Assembly: GCA_003194525.1 (NCBI GenBank)
Contig: NBIV01000242.1
Coordinates: 46,898-110,897, forward strand
Direction of reading: 5' to 3'
Length of the DNA stretch: 64,000 bases
Origin: Gracilariopsis chorda
Lineage: Eukaryota; Rhodophyta; Florideophyceae; Gracilariales; Gracilariaceae
Shown here: in pieces, positions 1 through 64,000 of the stretch
Layout of the letters: every line of letters begins with the position of its first letter
Numbering within the stretch: the first letter of the stretch is position 1
Notes under the pieces: generated by a model
Told to the model about the DNA's origin: nothing
Database searches by the model: none
What the model saw: only the letters and a program-made list of their open reading frames with translations
Made by a program: the position numbers and the translations under genes

Positions 1-194
1 CTGTTCATGACCAGTGAAGGGCCTGTATACTCTTCATCACTTCAGTAAAAAGTGGGTGCTTTGTCCAGTACAGAGGCGAAATAAATAAGTCTTTGCTCCG
101 GGGTGAAGGGGAGAGTGTGTCTTCATCGACTGGTAAACGCTATCTCTCAATTATTTGACATTCCCTCTATGTCTGGGCTGGTGGAAGTGCATGC

Positions 195-423
195 ATATAA
201 TCAAGGGTGCATGGCTTTGGACTAGAATGAGGTGGTGGATCGTCGAACAAGACACATAGATATTCGACACTACTTTGCGACGCAAGCAATACAGGATAGG
301 GTGGTACGTCTTTTCTGGTGCACTACTGAAGATACGATGGCGGATATTTTGAACAAACCATTGGATAGATTTAAGCATGAGAAGTATAGAACTGAGAGCG
401 GCATGTCCATGACAGATACGTGA
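195..423 (+). pseudogene. Ty1/copia RNase H C-terminal fragment
   Basis: The frame encodes the end of a copia-type RNase H. A degenerate DNQGCMAL-like stretch precedes a stop (around 220), followed by RRTRHIDIRHYF, a variant of the family hallmark KHIDIRxHF, and then TMADILNKPL, the usual C-terminal signature. RNase H removes the RNA strand of the RNA/DNA hybrid during reverse transcription. A purine tract and an LTR start follow directly, as expected for the 3' end of a copia element. The rest of pol lies before the window or is lost. The in-frame stop shows it is dead. Family assignment is firm; the 5' limit is approximate. Confidence 0.85.
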
Positions 424-433
424 AGAAAGTCAC

Positions 434-443
434 AGAGGGGAGG
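434..443 (+). promoter_or_regulatory. Copia polypurine tract
   Basis: The purine run AGAGGGGAGG sits directly before TGTTGGA, the usual start of a copia LTR, just after the RNase H stop. Plus-strand DNA synthesis is primed from such tracts. Confidence 0.75.
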
Positions 444-800
444 TGTTGGATATACTACATATGTGTGAATTAGTGGTCTGCCACCGTCTACAAATTAGTA
501 TAGGTTCCAACGTATACGATGTGTACATTTGGTGCAGCTGGAAACCTGGTTGCCCTGTCTGGAGCATATTTCTGCCACAGGATGTGTTTACAGCGTCACT
601 CTGCAATGTCCTTGGTACCACTCTGTAGACATTGGTATTGTGCATTGTCATTGTTTTGACGCACAAAAATGATAGCGAGTGTCATGCAGAAACGTAGACA
701 AATGTTACTGGCAGGACTAAGTGCCCCCGGTAACATTGGATAGGGTTTAGTGTAGTATACCAGAAGGCGGAAAAATTGCAAGTTTGAAAGTGTATATGAG
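444..800 (+). repeat. Copia 3' LTR, 3' edge not resolved
   Basis: It starts with TGTTGGATAT immediately after the polypurine tract, a typical copia LTR beginning. No second copy lies in the window, so the end cannot be fixed. By about 800 the sequence has turned into an inverted copia gag fragment, so the LTR is probably truncated by, or joined to, that element. Confidence 0.55.
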
Positions 801-1180
801 GCGCTGGACTTGTGGTTCCTAGTAGAGCCCAGTCGGACCTGGCATATATTCTTGTTCAACCGTTAACATCAACCTCTCCGCTAACCTGCTAATAATCACG
901 ATATTCATTGCCAAGAACACAATTCTCGCATAAAGTTGATTGAGTACAGTTTGATGATGAAGCACATCGTGTAGCGCTTTCCATATGTTAGCAGCAGTGA
1001 AAACGTCCCTCACAAGATGCTGGTGATCATCAAGAAGTGTCAGACCAACGATGAATTTGGCTTTTGCATCATTTGTTTCGCATATTAAATTGATCTGCAC
1101 TTGGGAAACGTTCTTTCACCAGATGCTCCTCGAAATTACGATATATAAGTACGAGCTCAACCTTTTGCGGTCGCCCATGG
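800..1180 (-). pseudogene. Ty1/copia Gag fragment (UBN2-type domain)
   Basis: Reading on the minus strand gives DAKAKFIVGLTLLDDHQHLV, then NIWKALHDV and LNQLYARIVFLAM. This order matches the UBN2/Gag domain of copia elements (an AKA..I...L start, W..L in the middle, L...L...K.. end). Gag forms the virus-like particle. Only the central part of the domain is left. The N-terminus is degenerate with a stop near 1120, and the frame ends near 815. It faces the copia 3' end at 195-800, so two copia pieces are joined tail to tail. Confidence 0.75.
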
Positions 1181-1249
1181 CCTTTATCTCTACCTGATCT
1201 TCAATCTTAAAAATACACAACCTGTCCATCTGAGATGTGTGTTTAGCGG

Positions 1250-3480
1250 CCAAAACCCCAACATCTGTACGAATAATATTGAAAACGTGAAATATGATCA
1301 GCGGATCAAATGGCAGAAAATTCTATTCTTGGTACTCTAGAGGTCGGACCTCTGTCCCTCAGAGCCCTTTTTGGTAGGATATGATTTCTTCCGCCTATTC
1401 TCTCCTTGCGGCTAGTGAAAAGTAGCGTTTCTATCTACGAGAGATCCAAAAAAAATGGTCCCTAACCGCAGATATGCATTCATTATTACACCCAGTCTGG
1501 ACTGTCGCCAAAACTTTTGAAACGGCGAAACTGTATTTAGCGTCATAGAGCTTCCTTGAGTCAAAGAGCAATCAAATACGATTACTGGCAACGTCATCCG
1601 TATAGAGAGTGATCCTTCAGACCCCCCTCGCTGCAGAGACACAGCCCTCTTCGTATCAAAAGCTTGTTGTGGTATTTTTGCCACAGCTCAAGTACCTGGC
1701 ACCTAATATTACGTTCAGTGTCATGATCCGTTCTTCTACCAAACACGTCTTCCTTCTCACAAATGAGACAATGGTTATACTATGCTTGAATTTCTTGGTT
1801 CATTACGATGGTCATATCGAAGAGATGGTGTCCGATCAACAATCTCAACACGAGAAAATTTTTCGAAACAATTGGCTTGAAATCTGATTTTTTCAACTGC
1901 GTGGTCGGCCGTCCTTTGCTCGTGTACAAATAGCATTCAGATAGGTGTAAGGAGCCTCTTACTATGTTCTTTGGGAACCTGGGAGATCGAATACGTAGAC
2001 TAATGGCTCGAGGGAGCGCACTCAGAGCTGAGGTATGATTTCTTTGAGGGCTCAGACCCGTACAAACGCGGTGTAAGCATGCGCTACTGTTTTAAGAATG
2101 AAAATTGTACCTGGGTTTGACAACGGTTACCTGCATCGATGTCAGTGGACTCTGCATCCACGTGGTTGGTCATTGGCGTACAGTGTTTATAATCGAGTAT
2201 GAAAAGTTTTGCTACTAAAAAAGGTGTTTCTTCTCCGATTCTCCGAACGGTTCTCCAAATGGGACAGAAGTGCCCAAAAATTACGCCATAGCATTTGATT
2301 AGCAGAAGAAAAAAGAAATGTCTCGAGACATCGAAACACAATTCTGGGTTTGGCCTCCTCACCTCTCTGTCAAGGGATTTGTAATTCCGCTATTAGATAG
2401 CCCTGCACAGCTCTCATAATGTGGATCTGGTGGTCCGGGAGGGAAACCTAATGCGAAGCGGGAACCTTGCGTACCACCGATTCCTTCTATGTCACAGTTA
2501 GTGGGTTACCTCGGGCAGTAGCTCCAGCGACTGAGGCGTTGGAAATTGTTTTTCTGGGGTACTACTGATCGTCTCTAGGAGGCAATAATACCAAAAAACA
2601 CATCTATGAGCTTAGGGCTGTAGGTTTCTGATCGACGTTTGAACGAATAAAACGATTACTGGAAGGCTTGGCCACTCCTTAGGTAGACGGCCGGCTCAAT
2701 CTGAGTCTTTACATCTTGGAGACCCAAATTTCGCAGCAGAAACGAAGAAGAGGAATATTTTTGAAACAAGTATAATGAAAACCAAAATATTTCACAACCC
2801 AGAAACATTCAATTCGAAATCTAAATTATCTTTCCAGGTCACGAGACAACTTTTATGGCAAAGCTGCCAAAAGGGGAAAGCCGTCCAATGAGATTCGACC
2901 CTTGCATATTATGTAGTCGGCCCCCTGTATCCGACGGATGTTGAGTGTAGAACCAAAAAAGACCCCGGAATGCCACGAAAGCAGAAGCCATAGCCCTCGA
3001 ATGCGGTAGAAGGTAGCAGAATGGTTCATAACAGCCTTATGGGCAGGGATATTGAAGAGGAGACAACAGAATTAAAAAGAAAGAGATCCGAACGCATGGT
3101 GTGATAAAGACTCAAAAGAACGTTTGTGGACACCAGAGACAGGCGAAGAGGAAGATAGAACCCAACAAAAACGACTTTATGGATATTATATGCAGTAAAA
3201 ACGAACGCATAGGAAAAGTGAACAAACTTTACAAATGAAAGATATGTTTGAGAAGCAAACTGCTTCAATAGCCCGAACGGTTGACAATCTCCATTCTAAT
3301 CGCAGTCTCTGCCTTAGACAATTAGAAATATGTCGTTCAGAGCACCTATCCGAGTTGATATCTTATTAAGATCAGTTCTCAAAAGCAGCCTCTGTTTTCT
3401 GCACGAGAAGCAATTGCTATGGAGGTTTCATTTCCTAATCAGTGTAAATCACCGCGCGTTGCACTGTAGTCCAAACCAAC
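1250..3480. other. No gene recognised
   Basis: About 2.2 kb of moderately AT-rich sequence. Open frames are short, overlap on both strands and have no motif I recognise. It is probably decayed transposon or intergenic DNA. No tRNA, LTR edges or tandem array were seen. Confidence 0.5.
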
Positions 3481-3684
3481 TAACATGTTACTTGAAAGCA
3501 ACAAAATGGCTTACTTCTTCTCTTCGGATGGGAAGGGCGACAAGCCGGTTTTTACGGACTTTGGCCGTCCGGAGAGATCGTCGGAGGGCCAGTTAGATGT
3601 CTTCCTAGGAAGTGGCGTGCCTTGCACGCCAGTAAGGCATGTCCACGTGGACAGCCCGGGAAATCTACCAATTCAACCGCCGCC

Positions 3685-3945
3685 ACGGGCAGCTATATCT
3701 ATAGCTAGATATTGTTTCTCGCTCTCCCATACCGTCCTTGCCTGCACTCTTACACCATCTCGCTCTCTCACACCGTCCGTCTCTGCTCTCTCACACCATT
3801 TCGCTCTCTCACACCATCTCACTCTCATACTATTGCGCGTGTCTCTCACACGTTTGCGCCTGCTTCCCCACACTGTCGCCTGGCTTTCACCCGGTCCCGC
3901 CTGCTCTTTACCCGGTCCCGCCTGCACTTCACGTAGTGTGTCTGA
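3685..3945 (+). repeat. CT-rich imperfect tandem repeat after a TATA-like box (possible LTR R/U5)
   Basis: A TATATCTATAGC stretch at about 3692 is followed by several imperfect copies of an 18-base CTCTCTCACACC-type word (about 3715-3830). After that come two copies of a word containing ACCCGGTCCCGCCTGC (about 3888-3930). A TATA-like box followed by pyrimidine-rich repeats resembles the U3/R part of an LTR. No partner LTR is visible, so both orientation and identity remain open. Confidence 0.35.
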
Positions 3946-4196
3946 CTACTCCGTCGTCACCGAGTTAATTACCTACATAGGGTCAGCTGCTGTAAAGGTA
4001 CTTTAAGCCAACTTCATACTAATTGAGACGTACTAAATTGGGGTTCTAGTCCCCTAGTATACTCTTAATAGAAATTTACTTCAGAGTTATAGTAGCAGGA
4101 TATAGCTTGAAGATGGATCGAACCCACACAACTACTGAGAGGACTCTTAGAGGTGATATCCCGGAAAAACGAATGGCTACCAAAGCCACCAAGTAA

Positions 4197-5348
4197 AGGC
4201 CGTACAGCGTTCGCGAGGGCATTATTTGGAAGTATTCCAGCCGATGTGATGTCAACAAGGTGTCGGTACTATCAGGAAACGTAGGCCCAAGGACGTATGT
4301 TATCAGGTGTGCCAACAGTGATGAAGATAGGTTCTCCAAGGAAAAGGTCTCTCAACTGCTTGGGTCCCATATCCTTCCTTTTATCGATGACGGTCCATGG
4401 AGGGAGTGTTTATTCGAAGATTTGTATCTTCTCGGACTTATACTATCTGTCCGAGACAACACAAATTATTTGGCGCTGCCACGATTTGACTGGATGATTG
4501 AAATGATTGTGTACAAGGATCACTGGTACTTTGGTGTTGACTCAGTCATCAAACAGGAGCCTGCGATTGATTTTTATACTCTTCGTACCTTTGACACTCC
4601 CGGAAGCCATACTCATAAGATCTCCTCTTCTGATCGATTCCGGTTTGGAACTGATGGTCGTATCATGGCAATCTCTGCTATTGACGAGTGGTGCTCTCGC
4701 CATCCGGGATGTTACTTAAAAATGTCCACCGTGCGGTCTCGAGAAGACAACTCCGACCTTCGGGGTTAGGAACTTCAGGATGAGCATCCTATTCGCTTCC
4801 GAAACGAGACGAGCCTTTGTCTCCCTGCAGTGCTTTGTAACGGATTGTTCGCACGCCAACCTCCTGTCTGTCATGATTATTGGGGTACGTTCCTTGATTA
4901 CCTGCACGCATTCGAGAACTTTGGGATTCCTCCTCCACTGATTAGGGACCTTCGGGATCTTCAGAAGTAGCTGTCGCAGAGGGATGCAAACCTGGAGAGA
5001 GTTCAGTTCGGTACTGCGCTTTCTCTTCGCCAGATTATCAACCTTCCGGTGGGCGTCTATCTGTTAGCACTTCGTGGTTCCGGCCGAGTTTATTATACTG
5101 TTGAAATCGATACTGATCACAAACACATTCTCGACTTTGCTGAAGCTTATTGGCTCCAGTTATGCAGGCAAGCTTTGGAAAGACGTGTTGGTGGTGGCTC
5201 GACGTTCATATATGTATCTGAGATCCGGAAACTAGTATTAACGTCAAGAAGTTACTCGAAGCGCACCCTTCACCGCCACAACAACCATGGTAAGCGTCAC
5301 CGTAGGCATGCGTCACATCGTGAGGGGGATGTTATAGTCCTCGATTAG
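4197..5348 (+). pseudogene. Unrecognised protein, one frame with two TAG stops
   Basis: A single frame runs from a stop at 4194 to 5348 and is broken only by TAG at 4767 and 4968. Composition stays protein-like across both stops (for example PPLIRDLRDLQK before and LPVGVYLLALRG after), so it is one decayed gene of about 380 codons. The last 35 residues are very basic (RKLVLTSRSYSKR, HGKRHRRHAS), suggesting nucleic-acid contact. The start is unclear. A frame-internal ATG is lacking near the 5' end, so the true N-terminus may be lost. AATAAA follows 45 bases after the stop. It converges on a Ty3-type integrase end (5480), the layout seen in elements 1 and 2. No sequence similarity to the aORF of those elements could be seen by eye. 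It could instead be a gag read from a + strand LTR at 3.7 kb. Confidence 0.5.
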
Positions 5349-5392
5349 GTTTTTCATCAAGCGCTAGTCCCTCAACCACTATGCCTTCATTC

Positions 5393-5398
5393 AATAAA
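5393..5398 (+). terminator. AATAAA poly(A) signal candidate
   Basis: AATAAA lies 45 bases past the stop of the preceding + frame, in the spacer between the two convergent frames. A similarly placed AATAAA follows the aORF of element 2 (59617). Confidence 0.35.
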
Positions 5399-5479
5399 CC
5401 ACGCACAAATTGCATATATGCATCTGCTTTCCTAATATCATATATCAAGGTTTTATAATATATTAGTTTAGCCAGTTAC

Positions 5480-6160
5480 TCATGCTTGTTCACCTTCCCT
5501 TCTCTTCTTTAGAATCTTTGGTCTTCTTACATATGGTACTAGGCGTGGAGCGTGAATAGGACTCCTGCTTATTTTTTCATGCCTTGAAGCAGGGTGCTTA
5601 GCTGTAATGTTCGTACAAGGACCATAGAACTTAGATGTAAACGGGTGCCATTTCTTGGCTTTGTTCATACTTGCCCCTCGAGCTATTAGTAATTCGTTTT
5701 CTACCTGAATTACTTTATCCCTAGCAGCTCGTTGGGAATTTGCGTGCTTCAGAGCTCGCATGGCCCTTTGGCGCAAGGCAGACTCCAACTACACCCCACG
5801 ATGTAAGTCGCCACTCCTTATGATGAGAGCGGAGGGATCATCTTGCGACATGCGTGGTGGAACACAGTACAGCAATTCAAATGGACAAGGTCCATTCCTC
5901 CGATGACTGCGCCTGTATCCAAACAGTACCTTCTGCAGAACTTCGTCCCAAGGCTCATGGCACTCTAGGATGCTCTTCGTCATGGACTTCTCTAGAATGC
6001 CAATCATCCGTTCAGGTCTGCCATTCGAAATTGGTGCATATGCCATCACGGTCTTCCAGGTGATGCCGTGGTGTTTCTTGACTTCTGAGCAGAACACTTT
6101 TTTATGGCTCTACATTCCAACAAGTGGGTTTCGGATCGTGTACCTAACCATCGTAGACGC
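5480..6160 (-). pseudogene. Ty3-type integrase C-terminal fragment
   Basis: The minus strand reads HHGITWKTVMAYAPISNGRP followed by ERMIGILEKSM, which matches the part of the integrase core around the catalytic Glu (usual form YHPQxNGxxER). Then comes WDEVLQKVLFGYRRS.RRNG.CPFELLYC, the standard W...L..A..AYN....GxSPFELxYG block. The C-terminal 100 residues are basic and include KFYGPCTNI and PRLVPYVRRPK. The first two catalytic Asp residues lie upstream and are missing or decayed (stop near 6127). Integrase inserts the cDNA into the host chromosome. The lineage differs from elements 1 and 2, since the sequence around the Glu is different. Confidence 0.75.
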
Positions 6161-6179
6161 CAACCTACTGTGACGGTAT

Positions 6180-7920
6180 TCATTTGTGCAATTATAACTA
6201 TTTTGACTACAAGGTGCGAAAACTAATACCCTTAAGCAGTTTCTTTCAAAATTGAGAGTCTCTTTGAGGAAAAATTACACTTTTGAATGAACCATGAAAA
6301 CCAACTGGACTGCATACGTAGAGGTCAAAACCTGCATTAATAGCTTGTGTGTGAACTGTCAGACTAAATGTTACAGGGAGAGCTAATTGTGTGCGGCTCG
6401 AGTGCTAAGGATGTCTCCACTTGGGATCCACGCCATATCCAAAGAATGAAAGAATTGTGAGTTCTCATGCCAATGGTCTCACTTTGGAGGACGCACGGAA
6501 CTCGGCTCAAGAGCATATGGAGTGCTAGATACTTGAATATTGGACTCCAATTGATCTCATCAAAGTCCAAAATCTTTCTCCAGCGTACATTGGTGCGCAG
6601 TATGCCAGATACCAGTATAGAATAGTAGAGACATCAATACAGGTATGGAAATTGTGACAGATATTTTAGGGTACTCATGATTATGCCAGCAAATGGACCA
6701 ACAAGAGTTGTTTGGATATTGACCTCCGCTTTATAGACAGCGATGCAGAACCCATGCACGAGATCAATACATATCAGTCAAATAGAGATAAATCATTGGA
6801 ATCCCAGTCCCCGTGCAATGCCTGCTGAGGCTTCTTAAACTTACATGAAAGGTTTGTTTCGGAATAAAATAAAGTATACATCTTTTTATTATGTTGATGT
6901 AACACCTTACGACATCATATTGCCTCTGCATTAATATTACATAATGAAAGCGGCATATTCATCTGCATACCAAGTCGACCAAATGTTAAATCTTAACGGA
7001 ATTTTTGAGTCAAAGAGTTATGGGTACTGTCGCACACCAGCTTCTTTTCTTCGGATCTGGTGCATGCTTGCACATCTTTAGACCACAATGTAAAACTTTG
7101 AGCCGTTCTAAAGCAAAACTTTCCTACGACAGGTTACAGCGTTCCTGAAGTAGTTTCTACCCTAAATTGTTTGAAATATAAAGTATCTTGCCAATAGTTT
7201 GACAAAAGGCACCTCTACCTGGACTCCGAAATTTTTCATGGTTCCCATTATATATACGCTGCAGCTGACCAAGTATGATGGCTTGCTTGCGTTCATCACA
7301 TCATTAGTCATTGTAAACGCTCGTACGATTTCCAATGCCATGACAGTCAATAATTTTGCGTCGAAAAGACTGGGTCCAGCCCTCACGTTGAGAAAATCAA
7401 TGCACCGAATCAAGTTCTAAACAGAATGCCGAAAAGTGACCTTCCCATTCTTTTCTATTTTCCTTACCTGAGTAATCGTAGAGGAACCTATTTGCTATTC
7501 CAAATTTATTTTTGTATTGACCAAAGAGTGAACATCTATGAGAACTAGCCTTTGCACCATGCTTTTACTGTTGAGATGAGTATGACGTAGTTTTTGCTCC
7601 TCGCTCTCGGCACTTTAGGCCTGGTCGTGCGCAGTCACCGTCAACCGCCGTATTCGCAATGGTTATCAGTCTGATTCGTTAAATGACCGAAGTTTTCAGA
7701 TATTGGTACTCATGGTTTCTGCCCAGTTCGTAAAATAGTAGCCGATGATTTTGTGGTAGTGCTTCTGAACATGCGGAATATGAATCTGAAAATGGCATTA
7801 ATAGATGTCGTATCCAAGTGGCAAGTTAACAGAAGGAACCGAAAACCGAGGTTCTAAGTGACTGAATCACTCTAAACCCGAAGAGAAGTGGGCTGATGTG
7901 CGTAAAATAATATGCAGATA
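6180..7920. other. No gene recognised
   Basis: AT-rich DNA with short overlapping frames on both strands. No motif, terminal repeat or RNA gene was recognised. Confidence 0.5.
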
Positions 7921-7921
7921 T

Positions 7922-8275
7922 CCCAGAGAAGTACGTGGATGCTCTTTTGATGGGCGTTAACACGTTAAATTGGTTCCGTGCGTAAAACATGAGACGTGCT
8001 ATTCTACGTAGTACTAACCACTTATTGTAATTGTGTCACATGTACATGTTAATTTACAATTGATGTCCGAATGATTCTATAACATCAATAAATTGAAATG
8101 CAAGCAATGTTTTTAATTTTTTAACATCATTTGGATATCAATCACGAATTTGGATGTACATCTGGTAACTGATAAGTGGTTAGTACTGCGTTCGATAGCA
8201 CGTGTGATGTCTTACGCGCGGTATCACTAAGATGTATGCACGCCCATCCTACGTTCATTTATGTACGTCTCTTTA
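7922..8275. mobile_element. Fold-back MITE, copy 1
   Basis: About 354 bases form one imperfect palindrome. The centre arms GTACTAACCACTTAT (about 8013) and ATAAGTGGTTAGTAC (about 8174) are perfect complements. Pairing continues outwards (ACGTGCTAT, then the GATGGGCGT / ACGCCCATC words) to ends reading CCAGAGAAGTACGTGGATG on the left and a diverged complement on the right. It also continues inwards (ATGTACAT, AATT, ATTGAT). Each arm is about 165-170 bases. No transposase is encoded. A second copy with matching ends lies at 21622-21979. Edges are good to about five bases. Target duplication is unclear. Confidence 0.7.
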
Positions 8276-9591
8276 TATACCCTTTAATTGCAAAAAGAGC
8301 TCATCACGCGCTGTATCCCACAGCACAGCAAGTATGGAACACTCGCACATACTATTTATTTCCGCAAATTTCTTCAATATCCTGCTGATGTCCAAAAATC
8401 AAAGAAATTACATTGCCAGTAATTTCCTAGATTTTTGGACACTAATCGGATATATGGCATAATCTTGGATGCTCATAAGTCTGACATGCGCTGTGCTCCA
8501 TATCTGCGGTTGGATACTGCGGGTAAGGTTTTATGTATATAATCGAAGATTGCACTTGCTGCACATCATTCGTGCATCAGCTTGTCTCCCTAAGATCCTT
8601 CTAAGCTTCTTGCATCGGCCTCCTGTATCGAACTGGCACCCAAGCTGGGTGGTCCCAGAACGTCTGACGCTGTGAGACTGTCCTGCCAGGAGCTTGTATT
8701 ATGAATATCGGTTTGCGGAGGATAGATGCTTGCAGAAATGTCATCGATTTCTGTGGATTGGTAGTAGGCATAAAAGAAATATAAGCAGATGAGAAAGTTC
8801 TCAATGTAGAGACGAGATCTGTATGTACCAAAACTAATCGCACATCAAATTGGTGTCAAAGTCAAAGTCATGTTCTCAGATATTGACAAAGAAATAATCT
8901 CAAAGATGTTCTGCTTTAGATTGTCCCTGTCAAACAAGACAAACACTTTGGAATGTGTTTGAATGGATAGAAACTTATACACATTGGCTTTCCTGTACCA
9001 CTTCAGTACGTTATTATGTCCCTATTGACATGCAGGGAGGTGAGCCCGCGCCAGAGAACTTGGAACTTGCATCAAGGTAGCAGCTTGCTACGACTTGAAC
9101 CGAGTGGTACAGAAGAAATTAACCGAGCAGAAACACGAGGAGAACCGTCTAGTACCACTCAACTGGAATCTGCTCTGACCTTTGATGGTATCCAAAAGCT
9201 CTATATAAGCTTTTGAATTCTCTAATTTGGTAGTTAGGTTTCCACAAGTAGTTGTAACGTGCTTTCTTTTCCAAATCATCTCTGGATGGTGCTGAAAACA
9301 CGAAAATTGAACGGGGTTCCCGCCAACTGCAGATCAGGAACGCACCTTTTTCTTTCAATGAGATATGGCTCAATCACATGCCTCCCTTTTAATAAAAACC
9401 TTCTTGGATGGGAATTGTGAGGTCATAAAGCACATGATTGAGAGCAATAAGACCATCTGGTGAGGTAATCATATTTTCTCACTTTAGAAACCAAGCTATC
9501 TATTCTGTTTACCTATATTCCGAACCAACTCGGGGATGTATATGACATTAAAATAGTTAGTCCATTTGGTTCATAGTTTGGCACTATTGGG
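8276..9591. other. No gene recognised
   Basis: Unannotated flank of element 1. Short frames only; none shows a family motif. Confidence 0.5.
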
Positions 9592-10307
9592 TGTAGCGCA
9601 ACGCGGTCGCAGAGGTTAATCACACGTTGCGACTTATATATATGGGCATATCGCATCGCCGCGGAAGCGTTCGGTATATGAACCGGAGGTCAATTACTCG
9701 AGGCCGAGGTTACTTGCACATTCTAACGGACATTAGTTTACTTGCCACTTTGGCACACTTAGCACACGTGTAGTGGTGTTTGCACCTAATATTTAGGAAT
9801 AGCAACATTCTATTTATCTAATTTAATATAGCTGCCTGACAGTGGGCCGGCGCCGCCTATACTTAGGCAGGCGACCGTGACCCCACTGCAGGGAAGTAAA
9901 CACAATAACAGAGTGTTCGTCTCTGACTCAAAAACCCTTGGTGCCTGATAAACTCCATCGGAGAGCCACCACCGGGTGTAAGACTAGTTACTCCACCTCG
10001 TAGTATCTCGAACCGCATTCTGCGCCGCGTTATCATCCGCTCTGCGTGTTCCATCATTTCGCTTACATTTTCCCTGTTACAGGCAGCATTCCCGTGTCCA
10101 CCGGTGATCCCCTATTTCTTTGTCGCTTGTGTTGCGCTTCCTTTCCGGTTATAACGTACGCCTGCACGCACGTCGTGACGGTGAGCCTCGGAGTTATACC
10201 CGACTAGCGCGCCCACCACAGGTGCCCCTGTTTACTGTTGCTACCCTATACAGAGAAAGTTCCGAACGCCTTCGCGTGTCTTTCCCCTCGCTGGTTATTG
10301 CACCACA
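9592..10307 (+). repeat. Element 1, 5' LTR
   Basis: It starts TGTAGCGCAACG and ends TTGCACCACA, 716 bases. It is a direct repeat of 20222-20896, with long identical blocks (for example from about 9660 on and around 9840-9890). A TATATATATGGG stretch lies near 9640. The 3' part differs from the 3' LTR by a 14-base block near 10206 and by an indel before the shared TTGCACCACA end. No clear tRNA primer-binding site follows. Confidence 0.9.
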
Positions 10308-10457
10308 AACGGGTCTCCCGACTTAGAAGGTGGGACGAGACTCAGGTCCTCTGGATCGATTTTCGTGTATACGATTCTTTGCTCCACTGTTTGATTTTTC
10401 TTGTTGTTTTGTTTTGGTTGGGTGTTCTCGGTTTGAGGTTGTTCTTCTGAAATTGCC

Positions 10458-12458
10458 ATGGGTTCTGAAAGGAAGCCGTCCCGAACTCGGAGCAACTCAC
10501 GACTGAGAGGGGTAGGTGGAGATTTGCGGCCACGTCCGTGGTCAGCCCGTGGTAATCAGGATGTTGCCGGAAGAAAGGCTGAAGATCGGAAAAGAGTTTT
10601 TAAGTCGTCAGCTGTCCTAGTTGGTGGACCCTCTACTGTCCTTAAGAACGTCCCTCAGACCACAACTGTGGATAATGATGCACTCGATGTCGAGATGGAA
10701 GCACAAGGTCGTCACTTGGAGGCTCAGATGTCTGTTATACAGAGCTCCCATGCTGCCCTCGTCAGTGAGGTGGATATGCTCCGTATGAGGCTTGATACCG
10801 AACTCGTCGGTAGTGTATACGAAGACGTTCGTGTTTTACGAACTGATGTTAACTCTAATTTAGAGGATCTACGTGAATACCCTGATATTGTGAAGGGGAT
10901 CGACTCTAAGTTTAATCGCGTATGGGCTCGTATTGGGACGTTGGAAAATACCATCCGCGATGAAGAAGCTGACCATAGTCCAAAGGCTGAAGTTTCCCAT
11001 CGGAGAGGTGGCAACCACCGTGGAAAGACGTACACGATGCGGGAGAATGATCGCGATTACGACTCTGACTCGTCTCATTCCTTGGATCGTTCTAGCCCTT
11101 CGGAAGGATTGCATCGTTCTGAGGCCACGTAATGTGTGATTCGATCCCGTGCTAGGGGTAGACGCCACGCCTGTTTGAAAGAACTACAGCCTACTAACCC
11201 CTTATATACAGAGCTTTTATCTTATCGGTACTACAGCTCGGAAGCCTCCTCTTGGGATGGGACACCCCATGGTACGGGTCAGGGGAAGGAGTGCATCAAG
11301 TGGATGGCTCTTTCATTTTATAACCAGTTCTTTACTGGGGCATACCCTATCCTTTTCTTGGATTTTCTTGCACGCTTTGTAGGGGAAGCAGATATCCTCT
11401 GTATGAATGAGGGACAGGCGTTTGCTGACTTGCCGTATTTTCTACGTCTAATCGCTGGAGATCAGTCCACCTCTATCAAAGGATCTTCACGGCCCTCTGA
11501 AGGAGATGGCACTTGTTGGCCAGAAGCTGTTCAATATTTACTTCGCTTGTATGCGACATGGAATGCCATTCATGAGGCTACCCTCGCGCTACGCGACACT
11601 AAGCAAGGCCCAAGGGTAACGGAAACCGAATACTCAGTCCGACTGAACAAGGCCTTCCACCGTTGTTGTAATGTTTACTTGTCATTCGAGCGCTGTACCA
11701 TATTTATTGGTGGACTAGACGGACCTATCCGCACCCTTGTCTTCCAACGCCGCGAGGATAAGCGGAATGCTACCTACTTGGAGCTAGTTCAATAAGCAAA
11801 AGCGGAGGGAGACGCTATGCGTGCACGTTTCGGTGATCTGATGAGGTCTAGAGCACCACACCTGGCGGCTATCCCGTACTCGATATCCATGATGCCCCAG
11901 GACTACGTCCGCCCCGAAGTGGATAATCTACATCTTGCTCGTGAGGATTTGGTGTCCGTCCCCACTACGCAGCTCCCATCTACCACAAAAGCCTCACAGC
12001 GGGAGGATACTCAACTGCTGTATGCCGACCGTCCTCCTGTTCGGGCCTCACAAGTCCACTATTCCGCTGGGATCCGTTCTCAGAGGCCTGTGTGGGTCGA
12101 TACGCGCACTGCGGCGAAGTTCCAGGAAAATGGACAGAAGGCCGAACTCATTCGGAAGTTGATATGTCATATTTGCTATGAACATGGACATACTTCTCCG
12201 CGCTGTGGTTTCACGGTGAAAAAGATGCCCATCATCGTAATTGGATATGAAGCGTTGACTCCCAAGGAGAAGGCATCGGTTCCGATGGCTTCGTATCTTC
12301 GTGCTAAAGCGGATTTGTCTCATGGGCATATCGCTGACAAGTCGATACCGGTTGCGCAGTCAGTTCACAACCCGATTCCTACCGCCGTTCGTGCTGACCC
12401 GCAGCCACCGTTGGCACAGAATGTCGCCTCCGTAAGAGAAGCCGCTCAGGGAAACTGA
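10458..12458 (+). pseudogene. Gag of element 1 with CCHC zinc knuckle
   Basis: One frame of 667 codons, interrupted by TAA at 11130 and TAA at 11793. The first part is polar and basic (RKPSRTRSNSRLRG) with a predicted coiled-coil-like stretch around residues 75-155 (heptad leucines in HLEAQMSVIQ, EVDMLRMRLDTEL). The middle part (11136-11795) is the capsid-like region. Near the C-terminus CHICYEHGHTSPRC (12165-12206) is a C-x2-C-x4-H-x4-C zinc knuckle, which in Gag binds the genomic RNA. It starts 150 bases after the LTR and is followed by the protease in another frame, so translation probably needed a frameshift or reinitiation. I chose the first ATG of the open frame (10458). Confidence 0.85.
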
Positions 12459-12490
12459 GTGGGGGAGCCTCCGATGGGGAGGCGCCCGAG

Positions 12491-13350
12491 TTGAGACCTA
12501 AGGCGCCGGATGCGTCAAAATCTCGCTCCCTGGTCACCATCCGTTCAAGGAAAATGACCAACATAGACGTGGATTGGACTACGATTGGTGCGTTGCGTCG
12601 CCCGTGGATACGGTACAGGAACAACTGGATCCCGGATAGAGCCATGGTTACGGTCAAGAGAAATTATAAAGTCTTTGCTGACCTTAACCTTTCCATCCAG
12701 TATATGGTGCGTCATCTTTCCATATTGGATACGGGTGCCAGCCCAAAATTCATTATTGAATCGTTGCTACCGTGAGAAATTCGTGCTCAAGTTCGTCAAG
12801 GAGCTGTTATCGACATTGCCGACGCTAACAATAACCCGTTCAAGACGGCAGGTATCGCTTCAATCGTTGTGAGGATTGGAAACTGCGTTGTGCATCTGGA
12901 ATTCATCGTTTGCAAAACGCTTGACGCTCCCGTTATTTTGGGTTGTGACTTCTGTGATCGATTCGTCGATCCGATTCGGCCGCGGTTGCGGGAGGTTTCA
13001 ATGGATGATGGTTCGACCGTACCGATTGTACGTCGCTCCCTGCGCAGGGCTTCATCAGAGTTGGTTCCTTTACCCGTTCCCCTGCAGGATTCCACACCTC
13101 CGAATGAGTCACCGAAGCTACGTGTCGCAGGACCCGTCGCTATTTCTCCTGAATCCCAGGTAATGATCGATGTCACAGCCACCCCTCGAGGGCTACGAGT
13201 TCTTCAACCGCTGAACTCATTGTATGAGAAGTATCAGCTGGGCTTAGCGAATGGTGTAGCTCAAATATCGAATGAACACCGTTTTCAGGTCTTGATTGCC
13301 AATATTGGTAAGCAGGCCTAGTACCTGGCAAAGAACGAAGTTGTTGGAAC
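12491..13350 (+). pseudogene. Aspartic protease region of element 1 pol
   Basis: Frame +2 relative to gag. LSILDTGASPKFI at about 12715-12755 carries the DTG(A) active-site triad of retroviral-type aspartic proteases. APVILGCDFCDRF about 70 codons on is the ILG block that closes the fold. The enzyme would cleave the Gag-Pol precursor. Broken by TGA (12773) and TAG (13319). About 100 residues without an obvious domain connect it to RT. Confidence 0.8.
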
Positions 13351-13351
13351 C

Positions 13352-15120
13352 GTGTTACCGCATCCGACAGCTTTGATACCCACCAAGGTTTCAGCCGCGG
13401 AGATACTTGGACTCACTCCGACCTCGGAAGACACGCCTCATTCTAAGGAGGGGGAGAGTGGTGAGTCTGTTTCGCAACAGGTGGACAACGAGAACGATTC
13501 GGAAATGAAGGCCGTTACTACGAGTTATGATAATTTCGACCCTGATAAGGAGTTGGAAACGTTGAATCTCGGACATGTTCCGGATTCGCACCGAAATAAA
13601 CTGCGTGGTATGCTACGTGAGTTCAAACCTATGTTGAATGGCTCTCTTGTAGAAATTAAGTCACAAAAACACTGTATTGGCCTCGTGCATGGCGCACGGC
13701 CGATTGCTCAGCACCCAAACCGAGCAGGCCCGGTGGTGCGGGAGGAGGACCAATTTCAAGGCGATAAGATGCTCCGCGCAGGATTCATTGAGCCCGCTCA
13801 GTCCCCTTGGACATCTCCAGTCGTACTGGCTCCGAGACCAGAGAGCTTCTGGCGTTTTTGTGTTGATTATTGACCCCTAAATGCCGTCACCACCAAGGAT
13901 GTGTATCCGATACCTCCCATGGACGAGTATATCGACTCCCTTGGTGAGCCTACAGTTTTCTCCACATTGGAGGCGAACTGGGGTTACTGGCAAGTACCCG
14001 TTCGACCGGAAGAACGTGATAAGACTGCATTTGTATGTCATTCTGGACTTTACCGCTTTAATCGTATGCCCTTCAGATTACCGAATGCTCCAGCTACGTT
14101 TCAGCGTGCTTTGGATATTTTCCTCGCTTGCTTCAAATGGCGGAGGTGTCTCGTCTATCCTGAGGATATCATTATCTTCTCCACTAATCTGGATGATCAC
14201 CTTGAACACCTTGGAGAGATCATGGCCACGTTACGTGATGCTGGAATTTGCTTGAAGTTAAGGATGTGTGAATTATTTACCAATTCGGTCAAGTATCTTG
14301 GGCATGTTATCCGTCCAGGACGGCTACTGATCGAGGAGGCCCATGTTATGTCTGTCAAGGAGGGTAAGCACCCAACCACACACACTGAACTCTGTTCCTT
14401 CTTAGGAATTTGTAACGTCTATCGACGCTTCATTGCCAGCTTCGCCAGGATCGCTGTACCGCGTAGCGAACTCCTGAAGAAAGAACAGCCGCCAAAAATG
14501 GATTCCCATATACCCGCTCAAGCGGAAGCCTTTGATGCTCTCGAAGAGGCAGTTACCTCTGTCCCGATATTTTCATTACCCAAGAAGGATCTACAATTCA
14601 CCGTAGATAAGGATTCTAGTGCGTACTAGATCGATTGTGCTTTGTTCCAAACCACACCCGATGGGGAAAGAAAGCCAATTGGATACTGGTCACGAACGCT
14701 CAAAGTTCATGAACAGAACTATTCTGTATCAGAGAAGGAATTTCTTGCCATGGTATGGGCCTTGCAGAGATTGCGGCCATATCTTCTTGGCACCCGCTTT
14801 ACCGTCAAAACGGATTATGCATTGCGTTGGTTGATGTCAATAACCAAACCTTCCGGACGTCTAATGCGTTCGAGGCTTCGGCTCGTCGAGTTTGACTATG
14901 AAATGGCCTATAAGATAGGTAATCTAAACGCTCAAGCGGATGCATTATCTCGTTTAGGAACAGAAGGTGAAGCACTCCCCGTCGACGAAGACGACGAGAA
15001 GATACCGTGCTTTCTCTTTCAGGAGGACGACCAAGACTGGAATCTGGTGTCAGAGGATGTCTGTGATGACCTACTCGTCTCGAACCGAGAAGACCGGGAG
15101 TCGGCATCCTTTACCCCGAT
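13352..15120 (+). pseudogene. Reverse transcriptase and RNase H of element 1
   Basis: RT blocks in order: PWTSPVVLAPRPESFWRF, FCVDY (then TGA where element 2 has an Arg codon), YWQVPVRPEERDKTAF, YRFNRMPFRLPNAPATFQRA, then CLVYPEDIIIFS at 14147-14180. The catalytic box is YPED where the family has YLDD (element 2: CLVYLDDIIIFS), so one catalytic Asp is replaced. KYLGHVIRPG and ELCSFLGICNVYRRFI complete RT. A TAG (14627) precedes RNase H: PIGYWSRTLKVHEQNYSVSE, EFLAMVWALQRLRPYL, RWLMSITKPSGRL, NAQADALSRL. The enzyme pair makes the element's cDNA. Two stops and the altered box make it inactive. Confidence 0.9.
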
Positions 15121-16380
15121 TACCTCCGAAGAACTGATTTGCAAACAGTTCGGAGATACGTTTTGCACGAAGATAAGCGCCCAGATTAATGGCGATGCTG
15201 ATATCCCCCTCGGAGTCAATTCACAGAGATATCAGGTCCTAACAGTCAGTTCTAACACGCAGGTCGTGGTTCTTCATTCTCTGCAATCTCGTGTTCTACT
15301 TCTATCCCATCACTCGAAGATGTCGGCTCACCCTGGCGCCAGGAAGCTTTACACGACGCTTCGTAGGGATTTCTACTGGCCTGTACTAGCAATTGATTGT
15401 TACTCAATGGTGAAACTTTGTACGCACTGTGCTCGCGAAGGAGTTACGTTTCGTCGCCATGCAACGAAATTGACGTTGTTCCTGGCACGGGCTCCTTTGG
15501 AATTTGTGGCTATCGATATTTTCGGTGAGTTCCTCCGGACATTTTTTGGACATAATTATTTGCTGGTGACCACGGATAGGTTCTTTAAATTGGTCCGGAC
15601 AGTTCCATTGAAGAAGACTACCGCTCGCAGTGATGCCGAAGCTTTTGTCTCTCAGTGGGTCTTGGTCTACGGCATGCCGGTTAATCTCCTTTCGGACAAT
15701 GGACCACAATGTGTGGCTGACTTCTTTCAAGACTTTTGTCGAATAATCGATGTGAAGAATTTTCTTTACAACAACCTACCACCCCCAATGTAATGGGCAG
15801 GTGGAACGGTTTTAACCGTACCCTTTTATCGGCACCCCGTGCTTATACGGTTAAAATCCAAGGACTTGGGATCTTTTCATGGGTACAATTACGTATGTGT
15901 GTAATACGCAAGTCCACGGAGTTACCAGTTTATTTCCATTTGGACTGGTTCTCTCACGTTCACCACCACCTGTGGCGGTCGAATCTCAACCCACGTTGTA
16001 TAATTTTCCGTCCAGAACGGATTACTACACCCAATGGAAAAATTGGCTAACTACTCTTGTTCGCTAAGTTGTCTATGGCGAAGGCACAAGGCGGTTATAA
16101 GAGGAATTTTGATACTCAGATCCGCCGGCCTCTTTCATTCCTTGAGAAAGGACAATTGGCCTTCGTTTGCAAGGAATACTATAATCCTGAGAAGGAGAAA
16201 CGTCACAAAGTTTCAACCATCGCGGATGGCCCTTATAAGGTCGTCAACGTTGATAAGGACACAGTGGTACTGGACGTTGGTGACAATCACGAACGCTGTT
16301 CTCGAGATCGAGTGGTTCAAGCCGTTACAATCTATGCGGAGGCAAGATGTACCCATACTGAAATGGACGATACTGTGGTA
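15120..16380 (+). pseudogene. Integrase of element 1
   Basis: The HHCC zinc-binding part is visible (LLSHHSKMSAHPGARKLY, then KLCTHCAREG), followed by the core. The first Asp is in FVAIDIFGEF, the second in LLSDNGPQCVADFFQD, and the Glu in NGQVERF, which is now in another frame (15771-15812) and followed by a stop. The frame changes at least three times (near 15770, 15885 and 16066). The later block KEYYNPEKEKRHKVSTIADG and DVGDNHERCSRDRVV matches the barrel-like C-terminal domain also seen in element 2. Inactive. Confidence 0.85.
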
Positions 16381-17874
16381 GGCAAAGCTGCAAAGAAGGA
16401 CATTGGAATCACCCCTACAGGTACCAATCCCTCGCGAGTCCTTACCCACATACCGTCGCTTTCTTCCACCGATTCTTTGGTTACGAAACATTTGGTTCAT
16501 GCTCGCTCTTTGGCGCCTGTTCATTTACCACCGGGCGTACGGTCGGCTCCCGATGTCGCTCTACCTAAGGAGGGGGAGGAAATTGCCCGCTCTGGCGAGG
16601 AACATTTGTCGGCGTTGTGATCGTTGTCTAGCGCTCATGATACACGGTTTTCGGAAGTGGATCAGCCCCTTGCGGATACCCAAGTCGGCTCAGCTGAGAT
16701 TGCTCCGAATGTAGGCACCGCAAAACTGCATTCGCGTGCTAACGCAAAAACGGATACTACACCCGTTGCGGGGGATATTACCCTTGTTAGCGAGGACGTC
16801 TCCCGCTCATCAGATGAAAACCATTCGCTCCAGAGTGCTGAATTATCTCACAACGTCGAGGACGTATCACGATTTGTTGATCGCTTTCGCGAAGCTTCCT
16901 CGACGCAGTCGGACTTGGAAAATGACATCCGTGACCGACAGGAGATATTGGACACCGAAGCTCTGGTTAATTCTAGTTTGGGTATCTCAGATACTCCGTC
17001 GTCCACAGACCACACCATGACTGATGTTCGCTCGTTATCGCAGCCCGCTTCGCGTTCTAAAATGGTTACGGTAGATCCCAGTCTAATATGCAACCATTCT
17101 TCGGATTACAAGGCATACTAAGAAGTGGAAAATATTCGCCCCGAGATGGGTCATGCACAGCTACCATCACCACGTAGTATGGGAGATGAGCGTGACACCT
17201 GTCAAGATGGCCAGGGACACAAGAAGATGGATGGTGAACGTTCAGTGGCAGCCCGGTATAGAGTAATTGACACTGCAACGGCAGGAGCACTGTGACGCGG
17301 CACGCCATGCGACATGCCACGCGCCCAAATCAATGGAGGCTCGTTGCCACCAGAGCGCATTGCGGGCACCACCCCCGTGGATGCACTTCTATCACTATCA
17401 CGTGATCTCGGTACCACCGATCCGCCCCCCCGGTCTGAACCGTCGCAGCCGATGAATACGGACCCCCGTCAATTCACGGAATCTAGGACCGTCGCACTTG
17501 AGGAGTCTCGGCGCCTGTGGATGGGGAGGGTAACAGAATCTGATCAGAGCACGTCGACTCCGTCTCAGACGTTAGGATTACCCCGCCAGGTGGACATACC
17601 ACCGGCGCAGCCATCGGCTCCATCGGTAAGCCAGACGCTTGACGACACTGCGAAGCAGGACGTTTATTCACAGGAGTTTGTAATCGACCACATCATGGGA
17701 CATAGTTTCCACCCTGACGGGTTCATACAATACACTGTCCGTTGGTATGGCTTCTCACCATCAATTGACATGGATGAAACGGTTGAACAACTCCCCCGAT
17801 CTGTTATCGTGCAGTACCATCGTCGTAATCACTCGGCCCTGCCACGAAACATTGATCAAATGCTCGTAGGGTAG
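16380..17874 (+). pseudogene. Linker and chromodomain end of element 1 pol
   Basis: About 400 codons of low-complexity polar linker (stops at 16618 and 17119) lead to a C-terminal chromodomain at about 17674-17874: EFVIDHIMGHSFHPDGFIQY, TVRWYGF and EQLPRSVIVQYH. In working copies the cage includes DTWEP (element 2: SGDTWEPMEHLPRS). Here that part is altered to a DMDETVEQL version, so the Trp is lost. Chromodomains of this class bind methylated histone H3 and steer integration to heterochromatin. Confidence 0.85.
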
Positions 17875-17877
17875 CGT

Positions 17878-18210
17878 CAGGCCGTCGCGGCACGGTTACA
17901 CCCACGAAGGGGAATGAAGAGCCCACCACTACTGTAGAGGAGAAGAAGAAGAAGAATAAAGCCCTAGAAGGGAATTAAGAAATGAAGCCTTGAAGAAGGA
18001 AAGAAGACTGTTGGAAAAGAAGATCGAATGAAATACTATATATACATGGATACCCCGAAAGGGAGAAGAAGAAGAAGAATATCAGTGAAGCACAGTTTAC
18101 TGGAAGTTCATTACTATGTTGCTACCCACTATTTGGCCTCACAACAGCCAAGCTAATTGGTAACTCAACAAATCTGTATATCCTCAGGAAGAAGGTCCAC
18201 TGGAACCCGG
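17878..18210. other. Purine-rich spacer between the convergent genes of element 1
   Basis: The + strand has repeated GAAGAAGAAG runs around 17938-17956 and 18065-18080 and an AATAAA at 17955. No reading frame of note. It separates the pol end from the aORF end. Confidence 0.5.
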
Positions 18211-20139
18211 TTAGTTCCCATCTTTCTGGTCCATTCTCGCTTGGAGTGCACCTTGCATTTGTGCGACGTCACTTGACACCATGTCGGATAAGCCAGCCTC
18301 CTGGAGGAACTGAGAGATCACAGCAGCACGCTGGGCATCATTCATCGCTGATGCGGCCGGTGCACCCGATGTGGACGGAACTGGAACCGGCGCAGCCAGA
18401 GGAGGCACAGAAGCTGGCGCCGAAGCTACAGACACTGAAGGCTTTGCTCCATGGCCCACCGGATCCGTCGCCACGGGCATGTTTCCGTAATTCACATCAG
18501 GAGCATCACCCACCATTGGATCATTCGCATCCGCCGCGTGGAAGAACTCGTCTGTAACGACAAGCCCAGTTGAGTGTCCCGAAGGGATGGTTCTTTTGGC
18601 ATCTCGAAAAATGAAGGCCTCGTCTCGAGTAATTTTCACCCGTGTCTACTGATCATAATAGATGAAATCGCCAACTAGAGGAGTCATCCTTCCTGGTGAT
18701 CGGTGATTTCTATCCTACTCATCGATGCGAGCCACCTAGTCCACTGGCACTGTACTGCCATCGGTATTGTCAATAACATTGAGGAGGCTCGCCACCCCTG
18801 AAAGGTTTCCATAGCCGCCGAGTGGGATTCTGAGGTCAAGGGAACGGACGCGACTACGAAACTTCGGTGAGATATACCAGAGACGATATTGGCCTTAAAC
18901 CTCTTGGAGGAGATATACCGCCGTTCGCGCAGCCCACTCCGTGTTCACAGTAGACCACCACCCCGTGAACGGGTTGTTCATTAACCAGCTAACCACGTAC
19001 GTGATGCAAGGCGGAAGCTCTACATAGCATCCCCAGCACACTTCAGTGGAGGCCCAGGCGAATGAAATCGGAACATATCTTCCACGCATGTGGCGAGGGC
19101 GAGTCCTATTCGCTTCAGTGTTCTGTGAACGTATAAGATATATCCAACGGGAGTGACTTCTTCGTTCGAAACGAATCATCCTTTGAAGGTAAGACGATGG
19201 TGATTCACGTGGAAGATATCGAAACTCGGCACACAATTGCGGACGCGTCCAACACAGTACGTTGTTGTGCACAGGGATCCCCTGGTATTGCTCAATAGTG
19301 TGCGCGAAGCGCTCGAGATTCTCTCTACATTGGATCTCCGCGAGAATTCGATGGAAGGCCACGTCAAAGCGGAAGTTAGTTGAAATCGGACGGTCTGAAT
19401 AAGTTCGGTAGAACCGCTGATGCGCCACCTTGATGAGGGCTGCTCGTGCGTTGGCGTCCGTGTCCCCATGATAGTGGATACTGACCTTAGAAGGAATGGC
19501 AATCCGGTGTTTACAGTCAAATGTTGAAGTCATATAGACATGAAACTCACCCGGTAACCGGCCAACACCATCGGCATACGATTCGATAATCATCTTTAAG
19601 CAGAGCCCGTGAGGGTGAAACCAAGGAGCCCGTAGATAAGGCACTGCGTTCTGTCGAGGATCAACCGCTTCTAACTCTTCATAAGAGGCCCATGGTTCTA
19701 GAGGGAGGTTTCCCGGTATCAATTGTTGTGAAGGCCACAGCGAAGTCTGTGGATTCAGTTGTTGAGGCTGCATAGCCGGCGGGCAAACCTGCTCGGCAGG
19801 TTGGTAGTTCGATGGGTGTGGCGTAGCAGTTGCTGGAGGATGACTCGCTTGAAGCAGAAGATCTGTATTGAAGCCACCTACAAATTGCGGGGAATTCCAT
19901 TGCATCACAGGTTGAGATCCAACGTTGTTGAGAGCTGCCGATGGGTTCCGAACGTTTGAAGTACCGCCTTGCGGCTGATTAGCCGACTTGTTCCGATCGA
20001 TATTCATCGGGACTGGAGAAATCGAAACCGAAGCGGTGGATGACGTTGCAGAAGCCTGTAAGCTTGAAGGCGAAGATGTAATCGCGTTGCGAGAAAAAGG
20101 CCTTTCCTGGTCGTAAGAAGACGAGACAGGATCGACCAT
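18211..20139 (-). pseudogene. aORF of element 1, conserved unknown antisense protein
   Basis: One minus frame of about 640 codons from MVDPVSSSYDQ (ATG 20139) to 18211, interrupted by TAA (18895) and three TAG stops (around 18675, 18650 and 18645-18610). The frame is also open upstream into the LTR. Residues 1-150 are P/Q/S/N-rich. Then come APWFHPHGLCLKMIIESYAD, HRIAIP, CWTRPQLCAEFRYLPRE, ERRSHSRW, GCYVELPP, TEWAARTAVYLL and, after the first stop, LDLRIPLGG. It ends with a short helical segment around QRAAVISQFLQEAGLS. All blocks recur in order in the aORFs of elements 2 and 3. No signal peptide or membrane segment is visible, so an Env role is unlikely. I know no family with this pattern; the function is unknown. 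It begins 83 bases inside the 3' LTR. Confidence 0.8.
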
Positions 20140-20207
20140 GCCGTGAAGACGCTTAAGTAGGCATTTGTTGCGGTATCGACCGTTGCTTACGGCGACCTTT
20201 CCGTGCC

Positions 20208-20221
20208 TAAGGAAATGGATG
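20208..20221 (+). promoter_or_regulatory. Degenerate polypurine tract of element 1
   Basis: AAGGAAATGGATG directly precedes the TGTAG start of the 3' LTR. It is weaker than the tracts of elements 2 and 3, in line with decay. Confidence 0.5.
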
Positions 20222-20896
20222 TGTAGTGCAACGTGTTTGCAAAGGTTTATCGCACGTTGCGACTCAGATATATGGGGATATCGCATCGCCGCGGAAGCGT
20301 TCGGTATATGAACCGGAGGTCAACTACTCAACGCCGAGGTTGCTTACAAATTCTAACGGACATTAGTTTACTTGCCACTTTGGCACACTTAGCACACGTG
20401 TAGTGGTGTTTGCACCTAATATTTAGGAATAGCAACATTCTATTTATCTAATTTAATATAGCTGCCTGACAGTGGGCCGGCGCCGCCTATACTTAGGCAG
20501 GCGACCTTGACCCCACTGCGGGGAAGTAAACACAACAACCGAGTGTTCGGCTCTGACTCAGGAATCTTTTGTGCCTGCTAAACTCCATCGGAGATCCACC
20601 ACCGGGTGTGGGACTAGTTACTCCACCTCGTAGTATCTCGAACCGCATTCTGCGCCGCGTTATCATCCGCTCTGCGTGTTCCATCATTTCGCCTACATTT
20701 TCCCTGATACAGGCAGCATTCCCGTGTCCATCGGTGATCCCCTATTTCTTTGTCGCTTGTGTTGCGCTTCCTTTCCGGTTATAACGTACGCCTGCACGCA
20801 CGTCGTGACGGTGAGCCTCGGAGTTATACCCGACTAGGTGCCTCTGTTTACTGTTGCTACCCTATATAAAGGACGTTCACAGGGCATTGCACCACA
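20222..20896 (+). repeat. Element 1, 3' LTR
   Basis: It starts TGTAGTGCAACG and ends ATTGCACCACA, 675 bases, a direct repeat of 9592-10307. The first 60 bases and the region around 20505-20570 hold most substitutions. Because the aORF starts next to it on the other strand, this LTR probably also serves as the aORF's upstream region. Confidence 0.9.
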
Positions 20897-21621
20897 TTAG
20901 ATGGCAATGTTTATTGCAATATATCACTCCAATTACTAGACGTTAGCCAATTTAGGCTTGTTTTGAATTGGCCTTAACACCTAGATATCTCACTGCAGTT
21001 CCTGAGCTCGACATATCATTTTGGAGTAATTTGGCATTGCCCGTGTGCGCATGTCAGTGAACTGCAACATTACCCACACGCAGGCATGAGCCCAATCCTT
21101 ATTCTCTGATCCTGCATCGGACCATCGAAACTAGTACATGATTGGTAGCTCACAGCAACTGCCCGCCAGTCTTAGTACGATCGCTTATGTCTTGATTGTC
21201 CACATCATACTTGGTATTAGAAGTCAATACATCGCTTTAGACATGTTCATTGGAAGCAGCACCACGATTCATAGGGATGTCTGGGGAGGTCCCTGCAAGC
21301 TTCTGACTATTCCAAGAAGTTTAATTGTGACATCCTACTGTACGCCCGCTGCTGGTGCCCTGAACTGTACATACAATAGTCCATCTCTTTGGTAGACAGC
21401 TCATCCAAACAGAAGTGCACTACTTTTTGATCCAATTTCGTATTCGATTCATTTTGATCAGTTCAGTCGTATCCTCAGTGTATCCTTACACGAAAGGTCC
21501 CAACATTCCTACGGTAGCTTTTCTTTTGGTTTACATGTTTGTGGTGTTAATCATCTTCCAGTGACTTCTGCTCGTTGTAAGAGTCCAGCTATTCTGAGTC
21601 TGACCGAAAGCTCCTGAGCAT
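20897..21621. other. No gene recognised
   Basis: Flank between element 1 and MITE copy 2. Nothing beyond short frames. Confidence 0.5.
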
Positions 21622-21979
21622 CCTACAGAAGTACATGGATGCACGTGGGATGGGCGTGAAAACACATCTTAGTGGTTTTGTTCGTACGAAATCACGTCTG
21701 AAATCCTACGTAGTACAAGTCGTCTATCCTCAGATTATCACATGTATATCCAAGTTCACGGTTGATATCCGTATGACTCCAGACATTAACAAAACTGCTT
21801 GCACATCAATTCTCATGATGTTCAGAATCATTTGCACATCAAGCGTGAGTGTGGATGTATATGTGACACTCTGATGATAGAAGATTTGTATTCCATAAGA
21901 CAGTACCCGTGATTTACTACGCGCAGTATAAATCAGAAATGTGAAAAGCCATCCAACGCGCATCTACGTGCTTCTCTGG
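21622..21979. mobile_element. Fold-back MITE, copy 2
   Basis: About 358 bases with ends ACAGAAGTACATGGATG (left) and CATCTACGTGCTTCTCTGG (right, complement CCAGAGAAGCACGTAGATG), matching copy 1 at 7922-8275. The two arms pair imperfectly along their length (for example TCACATGTATATCCA with its complement TGGATGTATATGTGA, and TTGATATCC with a diverged partner). No coding capacity. Confidence 0.65.
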
Positions 21980-24900
21980 AAAGTCTTCTGTTGTTTGTCT
22001 TCTTATCTCTTGATTTGAATCGACCCTCATCTTCCAAGCAAGACGAACTACAAGCATTTGATTTTCTCCTGCAGGGTCCTTGCTTTTCTCTACCTGATGA
22101 TACAGAGAGACATATACGCCACGGCCTCTCCTATGCCTCACGAACTGTTTGTTTTCGCAGCGGACTGAAAACTCTCTCAGCAATGCTTTCATAAAAGAAG
22201 ATTCGAGAGTATTCCTCGTTGCTGAGGAAATTTGAGGGTTAATACCTTTTATTGTCATGGTTGACAGGACAATATGGGGCTATGTGTGGCCACCTTTTGG
22301 CAACTCTGCTTTGAATCATACAAAAACAGGCGAAAAGTGTTCCCATGTTTATTGCTCAAACTATTTGAAAACCGTTGCATATATTTCATGGCATAGCTGA
22401 TGAGCAGTCCCGCAAAATTGAATTTTTTTATTGCGTCTAAATCAAAATTGGGAGCTACCACTGCACTGAAATACCCATTGACAGGAGAACAGAACAAAAA
22501 TGTTTGAACAAGGTATTCAATGAGGTGATCTGAATGAGATAGACCTTTCAGGAGATGACATGAATAAGTCGTGGGGTAGGTCCATGGTCCACCCGTCTAC
22601 GAAATGAGGAGAAATGTGAGACAAGAAGTGGTACTACATGGAAGCGTGGTGTATTGACAAGCCCCCGATAGAGGAAAGCTACCCAGCAAGAGGAAAGAAG
22701 TCAATGTAATCAGCGAATGAAGAGGGGGGCTAAGTAACACGATAATGCCAGTGCAAATCTTATACGAGGGCGCTAACCACAGTTAATGGTAAAACATTTA
22801 AATACTCAGCACCGTTAGATATACTGATGCTTTGAAAACCCTGTTCAGCGAAGTATTCTGTTTTTGAGGAGTTGAAGACGTCGCAAAGGCGTCGAAGTAC
22901 ATATTCAAAAACCATGGTTGGGAAAGGTTTACTAGTGCAATGGCCACTGCTTCGACGCACGAGGTACTTGAAACACCGGAAATGGGTGTAGAGAAGTCAT
23001 AGTAGTAACGAGAGCTATCCGTGGGTCATGTCTACTGTTCTGGTGGACGTTCCAGTGTAGAGTGATTTTCTATCTGTCCAGTGGATGAACACCTATACCA
23101 CAGCTCTACAATCTCAGACCAGACAATATAGCTAATGAAAACTGACCATATCAGACTTGCAAAGCAACATTTTAAGCAAGAATCTGTGCATATGGCGGTA
23201 GTAATAGATCAGAGGTTTTTCTATTCCGTGTTACGTAACTCATAAACAGATTGTTTCAGTCTTACATTACAATTATCCAGAATATCTTGTTATAAGAAAT
23301 CTCGTCTGAGTTTCCCTCATGAAAAGTAAATAAGAAGCGTATCTTTTATTTTATTCAATCATTATGGACTCTAATTAAGTAGATTTTAAAAGAAAATGCG
23401 GGTATAATTGTGTCTTGTATTTCCAGTGGACAGGGTGTTGAAGAATGAAGGCCAGAAGCGCATATTTTGTGATCTCTATATAAGACATACTAAAACTGCA
23501 AGGTAAGGAAGTAAGTATGAGACGAATGCAAAAGAAATTGGTCTCTTTCTCATCATAAAAAAATTAGTACCAGTGAAAGCATTTTAAGATAGACAGGAAC
23601 TAACTCAATTGGAAACGTCCCCGACTGCAGTTTGAAGTTTGTAAATAAAACTGCAATGTTTTGGACTTCAAAAACTCTCTACACGTTTTTCTTTATTTCT
23701 GAAGACTTGAAAGTATTTCAAACGTGTATTTCAGTAAGTGAGTACATGGGTGCGTAGAAACAACTGAAAAAATCCAAAAATCCGTTCTGGAACAACTACC
23801 GAAAATGTAAGGACAGTTTGAGGGCATTATTCTTTTTCAAGAACTCCAACATGTTGGAACGAAGACACTTCCATTGCTGTAATGTATCAAAACGGTTTAT
23901 GTATCCCATAAACAGAGAATATAATTGTTACGAAAATAAGCAATAACTCAAAGCTTCTAATATCCTTAAGGTGTCTTGAAATTCTGATGTTCTATTAATC
24001 GTGAGTTTTTCGTATCTTTTTTCTATGAGTCCAAAGTCTTTCTTATCCGCATTAAGAATGGAATAATCTTAATGTTCATGGAACGTGCGGGTTACAAACG
24101 TTAGTATGAGCTTGGAAGCAGCAGACATTTCTTACTGAAATCTGATAGGAGTTCTTTGAACCCTGTTGTATGAAAGAACTGGAAGGCAACCTACGTTAAT
24201 TACCGACACATGTTCAGCAGAATTCAGTAGTTATGGTAACCTCCTGCGCTTGTTTTTAAACTTTAAACCGAATAATATTGCTTTTTGGATAAATGACGTA
24301 AATTGTAATCGTGTGTATTAAGTCAAAATATTGCATTCACATGCAAAGTTTCGCATTATACTTTTATCTTCTGGTGTAACTTCAAGGAATTTGATGTACT
24401 TGTTTCTCTTTTGTGTAAAAGATTCATTTCCCAATTCGGTTGTTTTCTGAACAACAATGTCATATTTTCTCTTCTAGAAGAACTGTTTCATGATCTGGTG
24501 TACTGTTGTACTCAAAACGTCAATCGGAACCGTGGTTAATTGTCTGTAGTGTCAACAAAGTGCACTGACTTCCTTTCCAGACATGCTTGTCGTTGTCGTC
24601 TAAGTTGAGTACTGGTGAACTACTGTACTTTTTCACAAAACAAATAATTGGTATAGGAAGGGGTAGAGCCGTTCGTAACAGAAATAGGTCGATCTTCCAC
24701 TAAACGTTCATGGTCTCTTTGGCAGATGTGATTGGTTGGCACGACGTTTTTGGTTTTGGCGAAGGAAGGCATTTTCTTTTCATAAACGCCCCATTCAAAG
24801 ATCTCTCTGCAATGCCGTCTGGCCCTTTTCGATTTACAACAGACCCTCTCTAACCCGCTTGCAGCACCGGAAAATATCGAGATCACAGACGCAAGGGGCA

Positions 24901-26460
24901 ACCTAGCCACCACCACTTTTGCAGCGCTCAACTTTTCACTTCCTGCTCTTACCAGTTCTCCCTTGTGCCCATTGCAATCTACTTGTCGTAGTTCCTTTCA
25001 TTCCAATCCATCCTTCTCTTGATGGTTCACTTCTTGCATCATGCCTACTGAAACGCCAGACCGCGCGGCAACATAAATTGATGAATAATGTTTGACTTCC
25101 GATCCGCCAAAGCGAAGCCAGCTTTTACCGCGCAATTTGTTCCTTCACAAAACCTCTCCAATACCACAACAATTTGTCCAAATTTTTACAGTCAGAGAAT
25201 CTACTAATCATGCTCTTCATCCTGTACATCTTCGTTGGAAGCTGTGGTACAGCCAGTGGTGAGCACAACGTCACTAAAATAGGACCTTTAGATTCGGCTT
25301 AACAGGTGAGTTCCAGTAGGTGGTGGTCTACCTAATATAGGAGTGGCGACCGGGGGAATCCTGAAAGGAGATCCGCAAGCACCAAGCGGAGAGAGGGTTC
25401 ACTAGGCGGACGATAATCCTACAGGCGCTGTTATGGGACGCGCTAAATATCGGTGGCTTAGAAACCACACTTAGAGGATGACGTAATAGTGTACCTGAAG
25501 GTGAGTATCACGAGGTTGAACCAGACGAACTAGAACAAGCCTCGAGGGTGCTTGGTTTACTTCCCCGGAGGTGGAGCTTCAGTGGCGCACTATAGAGAGT
25601 GCCGCGAGCTGACCTCGACGGAAACTATCTACTGTCTTCTATAAAAATCTAAGTTAGGTTATTCTGCGTAGCTGGATTACAGTCCGCTGGAACAATTCTT
25701 CTGCAGTGGTGTGCTACGTGGCACCAGTTAGAAAACACAAGTACTTCGTTGGGAATCTTCCGTAACAGCCTATCTTTAGGAGTACGAGTGGTACCGACTG
25801 TACCACAAAACCCACGCAAGAAAGCTCAAAAGTCTTACTGTAGCGGGCCAAAACAACTTGACAGAGACAATACACTGCCATGCCGACACAAGAAGCACAC
25901 AAATGAAACAATCTGGCACTCCCTAGTTCTATGGAGTTCAATCTATTCCCTGGAATCAAACTTGATGAATCCCACCAAATGGTTTTGCTGAATACGTATC
26001 TTTGGAACCTGAAATGCGAGCGGTTTTGTGATATAAATAGTCTGTAGAAGTTAAGTATGAAAGATCGGACAAATAAATAGATGATAGCACGAATATTGGT
26101 TTATGCATACATGTCTATTGCTTAGGGCACAGATTTGTAGAACTGATATCAAAGACCCAAGGTCTGCAAGAGTTGAAGGATGGGAGACAACATCTGTCGA
26201 ACAATTCTGTAAATGGGATATATTTGCAAACATCGTATCGATAATGAGACACCTTTCACTTGTTGAACAGAATTCTATAACTTGCTCCCTTTTGCAAGCA
26301 AACTCGGCAGAAGAAACAAAAGGATACTGAAGAAGTCAAGCCAACACCAAACAACAACTCGTCACTCTAAATGAGTTTGCGCACATTACTGTGCTAATAA
26401 GGGACTCTCAGCGTTGCCATTCTGCGCTTTGGGAGGCAAGTGGTTCCTAGCTGAAGCAAA
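21980..26460. other. AT-rich gap, no gene recognised
   Basis: About 4.5 kb, strongly AT-rich between 22.3 and 24.6 kb. Frames are short and show no family motif. A less AT-rich stretch at about 25290-25640 stands out in composition but has no long frame and no RNA-gene structure I recognise. Confidence 0.5.
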
Positions 26461-26469
26461 GTCAGCTTG

Positions 26470-27224
26470 ACGGTATTGCATCATGAGATGCATATTGGAC
26501 GATCATAGAGGATCGTTTTAATCATCCAACCGTTGCCACAAAGGAAGAATTTACCTCTTACTTGGAAAATATTTGTTCTGATGGGCATTCATTAGTACAT
26601 ACGACGGCATCGATACTCAAGCATTATTCCATGCAAGCAATGAAGGGTTTTACATTGTTATTGAGCCGGTGGTTCGCTTCAGGCCAGAACGAACATGCAT
26701 GGATCTGCAAATTTCTAGTGTATAGAGTCGATAAGGGAGGTTTCACCATGGATTCTAAACCCATATTGCTTTGTTTATTGCATTGAGAGTTGGTACAAAA
26801 AATCCGAAAGCCGACCTTATTGAAGCATCTGACAGGTTGGCTGAGGTTGATCCTGAATTACACATTGCGTGTGACGAACAAGGCTGAGAGAATGTTTCAG
26901 GAGCTCGGAAGACTCCCAGACGTAAACGAAAAAGCACCGATCTGTACCACTTTCTATGATATACCGAAGACATTTGAAAGCGTTGAGAACATCATGAAGG
27001 TGCAACTAGATTTGTTTAGGGCGCAAACCACAACGACCGAGAAGAAGCCTTCTATGTCTCAAAAGAAAATCATATTATTCGACGAGGTTTTGGAAAATTT
27101 GGAGAGCTTCACGAAAGAAAAAGAGAGCAATGATATGGACGTCCAGCGCATGGGTCAGATGCTCTTGGAACCAATAAACGGCTTTCAAGAGCTTCATGTA
27201 ACGGATAGCAGAGGTGGTTTGTGA
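26470..27224 (+). pseudogene. Unrecognised coding-like remnant
   Basis: Three frames carry protein-like composition one after another. The first, about 26490-26786, begins after a TGA and includes DRFNHPTVATKEEFTSYLEN and FTLLLSRWFASGQNEHAW. The second, around 26757-26885, includes ALRVGTKNPKADLIEASDRL. The third, to 27224, includes KTFESVENIMKVQLDLF and KIILFDEVLENLESF. This is what a frameshifted gene or a gene with lost splice structure looks like. I do not recognise the family, and the neighbours do not help. Confidence 0.35.
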
Positions 27225-29030
27225 AGCAGGGGCTAAGATTTGCTTCCTTGCTTTGTTTATGATTAATTGGTTGTGCTTTTAGATTTATCTATTGCCATCA
27301 CGGTGTGTTCGTTCAGGAAATGCGCTGGGTGGTAGTGTGAAGATATTAAACTGGTACTATTACTTTGCTACTGAGCTGAACGTTCGCAATTTCCCTATAG
27401 ACGTATTCCTACTGCTACAGGGGTTAGTCTTGCCTATGAAATTTCCCGCCATCCATAATCACATATCTGTTTGTCATCATCATTAATAGATCAGGGAAGA
27501 AGTCATCTCTCATCTACTCCAAGCCCATCGCCAACGACAATGCTGCCGCCGTATTCCATTCGACTCGTAGCGTCGTCGACGAAAAGAGGCTTCTATCTGC
27601 CACGCCCAGCTCCACCAACGGCGATACTAAGTAGAGAGAGCAGCGCTCTGGGGAGAGTGCAGCACCAACCTGTGCAACAGGTGAAATGAACTCTCATGAC
27701 AATGTGGAGCCAGTGCTGGCAAAGCTAGGACCGACATGCCTGTGGTTGGTTTTTTGGTGCTTTAAATGCTGTTTACAGCCCATACGAGTACCTTCGAGGT
27801 CATTATAATCAACGTTCCATTTCTTAGAAATCGCTAGACCATATCATGTTACCCTTTTACGTCTGTAATTCCCTTTTCCATGGAATAATTTTATACTGCT
27901 GCATTCGATGCCAGACTACTTAGCAAAACCTTCACACTCGGCATTCTGATATCGACATAGTACTTCAAGGAACCTTCCCAGACGAACGACGTTGACCACA
28001 CGTTCTTCTAAAATTGGGTGTTTGATGACGGCTTCTGTGATGTACTTTTCAATGTCGGAATGGAAAATACGTGCAAGGCGCATTGTTTTCATGAAAGATG
28101 CGGAATTCCTACATCTTTAGAATCTTTTGGAGTGCCTGAGAAACACATTCTGGTTGAAAGACAGCCTTAGATTCAAAGAAAGCGAGGAGTGCAGTCCCGA
28201 ATTTGGCTATCGTTTCGATTTGCAGAAGCTGAACAAACAAATCTTCTGGTGAAATAAAAGGCAGATGATTGGAAACAATGAAAAAATACACATTTCCAAA
28301 GCCAGAAAAAGTACTCGTAACACTTTTCTTGTTTTGGACTGCAGATATCTTCGACGCTCGAAGCTTTCCAACCATTTCTACCCTCATTTAGGCCAAACGT
28401 TTTTCATCAGAAAAACCTCAACCAGCACACTAATTACATGTAACGTATTGTCACTAAAATGCATGATTTGTAAGCCGAACAGCATAGGTCTTTTTAGAAT
28501 CTTCTTTCTGACAATTTCTACATATGCTTCTCTCTCCAGGAATGTTTTGTGGCGGCCGCCTTCATAGCTGATCCAGAAATGATTCCAACTCACTGCCGTT
28601 TCTTACAGCATGCATATCACGCTCTCAAATCTTCATTGCGCTGATTGAAATCATCATCAGTACTATCCTTTCACCCTTCTTCACATTTGTTCACACAAAC
28701 GTTTTGGAGCTTCATGCATAGATTAATTATGTTTGAGCTCTCTGCCACGCTATATTGTATGTGCTTTAGCATACAACATCTCGCAAAGAGCATGCAAAAA
28801 GCCTGCTCCAGATGTAGAAGTGGTTGGAAAAGATAATAATTGTCCTGTCACTAGAAGTTAACCTGAGATATTGGGATCGTGATATCTCCGTGTATATACA
28901 GGCCTAGTCTTCAGCTATCGAAAACTCGGAGTGGAGCCCTTTCTCATCAAAACACATATCTTATCTAGAGACAAAGTAAGCAAGGCGTCATGTGTCGAAC
29001 TCACATATCTAATTGACACGTCCAAGGAAG
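27225..29030. other. No gene recognised
   Basis: Mixed sequence with short frames. On the minus strand 28109-28593 has two frames of modest length with no motif. Confidence 0.45.
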
Positions 29031-29039
29031 GATAAGACG

Positions 29040-29330
29040 ATTCAACCACTGCTTGAACTGCCAAACAAGAATACTCCCTACGTCAGTAATACGCAACATC
29101 GTTACGGCAACCTGGCTTTCTAATATTAGTCTAAATGCCATCAATAAGACCAAAACAGCCATAAACTGGACCTACCTTTTTGCGAGAGTGCCACAAGCCA
29201 CAAGCTTGGTCATGAAGCGCATCGATTATGCCTCGAATACCTGATAGATTGAAAACCTTCCCAAGTACTGAACATGAGGGTAGGCTATGTGCTGTGCCAG
29301 CCGATTTTTTGCGCACACTACACCGGATAT
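29040..29330 (-). pseudogene. PIF/Harbinger-type transposase fragment
   Basis: The minus strand gives SVLGKVFNLSGIRGIIDALH followed by GCFGLIDGI, a stop, TNIRKPGCRNDVAY. The GFIDGT..I.RPG.NQ..Y order is the first catalytic-Asp block of HARBI1/DDE_4 transposases. Only about 80 codons survive. It is a different copy from the transposase at 30960-32010, where the block reads GVFGVMDGARFK. It lies at the end of the copia RT region and probably inserted there. Confidence 0.55.
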
Positions 29331-29479
29331 GTACTATTCGTAAAACTTTGGATTTTGCCGAGGATGGCACAGCAACGGGTGGCTGCACTTGTTTCGACTG
29401 GCATTGTTGGGTTTTGCTGGTCGATTTTGGTAAGAGAGCTATCGTTTGTGAGTGTGATGGTGCAGGATTGCATCCTGGT

Positions 29480-30550
29480 TTGTTGTAGAATGGCATGAAT
29501 TGCGTCAGGTTGTTATACATGAAGTCTTGTGTGGGTGCAAAGTACCGTCAAGTTGAGGAAGCGTTCTAGCATTCGCAGTCATTTGGATTTGTATTTCAAC
29601 AGTAATTGCTACTGTAGGGTGTGCATGAGGGGTGACGTGGAGCCCATGACCCAAATGGCGTCAATGCATGTACTAACGATTATGAAGCCGCCACTATACG
29701 GTGCTCTTATGTTAGGACAGGGGTTGTGCTCGGGTTTTTTGAAACCAAGTGGGATGGTATGTTTGTTTAGGGCGTTACTGTAGTATTATGTGCATTGCAG
29801 CGATCCGTAGAGGTTTCCACGAAGTTTGCAATACTTCCCGTTTTTTGTGAAGGTTACATCAAAAGTAGGCATGTGTTTGAAATAGATCGTCAGCTTAGCG
29901 TTCATTTAGAGAAGCTGAACTCATGTAAAAATGTTCGAGAAGGAGATTATTGAGGGCATACAGTGCTATGAGTATTCTTTGTTTTGTTTTGTGTGCTGTA
30001 TAAGTAGTGTTGTGTTTTTGGTCAAAGTGTAAGCCTGGACTCATCAAATCTCCTCGAAGATGACATGTCGCTTTTATTTGTGTTATATGGCCTCGGGTTG
30101 ATATCAAGTATCTGTAGAGCATCATGAGGGAGACGATGAGTTCGCGTTTGTGTTGAAAATCGAGAGGGAGCCATTTTATAATTTTCAGCGCATCGATGAT
30201 ACTTATTTCCTGGTTTTGTGCCCATCCTAATAAGTACGCGTCGTGATACTTACGGTTTTTTTGGAGATTAGACAGGGGTGGTGTGGGTATGTAGATATTG
30301 GGCGGCGTTTGTTGGTTGGAATTTGTCTTTGCTTTGAGTGCTCTCCTACCTGCATATGTGCGGTCACGGGATTTGTGTTACCGATTAAAATCTGTAAATC
30401 TTATCTTTTAACATAGGTTGTTGCATAGACATAGGATTGTAGGTTCTCTCCAGGACGTTGTGTTTATGTACCTAACGGGGTACGATTTGGTTTCCAGGTT
30501 CTTTCTAGGGGCATATACGGACACAGTGCCTAATTAGCCGAATGTGAATT
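29480..30550 (-). pseudogene. Ty1/copia reverse transcriptase region, decayed
   Basis: Minus-strand blocks in order: an integrase tail (GTVSVYAPRKNLETKSYPVR, about 30525-30470), a region with HDALQILDINPRPYNTNKSD (about 30130-30060), then an RT core GNLYGSLQ, SGGFIIVSTCIDAIWVMGS and LERFLNL (about 29790-29545). Copia RTs read LYGLKQA and then a YVDD box. Here the box is CIDA, so the catalytic residues are lost. Stops and frameshifts throughout. This is the 3' half of the copia element whose integrase is at 32240-33170. The + strand is G/T-rich, as in the other pieces of that element. Confidence 0.65.
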
Positions 30551-30553
30551 ACT

Positions 30554-30581
30554 GGGAGGATCCGAGAAATCACAGTTTCAC
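30554..30581 (+). repeat. Harbinger left terminal inverted repeat
   Basis: A 28-base perfect inverted match to 32208-32235, starting GGGAGGATCC. Confidence 0.85.
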
Positions 30582-30959
30582 GGTTTTCCCAGACCTCAGC
30601 GGTAGCGACATTGCCTTGCTTAGAATCTACACAGCTTAAAAGTTACACGTAGGTGCAAGGCTTCTTTTCAAGTGCACTTGTCAGTATTCATAACACGAAC
30701 AGGTGCAACGTTCCAGCCACCTTTCTGCTTAGATACTCAACTGTTTCGGTTTGTCGAGAATGACATTCTACGTAAAACCAACGTCTTGCGCACAATACAT
30801 TCGCATTAAACACAATATGCAACGCTCTCGTATTGCAATTGCAAATCTCGTGCCATCCGCACCATCTCCAAAACGTCACTCCCCCGATTCCAACCACACA
30901 GACCAAGACGAAGATTCCTGTAACGACGCAGAAGAGTCAGGTCAGGGAAGACGATATGG

Positions 30960-32010
30960 GGCACAGAACTACAGCGTTGAAGACGAACAGAAACTGCTGG
31001 ATATTGTAGAAGAAGTGGAACAACTCGATTGCGGCGCACTCGTCGGACTTGGGAACAGTCTTCATCTCATTGAGCTTTCGTGCTCGCAGAACCTGCCCAT
31101 TTTTCACCCGTGTATTGTTGAAAAAGGCACTATCACCCAGAATTGCATAACCTGGATGTGTGATCGTATCGTATTTTAGAGACGGCCAATATAGTCCTGA
31201 AACGTAGGGGAGTTTACTGTCATGCCAACTTCACGGAAAGTTTAACGCAGCGTGGATTATCTCGCCCTTGACGTTCCACACAAGAAGGTTCGTTACCTCA
31301 ACCTGCTGCGTGAAAGCTTGAAAATACGCATTCTGCGCATCCATATCGTCGAAACTAACACATTTGAAGCGCGCTCCGTCCATCACACCGAACACTCCCC
31401 GCAGTGCATACCCATACGGTCGATACTACTGCAACAGCTGTGTTGCTTCTTCCATTTTGGCGACAGTTGGCCATACGATTGGAAACGCCTCGTAGCTTGG
31501 GTCTCTCATCACATCCCACAGAATCTCCAACAAATAATCTAACCATTCCGATAGTGAACTCGGCGTGATTCCAAAACTTCTGCATAGTTCGTACATCACA
31601 ACTTTCGTTCGTATGTACGAACGTGCAAGCCCCAACAAGTCCTCTGAGTTTAGGAGAGGCTTTGGACCACGGGAAGAAGTAGTATGGTGAAATGGAGAAC
31701 CGTTTTGCACTTCTCATCTTCGTTTGTCAAACCATGGAAGACGTTCACCAAAGAATAAGAAGCGAGGAACCGATAGCGCCACAACAAACTGAGAGTCATC
31801 ACCGTTTTTCAAAAGACATTGCCATGACGTTTCATGACAAAGGGGGTGTTTTATGCCATGTCTGGTGTAATTTAATATTCGGCACGACTTGTTTTGCGAC
31901 GGTCCAGGTTGGTGTAGTACAAAGAGAATGTTAGTTATTGCGACGGCAAGGATGACCATAAGCTTTACGTCTGAATCCATGTGTGCTTTGAGAAAAGAAG
32001 AATTCACCAC
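30960..32010 (-). pseudogene. PIF/Harbinger transposase (DDE_4), three stops
   Basis: A single minus frame of about 350 codons, broken at 31716 (TGA), about 31427 (TAG) and about 31232 (TGA). N-terminal part: FGERLPWFDKRR, GPKPLLNSEDLLGLARSYIR, SFGITPSSLSEWLDYLL, a helical DNA-binding region typical of the family. First catalytic Asp: YALRGVFGVMDGARFK. Second: SWHDSKLPYV. The conserved LGDSAFFNN and VLRARK follow. The expected final Glu block (QSAEWG-like) is not seen. The frame runs on without resemblance beyond about 31020. It would cut and paste the 1.68 kb element. Now dead. Confidence 0.8.
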
Positions 32011-32207
32011 ATTAGAGTTAGTCGATGATCATTTATGCGTAAAGAGAGAAGGAGTGCTTGTTTCCTTACAAAAAACTTGCTTCCCATTGCACAATACAGC
32101 AATTGCAAAAGTGTGGCGGGTATGTGCTTGGGGTCACAGTTTCCACACTTTCAGGCAACAAGGCGAGCGTTTCTAGCCACTCTGATTCGCTCCATGTTTG
32201 TGAAACT

Positions 32208-32235
32208 GTGAAACTGTGATTTCTCGGATCCTCCC
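32208..32235 (-). repeat. Harbinger right terminal inverted repeat
   Basis: The complement of the left end. The inner flank repeats part of the terminus (GTGAAACTGTGAAACTGTG on +), a small local duplication. Confidence 0.85.
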
Positions 32236-32239
32236 ACTG

Positions 32240-33170
32240 TTGAAGGCGTGGTGACGTGTTGTTCCAAAGAGGATATGGAGATGTCCTTTGGGTGGCGTAA
32301 AGCAGAAGGTTGTACTTAAATATGGTGTCACGTGCTGCACATGTCAATAGATGTCGTCAAGCTAAGCTGTCTTGAGAAGGGCTCTTACGGCGTTCATGAT
32401 AGTTCGACTTAGTCGTTCGGCAATGCCAGTTTCTTGAGATCGGTGTTCTGTTCGGAGTTTATAATTCAATTGACGTTTGTGATAGATTTATTTAATTGTA
32501 TTCAATAGATACTCTTTGTCATTACTGCTGCGAAAATCTTTTAGGGGCTGATGTATGTGGTGTTTGATGTAGTACAAAGTAGTATCGAAGTGTTGAGTAA
32601 TATTTTTTCAGCCTTTGATGAAATGTGCTGTCACAAAAGAGCTGATTGCACAGATCTAAAAGAGCATATGTTTACTGCCACGGCGTAAAGTTGGCTTGAT
32701 GTGGTCGGGCGTGCCAGAACTGGCATATTCTCCCTGATTGTATTGATGATCGCTACGTTTATGTGGTGCGGAGTGGGATTTGGCGTGATCCAAGGCCATG
32801 TACGTGAGACATATATCTGTTGTTGGTGAGCGAGGCATTATTGGTATTCTTCTCTTACCTTGTTCTAGTCCCATTTTGTGCGAGGGGAGTGATTGAAAAG
32901 TATGTGGATTGTTTGGGTGAATAGCTGGTTTTTAAAATGTTTTTGATGCAGCTAGCGGTTAGATAGTCGTCAAAATGTTATCATGGTAGATTTTGTGATT
33001 AATGGAGGAATAAATACGAGCAGATGGGTGGTGTACTTGGGATCCGGGGTGAAGCGCATCACTGCCTTGGTATTGGGCTGAGATATGTGTATTTTGTGTT
33101 TGGAAAATACCTTTTCTTACCTATTGGCAGTCTGCCGGTTGTTTGGGTGGCATGAAAGGGTGTAGGGGCT
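32240..33170 (-). pseudogene. Ty1/copia integrase region
   Basis: On the minus strand AKSHSAPHKRSDHQYNQGEY, then TLRRGSKHMLF, correspond to the GAG-pre-integrase end and the start of the core. The second Asp block reads KDFRSSNDKEYLLNTIK (usual RSDNGxEY). Then QETGIAERLSRTIMNAVRAL carries the catalytic Glu (usual QQNGxAERxNRT). A frameshift near 32350 continues with LYATQRTSPYPLWNN, the TPYELW block. Several stops. Integrase would insert the copia cDNA. The element is split on the low side by the Harbinger transposon and on the high side by the Helitron region. Confidence 0.8.
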
Positions 33171-33199
33171 GTATCTCTTCTCTTTAAGCATTTACTCAG

Positions 33200-33765
33200 A
33201 GATGAGAAGGTAGAAGTTGAATCATGGTAGGAGTTGCGCCAATAAAGTACCTTGTGCTCCCCTGTCAGTGCGTGCAAAAAACGCACTCCGGGCAATGCCT
33301 TCCTTCCATTCGAAAACTTCTCAACAAACAGCTTCATCAGCAGCAGCAACAGAAGCATTAGGAGCAGCAGCAGCATCAGTAGCAGCAGCAGCAAAGCTCA
33401 AAGCTCCTTCGCTGCTGCTTTATGTTGACTGCCGCTACTGCTCAGTGGCTGGCACTACAGTAGTGCTCGCCGTCGCGCTGCACAGTGGCTGGCACGGCAG
33501 TCATTTTGGCACTTCCACCCAGTTACAATCCAAAGTACTCTACATACACCACTGCAGTGCCAGCCACTCACCAACGCGCTGGCGGTCCATTGCAACTGTA
33601 GTCCATATCACTCTCGGCACAGCGGCCCTCATTGGTTTGCAGGCCATTTGCGAGCGACAGCGAGAAGAAACGGCCTGCAGATTCCCCGAAGTCACCCATA
33701 CTCAGTGGCGCGCAGCGCCTCCCGTGGCCCGAGCCCGCTTCCACTTGTCTCAAAACCCTTCTCTT
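33200..33765 (+). repeat. Repeat unit A (CAG-rich, about 560 bases)
   Basis: Same order as unit C (40585-41107): TTGCGCCAATAAA start, a run of AGC/CAG triplets, AAAGCTCAAAGCTC, CAGTGGCTGGCAC words, TGCCAGCCACTCACCAACGC, TTGGTTTGCAGGCC, and CGGCCTGCAGAT...CCCCGAAGTCACCCATAC. It is open on + (195 codons) but the frame looks like a by-product of the triplet repeats. It probably belongs to the Helitron's outer region. Function unknown. Confidence 0.7.
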
Positions 33766-33789
33766 AAGCATTTAAATGCGTATGAGGCG

Positions 33790-34090
33790 GTGGTTGTTGA
33801 TTGAAGGGAGGCGCTGCGCCAATAAAGTGCCTTGCACGCCCCTTTCAGCGCATGCAAAACCTCGCGTGGCGCAACGCCTCCCTGCCATTCAAAACATTCA
33901 CCACCAACAGCAGCATTAGCAGCAGCAGCAGCAGCAAAGCTCAACGCTCATTGGCTGCTGCTGCATGTTGACTGCTGCTGTGGCTCAGTAGCTTGCACTA
34001 CAGTAACTGACTGCAATGTCAGCCACTCAGCTGTAGCTAACTTGCGTGACATGCGGCTGACGATCTGCACTGCGCCAGTGCAGTGAAATG
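33790..34090 (+). repeat. Repeat unit B, truncated copy
   Basis: It begins like A and C (GGCGCTGCGCCAATAAAGTG, AGCAGCAGC run, AAAGCTCAACGCTC) but diverges after the GCTTGCACTACAGTAACTGA stretch. The part from about 33940 on is also found, inverted, before Helitron copy 2 (about 51010-51310). An 8-base stem CTGCACTG / CAGTGCAG with a CGC loop lies at about 34066-34084. Confidence 0.65.
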
Positions 34091-34736
34091 CACGAAGCAT
34101 ATATACTGCACTGGCGAAGTGCAAAAAGCATCTCGGTTGCTGACCCTAACCACTATTTCACATCCCATTTCAGATTTGGCCAATAGCGCAGTGTCGTAAC
34201 CTTTTGCTACTTTGGGCACTGTTGCTGGCCTTGGACTTAGGCAAGGCGAAGCTCGTGTGCAGGTCACCACAAGAGTAACCCACTGAGTACCACGGATCTG
34301 GGAAAATTCAGGTGCTCCTCTGTGGTATACTGGTCCTTTGAGGGCGATCAGGAAGTCTGAGGGTTTCCCGCACCTAATACCAGCTTGCTGTGCAGGGTCC
34401 GGGGCGGCCGCCTTGTCGTACCTCTTGGGGCCGGAAAGCACAATTTTGTGTCAGTAAAGGGTGATCAATCCTTTCAACCAGACGCGGGTTAAACATCAAA
34501 CGGCTTGAAAACCGGCTGGGCACACTCCGCTTGTCAATGTTCGACGGGAGTGTGTCGAGAGTCCCTGTGCTGCGCACGAGTGCATTGGTTAAATATAAGT
34601 CTTGCAGCAGTTTTTTTAATTGCTCATTCAAATAGGCCTGGTGGGTGCAAAGCAACAAAATGCAACCATTTTTTTTCATTCTCAACTTTGGCTTATATTG
34701 GAAAATATTGTGGAACTCTGGCAACATTTTTAGGGG

Positions 34737-34743
34737 TATAAAA
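34737..34743 (+). promoter_or_regulatory. TATA-like box before the Helitron gene
   Basis: TATAAAA, 38 bases before the ATG at 34781. In copy 2 the equivalent place reads TTAAAAA on the minus strand, so the motif is not strictly kept. Confidence 0.4.
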
Positions 34744-34780
34744 CATTGAGGTGTTTTTTTCTTATTTTTTGTAAAGTACT

Positions 34781-36892
34781 ATGGCGCAAGAAGGTCCACG
34801 TCCAAATTCTGGTGAGGAAAGACCGAATTTTGGAGGTGCTCGAGCGAGTTCTGGAGGTGCCAGAGCGAATTCTGGAGGTGCACAAGCCAATTTCGGGAGT
34901 GCGAGAGCCAATACCGGAGGTGCGAGAGCAAATTCCGGAGGTGCGAGAGCCAATGCTGGAGGTGCCAGACCGAATGCCGAAGGTGTCAGACCAAATGCCG
35001 GAGGCGCTAGAGCGAACGCTAGAGGGGCCAGAGCGAATACTGGAGGTGCCAGAGCCAATTCCGGAGGGCCCAGGGTGAACTCAGGCGGGGCAAGGCAAAA
35101 CGCTGGTGGTCGTTGCGTCAACAGCAGTGGAGCACGGCCAGGAGCTGGACGACCGCGACGACTACCAGTTCCTCCCGCTCCAGATGAAGTGCAAGTAAAT
35201 GAGAGCGGAGCGCACGTGTCAGTCTCCATTGTTGCAGCCGTGGAAAAAGACGAAACTACTCCTGCACCTACGTCCGTAGCTGGGGCAGGTGGGTGCATTC
35301 CCAAAGCGCTGCCAACTTCTTTCCCAATATCTGGATTTCTGGAATTTGTGAGAGACCTTCCGAGTCACATTCCTCCGCCTCCGATACCTCCCCCTCTCCC
35401 ATTGATGGCTGCAGATCAAATGCCCGTTCCGATGGAATTGGAAGAGGATGAGATCACTCCTGCTCCCACACAGCAACTGCAGCAGCCTGCTTTGCCGCAA
35501 GGTGAAGAGGAAGAACAGATGCCCGTTCCGATGGAAATGGAAGAGGATGAGATCACTCATGCTCCCTCACAGCCGCCGCAGCAGCCTGCTCTGCCACAGG
35601 CTGAACAACAAGAAGAGCAGATGGCTGGTTCCATGGACGTTAAAGAGGATAAGATCACTCCTGCTCCCTCACAGCCGCCGCAGCAGCCTCCTCCGCCGCC
35701 GGCTGAACAACAAGAAAAGCAGATGGGTGTTCCCATGGACGTTGAAGAGGATGAGATCACTCCTGCTTCCTTACAGCCGCCACAGCAGCAGCCGCAGCAA
35801 CCGCAGCAACCGCAGCAGCCACAGCAGCCGCAGCAACCACAGCAGCCACAGCAGCAGCTTGATTCGACGAGCATGCAGTCTGCTGGGCGTCCGGATCGAG
35901 GACTGTATCGCGTGTACTACACGTGGGATGCTGTGGCCGATGAAGCTTGGAAGGATCCAGCGATCCGTGCAAGCGTTCCATAGTTTGAGACGCTTCCCAC
36001 TGCGGGTCAACAGCGATGTGAAAGATGCGGCGAACACTCACACACGCTCTCCTCCTTCCCGTACCCGGACTGGACATTGAGAATTCATAGCTGCAAGTAT
36101 TGCAGTTGTGTTTTGCTTGGGAAAGAGACCACCGGAGTGTGCTGTGGAATGAGAAGAATGTCGGGATGGGGAGTGACGTTCCATAGAAGGCATAGCACCG
36201 AGTTGGTTCGCAGTCGTTATAGCCTGAGAGCATTTAACAGCCACTTTCTCAACTTTAATACGCTCTTCGGAACGACGGAAGCGTTCATGGACATGTTGTA
36301 TGTGACAGAAGGAGGTCCGTCTTTTCTCCAACTTGAGGGCAACGCAGCTCTTGCTCTCCTCACGCAGAACCAGAACAACACGCGCTACAGCTTTCTGAAG
36401 CGTACCGGTCCACCATCCCTGAATCCATCTCACTATGCGCGTGCCAATCAACGTGCGTTCATTCAAGACATCATCGTACGAGACATCGTCCCCAAGTTGT
36501 ACGATGTGATCCAGCCGAAGCCAGACGTGGTGCGCGAGCGTTACCGATCCATGCTTAGCACGCAACAACAACAACAAAACGCGGAGACCGCCGTGGATAT
36601 CAGCATGCAAACAGCGGAACAAGGATTAGTCGTGCGTGGATACCCAGGAACCCGAAGTGCCACTGTCAGTGCTCCTCATGCAGGTGCTGACCCTCTCCCT
36701 GAAGATGCTTCTGATGGGGGGCCAGCCATGATGAGAACGCTCGTCGTGGATCCGACTGGCCTATACCGAGTGGAGTCTCAACTACCGCGCTTGGTAGAAG
36801 GAACCATAACAGAAGAGCGTGCCGTACTATCGTCTGCTGCTGATGCCGCTAGAGCTGAGGCGACTGCAAATGCCGCAAACAGTGATTTCTAA
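34781..36892 (+). pseudogene. Helitron Rep-helicase, N-terminal part with two repeat blocks and a Cys-rich region
   Basis: One frame with a single TAG at 35981. Residues about 17-125 are some 15 tandem heptapeptides of the type GGARANS, giving a basic, disordered tail. Residues about 210-345 hold four copies of a roughly 34-residue unit around MPVPMELEEDEITPAP. A PQQ run follows, ending before RVYYTWDAVADEAWKDPAIR. After the stop, CERCGEHSHTL, HSCKYCSC and GVCCGM make a Cys-rich, zinc-finger-like region, then a conserved block from RYSLRAFNSHFLNFNTLFGT to ARANQRAFIQDIIV. Copy 2 preserves the same order (49141-50330). The ATG at 34781 follows a TATA-like box. These N-terminal blocks are unusual; in most Helitrons the Rep part begins soon after a zinc finger. 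Confidence 0.65.
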
Positions 36893-38341
36893 AACCCGCA
36901 TCCAAACTTGCAGAGAAAGACACGTTTCCTCTTCTCTACCCGTACGGCGATAAGCACGAACCGTTTGACATCGGCGTGTTTCTGGAGGCAAGGAACTCCA
37001 CACAGCAAAGCTCAGGTCTCAGTGCCAACGAATGAAAGCTCCGAAAGCTCAATTGTGCTGAGAACGCGAAGAGGCGACTGTACTCAGAAAACATCTTCCT
37101 GAACAGTGGACCGTTGACGCAGATGTGGATGCTTCGCACCCACACAAACATAGCTGACATGCGATTGCGCTTCCTGGAAAGAGAACAACGGGCACGCATT
37201 GTACAAGAAAAAGAAATGCAGCAAGCAAAACAGCAAACCGGTCACGTGTCACCATCCCAGTTCGCGCAAATGGGACGCATCTTTCTGCCGGATGACTCGG
37301 TCAACTCAGCAGCGTTCTGGAAGAACAAGCGCATGTATGTACAGGAGATCGTGGTGCGGAGAGGACTCCCTTCGCTCTTCATCACGATCACCATGAACAT
37401 CTAGCGAGAAGGCATCCAGCGCATTGGGATGGACACCAGCAATCGTAGGGCATTTACGGCAAAGAGCAACCGCTCTCGACCGGTTTACCGACCGGATCTG
37501 AGTGCAAGGGTGTACAAACAGTACGACAATGACTTCAGGAATGGCATGGAAAAGAATTCGGAGCACATCTTTGGAATGAACTGCCTGGGGCTTGCATCAA
37601 AGCTTGAGTTTCAAGAACGCAATGTGCCCCATCATCGAATCCTCGTGTAGCTCGAAGAAGGCGTGATTGAACAAGTCGATGTCATACAGGCACCGCCTCT
37701 CTCCCTGTTGCCGGAATCGCACTGGGCGGTGCAAGTTTGGATACGACAGAAATATGATTGTGCCAGAGACATACATTGAAGAAGGCACGAATCGCGTGAT
37801 CTACCGCAGAAGAGGGCACGAAAATCTCAAGATTGTGCCGTACAACCCAACTCTGACCAAGACGTACCGCTCCCATATCAACGTAAAACGCACGCAAGGA
37901 GGGGGCGCAGTGGCTTATCTGATGAAGTACGCGTTTAAGCAGAACAGAGCTCAAGACGTGGTGCTCACTGTGAGTGGCGCTAATGAAACAGGCATGCAGA
38001 ACGAGCAGCAACAGGAGCCGAAGGTGCAGAAAGACATTCGTGCATACATGCGTGCGCGTGTGCTGGGCGCTGTCAACGCTTGGAGAATCTTTGAGTTTCG
38101 CCATGTGCACATCATACCTACAGTGGAGCGACTGGCCATTCATTTGGGATGGAGGCGCACGTTCCTGCTCAGAGCTCCAAACCAGCTCCATTCTGCATCG
38201 CAGCCGTCTACGCTGAAGAGATACTTTGCAAGGCCCGAAGCATATGTAAACCTCCACTACCTTTCTTACTTTGAAAATATGCGTCTGTATCGCACGCTTC
38301 CTGCCCGTGTGCTTAATCAACACGACGGAGACAGCACTTAG
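36893..38341 (+). pseudogene. Helitron Rep (HUH nuclease) domain
   Basis: A frame change after 36892 continues with KDTFPLLYPYGDKHEPFDIG, the Helitron_like_N start. NIFLNSGPLTQMWMLRTHTN and GRIFLPDDSVNSAAFW follow, then the HUH box LEFQERNVPHHRILV at about 37590-37640, where His residues bind the metal. After another frame change near 37660 come the Cys/His block and RRRGHENLKIVPYNPTL. The catalytic tyrosine block is VAYLMKYAFKQ (about 37915-37945), a Y-x3-Y-x2-K pattern. The two tyrosines make the covalent DNA link in rolling-circle transposition. Stops at about 37402 and 37648 and at least two frameshifts make it non-functional. Confidence 0.75.
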
Positions 38342-39035
38342 GTGCCCACAGACGACTGCGATCCACCCAAAGATCAGAGGTGTGTCAGCATCCGACATTG
38401 AGCTGTTTGCTCTTCGCTTGCTGCTCATGAATCACGGTTTGAGCTCTTATGAAGACGCAAGTAATTTCAACGAACAGAAGTATGAAACGTATCGTGAAAC
38501 TGCGATTGCAAGCGGACTGCTCTCGGATGGAACCGAGTTTGATCTTGCGTTTCAAGAAGCAGTGCAGATGTACAGCACGCCGTCAGAGCTACCACGTGTG
38601 GTTGTTACACTGTATCAAAAAGGCGCAGATCTAGAGAAAATGGCCGTCGAAAACTGGGAGGCACGATGTAGCGACATACATACAAGCGATGAGCGGAAAC
38701 GAAAGCAAGAAATGTATCGACGTGTGGTGGAGATCTCAGACTGGCACGGTGGACGACTGCTTCGCGATCACAGCGTCTTCTCCAAACACCTACAGCAGGA
38801 TGATGCAGCATTGACGGAGAAAACTCGAGCTACAACAACTCGAGACGCGGGCATGGTGCAAAATGCGGCAAAGTTGCAGTCAAGTTACGCCACCTTAAGA
38901 CCTCGCGAATACAAGTCATTGACACCGTCATTGCCACATTACAACCAAGACAAGCGCTGCAGGAGCGAACAAGCACTCCTGGAAAGGTGTTCTTTGTGCA
39001 AGGATGCGCAGGAACCGGGAAGACATACGTGGTGA
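38271..39035 (+). pseudogene. Helitron Rep-to-helicase linker region
   Basis: This frame overlaps the Rep end and the helicase start and reads KIRGVSASDIELFALRLLLM, ASNFNEQKYETYRETAIASG, FDLAFQEAVQMYSTPSEL and PRVVVTLYQKG. This resembles the region ahead of the PIF1 part in Helitrons, where LRLLL and an F..A.......S...LR.LF..ll order is common. It is in a different frame from both neighbours, so two frameshifts separate what was one protein. Confidence 0.6.
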
Positions 39036-40399
39036 ACCTCTTTGGCGATATCGCTGAGTCGCAAGGCATGCTCGCCAAATTGACTGCTACAACAGGCCTT
39101 GCAGCATCATTGTACGAAGGTGGCCGCACTTTAGACAGCCTGCTTGGGCTGAGTGTAGCCGATAAGGACAGCACAAGCAGCAATACAGCTCCTCTGTCCA
39201 AGTACGGTCCCCAACCTCAACGTGCGGAACGGCTTCGCGAAGTACAACTGCTCGTCTTTGATGAGGCTTCCATGCTCTCACGAAAGCTTTTTGAACTCAT
39301 GGATGCGTTGCTCAAAGATCTTCGGTGCAGTGGAGGTGAAAACCAGCCTCCGTTTGGAGGCTTGAAGATCATTCTATCCGGCAACTACTCCCAGCTGCTT
39401 CCAGCAGTGCCGCAGGTATACATGGAAGCTGAGCCGAGTGGAAATGTGAGACCAGTGTACACAAATACTCTGAACGAGCTGCCATGGAAGAGTGATCTGT
39501 GGATATTGTGCTCGATTCAAGTGTTGTATCTAACCGAACAAGTAGGCCAAGCCAATGATCCGGCATTTGCGCCGCTGTTACGTTCCATTGCACGCAACAC
39601 TAAATCCAACGCCGCACCCTTACCGCGCAGATCAACCTGTGGAATGCAAACCGCTTACCAATTCCTATGGAAGTGTCTCACAACACGACGAAAAGAAGAT
39701 GTGGATCTCAGCAAAATGCTCATTGCGTCCACAAACCAGTTGTTCGACGAACATAATGCGGCAGCGCTGGATCTGTTCCCTGGTGCGCGCTTCACTTTTC
39801 CGTCAGCGAAGACCATACAACCCGATCGTGGACAGAACCGAGAGTCCGACATCGCCAGTAATATCGTTCCCGAGTTTTCATATCAGTATGCACCTACTGG
39901 AGTACCGCCTCATAATTTGGACGTGCAGATCGGTGTGCCAGTTATGGTCATTCGAAACGTGCTGCATCCCACTGTTGTCAACGGAAAGCTGTCCGTGGTC
40001 GTGCGTGTTGACCAGTATAGCATGCGGGTGGCTCGATTTAACGAGAACGGACAGGTGCTGGAACGAAAGCTCCTCCATCATATCGACTTCGCGTTTTCTC
40101 TCGCCAACATTCGCATGGTTCGAAGGCAGTTCCACATTCGTCTCGCGTTCGCACCAACCGTTCCCAAAGGACAGGAAAAGCCCATGGATGGCTTAGTTGT
40201 TGATGTGCGATCCAATTTCTTCTGCATAGGTCAGTTGTACGTGGCATTGTCGCGCGTTCGATGGAAAGACCATGTGCTGCTCCTGCATGACCCGAAGCTT
40301 ACACCCTGGAATGCTCAAACAATTCATCCTATGCCTGTGGCTATCGCCAACCCAGTGCTGCCTGAAGCCATTCAGTTCTGCATCCCTCCGCAAACGTAA
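38987..40399 (+). pseudogene. PIF1-type helicase domain of Helitron copy 1
   Basis: 470 open codons. The Walker A motif GCAGTGKT is at residues 6-13, the ATTGLAAS motif follows at 34-41, and Walker B FDEASM is at 91-96. LSGNYSQLLPAV at 130-141 is the motif that usually reads GDxxQLLPV, so an Asp is replaced by Asn. LYVALSRVRW is near residue 418. This is a 5'-3' superfamily 1B helicase that unwinds the donor strand during transposition. The N-terminal Met is arbitrary because the true protein starts with Rep in another frame. The domain itself is full length and intact apart from the Asn. The same region is shattered in copy 2. Confidence 0.85.
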
Positions 40400-40510
40400 T
40401 CATTTTTTATGCGCTTTCTTCTCCTCGAATTAAACTACTTGCTTTTCTGCCTTTGCTTGGTCCACTAACTTCTTTCTCACCGCTTTGGTCCATCATCCAC
40501 CGCGGCACTG
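40400..40510 (-). pseudogene. Remnant of a gene convergent with the Helitron helicase
   Basis: The minus strand reads TKAVRKKLVDQAKAEKQVV, then a stop and FEEKKAHKK, matching EKAVRQRDVVEKPKAEQQVV and FNERRMQK on the + strand of Helitron copy 2 (about 44680-44775). It is the C-terminal end of an unknown protein; its upstream part is replaced here by repeat unit C. Confidence 0.45.
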
Positions 40511-40584
40511 CGCGCCGCCCGCGGCCGACGGCCGCTGCCTCTTCTCTCCTCCCTATAGAGATTTCTTTATGTATGAGGGGATAC

Positions 40585-40693
40585 ATGTTGATTGAACGGA
40601 GGCGTTGCGCCAATAAACACGCGCGCACGCCCCCTTCAGCGGGTGCAAAAACTTCTCTTGGCGCAAGGCCTCCCTTCCATTCAAAACATCAAC

Positions 40694-40734
<41 letters not shown>

Positions 40735-41107
40735 AAGCTCAAAGCTCATTCGCTGCTCCTGCGGGTTGACTGCTGCTGCTGCTCACTGGCTGGCACTACA
40801 GTAGTGACAGCCACTGCGCTTCACAGTGGCTGGCACGGCAGTCATTTTGGCACTGCCAGCAAATTACAATGCACTTTACTCTACATAAACCACTGCAATG
40901 CCAGCCACTCACCAACGCACTGGACGTCAGTTGCAACTCTAGTCCATAGTCACTCTTGGTGCCGTGGCACTCATTGGTTTGCAGGCCGTTTGCGAGCTCC
41001 CGCGAGCAGAAACGGCCTGCAGATCCCCCGAAGTCACCCATACGCAGCAGAGTGCAGCGCCGACCGCGGCCGTATGCCGCTTCTACTTGTTTCTCTACTC
41101 TACCTAA
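40585..41107 (+). repeat. Repeat unit C with CAG microsatellite
   Basis: It is collinear with unit A (33200-33765) over its whole length. A pure CAG run lies at about 40706-40733. A short GC-rich hairpin GCGGC..GCCGC (about 41078-41092) and a CTAA (41104) near the end recall a Helitron terminus, but the spacing and the next base do not fit well. Confidence 0.65.
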
Positions 41108-41229
41108 GGATTTGTAGAACAACGAGTGGCATCTCCTTACCATTTTAGTAAAACACGCGGGCGTGGGCGTCCTGGCGCTCCCACATGGCATTTCAAAATG
41201 CCCACAGAGGTATTGTAAATGCAGTTTTG

Positions 41230-42890
41230 AGACGTGCAAAGCGTTTGGTCAACAGAAATCACATGATTTGGACGTTGCAAAACTGCGTTAACGGGCTTTG
41301 CTCAAGACCACCTTCTTTGACTATGGTATAGTGATTTTCTCGCCATGGCGCTGTGGTTGTAAGTCCGCAGGGGTTCGAGAAGGTGCTTATGACGTAGCCG
41401 TGTCTAGCTGTCAGTGCCACTACTCCATATCGAGTTGCAAAGTCCCTGATTGACAGGCGGTTATGCGGTAAGTCCGGATTTGCCCCTTCATGTGTTGTAT
41501 TTATCTTGGTAAGGTTGGTTCGGAGTTGTATGGATCCACTCTGGGTGCACCAGGTGTGGTGGTGATCTTCCCATACGGTTAGATTGGGGCTTTGAAGGGG
41601 CTACATGTGTGGGTATAGTTCTGTTATGCCTGTGCTTTGGGCATCACTATCGATTGCAAATGTACCGATGTGGTCGGTGTCGGCTTGCTCGCGGTCATCG
41701 ATCGGTACCTCTTTGTGAGACGGCCAAAAGGACCTGGGTAGAGTATGGTTGTGGTGCATTACGTGGTGCACAGCGGAAGGCATATAGGACCTTTGCCGGT
41801 CCAATGTGCGTGTGGTTGGCTTGGGGTTGATTGGCGCGTTGTGTGGGGTGATTGAGGTGCCTGAATTGGGCTTTGTTATGATTGCATCGTACGCTTAGGG
41901 CTCGGTGATATGAATGTAGCTGCTGTGATGCGATTCTGCCTTACAGGTATATTTGACGGCTCTATAGTTCCAGAAAAATGAGGATTATTCTCTGTGATGG
42001 GTACTTGTATTTGAAGCTTCATGTGCTCGGAGTCGAAAATGAACTGGTGTTTGTCAGTTTATCTAGACTGAGAAGCTGGAGACCTCAGAGAAACAAACGG
42101 ATCTCATTTTCTTTGTTGGAAAGGATATGGCCTAGTATTGGGGTCAATGTGACGTACGTGTTGAGGCCTAGGATGATAAAAATCGATGGGGATGTCTTCA
42201 TCCAGAATGTTGAGGTATTGCGCTGTTGCCATTTTGACATGCGCTATTTGATATAAGTGTATACATTGAGTGGGTCTTGAACGATTATAGTTTTGGCTTT
42301 GGTTTTGAGAAATTTGTCACTTTCTATCGTGGATTGGTTGATGTAAGTTACTATGTCGTGAAATTGGTCATATTGGGTAGGTTCTTGTCCTGAGACGAAC
42401 AGAAGGGCGAAAATGCAGATGAATAAACTACTTACAACGGTTCAAAGTATTCCGTATTGGCAGGTTTGGAAGGATTCGAGTGCTTTCTTTTTTGTGGGTG
42501 CAGTTAGGTTACCATTTATATGGACAAGAGCTTTGACGGTGGCGTCATGTTTTCTCAAATCTAATACCAAAGCGCATAATAGGATGTGTCAAATTCTGGG
42601 ATCTGAGAACTTTTGACTTGAATCCATAGCGGTTTGAATTGCTGCGGTAGAGAGGTGGACCATGTCGTGCAATTGGTGATTGTCGTTGGCTCTCAGGATG
42701 GCTTTGGTATAGTGTTCTTTGAGACTATGGTTTTGGCAGAGGTCCACGTCAGGTGGCAGGCAAGTTTTTGATTGCTGGTAGCGGTTGTGGGGTCGGCTTT
42801 TGGTTTTGTCAGGTCAGCGTTGGGCTAATACCCTGTGTTTGAACTAAAATGGCTTCCTTTCACCACGTGTTTATCGTCGTCGTCTAACTT
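41230..42890 (-). pseudogene. Ty1/copia gag-to-protease region, heavily decayed
   Basis: Near 41480-41310 the minus strand gives LPHNRLSIRDFATRYGVVAL and PWRENHYTIVKEGG, the block that follows the protease in copia (usual form VPxLxxNLLSVxxL...G..V.F). Further up only scattered stretches look like coding. The start may be MLKLDDDDKHVV near 42885. The + strand is G/T-rich as in 29.3-30.5 and 32.3-33.2 kb. Together these pieces make one copia element on - that was split by the Helitron and the Harbinger transposon. Confidence 0.5.
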
Positions 42891-42899
42891 AAGCATTTT

Positions 42900-43470
42900 T
42901 CGACTCTCTTTTTACTTCTTTACTATTTCAAGTGTACATAGCGTGACCGTAATTGAAGTAGGGTGAGAAGCTATTGTGACAAACTCTTTCAGTATGTCCC
43001 ACGTTAAACATCGGTTCTCTTAAAGAGTATCTGCTGTATTTAATGTGCACCAAACGAATTACGCGTACACGGGATTTAATGCTGGTAACCAGTTTGCAGG
43101 AGAAAGGAAAGTAACTACCGTACGAGAGCTCGTTGTGCACCCACAATTCCCGTGCAAGTAATGCTAGTACAATGTATTTTAAGTTCTTGAGGCATACAAA
43201 GTAGGCACGAACTCGCCTCTGCAACAAGGTGGTTCCATCTGGCCAGTAACAATCGTTCAGATGACGGCATCGCCCAAACTAGCATCATTTCAGTCACTAT
43301 CTTTTAATAGCACTCAGTATCAAGAGTCCTCATTAAATTCTACAAAAGACAATGCTCATGACTAATCAGCATCAAAACCAGCTTTTGCAAGCACTGCAGC
43401 ACCTCATGCAAAAATACATCATGTGCAGAAGATTTGAGGGATCGGGGATCGCGTAACAGTTGTTCAATGG
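42900..43470. other. No gene recognised
   Basis: Short frames only. It may contain the copia 5' LTR, but no partner is available for comparison. Confidence 0.4.
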
Positions 43471-44775
43471 ATGAATTACCATGCAAAAATCACTGGATCG
43501 AAGAAAATTGGATCCAGGGCTGTTAAACGGTCCCCAGAATTCTTTCCCAGTTCCGAAAAAGCAAAGTGCATGAAATCCATTAGAATCGAGCAAAACGGAC
43601 ACCGCTTTGTCAGCAAAAACCGAATTCCAGAAAAACATCTGAAATATCAATCACCGACAACACGTATGCCGGGCAGGAACAAATGAAGTTAAGAGCAAGA
43701 AAGGAAAAAGAACTTAAAACTTGCTCATGGGGTAAATGCAGTTCAACAAGATATGACTTGTGGTTATGACCGGCTTCGTGGCCTTGGTTTGAAGTTCAGA
43801 TGGAAAAAACGCGCTCGCTTCCAATTAAACCCATTATAAATTCCAAAATCCCAATGTGTATTCTCTCAGTAATCCAGTCCAGTTGCAAATAATCGCTTAC
43901 AGAGTGCATCAACTGCCGATAAATTCAAGAACTTACTTTTCATTTTCGAATTTTGAGTCACTCATTGACCAGAAAATACCTTCAGAACGCCATAGAGAGA
44001 GAGATTCCCTCGCTAGGAAGTGGCTTTTCAGCTGCATTTTCTGTGTAGACTCTTTCAAAGCGCACTGCCAGAAGCGTATAACATACAAAGTGCTTATGAA
44101 AAACATTATATTGTTAACATGGATAAGAAAAATACCGTTGGATTTTGTAATAAAACTAAACTAAGATATGCAGATGTGGTGTCGGGGGACAAGGACATGA
44201 AGATGGTTGGAAGTATTATTTTAGTACGTGATGCACATTCTAAGTATGCCTTCATGGTAGGTCAGAACAAAGCAAGACTTCATCCCGTTCAAAATGTTTA
44301 AGATGACATACCAAGCGTAGATTATGGGACCAGGCCGAAAGACTAGAGGAACACAACTGTGATGCTTCAATTGTTCATGGTAGAGTGCTTCTTTCAAAAG
44401 CTTCCGCATGAAACGAAGAGAACACGGTATGCATAAAATTGTAGTAGATAGGCAATAACAGCTCATCTTTGAAGAGGCACTAAAATCTATTAGCCCAGAA
44501 GTCAGATATTTCCTAAAAGACGCTACTCCTTTGGGACAACCACAAACTTCTTCTGTGATACAAAAGATCGAAAAAGCCTGGCATATTCTTTGGGCGACCT
44601 TTAGAACGAGAATGGCTATTAATGGAAACATGCGAAAGCAGCGTTTTGCCGCAGGCGGCTGTACACTCCTGTTTTAGGGTGTGGAAAAGGCGGTAAGGCA
44701 AAGAGATGTAGTGGAGAAACCAAAAGCAGAACAGCAAGTAGTTGAATTCAATGAACGTAGAATGCAGAAATTATG
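43471..44775 (+). pseudogene. Unknown gene convergent with Helitron copy 2
   Basis: Protein-like stretches on + in shifting frames: ESIRIEQNGHRF-like sequence at 43.5-43.7 kb, then KLRYADVVSGDKDMKMVGSI (about 44155-44220), RLWDQAERLEEHNCDASIVH (about 44325-44385), and a good stretch EEALKSISPEVRYFLKD to IEKAWHILWATFRTRMAING (about 44475-44625). After a TAG comes EKAVRQRDVVEKPKAEQQVV. The last part also exists on the opposite strand of Helitron copy 1 (40400-40510), so it belongs to the Helitron family rather than to the host. It ends within about 30 bases of the helicase stop on the other strand. No family recognised. Confidence 0.45.
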
Positions 44776-44789
44776 ATTACAGTTTTACA

Positions 44790-46940
44790 CGGATGCAGAA
44801 CTGAATGGCTTTGAGCAAGAGTGGATTTGCGATAGCTACAGGCATTGGATGAGGTGTGTGCGCATTTCTGGATGTAAGCTGTGAACTATGTAAAAGCAGC
44901 ACTTGGTCATTCCTTTAAACATTCGACAACGCAATGTACCACTAATCCGCGCAAGGTCCTTTGAATTGCACATCCAGAACCAAGCCGTTCAAGCTCTTTC
45001 TCTGTCCATTTTGAACGGTTGGGGCACGTGCAATTAAAATGGGTAATTGCTCTCAAATTCTCTGACTTTCTACAAAAGAAAACTCAAAGTTGATGTGATG
45101 TAAGATCTGTTGCTCCAACGCCTGTCCTTTGTTGTCGAATCAAGCCACCTACACAGTACACTGATCGAAGCGCACGACAACGAACAGCTTTTCATATAAC
45201 ACCGTGGTATGCAGCACCTTCCAAATGACCATAACTGGCACATCAATATTTAGTTCCAAGATATGATGGAGTCATCCAGTGGGCGCATACTGATATGAAA
45301 ACTCGGAGACGATATTACTGGTGATGTCGGACTTTAAGTATTTTTACCAGTCTGGTTGTACAGTCGTCGCTGATGTATGATTGACGCGCCCACCAGGAAC
45401 CAGGACCAGCGCTGCCGCATTATCTTCATCGAGCAACGGGTTTGTGGACGGAATTGGCATTTTGCTGAGATCCCCGTCCTCCTTGTGCCGTGTTGTGAGT
45501 CAGTGTCATAGGACGTGGTAAGCAATTTGCATCCCCCCAGTGGATCCGAGAGCTACTGAACCGCTTTTGTATGTGGTGTAGCGTGTATGGAGCTTACGAA
45601 CGACGCAAATGCCTTTTTATCCGCTTGGCGTACTTTTCCCGTAACATAGAGCACCTAAACCGATCAAAATGTCGAAAAAATACTTTTTCATAGCAATGCG
45701 TTCAAAATTCTTGTATAGAATCCTCTCAAATTTGTTGAATCTTAGTTTGTGAAGTGTGCAGTGCGGTTGCAAGGAGGAAAGTGGTTTCTGGTAGTTGAAG
45801 CTACATTTTTCTTTTCTTGCTCAGATCAAGCTAGAGATATCGTCACTTATACTTTTTTTCGACATATTCTACTTAGCTGTTCAACTATTTATTACATCCT
45901 GCTTGGAGGTGGAGTTCCCCTCTGAGAAACTCTACCCGTGGCTATGTACGCATGCAGCAGTCTGGTAGCTGATGAACAGACCGTGAGGATCGACCAGACG
46001 CCCTGCTCAGACAAGCATCATTGTCTGACGTAAAAAGCCTCACATATGCGCCAACCGGGATATGGTAAAATATCCCGATGTTTTCTTAATGCAGCATTTT
46101 TCTGCGCGCACGCAACAACATTTTTACTCCACTCACCCTCCCTGTGTACTTGTAGCACAACTGAAACCAGCTGCGATTAGTTGCAGCCTGGAAAGATCGT
46201 CGAGCCCCCAGATGGAGGCAAGGATTACATTCCACTGCACTGGAGATCTTTTAGCAACGCATCTTTGAGTTCAAAAAACCTTCGTGAGACCATGGACGAA
46301 TAAATCAGAACGAGCAGTTGTATCTCGCGAAGCAGATCCGCACGTTGAAACCAGGGACCGTATCTGAGAAAAGAGTCTGTACTGCTGCTTGCACTGTCCG
46401 TATTTACTGCAAACATTCCAAGCATGCCATTATAGTGTGACATATGTCGTAAAAATATGCGGCAATGCCCATTGTAGCAGTTATTTCGGCTACTATGCCT
46501 TCTGAATGGGTTATATCAGGTTGAGAGCGTGTGTGTTTCCAGTGCCTGCGGATCATTGCACAAAGAAACCTTTTATTGGAGTGCTCGTTTGCTCTTGCAG
46601 TGCTTATGGTTGTTGCGATGTGGCATAAGCATGACAAGGACTTGTCTTTGGCCATTTTATAAGATCGCGTACCTTGAATGCAACGTTTACGAATCTCGAG
46701 CCACGCAAGGGTCTCGGGCTGTTCTAGCGTGATGTATCTCAGTCAATGATGCACCATCCTGCCCTATTTGCTGTGAGAAAAAGTTGTGATTGCGAAGCAC
46801 TTGTGTACCGTGCTGGTCTGAGATCTCCTTCAGACGTCAATGCATTTATTAACTTCGTTGCTGAGGATCACCTGTATGTATTTCGCTACCTAGCGCCTAC
46901 CAGTTCTCAACCGCTATTATATCTGCATCTGGACGTCGCT
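44790..46940 (-). pseudogene. PIF1 helicase scraps of Helitron copy 2
   Basis: Short matches to the copy 1 helicase in order: TATMGIAAYFYD (about 46470), a region with FLRYGPWFQRADLLREIQLL and then FFELKDALLKDLQCSG (about 46370-46225), a stretch at 45525-45334 matching an alternative frame of copy 1 (ISAKCQFRPQT), and KAIQFCI at the C-terminal end (about 44815). The Walker B box is not preserved. Confidence 0.65.
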
Positions 46941-47218
46941 GGTATCGTCTAACAACCAGACGTCGTAGCTCTGCGGGTATGCTGTAGATCTGCACTGCTT
47001 CTTGAAATGAAATATCAAACACCGTTCCTTCTGCGAGCATTTCGCTTGCAATCACCATTTAACGAGACCTTTCAAACTTCTGTCCGTTGATATTCTTGGC
47101 ATCTTCATAAGAGCTCGAGTCGCGATTCAGGAGCAGCAAACAAAGAGAACCAGCTCAAAATCGGATGTTGACACACCTTTGATCCTTTAAACGCACTGTT
47201 CGTCTTCCGTGTGCTCTA

Positions 47219-48720
47219 TCATGTACATGTATGAATCGCAATCATCTGTAGGTACCTTAATGCTGTATTCGCCGTGTTCATTGGGCACTGGAGCAGAAAT
47301 CGTGCGATGTACACGTACTTTTCAAAATACGAAAGGTAGTTGAGGCTCGCATATGCTTCTGACCATGCAAAATATCTCTTCATCGTAGACGGCTGCGATG
47401 TGGAATGAATCTGATTTGGCCCTCTTAGCAGAAAGTTTCGCTCTTCTTCCAGGTGAATGGGAAGTGCGTCTACTCTAGCTATGATCTGAACATGGAGAAA
47501 CTCAAGAATTCTCGAAGTTCTGTTGACGGCACCCACCCCACGCGCACGCAAGTATGCAAGAATATCGTTTTGCACCTTCGGCTCTTGTTGCTGCTCGTAT
47601 TGCATGCCTGTCTCAATAGCCACACTCACATTGGGCACCACATCCTGTGCTTTGGGCTGCTGAAATGCGTATTGAATCAGATAAGCCACCACGCACTACT
47701 CTTGCGTGCCTTTTACGTTGATATTAAAGCAATAAGGCTTGTTCAGTGTTAGGTTGCACGTCAAAGTACTGAGGTTTTATGCGGTAGATCAGGCGACTCG
47801 TGCCTTCTTCAATATACGTCTCCGGCACAATCATGTCGCTGTCATATACAAACGTGCACCACCCAGCTTGATTCTGGCACAAAGACAAGTGAAGCTACGT
47901 ACAAATGGGCCAAACAAGGCCACGCAACACATCTTATCCACTGAGAAAGATTTCTTCTGCGCGAATCAGATTGTCGTTCAAGTCAAAGTCTTCAATCATG
48001 CATCTTTCGAGCCGAACGAAGATCTGGTGATGAGTCACATTGCGCTGTTGGAATTCAAGCTCCAATACCAGTCTCAAGCCCGTCGTTCCAAAGTTAGGCT
48101 CTGACTTCTTCACAGATGCCTTCATGAAGTCATTTTTGTATTGGATTTACACCCTTCCAATCAGATCCAGTTGGTCAAGTGGACAAGAGCGGTTAGTATG
48201 TGCTATGAATGAGCTACGATTGCTGGTGTCCATACCAAGGCGCTGGATGTCTTCTTGTCAGATGCTCATGGTGATTGTAATGATGAGAGAAGGAATTCCT
48301 CTCCGTGCCACAGTCACCTGTATATCTATGCGCTTGATCTTCCTGTATGCTAGTGGGCTGAACGAGACATCGAGGAGAAAGATACGTCCAATTTGCGCTA
48401 CTTGGGATTCTGAAAACGGACCATGTTGCTGATATGCTGGCTGGATCTCCTGCTCTTGTATAATGCGAACCTGTTGTTTTCTCCATAGAACCCACACTCT
48501 CATGTCTTCAATATTTGTGTGAGTGCAAAGTAATCGCATCTGCATCAATGGTCCACTCTTCAGAAACACTTTGTTCGAGTACAGTCTTCGTTTTGCGCTC
48601 TCGGCCCAAGTGAACTTTTGGAGCTTCCATTCGTTGTTTTCGAGACCTGAAATGTGCCGTGTAGGGTTTTTTGCATTCAAATAAAGGCCGTTTCAAACGC
48701 TTTGTGCTGATCTCCATACG
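47219..48720 (-). pseudogene. Rep domain of Helitron copy 2
   Basis: Minus-strand blocks matching copy 1: KSGPLMQMRLLCTHTNIEDM and GRIFLLDVSFSPLAY (about 48570-48330), LELEFQQRNVTHHQIFVRLE (HUH box, about 48070-48010), VAYLIQYAFQQ (tyrosine block Y-x3-Y, about 47690-47660), then HSTSQPSTMKRYFAWSEAY (about 47420). The Lys after the second Tyr is changed to Gln. Confidence 0.75.
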
Positions 48721-49140
48721 GGTAGAGCAGAGGGCAAGCGCCTTTCTCTGCTAGGTTGTCTGGAGCATTTTGAGGCGCCCCATCTCCAGCAGCAGGAGCA
48801 GCAGGAGCAGCAGAAGCAGCAGCATTTTCAAGGAGAGTACCTCCACCTGCATGAGCAGCGCCGACTGTGGCAATTTGGGTTTCTTTGTATCCACGTACGA
48901 CTACTCCTCGTTCCGCTGCTTATAGGCTGATTTACACGGCTATATCGGCCTTCTATTGTTGTTGTTGCGTGTCAGCATGTATAGGTACCGCTCGCGCCCC
49001 ACGTCTGCCTTGGACTAGATTACATCGTACAGCTTCGGTCCGATGTCTCGTAAGTTGATATCCTGAGTGAAAGCACGCAGATTGGTATTGAAATAGTAAG
49101 ATGAATCCAAGCAAGGCACACCAATGACCCACAGAAAACT

Positions 49141-50330
49141 CTAGCACATGTTGTTTAGATTCTGCATGCCGAAAGCGAGAGATGCGTTGCCTTCAAATCT
49201 GAAAAAGGAAAGACCCCCTCCCGTCACATACGACATATTCATGAACGCTTGCGTAGTCCTGAAGAGTGAATTGAAGTTGAAGAAATGGGATTGTAGCGCT
49301 CTTAGACTGTATAGACTGCGAATAAACTCGTTTCTATCCCGTCTGCGAAATGTGACGTCGCATATCGACATTATTTTCATTACATAGCACGATACGGTTG
49401 CCGTTTTTCGAAGCAGAACGCCACCATAATAATTGCCGCTATGAATTCTCAATGTATATTCGGGGTACGGACAGAAGGATATAGTCTGCGAGTCCTCGCA
49501 GCATCTTTCGCGTCTCCCTTGACCCGCAGTTGGAACCGTCTCAAACTTTGACAGGCGTGCACGGATTGATGGATCGTTCAACGCCTGAGCTGCCACGGTA
49601 TCCCACACAAATTATAAGCGATAGTTTCCTAGATCAGAACTCCCAGCAGACTGCATTATCGTAGCATCTAGCTGCTGCTGTGGCTGCTGCAAATGCTGCG
49701 GCTGCTACTGCGGTGCCTTGAAAGGAGCAGGAGTGATCTCATCTTATTCACATCCGATGGGAACAGGCATTTGCTCTTTTTCTTCAGCGTCGGGCAGAGC
49801 AGACTGCTGTGGCAGCTGTGAGGGAGCCGGAGTAATCTCATTCTCTTCCAACTCCATCGGTATGGGCATCTGTTCTTCTTCTGGTTGAGCTTGTGGCAAA
49901 GCAAGCTGCAACGGTTGCTGCGAGTGAGCGGGAGCTCTCTCATTCTTATCCCTTTACCTCGCAGCGGGCATCTGATCAGCATGCATCGATGGAAGAAATG
50001 GAGGCATTGGAGGCGGGAGAATGTGAGATGGAAGGCATCTCACAAAATCGAGAAATACAAATATCGTAGAGAACTTCGGTAGTGCGATGAAAATAGACCC
50101 ACTTGCCCCAGCAACGGAGGTAGGTGCACAAGTAATGTCATATTCATCAACGGCTGGAACAATGGGCACTTGCACGTGCGTTTCGCTCTCATTTACCACC
50201 GCTTCATCTGGAATGGGAAGAACTGGTACTCGTCTAGGTCGTACAGCCTTTCGCCGTGCCCTACCGCTCTTGACGCGAGGAACTGCACATTCTTGCCTTG
50301 CACCGCCTGAGTTTGCCATTGGCCATCCCA
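49141..50330 (-). pseudogene. N-terminal part of Helitron copy 2
   Basis: Matches 34781-36400 of copy 1: NSGGARQ-type repeats (only a few left), RRKAVRPRRVPVLPIPDEAV, LPSHILPPPMPPFLP, the EENEITPAPS-type repeats (about 49900-49730), then MWDTVAAQALNDPSIRARL and KFETVPTAGQ. Copy 1 has a TAG where this copy has the Lys before FETVPTAGQ, so the copy 1 stop is a private mutation. The Cys region is partly lost. Confidence 0.7.
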
Positions 50331-51319
50331 AACTTGCTCTGGCACCGCCAGCGTCGGCCGTAGTACCTCTGGCATTGGATCTGGCACTTCCGAAGTTCGA
50401 TCAGGTTCCACCAGAGTTCGTACGTGAACCTCTTTGCCTTGTAGTAATTTACAAAAACATAAGACCGAACAATTTAAGTTTTTAACCCCTAAGAGGTTTG
50501 CCAGAGTTTCAAAATAATTTCCAACATAAAAAAGTTGAAATTGAAAATATTGGTTGCAGTTTGCTGCTTTGCATCCACCAGGCCTAGTTCCATGAGCAAT
50601 TAAAAACCTACTGCAACAAATATGTTTCCCGATGCAGCCGGGCACAGCAAAGAGATTCTCCACACACTTTTGTTGAACCTTGACGAGTGGATTGTCCCCT
50701 GCCAATTTTGAAGATGTTTGATGTTTAATCCGGGTCCTGTTGTAATAAAGCAGTGCATTTACTAGCACACCGAAGTGCTCTTTCCGGCCCAAAGAGATAA
50801 GACACTGCGGCCGCCCCAAAACGTGCACAAAAAGCAGAAATTAGGTCCACGAAACTCTCAGACGTCTTAAATCGCTGTTACGTCACCAGTATAGTCTTGT
50901 GGTACACCTGAGCTTTCAAAGATTCGTTGTACTCCGTGGGTTGCTCTTGCGACGTTCTGTACACGAACTTGTCCTTGCCTGCGTCCCATACTAGCCATAT
51001 TGCCCAGAGTAGCAAGCGTTTACAACAATACGCTACAGCCCAAGCCGGAAAAGGTAGACAAAGGAGTGGTTTGGTTCGGCACGCAAGATTCTATTTGCGA
51101 TGCGCCAGTGTGGCATATATGTCTGTGCAGCATGCTGCAATGGCGCAGCACAACTTGCGAGTTACGTTTCGGAACTCGCTTTACTGCTAAATGACTCGCA
51201 ATGCAGTCATTTACTGTAGTGCAAGCTGCCGAGCAGCAGGGATATTCAAAATGCAGCACCAACCAAGAAGCCAGTAAGCTGTACGTTTTGATGCTACTGC
51301 TGCTGGTGCTGAATATTTC

Positions 51320-52034
51320 TGTAGTGGAATAACCAGCGGAGGAAAGGACACATGAAGGCGTTAGTGATCCTTCTCTATAGAGAGCAGCAACAGCAGACAG
51401 AGTCATTTCTGGCCAAGCACGCTTGCCGGGCGTAAACCCGGACTCAACTTCATGATGTGGGTAGGAGAGAGCGGTATAATAACGATAAAGTGGTCGCGAG
51501 ACAGCGAAAAGAACAAAAGAGAACACCGTTAAACACTGGAGTGTCACATGTATAAGGGAAAGTGTAAAGGGTCAAGAACAACCAACAAGGACGAAAAGAG
51601 TAATGCGATATGCGGTTACATACGCCACGAGATGGAATAACTAATCCCGCGGAAGGAGCTGCCCCTCGAATAGCTTTTATCAAATAACAGGAATTCCTGA
51701 GTCAGAGCCGAACACTCGGTTGTTTTGCTTACTTCGCCGGAACGGGTGACGGCGGCCAGCCGAACTATAGGTGGCGCCGGGCAACTGTCAGGCGATTATT
51801 AGGAGAATAACTAAATCAAATATAACTATTCCTAAACATTAGTTGCATATACCACTACACGTGTGTTAAGTGTGCCAAAGTTGCAAGTAAATTAATATTC
51901 ATTAAACTGTGCAATTAACCTCGATATCAAGTAATTGACCGCCGATTCATATATTGAGCTATCCCGCCGCAATGCTGTAACTCTGTACATGAGTCGCGAT
52001 ACGCGATTAACTTCCGTGAACGCGTTACATTACA
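51320..52034 (-). repeat. Element 3, LTR (inverted relative to element 1)
   Basis: The sequence is the complement of the element 1 LTR along its whole length: TGTAGTGGAATAACCAGCG at 51320 pairs with the LTR end of element 1 (TGTGGTGCAATAACCAGCG as complement). ACTATAGGTGGCGCCGGG at about 51764 matches the complement of the 9855 region, and it ends CGCGTTACATTACA at 52034. 715 bases. It is the 3' LTR of an element oriented on -. Confidence 0.85.
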
Positions 52035-52050
52035 TATCTCCCTCCTAAGG
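52035..52050 (-). promoter_or_regulatory. Polypurine tract of element 3
   Basis: On the minus strand TTAGGAGGGAGATA abuts the TGTAATG start of the LTR. The same A/G tract plus ATA spacer precedes the LTR of element 2. Confidence 0.65.
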
Positions 52051-52259
52051 TGTGAAAGAGACCTCACTAGCAACGGTTAAGCACGCAAAGCGAGTGTACA
52101 TAACGAACTTCCTGTTGCGGCTGATCCAGTCTGGTCGTCTCCCTACCATCAAACGTCTTTCCCTTCTCGTAACGCGATCACTTTTTCGCCTCTAGCGAGT
52201 GTTTCGCACTTTTCTTCGATTCCATCGACATCTTTTGCGTCTTATCCGCCTGTTACTCG

Positions 52260-54162
52260 CACTTAATCCATAGACAATGTTCCGAAGAACTCGGCCAAGC
52301 CACAGCAAGACGGCTCTTTCTACGTTCCAGACGAGTCACTGGTTCCCAACACAAACCTTGGCCAGCAACCTGCGATGCAGTGGAATCCTCCGCAGTTCGT
52401 AGGCGAGTTCGACAGCGCTTCTCTCTCACAGATGGGTCCTCAGCAACCTACGGTTTAGATGCGTCTTGCAAACTACCAGCCTTCTCAAGAGGTCTGCCAA
52501 CCAACGACACAGCCTCACTAAATGAATCCGGTGGTGTGGCAATGGTCTCAAAAGCAGCTACTTCTAGAAATCTCCCTCAGATTCCGCGGGTTTGATAAAA
52601 TGAACTAAAAGGGGCGGATCCGTGACAGACTGCAGCTCCGTCCTTACGAGAAACATTGTTCCACCCGCATAGGGTTTGTCTCGAGATTACCATCGAGTCT
52701 TGTACTGATGAGATTTGCCGATTACTGGGTGAGGTGCACACTTACATGACGCCATCTTTCAACTGGAGACAGTGGGTTGCTTTTCCGTCTCAGGCTATTA
52801 TCCAATACAATCTTGAAAGTAACGTGAACGCGCCGGCAGCACTTATCAAGGTGGCAAATCAGCGGTTTTACTGAAATTATTCAGGCATTCCCACTCCCAT
52901 CAACTTCTGTTTTGACATGGCCTTCTATCAAGCGCTCTGGGAGATAGAATATGGAGAGAATCGCGCTTGTCTTGCGTACGTTGTTGAACAGGTGCCAGGG
53001 TATACGGGTTCATGAAAAACGTGTTGTGTTGTACAATTCCGCTGTTGCGTGCCGAGTTCCGATATCTAACTTGTGAATCAGGGTCATCTCAACTTTAGAA
53101 GATGATCCGTCTTAAACGACGTAGCTATTCTTGTTGGGGATATCTCATTCCTTAACATAACACTGACGCGAATAGAAGTCGCCCTTGCCACATGCGTGGG
53201 AGATATGTTCCGATTCTATTGTCCTGGGACTCTACCGAAGTGTTCTGGGGGTGTTCCATAGAGCTTCTTCTTTGCATCATATATGTAGATAGTCGGCTAT
53301 TGATAAACCCATTCACCAGATCGTGGTTCATGGTAAACATGGTTTGGGCTGCGCAAGTGGCGGTGTATCTGCTCCAAGACGTCCACGACCAACATCATCT
53401 TTGGTATATTTTACCGACAATTAATCGTCGCACCTGATCCCTTAATTTACAATCGTGCTGGGCAGTAATGGAAACTCGTCAGAGCTGATGTGTTTCCTCA
53501 ATGTTATCGAAAATATCAATTGGAGTGCAGTACCAGTATTCTAATCTGCTCCTAACGATGACTTAGACACAAGTAACCGATCACTGGGAAGAAACACTCC
53601 TCGCGCGGATGTATTCATCTATTACGATCCGTGGACGGGGATGACGGTTACTCGAGATAAGGCATTAATAGTGCAAGACGGGGAAAGAGTTTTCCCGGCT
53701 TGAAAACCAACAGGATTTGTCGTCACTGACGAGTTCTTTCTAGGGGCAAATGCACAAGATCCAATGTTGGATGATTTTCCTGATGAAGATTAGGAAAATG
53801 CTCCTGTGACGACGGGAGATCCGGTTAAGCAGAAAGTGGATCCATTGGTTTCTCTGGCTTCGTCGCCGACGTCTATGGCTTCTCTGGCTGTGCCGGTTCT
53901 GATTCCGTCCGCGTTAGTTGCATATCCCTTAGCAGTGATGAGTGATGCCCAACATACCGCTATGCTTTCTCAGGTTCTTCAGGAGGTTGAGTTTTCCGAC
54001 TTAACGTCGAGTGAAATCTCGCAAATGCATGGTGCTCTCCGCGAAAGGATTGTACCTAGGAGAAGTAGTGAATATCAACGAGATGTCAATGAAACGTTCC
54101 CTAGAAAACTTAGGGGCTTGTTCAGTTACATTAGCTTGGTTGTTGTGAGCTCGTACAGCTAG
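52260..54162 (+). pseudogene. aORF of element 3, conserved unknown protein, broken
   Basis: It is collinear with the aORFs of elements 1 and 2. QQPAMQWNPPQFVGEFDS matches QPVMQWNSPQFVGGF of element 1. FHPHRVCLEITIESCTDE to MTPSFNW (about 52655-52770) matches the WFHP block. RGRYVPILLSWDSTEVFWGC (about 53195-53255) matches the GRYV...GC block, and TGFVVTDEFFLGANAQDPM (about 53715-53770) plus MLSQVLQEVEFSDL (about 53955-54005) match the C-terminal part. More than ten stops and frameshifts. It begins about 220 bases past the LTR. The pol genes of this element, expected beyond 54.2 kb on -, are not there, so the element is truncated. Confidence 0.75.
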
Positions 54163-54876
54163 GAGCCGCAAGAAAAGAATTTCCAGTAAACTGTGCATTT
54201 CTCTGATATTTCTCTGCTTTTCTCTTCTTTTGAAATATTCATGTGTGTATAGTATGCGACTTGATGCTTTCGTTCAAGAGTCTTCCTTCTTTTTTTGAGG
54301 CTTTGTTAGTTCGTGTCCTTCTAGTGTCCATTCGACCAAGATGTTGGCCTCATATGAGGCCAGCCGATGTGAGAAAAGAAATAAATAAAACATTTCACTT
54401 CCGGCTCAGAAACAAGTAGTTTTTGAACTGGGGGTTCAAATTCAAAGAGTTTAAGCACAAACAAGCCATTTTCAACGGCTTGTTTGTGCTTAAATGCTTC
54501 GAAATCTGTAGCAATAGGTAGTTGTAACAGCTCAGTTGGCTCAAACCAGTTGAGAAGCTGTAGTAAACCCGAGTTCAAACCTCGCTGAGTTTCTTCAAAC
54601 TCTAAATATCCTTCGGGATCTCGACTGATTCTTTTAATAATTATTTCTAAGAACGCATACGCACCCACTTGAACAACAGAATGGTTAAGGTGACATCTGT
54701 TAAAGGGGTTGTTTCGCCATAGAATTAATTAAATCTTGCAAGTTTCATAACGCAGATTGAAGCAGTAGGGGGCTTACGGTAATTGAACTTTTGCTTTTGT
54801 CAACAGCACATAAAAGCTTTGATTCTAGCTCAATAAACGAGGTTGACGCATGTGTTTACGTCTTTTTTTACATTTT
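54163..54876. other. Spacer with a minus frame and a perfect hairpin
   Basis: A 115-codon minus frame (54668-54321) has varied composition (EGYLEFEETQRGLNSGLLQL, LFVLKLFEFEPP) but no motif I know. It includes a perfect inverted repeat at 54450-54494 (18-base arms, 9-base loop). A further near-palindrome CTCAGTTGG / CCAGTTGAG lies at about 54530-54555. It could be the 3' side of the piggyBac element or a host fragment; I cannot tell. Confidence 0.4.
54450..54494. repeat. Perfect 18-base inverted repeat
   Basis: TTTAAGCACAAACAAGCC pairs fully with GGCTTGTTTGTGCTTAAA across a 9-base loop. There is no T run after it, so it is not an obvious terminator. Confidence 0.8.
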
Positions 54877-56878
54877 TTATATCATAACACCGTGACAGTC
54901 ACGTAAATGGTCAGCAAAACATTTTCTACCAGTTCCACTATGACATATATAAATGGAATCATTCTTGAAAGCAAAACAATCAGAACAAATAAACTTTGAC
55001 TTCTTCGTTGATTTGCAAATTTTGCAGCGTCCTTGGTAAAGTGCCATTGTATCGGTACCATTACTTCTCTTACGTTTGCGACTGCATTGCATCAAATGAA
55101 TGCCCGTACCAGCTCTTTTCGGAGCTGACTCGATATCATCCAAAACTTGGTTGGTTCTGTCTATAAGGCCAGTTGTATCCCAGGTATTATCGATTAATTC
55201 ATCTGCCAATTTTGTATAGAATGTATTTGGATTGAGGTTACATCGTCCTTCTTTAGCTGACTTGTATATATTCCACGCGTCAACCATGCGCATTGCCAAA
55301 AGCGAGCAATTAACCCTGAAAGACTATTCCTTAACTCTATTTTCTTCTCAAGTTTGAGTTCATCTTGGCGGCACCGATTGTGCCGATCAATCATCGAACA
55401 GCACTCATAGTACTCTTTGCATACTTCTGGAATAGGTGTTTCAATCTCAACAATCTTGGTGATGTTGTTAACCTTCCTCCAACGTTCTCTTAAGATTGGA
55501 GTAGCAGGATTGGTGGTTCCATAGGTAGATATAAAATACCTTCGATCTCTGTCCACCCATAAAACTGCCATGAGATTCGTGTTAACTGAATTTCCCTTCG
55601 ATAGAAGCGTAACGTGCTCTCCCCTTTGAGCAAGTGTCAATTCTGACAAATGTTTCATAGGAAACTCTCTAGTAGCAGTCTTCACAACCCCGATAAATCT
55701 TAACCCTTTTTCCAATAGAGAAGTTGCAGTTTGGACAGACGCAAAAAATGAATCGGCGCAAACAACCCTTTCAGTTCCAAACCAAGGCTCAACCAGTCGC
55801 AGAAGAACAGCAGTTCCATGCGGATGGTTCTCAGAGAACGAAGATTGTGAGTTCTTTTCTGAACCCATACTGAGTTCAATTCTCATCATAATACCACTTT
55901 CTCCGCCACAAACGGATTTTATCTCACATCCGTTTTCGGGTTTTCGATCCACTGCTGTGTAATGAGGGAGGCCAACGTCAACCCATTCTCCACCAAGTCC
56001 GTACCAACGTGACATGCTTTCGTCAACACATAGAGAGTGAGACGGTGTGACCAATGTCCGGCGATGGTCGTTAATTGCTTTCACGAAATCCGTGACGAGA
56101 TTCCAACGAGCAACTCCACCTTCGTCGCGCTTTCCATCTCCGCTAAAGACAATGCAGCTTCTAATAGTCTCAAATCTGTTCCTGGCCATAATTTTTTCAA
56201 GGTCAGGGGATGATAAATACCGATACTGAGACTTTTGACTCCACAAGTCACGCCTGTCTGAGAACTCTAATCGAGTCATCAAAACGAGAATGCCAAAAAA
56301 CTTTAGACTCTCTCCTCCAGTAGTCCTCGAAGAATCTTTTCGGCAAAGGGTACCAATAGTTCTATCCACAATCACTTTCAAATAAGTGTTAGGAAAAATC
56401 CACATAAAGCAGTCGAGTGGAGTCAGATTATTCGGAGCGTGACGGGCGGTGATGAAATCTCCAGCTGGGCCAATGACTTTCCACTGATGCAATTGCACAA
56501 ATCCATTTAACGGCGTCGAAACATCAGAAATGATCCACTTTCGGCCATGGACGTCCACTGATTCGTCGCCTGCAACTTGAACGTCTGTGACATTTACGTT
56601 CTGCAAAGGTACAGAAGCGTTACTTTCTGTCACGATCGAGTCGCTATTGCTCGGGTCGTCGGCAGTGTTGTCCTCATTACAAATACCAGTGCTGTCTCCC
56701 AGACGTTCGGTTTGTTTCTCTCTGTCGTCAACATAATCGCCCTCTTTAACGTTGCAGAGATGCAAAGTACACTGCTTGGTTTGGCCCGGTAAGTCAAACC
56801 AACAAGTGATCACTGACCGATTTCTGTTGTTTAAATTGACTGTTTCCACATTTGTGACAATACCATTGACCATAGTGG
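54877..56878 (-). pseudogene. piggyBac-type transposase, one frameshift, 5' end cut by an LTR
   Basis: DDE_Tnp_1_7 (piggyBac) pattern: NNLTPLDCFMWIFP at the start of the domain, FFGILVLMTRLEFSDRRDLW, then catalytic Asp in LCVDESMSRWYG, RVVCADSFFAS and LWVDRDRRYFIST (about residues 296, 386 and 453 counted from the Met at 56909). After YYECCSMIDRHNRCRQDELK the frame shifts by one base in an A run at 55298-55301. The other frame continues to a Cys-rich C-terminus (CKICKSTKKSKFICSDC, CHSGTGRKCFADHLRDCH), the zinc-binding tail of the family. The open frame runs past 56878 into the LTR, so the first 10 or so codons are LTR-derived. The true N-terminus is missing. The enzyme would cut and paste at TTAA sites. 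All three catalytic residues are kept. Confidence 0.85.
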
Positions 56879-57684
56879 TGTGGTGCAATGCCCCAAAGGG
56901 GAAAAACACCGAAAGATGTCCGGGATCTTCCTCTCACGAGGTGAACCCAGTTGGGTAGAGCCCTCCCAGAGGTGTCACGGCGAAGCCGGTTTGTAAGACC
57001 AGGGACACCTGTCGCGACTCGCGCAGGGAGGTGAAGGCGAAGAATCGGTATCCGCGTGAGCGGGGTGTGATCCTCAGTAGAGGTATGTTTCCACGTAAGT
57101 GGGGGTGTGTGAGCGGATGCGCACACGAGGGCCGCGGATAGCGGGAGGTGCTACCCTAAAAAGGGAAAGAGGAAGGACGAGTGGGTCGCGAGAGCGACGA
57201 GTAGATACGGCAATGTCGGTGGACAGGACTCCCTATACAGGGCGAAACACCAATATGATTGGAACAATTAGTACTCCCAATGATGGGTCTCCTTTAGATG
57301 TGCAAGGGGGGTGAACTTCCGTACACTACGGTGCTTCCCTCCAAGGAGGAGTTGAGAACACGCGGAGGCGGTAAAGCTCAGAGCCAATTCCCCAGGTTGG
57401 GGTCCCTTGTTGGGGAAGGTTTACTGGTGCGACGGCAGTGCGCCGTCGCACTAAGTACTAGCTTCCCAGAAATGGGTGTGAAAATAATAAATAAAATTAA
57501 CTAAAATACTCCACATTCCGTGGCAACATCCACTACTGTGGCCAACCGCCAATTGACCCAAAACCGTGTCCCACGTGTCCATACCCACCATTGTGGGGCG
57601 TAGTTCATATACACACTACACAACCGATAATATCGGGAAAGCGTTCAAGTACCCAGAATCCCTCCCTGAGGGCGTTGCACTTCA
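56879..57684 (-). repeat. Element 2, 3' LTR
   Basis: On + it starts TGTGGTGCAATGCCC, the exact complement of the element 1 LTR end GGGCATTGCACCACA, and ends GGCGTTGCACTTCA, complement TGAAGTGCAACGCC. 806 bases. It is packed with short inverted repeats, including a perfect 10-base stem at 57427-57451. Short open frames here have no family motif. Confidence 0.85.
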
Positions 57685-57698
57685 TATCCCCCCCCTTA
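57685..57698 (-). promoter_or_regulatory. Polypurine tract of element 2
   Basis: On the minus strand TTAAGGGGGGGGATA directly abuts the TGAAG start of the LTR. This is the strongest tract of the three elements. Confidence 0.75.
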
Positions 57699-57741
57699 AG
57701 ACGGGAAAACGACCGCGGGCGCGGAGGATTCCCAGACGAAA

Positions 57742-59529
57742 ATGGGTGATAAAAGCGCGTGCTTTGTCTCCGGTTCTCCGGTAAATCCCTCTGCACCAGA
57801 GTCATCAAGCACACAAACGACAACAACAGCCACCCTCCAAAAGGGACAAATGAACGACGACAACCATATCAACAGCCACAGCCAACCGCTGAGACTTCTC
57901 GGGCGGTACACCACCGGTTTCCGGTCAGTTCCCCTGCCTCAGGGCGATCGAAATCCGGTACAACCGGGGAATATGGCTGCTGCAGCCGACCATCCCTTCG
58001 CACTACCACCTTCGGTGGTGTCCTCCGGAACCACTCCGGTGTCCAACTGGCCAACCTACAACACCCTGGTGGGGCTCAACCCGATGAATCGGAATCACGC
58101 GTCGCGCCTGCGCCTTGCCCCGTGGTTTCACCCCGTCGCTGTCCTCAATGAGGGGTTGGTCACCGCTTATGCGGATGGTTCAGACACCCTTCCGGGGGAT
58201 CTGCCCAGAGCAGTCACCACATCGTGGGATTGGCGTCACCGGATTGCGATTCCGCGTCACCACCTCCGAAGAAACTCGGGCGAGACCGTCGCTGCGGCGC
58301 AGACCGCGTTGACGCGGATGGCGTACCAACAGCAGAGCCGGGCTCCATTCGATGTACCGGTCCCACCGGAGTTTGGCTTCGACGTTAGCTACTTCCGCAC
58401 TCGCGGGGAGATTGGGTACGGCGAGAACCTGTTCCGCCTCGAGACCCTCGCTTGGAGGAATTTCCCCGCAGCGCGGCAAGAGGCCCTTTGCTGGGAGCGA
58501 CCGATTATTCGGGCGGAGTTCAGGTACCTTCCCCGGCAATACCGGTCCAACTTTCTCCAAAACTTCATCCGCTACGAGCGGCGTTGGCGATCCCGATTCG
58601 GGTACTTTATCCCGTATCAGAACGTGGAGATAGAGCGGATTGCGCCGCCTCACCGACTAGGTCGGTATGTAGCACTCCCCGAGTGGTGGCGCTTCCATGA
58701 AGCCTGCCGGGGGTGCTACATAGAACTCCCGCCGGTACTTACGTACCTCGGTTCGCTGCTCATGCAGGATCCCCGGTCGGGGTTGTGGTCCGTAGTGGTT
58801 ACGGAGTGGGCGGCCCGCAGTGCGGCTTATATCCTCAACGAGGCGTACGACCAGTATCGTCTCTGGTTCCTTCAACCGCGTGTGCGGGCAGCGATCCGAA
58901 ACCTGGATCTTCGCATCCCCCTTGGGGGCCAGGCCAACAATGAAGAGGTCCTCCAATTACTTGGGTACATCGACAGCGTTAGCTGGAGTGAGGTCCTGCT
59001 GGAGCAAAGCGGTCGTCTGGATGGCGGCAGCGGTAACACCGGTGGTCCGGGACTCGGTAGAAACACCGCCCTTGCGGGGGATTTTATCTACTTCGACCCC
59101 TGGGAGTTCCGGGAAATTTCCTCCGAGGAGGCGCGAGAGCTTCGCGATACGCCCCGGCATGTGCCGGAAGACCACCCGGTGGGGTACGTCGATTCTGACG
59201 ACTACTACCGCGCATACGGCGGGGATGACCCAATGGTCGATAACGAACCGGAAGAACCCGGGGAGATGGACGTAGAGGAAACCGGCGCTAGCGCGGAAGC
59301 TTTCCCAGAGGGGGTATCTCCGGCCGAGCCGGCTGCTGACCCTTCAACGGCAAGTGCCGGACCTTCTATCCCCAGCGGGGTGACGGCGAATGAAAACGAA
59401 ATCATCGCACGTTTCCTCCGGGGTGCCGGTCTTAGCGCTGCCGAGGTATCGGGGGATGTCACCACCATGGCGGACGCGTTGGCCTACCGCCTTGCTGGGG
59501 GTTACGCCCCGGACGATGGGGGTGAGTGA
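57742..59529 (+). CDS. aORF of element 2, intact conserved unknown protein (595 aa)
   Basis: ATG 57742 is the first Met of the frame, 57 bases from the LTR. Residues 1-115 are polar, T/S/P/N-rich and probably disordered. A conserved domain spans about 122-396: APWFHP (126), RHRIAIP (165), CWERP (250), AEFRYLPR (258), FIRYERRWRSR (275), GCYIELPP (324), LMQDPRSGLWSVVVTEWAAR (340-359), LDLRIPLGG (388). Residues 440-545 are acidic and P/A-rich (DDPMVDNEPEEPGEMDVEE). A C-terminal helix-like segment (IIARFLRGAGLSAAEV) is kept in all copies. There is no signal peptide, membrane helix, zinc knuckle or nuclease motif. It recurs in order in elements 1 and 3, so it is a genuine gene under past selection. 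Function unknown; candidates are a regulator or silencing-escape factor of the element. It is not Gag, because element 1 has a separate zinc-knuckle Gag. Confidence 0.85.
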   Translation: MGDKSACFVSGSPVNPSAPESSSTQTTTTATLQKGQMNDDNHINSHSQPLRLLGRYTTGFRSVPLPQGDRNPVQPGNMAAAADHPFALPPSVVSSGTTPVSNWPTYNTLVGLNPMNRNHASRLRLAPWFHPVAVLNEGLVTAYADGSDTLPGDLPRAVTTSWDWRHRIAIPRHHLRRNSGETVAAAQTALTRMAYQQQSRAPFDVPVPPEFGFDVSYFRTRGEIGYGENLFRLETLAWRNFPAARQEALCWERPIIRAEFRYLPRQYRSNFLQNFIRYERRWRSRFGYFIPYQNVEIERIAPPHRLGRYVALPEWWRFHEACRGCYIELPPVLTYLGSLLMQDPRSGLWSVVVTEWAARSAAYILNEAYDQYRLWFLQPRVRAAIRNLDLRIPLGGQANNEEVLQLLGYIDSVSWSEVLLEQSGRLDGGSGNTGGPGLGRNTALAGDFIYFDPWEFREISSEEARELRDTPRHVPEDHPVGYVDSDDYYRAYGGDDPMVDNEPEEPGEMDVEETGASAEAFPEGVSPAEPAADPSTASAGPSIPSGVTANENEIIARFLRGAGLSAAEVSGDVTTMADALAYRLAGGYAPDDGGE

Positions 59530-59616
59530 AACCTCTAGTCCAGTTTCCTGGTTCTTCTTTCCCTGGCTATGCCAGTTAGTGTAGTGTAGTATTGTGGGGA
59601 GCTAGCTGCTCCCTTG

Positions 59617-59622
59617 AATAAA
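59617..59622 (+). terminator. AATAAA poly(A) signal candidate for the aORF
   Basis: AATAAA is 88 bases past the aORF stop and about 100 bases before the pol stop on the other strand, so each convergent gene could have its own 3' end in the 190-base spacer. Confidence 0.45.
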
Positions 59623-59720
59623 CTTTCCCGTTTAGAACGGTGCTTCTCGGTTGAGTTCCCCGTCTTCGACGGACCTTGTCTTGTTATCCTTTCCTTTCGC
59701 TCTCCGCTCGCGCGGCAACG

Positions 59721-62432
59721 TTACCCAACTTGGGCATTTACCAGCGTGGCTGGAGCTGCAGTTCCCGTTTGACGGTGGTATCGCACGACCTGCGACCGTG
59801 GGAGGTGTTCCATTGGCTCCCACGTATCCCCACTGGGGTCGTACCCGTACCAGCGGACGCGGTATTGTAGAATACCATCCTGGTCCCAGGTGTGTCCGAC
59901 AAGTCGGTCTACTACGAACTCTCGTTCGTAGACCTGCCGGCCGTGCCGGGTGGTGGTTGTAATCCCTGGCGAGGGTTGCCCGCGGTGCGGTATAATGTCC
60001 CTTGGCAGGGTGTTCGGCGATAACTCCGACGTTGCCGTGCGCTGTCCTAGTGGCCGCTGCTCATGCGGGAAAATATCCCTCAAGAGGGTGTGTGGTGCCA
60101 CGGTTTTCACCGGCAAGTCGTTCCCCAGAGGGGTGTCGTTGTTTCCGTCTTCACGGTAGGCCGGGCGAACCGCCAGTCGGCGGGGGACTTGGGTTCCGCC
60201 TTCGCGGTTGAGCGCACGAACCGCGAGTTTGCGGGAAGATGACCGCTCCTGCGGGATCGGCATTTCCACAATCCCCTGGGGGGTCCCGTGCGACACGGTG
60301 ATTGGGTGGCAAACCGCCTCCCTGCCAGGCGCACGAGCGCTCTGCACCATACGTTCCGGCGATGCCGTGGTGTCCCCGGCTACTGACGGGTTGCCTGGGG
60401 CTAACTCCGGTACACCGGTATTTTGGTCAAAATTCCCCTCTGGGGGGTTCCGGGCAGGTGCCGATGACACCCTTTTCAGGGGAATTGCCGCTGAGCGCAG
60501 TGCACCATCTCCGTGAGGAGGAGCAGCGTCCGGTACGACCGGTTTCGAGCGTGCGATGGCGCGCGTTATTCCCGAGTTCCTCGGTTCTTCGCCGCAGCGA
60601 TGCGGGGGTTGGCGCAAATTATTCCCCGTAGCGGGGGCTTTGATTCCGTCAACGACGGGAGGCGTTTCCGGTGCTTGCGAGCCAGGGCTTAAAGCTTCGA
60701 CTGCAGCTTGGCCGCCTTTTTTCCCCAAGAGGGGTGTGGGTATTCCCCTGTGAGGCCGGCGTATCTGGGCGCCCCTTCTCCGCAGGGCGCGGGTCTGATC
60801 GACCTGATTGAACCGCTTCCGCGGGGACTTCCGCCAACGGCGGCTTCGAGGCATCGGGCGATTGCCTTTCCGCTGCTGCGGTATTGGAGTGAGGCTTCTC
60901 CTTTTCCCGGGACAAACGGTGTATTTGCCGCTTTTGCAGGGCCTGTGCGTCTGGTTCCTGTTGCACAGCACTGCCCGGGAACGGGGGATTAGTGTCGCGT
61001 GACATACTCCGTGCTCCACGGTCAGTGTTCCGTATGTTACGGTGTGTTTCCCGTTGCGACGGTGATATCGTTCCTCGAAAACGAGTGTTCTCCTCCCCCT
61101 CCTTAGACGGAGCGGCGGGATAAGGGATAACATTCCCCGCCTGGCGGGTATAGATGCGCGCCAGTGGGGCAGACGTGGTAGGGGCGGGCGCTGAGGGCCC
61201 GAATTACCCGGCTGAGCCGGTGAGTCCGACAGAGTCGGTAGGTCTGAGAGTCCCCGGCTGGGGTGTGGTAGTACCGTAGGTCTAGTACTCCCGGATTGTT
61301 CCGGTGTAGCGGAGTCCGTAGAAACGGGGTTGCCTGGATCCAGGACTACCTCTGACGAGGGAGGAGGGGCGAGGACAACACGATCACGGGAAATCCGTTC
61401 GTGCGTGTCCCCCATCTCTACCACGACAGTGTCGGTGTTAACAGAGATCACCTTGAAGGGTCCATCCGCCACAGGCGAGAGTTTGTGACGCTTCTCCCGT
61501 TCCGGGTTGTAGTATTCCTTCCTGATGAAGACGTAGTTATTTGCCCGAATCGGGGATGGTTTTCCTCGCACGCAAGCGTCAAAATCCCGCTTGTAAGCGG
61601 CTTGGGCCCGTGCCATAGACTTCCGCTCAGCGGGGACCAGCTTGGAAAGCCATCGCTTCCATTGCTGCCGGTAGATACCCACAGATGGGAAATTGTCCAA
61701 GGTAGCTTGGGGTTCCAGCGCCACAGGCGGGGGTGTTCTAGATAGAACTAACTCGAATGGCGAAACTCCGGTAGTCCGGTGTACCTGCGTATTGTACGCG
61801 TAGGTTACCGCATCAGCGTAGAGATCCCAATTCGTTGGGTGGTCAGCGACGTAGGAACGTAACGCCGCGAGTAACGTCCGGTTAAACCGTTCAACTTGCC
61901 CATTACACTGGGGGTGGTAGGTAGTCGTGAACAAGTTCTTGACATCCAGGATGCGACAAACATCCTGGAAGAACTTGCTCACGAACTGCTTCCCGTTGTC
62001 AGAGAGCACCTCTACAGGGGGACCGTAGACAAAAATCCAGTGCGTCACCAGAGCCTGGGCCACCGTGAGAGCGGTTATCCTCCGAAGAGGGACAGTCCGT
62101 ACCAGCTTAGAAAAGCGGTCGGTAATGACAAGTAGAAACTTGTTTCCACGTTTCGTGGTGAGTAATGGTCCGAGAATATCGATCGCGATAAACTCGAGCG
62201 GCGCCCTTGCGGGGAATAGTTTCATCTTCTTCGCATTTTTGCGGAGTTTGACGCGATTCTTCGCGCATTCGCTACAAAACCGCACAGTTGCGTAGCAATC
62301 CACCGCCATTGCGGGCCAATAGAAATCCCTTCGCAGGGTTAGGTAGAGTTTCCTCCCACCTGGGTGACCTCCAATGGGGGCGTAGTGTGATAGATGTAAA
62401 CACCCGCGATTGCAGGGAATGTGGTACCACAA
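59721..62432 (-). CDS. Integrase with long linker and C-terminal chromodomain, element 2
   Basis: 903 open codons; the Met is arbitrary because pol continues from RNase H through a one-base frameshift near 62390-62400. HHCC zinc domain: H16, H23, C53, C56 (LSHYAPIGGHPG, FCSECAKN). Core: D85 (IAIDILGP), D145 (LSDNGKQF), E181 (NGQVERFNRT), a D-x35-E spacing, so all catalytic residues are present. Then SPFELVLSRTPPP, a basic tail and KEYYNPEREKRHKLSPVADG. Residues about 345-830 are a P/R/S-rich low-complexity linker, much longer than usual. The chromodomain is at 837-890: REFVVDRLVGHTWDQDGILQ, YRVRWYGY, DTWEPMEHLPRS, with the aromatic cage residues in place. It would join cDNA to chromatin marked by methylated H3. 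The linker may owe its composition to the inverted-repeat lattice. Confidence 0.9.
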   Translation of the reverse strand: MWYHIPCNRGCLHLSHYAPIGGHPGGRKLYLTLRRDFYWPAMAVDCYATVRFCSECAKNRVKLRKNAKKMKLFPARAPLEFIAIDILGPLLTTKRGNKFLLVITDRFSKLVRTVPLRRITALTVAQALVTHWIFVYGPPVEVLSDNGKQFVSKFFQDVCRILDVKNLFTTTYHPQCNGQVERFNRTLLAALRSYVADHPTNWDLYADAVTYAYNTQVHRTTGVSPFELVLSRTPPPVALEPQATLDNFPSVGIYRQQWKRWLSKLVPAERKSMARAQAAYKRDFDACVRGKPSPIRANNYVFIRKEYYNPEREKRHKLSPVADGPFKVISVNTDTVVVEMGDTHERISRDRVVLAPPPSSEVVLDPGNPVSTDSATPEQSGSTRPTVLPHPSRGLSDLPTLSDSPAQPGNSGPQRPPLPRLPHWRASIPARRGMLSLIPPLRLRRGRRTLVFEERYHRRNGKHTVTYGTLTVEHGVCHATLIPRSRAVLCNRNQTHRPCKSGKYTVCPGKRRSLTPIPQQRKGNRPMPRSRRWRKSPRKRFNQVDQTRALRRRGAQIRRPHRGIPTPLLGKKGGQAAVEALSPGSQAPETPPVVDGIKAPATGNNLRQPPHRCGEEPRNSGITRAIARSKPVVPDAAPPHGDGALRSAAIPLKRVSSAPARNPPEGNFDQNTGVPELAPGNPSVAGDTTASPERMVQSARAPGREAVCHPITVSHGTPQGIVEMPIPQERSSSRKLAVRALNREGGTQVPRRLAVRPAYREDGNNDTPLGNDLPVKTVAPHTLLRDIFPHEQRPLGQRTATSELSPNTLPRDIIPHRGQPSPGITTTTRHGRQVYEREFVVDRLVGHTWDQDGILQYRVRWYGYDPSGDTWEPMEHLPRSQVVRYHRQTGTAAPATLVNAQVG

Positions 62433-64000
62433 TCTGTGGGCGGGCTTCGACCTTTCTTACGAGGTAGCCTTTGTCGTTTACCCCGAAAGGGAGATCTTCA
62501 CCACCGTTGATACGGGCACGAATTCTCGTACAGAATGGGTCGCCGAATTGTTCTCGGATCATTTCTTCCGGTGATACCGGTACAAAGTTTCCCGGTAACG
62601 GGTTCTCAGATTTATCTCGCGATGCGAGTAGTTCGTCAAAATCAGCATCCTCGTCCCAGGTTTCTGGCCTAGCCTCGACGGCATGTTCCGGATCATCCGG
62701 GTCTATAGCCATGAAGCATGGGACTTCATCATCCTCCGTTGGGAGTGCTTCCCCACTTGTGGGTAACCGCGATAAAGCGTCGGCCTGAGTGTTCTGCGCA
62801 CCCTTTTTATAAATGACTTGAAAGTCATATTCCGCGAGGCGGAGTCTCCAGCGCATGAGGCGTCCCGACGGGTCGGAGATATTCATCAACCACCTCAATG
62901 AGGAATGATCCGTGTACAAGGTGAAGTGAATTCCCATAAGGTAGGGGCGCAGAGTGGTCATCGCCCATACGACGGCGAGGCACTCTTTCTCCGATACGGA
63001 GTAGTTCCGCTCATGAACATTGAGCGAACGTGACCAATAACCAATTGGATGTCGTTCCCCCTCGGGGTGGTTTGAAAAAGAGCACACCCGACTTGGTAGT
63101 CGCTCGAGTCCGTATCTACGGAGTATGGCAACCCAAGTTTTGGGAGATGTAGGATTGGTGCTGATGTGACAGCCTCCTTTAAGGAGTTAAAAGCTTCCGA
63201 TTGCTCGGGCGTAAATGTTCCCAGTTTTGGGGGGTTCCCCTTTCGCAACAACGCGTTCAGGGGCGCTGCAGTATCCGAAAAGTTCGGGATAAACCGTCGA
63301 TAGACGTTGACCAGCCCCAGAAAGGAGCGCAGTTCCGTTTGAGTACGGGGTTCTTTCGCCTCAACGAGGGATTTGACTCGAGCTTTCTCGATCGCTAACC
63401 GTCCAGGACGGATAATGTGACCCAGATACTTCACAGTATCTGTGAAAAACTCGCATTTCCTCAACTTGAGGGTAATTCCCGCATCGCGGAGTACGGTCAG
63501 CACGTCTCGGACGTGAGTGAGATGGTCGTCCAACGAGTTGGAGAAGATGATAATATCATCAAGGTAGACCAGACAACTCCGCCACTTAAAGCGGTTGAGT
63601 AGAATATCTACTGCACGCTGAAAGGTGGCGGGGGCGTTGGTTAACCCAAATGGCATCCGCTTGAAGCGGTACGTTCCTGCATGGCAGGTGAAATGCGGTT
63701 TTGTCGCGATCCTCCTGTCTGACAGGTACTTGCCAATATCCCCAATTGGCATCAAGGGCCGTGAACACGGTGGCGTCTCCAAGGGAGTCAATGCACTCGT
63801 CCATACGAGGGATGGGGTACGTGTCCCTAACAGTCACGGCATTGAGCCGGCGGTAGTCGACACAGAACCTCCAGGTTCCGTCAGCCTTTAAAGCCAGTAC
63901 AACTGGGGATGCCCAGGGCGATTGAGCGGGCTCAATCACACCTGCGCGGAGCATCTTGTCCACCTGGGACTGCTCCTCTTCCCGAGCTTTCGGACCTGCC
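62272..64000 (-). pseudogene. Reverse transcriptase and RNase H of element 2, runs off the window
   Basis: RT: AQSPWASPVVLALKADGTWR, FCVDYRRLNAV, YWQVPVRQEDRDKTAF, then a single extra base near 63690 and on in the next frame with YRFKRMPFGLTNAPATFQRA. The catalytic box is CLVYLDDIIIFS (YLDD, 63566-63555), then KYLGHIIRPGRL and ELRSFLGLVNVYRRFI. A single missing C in a C run near 63060 shifts to the RNase H frame: HPIGYWSRSLNVHERNYSVS, LYTDHSSLRWLMN, NTQADALSRL. About 100 spacer residues lead to the integrase zinc domain after an extra T near 62395. Apart from these single-base events the domains are complete, so either the copy died recently or the indels are assembly errors. Confidence 0.85.

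Follow-up and report, generated by a model that had tools for sequence, protein, structure and literature searches.

The window, by which we mean the whole 64,000-nucleotide stretch of Gracilariopsis chorda DNA that was analysed, holds three copies of one gene family in three LTR retrotransposons, referred to here as elements 1 to 3. In element 2, positions 57742-59529 of the plus strand form a single open frame of 595 codons, as the original prediction had stated, and this frame is a genuine gene of a chromodomain Ty3/gypsy element. The longest frame found in any of the six frames of 500 dinucleotide shuffles of 57601-59720 was 356 aa, against 595 aa in the real DNA. The features of element 2 are listed below, with the domains of pol read from an open copy elsewhere.

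57742..59529, plus strand: antisense, probably accessory, gene; intact, 595 aa, with homologues; pN/pS 0.43 in 24 copies
56879..57684, minus strand: 3' LTR, with TG start and CA end on the minus strand; 803/807 identical to the 5' LTR of the complete copy on contig C24; copies diverge beyond its edge
57688..57699 (about), minus strand: candidate polypurine tract adjoining the 3' LTR, a G run identified by eye
59617..59622, plus strand: AATAAA, candidate poly(A) signal of the antisense gene, present in 30/30 A, 2/2 A' and 17/17 B copies examined
59721..63791, minus strand: pol (RT, RNase H, integrase, chromodomain), convergent with the antisense gene; three overlapping frames in the window copy
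59793..59918, minus strand: chromodomain at the end of pol, PF00385, E 5.7e-10; coordinates computed from residues 839-880

The ATG at 57742 is located 57 bp from the 3' LTR, the antisense stop ends at 59529 and the pol stop occupies 59721-59723, so that the antisense gene converges with pol without overlapping it, across a gap of 191 bp. The position of the LTR edge, the ATG and both stops agree with the earlier claims that the gene is convergent to pol and starts beside the 3' LTR, and the wording "antisense to gag-pol" is right for the strand but not for overlap. Thirty element copies are alike from L001:614-646 (window 56855-56887) and carry unrelated flanks upstream of it. No LTR pair turned up when 50000-64000 and 41000-55500 were searched for repeats; the end of the window is also the end of the contig, and the 5' LTR of element 2 is therefore absent from the assembly there.

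Other mobile elements occupy the neighbouring DNA. A 571-aa open frame at 55194-56909 with a transposase domain (PF13843, E 1.7e-44), which we take to be piggyBac-like, abuts the 3' LTR of element 2, and the first codons listed for this frame lie inside that LTR. Two inverted related elements, at 33177-41093 and 44687-51311, are about 71-77% identical in DNA in pieces, and the PIF1-like helicase found in the first of them (PF05970, E 3.3e-28) suggests that the pair may be Helitrons.

The other two copies of the antisense gene in the window are damaged, and element 2 is thus the only one of the three with an intact frame.

18211..20139, minus strand: homologue of the antisense gene in element 1, with four internal stops
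9592..10307, plus strand: 5' LTR of element 1
20222..20896, plus strand: 3' LTR of element 1
52659..53895, plus strand: remnant of the antisense gene in element 3, in three frames; tblastn identity 31-38%

The open piece of element 1 at 18895-20139 (minus strand) matches the element 2 protein with 43% identity over 274 aa (E 3e-67). Every ordered sequence block that the original prediction had listed as shared is present in both elements 1 and 2, but the frame that carries them in element 1 is broken by its four stops and is dead. The description of the element 3 frame as broken was borne out by the three frames over which its remnant is spread.

Copies and subfamilies of the antisense gene

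The antisense family occupies at least 239 loci in the 91.3 Mb genome and falls into several diverged subfamilies; this count is made up of the 74 best-scored matches of one search and 165 further distinct places among the best-scored matches of three others. Among the 74 best-scored matches listed, 61 contain no internal stop. Subfamily A is the type of window element 2, and subfamily A' (L075 and L076) is 92-94% identical to it and has a longer N-terminus. Subfamilies B (e.g. L041, L047 and L060) and B' (L057 and L059) are 85-91% identical to each other and 43-50% identical to A. The nine nearest relatives of the element 1 type (L032-L040) all contain stops, and the protein P0003 represents a further subfamily. 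Dozens of open frames (e.g. C74:103377-104606) belong to a 643-aa subfamily, 47-49% identical to P0005.

The position next to pol was examined for A, B and element 1. The antisense gene stands convergent beside pol in 40 of 140 RT matches, strand being a filter of that count; the remaining 100 have no partner in this slot among the matches listed, and some of their contigs end. The complete copy on C24 is bounded by LTRs of 807 bp that are identical at 805 positions, and the 5-bp target duplication TCTGG is present on both sides. Its pol is open (1853 aa, with RT, RNase H, integrase and chromodomain), its gag is open in both pieces (one border codon was unread) and its antisense gene is open over 595 aa. 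With two differences in 807 bp between its LTRs, this insertion is very recent.

The window copy of pol is frame-shifted near the RT-RNase H border (62272-63791), and the same shifted frame ends 44 of the 140 RT matches. In a tree built from the 3' part, four copies with the shift (L001, L003, L029 and L030) do not group as a single clade, and the shift may stem from template switching, from a recurrent slip, from an assembly artefact or from a trans-mobilised sublineage. Where shifted-pol copies were paired with a listed antisense match, six of eight had no stop in the antisense frame.

Chromodomain and antisense protein rank the elements in the same order. For the chromodomain piece, identity is 42/69 between B and element 1, 37/69 between A and B and 33/69 between A and element 1, and for the antisense protein the corresponding values are 41-51% (51% on shorter frames), 43-49% and 36%. 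This agreement fits joint descent of the two, perhaps from one old acquisition.

Selection on the protein frame

The original prediction had taken conservation at the protein level as a sign of selection and named a dN/dS near 1 as the result that would speak against it. A first pN/pS estimate of 0.34 was obtained from 30 copies chosen by protein score, in which diversity was 0.014 for the antisense gene, 0.024 for the LTR, 0.030 for the gap and 0.033 for the end of pol. Because copies chosen by protein score favour a low pN, and the diversity values are biased in the same way, 24 copies were picked anew as the best 24 of 40 matches to the 186-bp noncoding gap, the other 16 being unused, and columns inserted relative to L001 were excluded from the count. 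These 24 copies gave pN 0.0127 and pS 0.0294, a pN/pS of 0.43 (bootstrap 0.32-0.58). Four other frames of the same copies gave 1.14, 1.20, 1.23 and 1.30, and the mirror frame on the sense strand gave 0.52, a value below 1 because this frame and the antisense gene share their third codon positions. The ratio of the mirror frame was higher than that of the antisense frame also in the seven pairs of subfamily copies that yielded complete values. A sense-strand gene hidden in the same DNA was considered and rejected on this ratio and on the longest listed sense frame, which has 157 aa.

Variants found in at least two of the copies fell 9, 7 and 29 times on codon positions 1, 2 and 3, and singletons fell 61, 67 and 65 times (Fisher p 0.0003), as selection in a replicating lineage would produce if each insertion then decayed neutrally. 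Between subfamily copies, dN/dS was 0.34 and 0.40 for A and A', 0.19 within A' and 0.22 for two pairs of B and B'; it was saturated between A and B, and one pair within B ran against the trend, with 1.0 synonymous and 11.0 nonsynonymous changes. The 3' end of pol, mostly linker, gave 0.69 in 30 copies, and two other frames of that strand gave 1.06 and 0.79. The antisense gene is thus conserved to a degree like that of other proteins of the element (0.43 against 0.69 for this mostly linker part of pol, with dN/dS of 0.19-0.40), and these sequence comparisons, with values well below 1, demonstrate purifying selection on the antisense protein frame.

Ten of the 24 copies are unbroken, two have an altered C-terminus and 12 carry stops or indels. 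The broken copies L062, L063, L064 and L071 are 99.3-99.8% identical to L001; their gaps relative to it are one or two bases long, and the contigs that carry them measure 10-24 kb, so that some of the breaks may be assembly errors.

The antisense protein and its relatives

In alignment A4, mean conservation was 0.27-0.29 over residues 1-105 and 0.52-0.69 over residues 141-490. Residues 151-200 and 251-300 are basic (+5 and +6), residues 451-550 are strongly acidic (-10 and -11), and the highest 19-residue Kyte-Doolittle means, 0.95 and 1.23, reveal no membrane-like stretch.

Searches of about 5.8 billion proteins, in which 8000 candidates were scored and only relatives sharing short words could be found, returned 4, 6 and 6 relatives. 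Of the six, three are named, and all three are from Gracilariaceae: BWQ96_03215 (P0003) and BWQ96_05177 of Gracilariopsis chorda, both probably from this same genome, and FGB62_50g12 of Gracilaria domingensis, which is 48% identical and places the family in a second genus. The three belong to the same protein family and were deposited as hypothetical proteins under names without any link to retrotransposons. BWQ96_03215 matches the genome at 100% over residues 1-491; the match of its model at C30:292265-293737 stops at residue 491, and a stretch present in the relative P0002 is missing from it, so this model may contain a false intron.

No significant match was obtained in Pfam, NCBIfam or PHROGs, where the weak hits were DUF6220 (E 0.092), TPR_10 (E 0.052) and phrog_5856 (E 0.28), and PDB sequences gave no match by protein or by profile. 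Pfam recognised no nucleic-acid-binding, transposase or cellular domain, none of 20 pattern matches in viral contigs was a relative, and plasmids gave no match. These results support the original description of an unknown family, and this protein family, like the red-algal chromodomain elements that carry it, looks new.

Two origins for such a gene bear on these results. Capture of a host gene, or of a gene from a nested DNA transposon, that keeps its former role seems quite unlikely: sampling of red algae is sparse, and a search might miss a host source that evolves fast, but the named homologues are the three Gracilariaceae proteins, transposase and cellular domains are lacking among the Pfam matches, and the gene is common to several diverged subfamilies, which suggests an old resident. 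A rearranged standard gene, Gag or Env-like, is the least likely of all the readings weighed here. The slot between pol and the 3' LTR is the place of env in retroviruses, but an Env-like ORF was rejected on the antisense orientation and on the Kyte-Doolittle maxima given above, which agree with the earlier statement that the protein has no membrane segment and is not Env-like. A rearranged Gag, a match to which had been named as grounds for refutation, was rejected likewise, since profile comparison with the element's own Gag pieces gave probabilities of 0.1% and 0.5%; that Gag is present separately and shows, by eye, a CCHC-type knuckle.

Antisense transcription, known systems and possible roles

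An AATAAA follows the antisense stop at 87 bp in A and at 91-92 bp in B (17 B copies were counted, with the B-like or partial loci L054, L056 and L059 left out), and it is kept though the flanks have diverged between A and B. In 3000 shuffles of either gap the motif arose in 0.7% and 1.1%. The dead element 1 has no AATAAA on its antisense strand. If the motif acts as a poly(A) signal in the alga, as we assume, its conservation fits a separate antisense mRNA, and this transcript may end before overlapping pol because the motif precedes pol. By eye, the LTRs of A, B and element 1 show AT-rich blocks upstream of the start codons; a promoter on either strand could make use of them, and taken alone they are no proof.

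An effect of the antisense transcript as such, by way of dsRNA or small-RNA control and with an incidental reading frame, is very improbable. The available part of PMC7264820 considers antisense transcripts of LTR elements in this role, and convergent transcription would yield overlapping RNAs if either transcript ran on; set against this, it is the protein frame, not DNA alone, that is constrained, and a transcript using the AATAAA before pol may stop short of any overlap.

The layout itself has been seen before. An additional antisense ORF in the slot from pol to the 3' LTR (aORF-3R) is described for maize Grande gene23, rice RIRE2, Silene Retand, PvRetro13 and fungal Boty, and such ORFs are called relatively frequent in plant elements; in plants, LTR retrotransposons with extra genes on the antisense strand have been on record since the late 1990s, with the function of these genes not settled (PMC7264820, as far as its accessible text goes). 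The original prediction had named HTLV-1 HBZ, HIV-1 ASP and Grande; RIRE2, Retand and Boty make the precedent more extensive than was implied (PMC7264820, same text). The red-algal gene shares with the aORF-3R the place, the strand and the presence in many copies, and the aORF-3R proteins too are described there as mostly without recognised relatives. Likeness to Grande and RIRE2 was judged by layout and description, not by protein sequence.

Where a comparison with Retand could be made, the red-algal case differs. PF04195 (the TRP28 domain) of the Retand/Tat group was absent from the Pfam matches of 10 family members (E up to 1), and the red-algal pol ends in the chromodomain PF00385, whereas Retand is assigned to a non-chromovirus lineage in the part of PMC11963269 available. 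The host, a red alga, also differs from those of the aORF-3R carriers. With PF04195 absent and a chromodomain present, the gene is a variant of the known layout. A chromodomain was found at the integrase C-terminus in A and, by eye, in B and element 1; it is the one chromovirus feature from which a placement in that clade might be argued, and brown-alga chromodomain Gypsy elements are described as unrelated to chromoviruses (PMC12477816, in the text at hand). Other extra domains in LTR elements are reported, in the accessible parts of the sources, from rotifers (PMC5408684), a brown alga (PMC12477816) and orchids (PMC9289625). The literature search found no report of an antisense gene in red-algal LTR elements; the available portions of the Gracilariopsis lemaneiformis papers describe many LTR elements and make no mention of antisense genes (PMC5970526, PMC3713064). 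The G. chorda genome paper may say more.

The candidate accessory gene was also compared with an antisense gene of a retrovirus. HBZ of HTLV-1 is a basic leucine zipper protein. The red-algal gene resembles it in being an antisense gene near the 3' LTR but does not overlap pol, and, since no Pfam family matches, there is no leucine-zipper domain of the HBZ type.

We consider it fairly probable that the gene is an accessory gene of a Gracilariaceae chromodomain Ty3/gypsy lineage and is read from its own antisense transcript. The basis for this is observed: the gene itself, its convergent place, its occurrence across several subfamilies that have diverged, the purifying selection on it, the AATAAA conserved behind it and a young copy in which all genes are open. 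A promoter in or beside the 3' LTR would drive an antisense mRNA, which would end near the AATAAA before meeting pol and would encode a soluble protein whose length suggests about 65 kDa, its conserved core containing basic stretches and its tail being acidic; this protein would serve the element's own cycle. Counted against this explanation are the 12 broken copies and two with an altered C-terminus among 24, the one pair within B with a nonsynonymous excess, the mirror frame at 0.52 and the missing AATAAA in the dead element 1.

The most likely role of such an accessory protein, put forward tentatively and at somewhat less than even chances, would be that of a nuclear protein that regulates how the element is expressed, silenced or integrated. 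This reading draws on the likeness in layout to Grande gene23 and the HTLV antisense proteins: the gene23 product is described as nuclear and expressed from its own promoter, and the HTLV antisense promoter as lying inside the 3' LTR (PMC7264820, PMC11963269, in the parts available). The likeness is a lead and not a test. A part in the assembly of particles or in reverse transcription, for instance as a nucleic-acid-binding accessory, is a rather unlikely alternative; the basic stretches at 151-200 and 251-300 and the retention of the gene in recently moved copies speak for it, while no nucleic-acid-binding domain was recognised in Pfam and a separate antisense transcript would be odd for a structural protein made in step with Gag.

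A bolder reading, which we regard as doubtful, is that the red-algal elements acquired the arrangement independently, as an antisense unit of a 3' LTR promoter, one gene and its own poly(A) signal that would encode a needed regulator of new fold, e.g. an anti-silencing or integration-targeting factor. If true, the layout would have arisen independently once more, in addition to the cases in plants, in fungi and in the HTLV group, and this would suggest that LTR retroelements generally need a regulator whose expression is separate from that of gag-pol. The red-algal elements provide at least one very young copy whose genes are all open, at least 239 loci and a compact genome, and the candidate poly(A) signal makes a separate antisense transcript directly testable. 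Should the layout have arisen independently, it would indicate that retroelements repeatedly need a protein produced separately from gag-pol.
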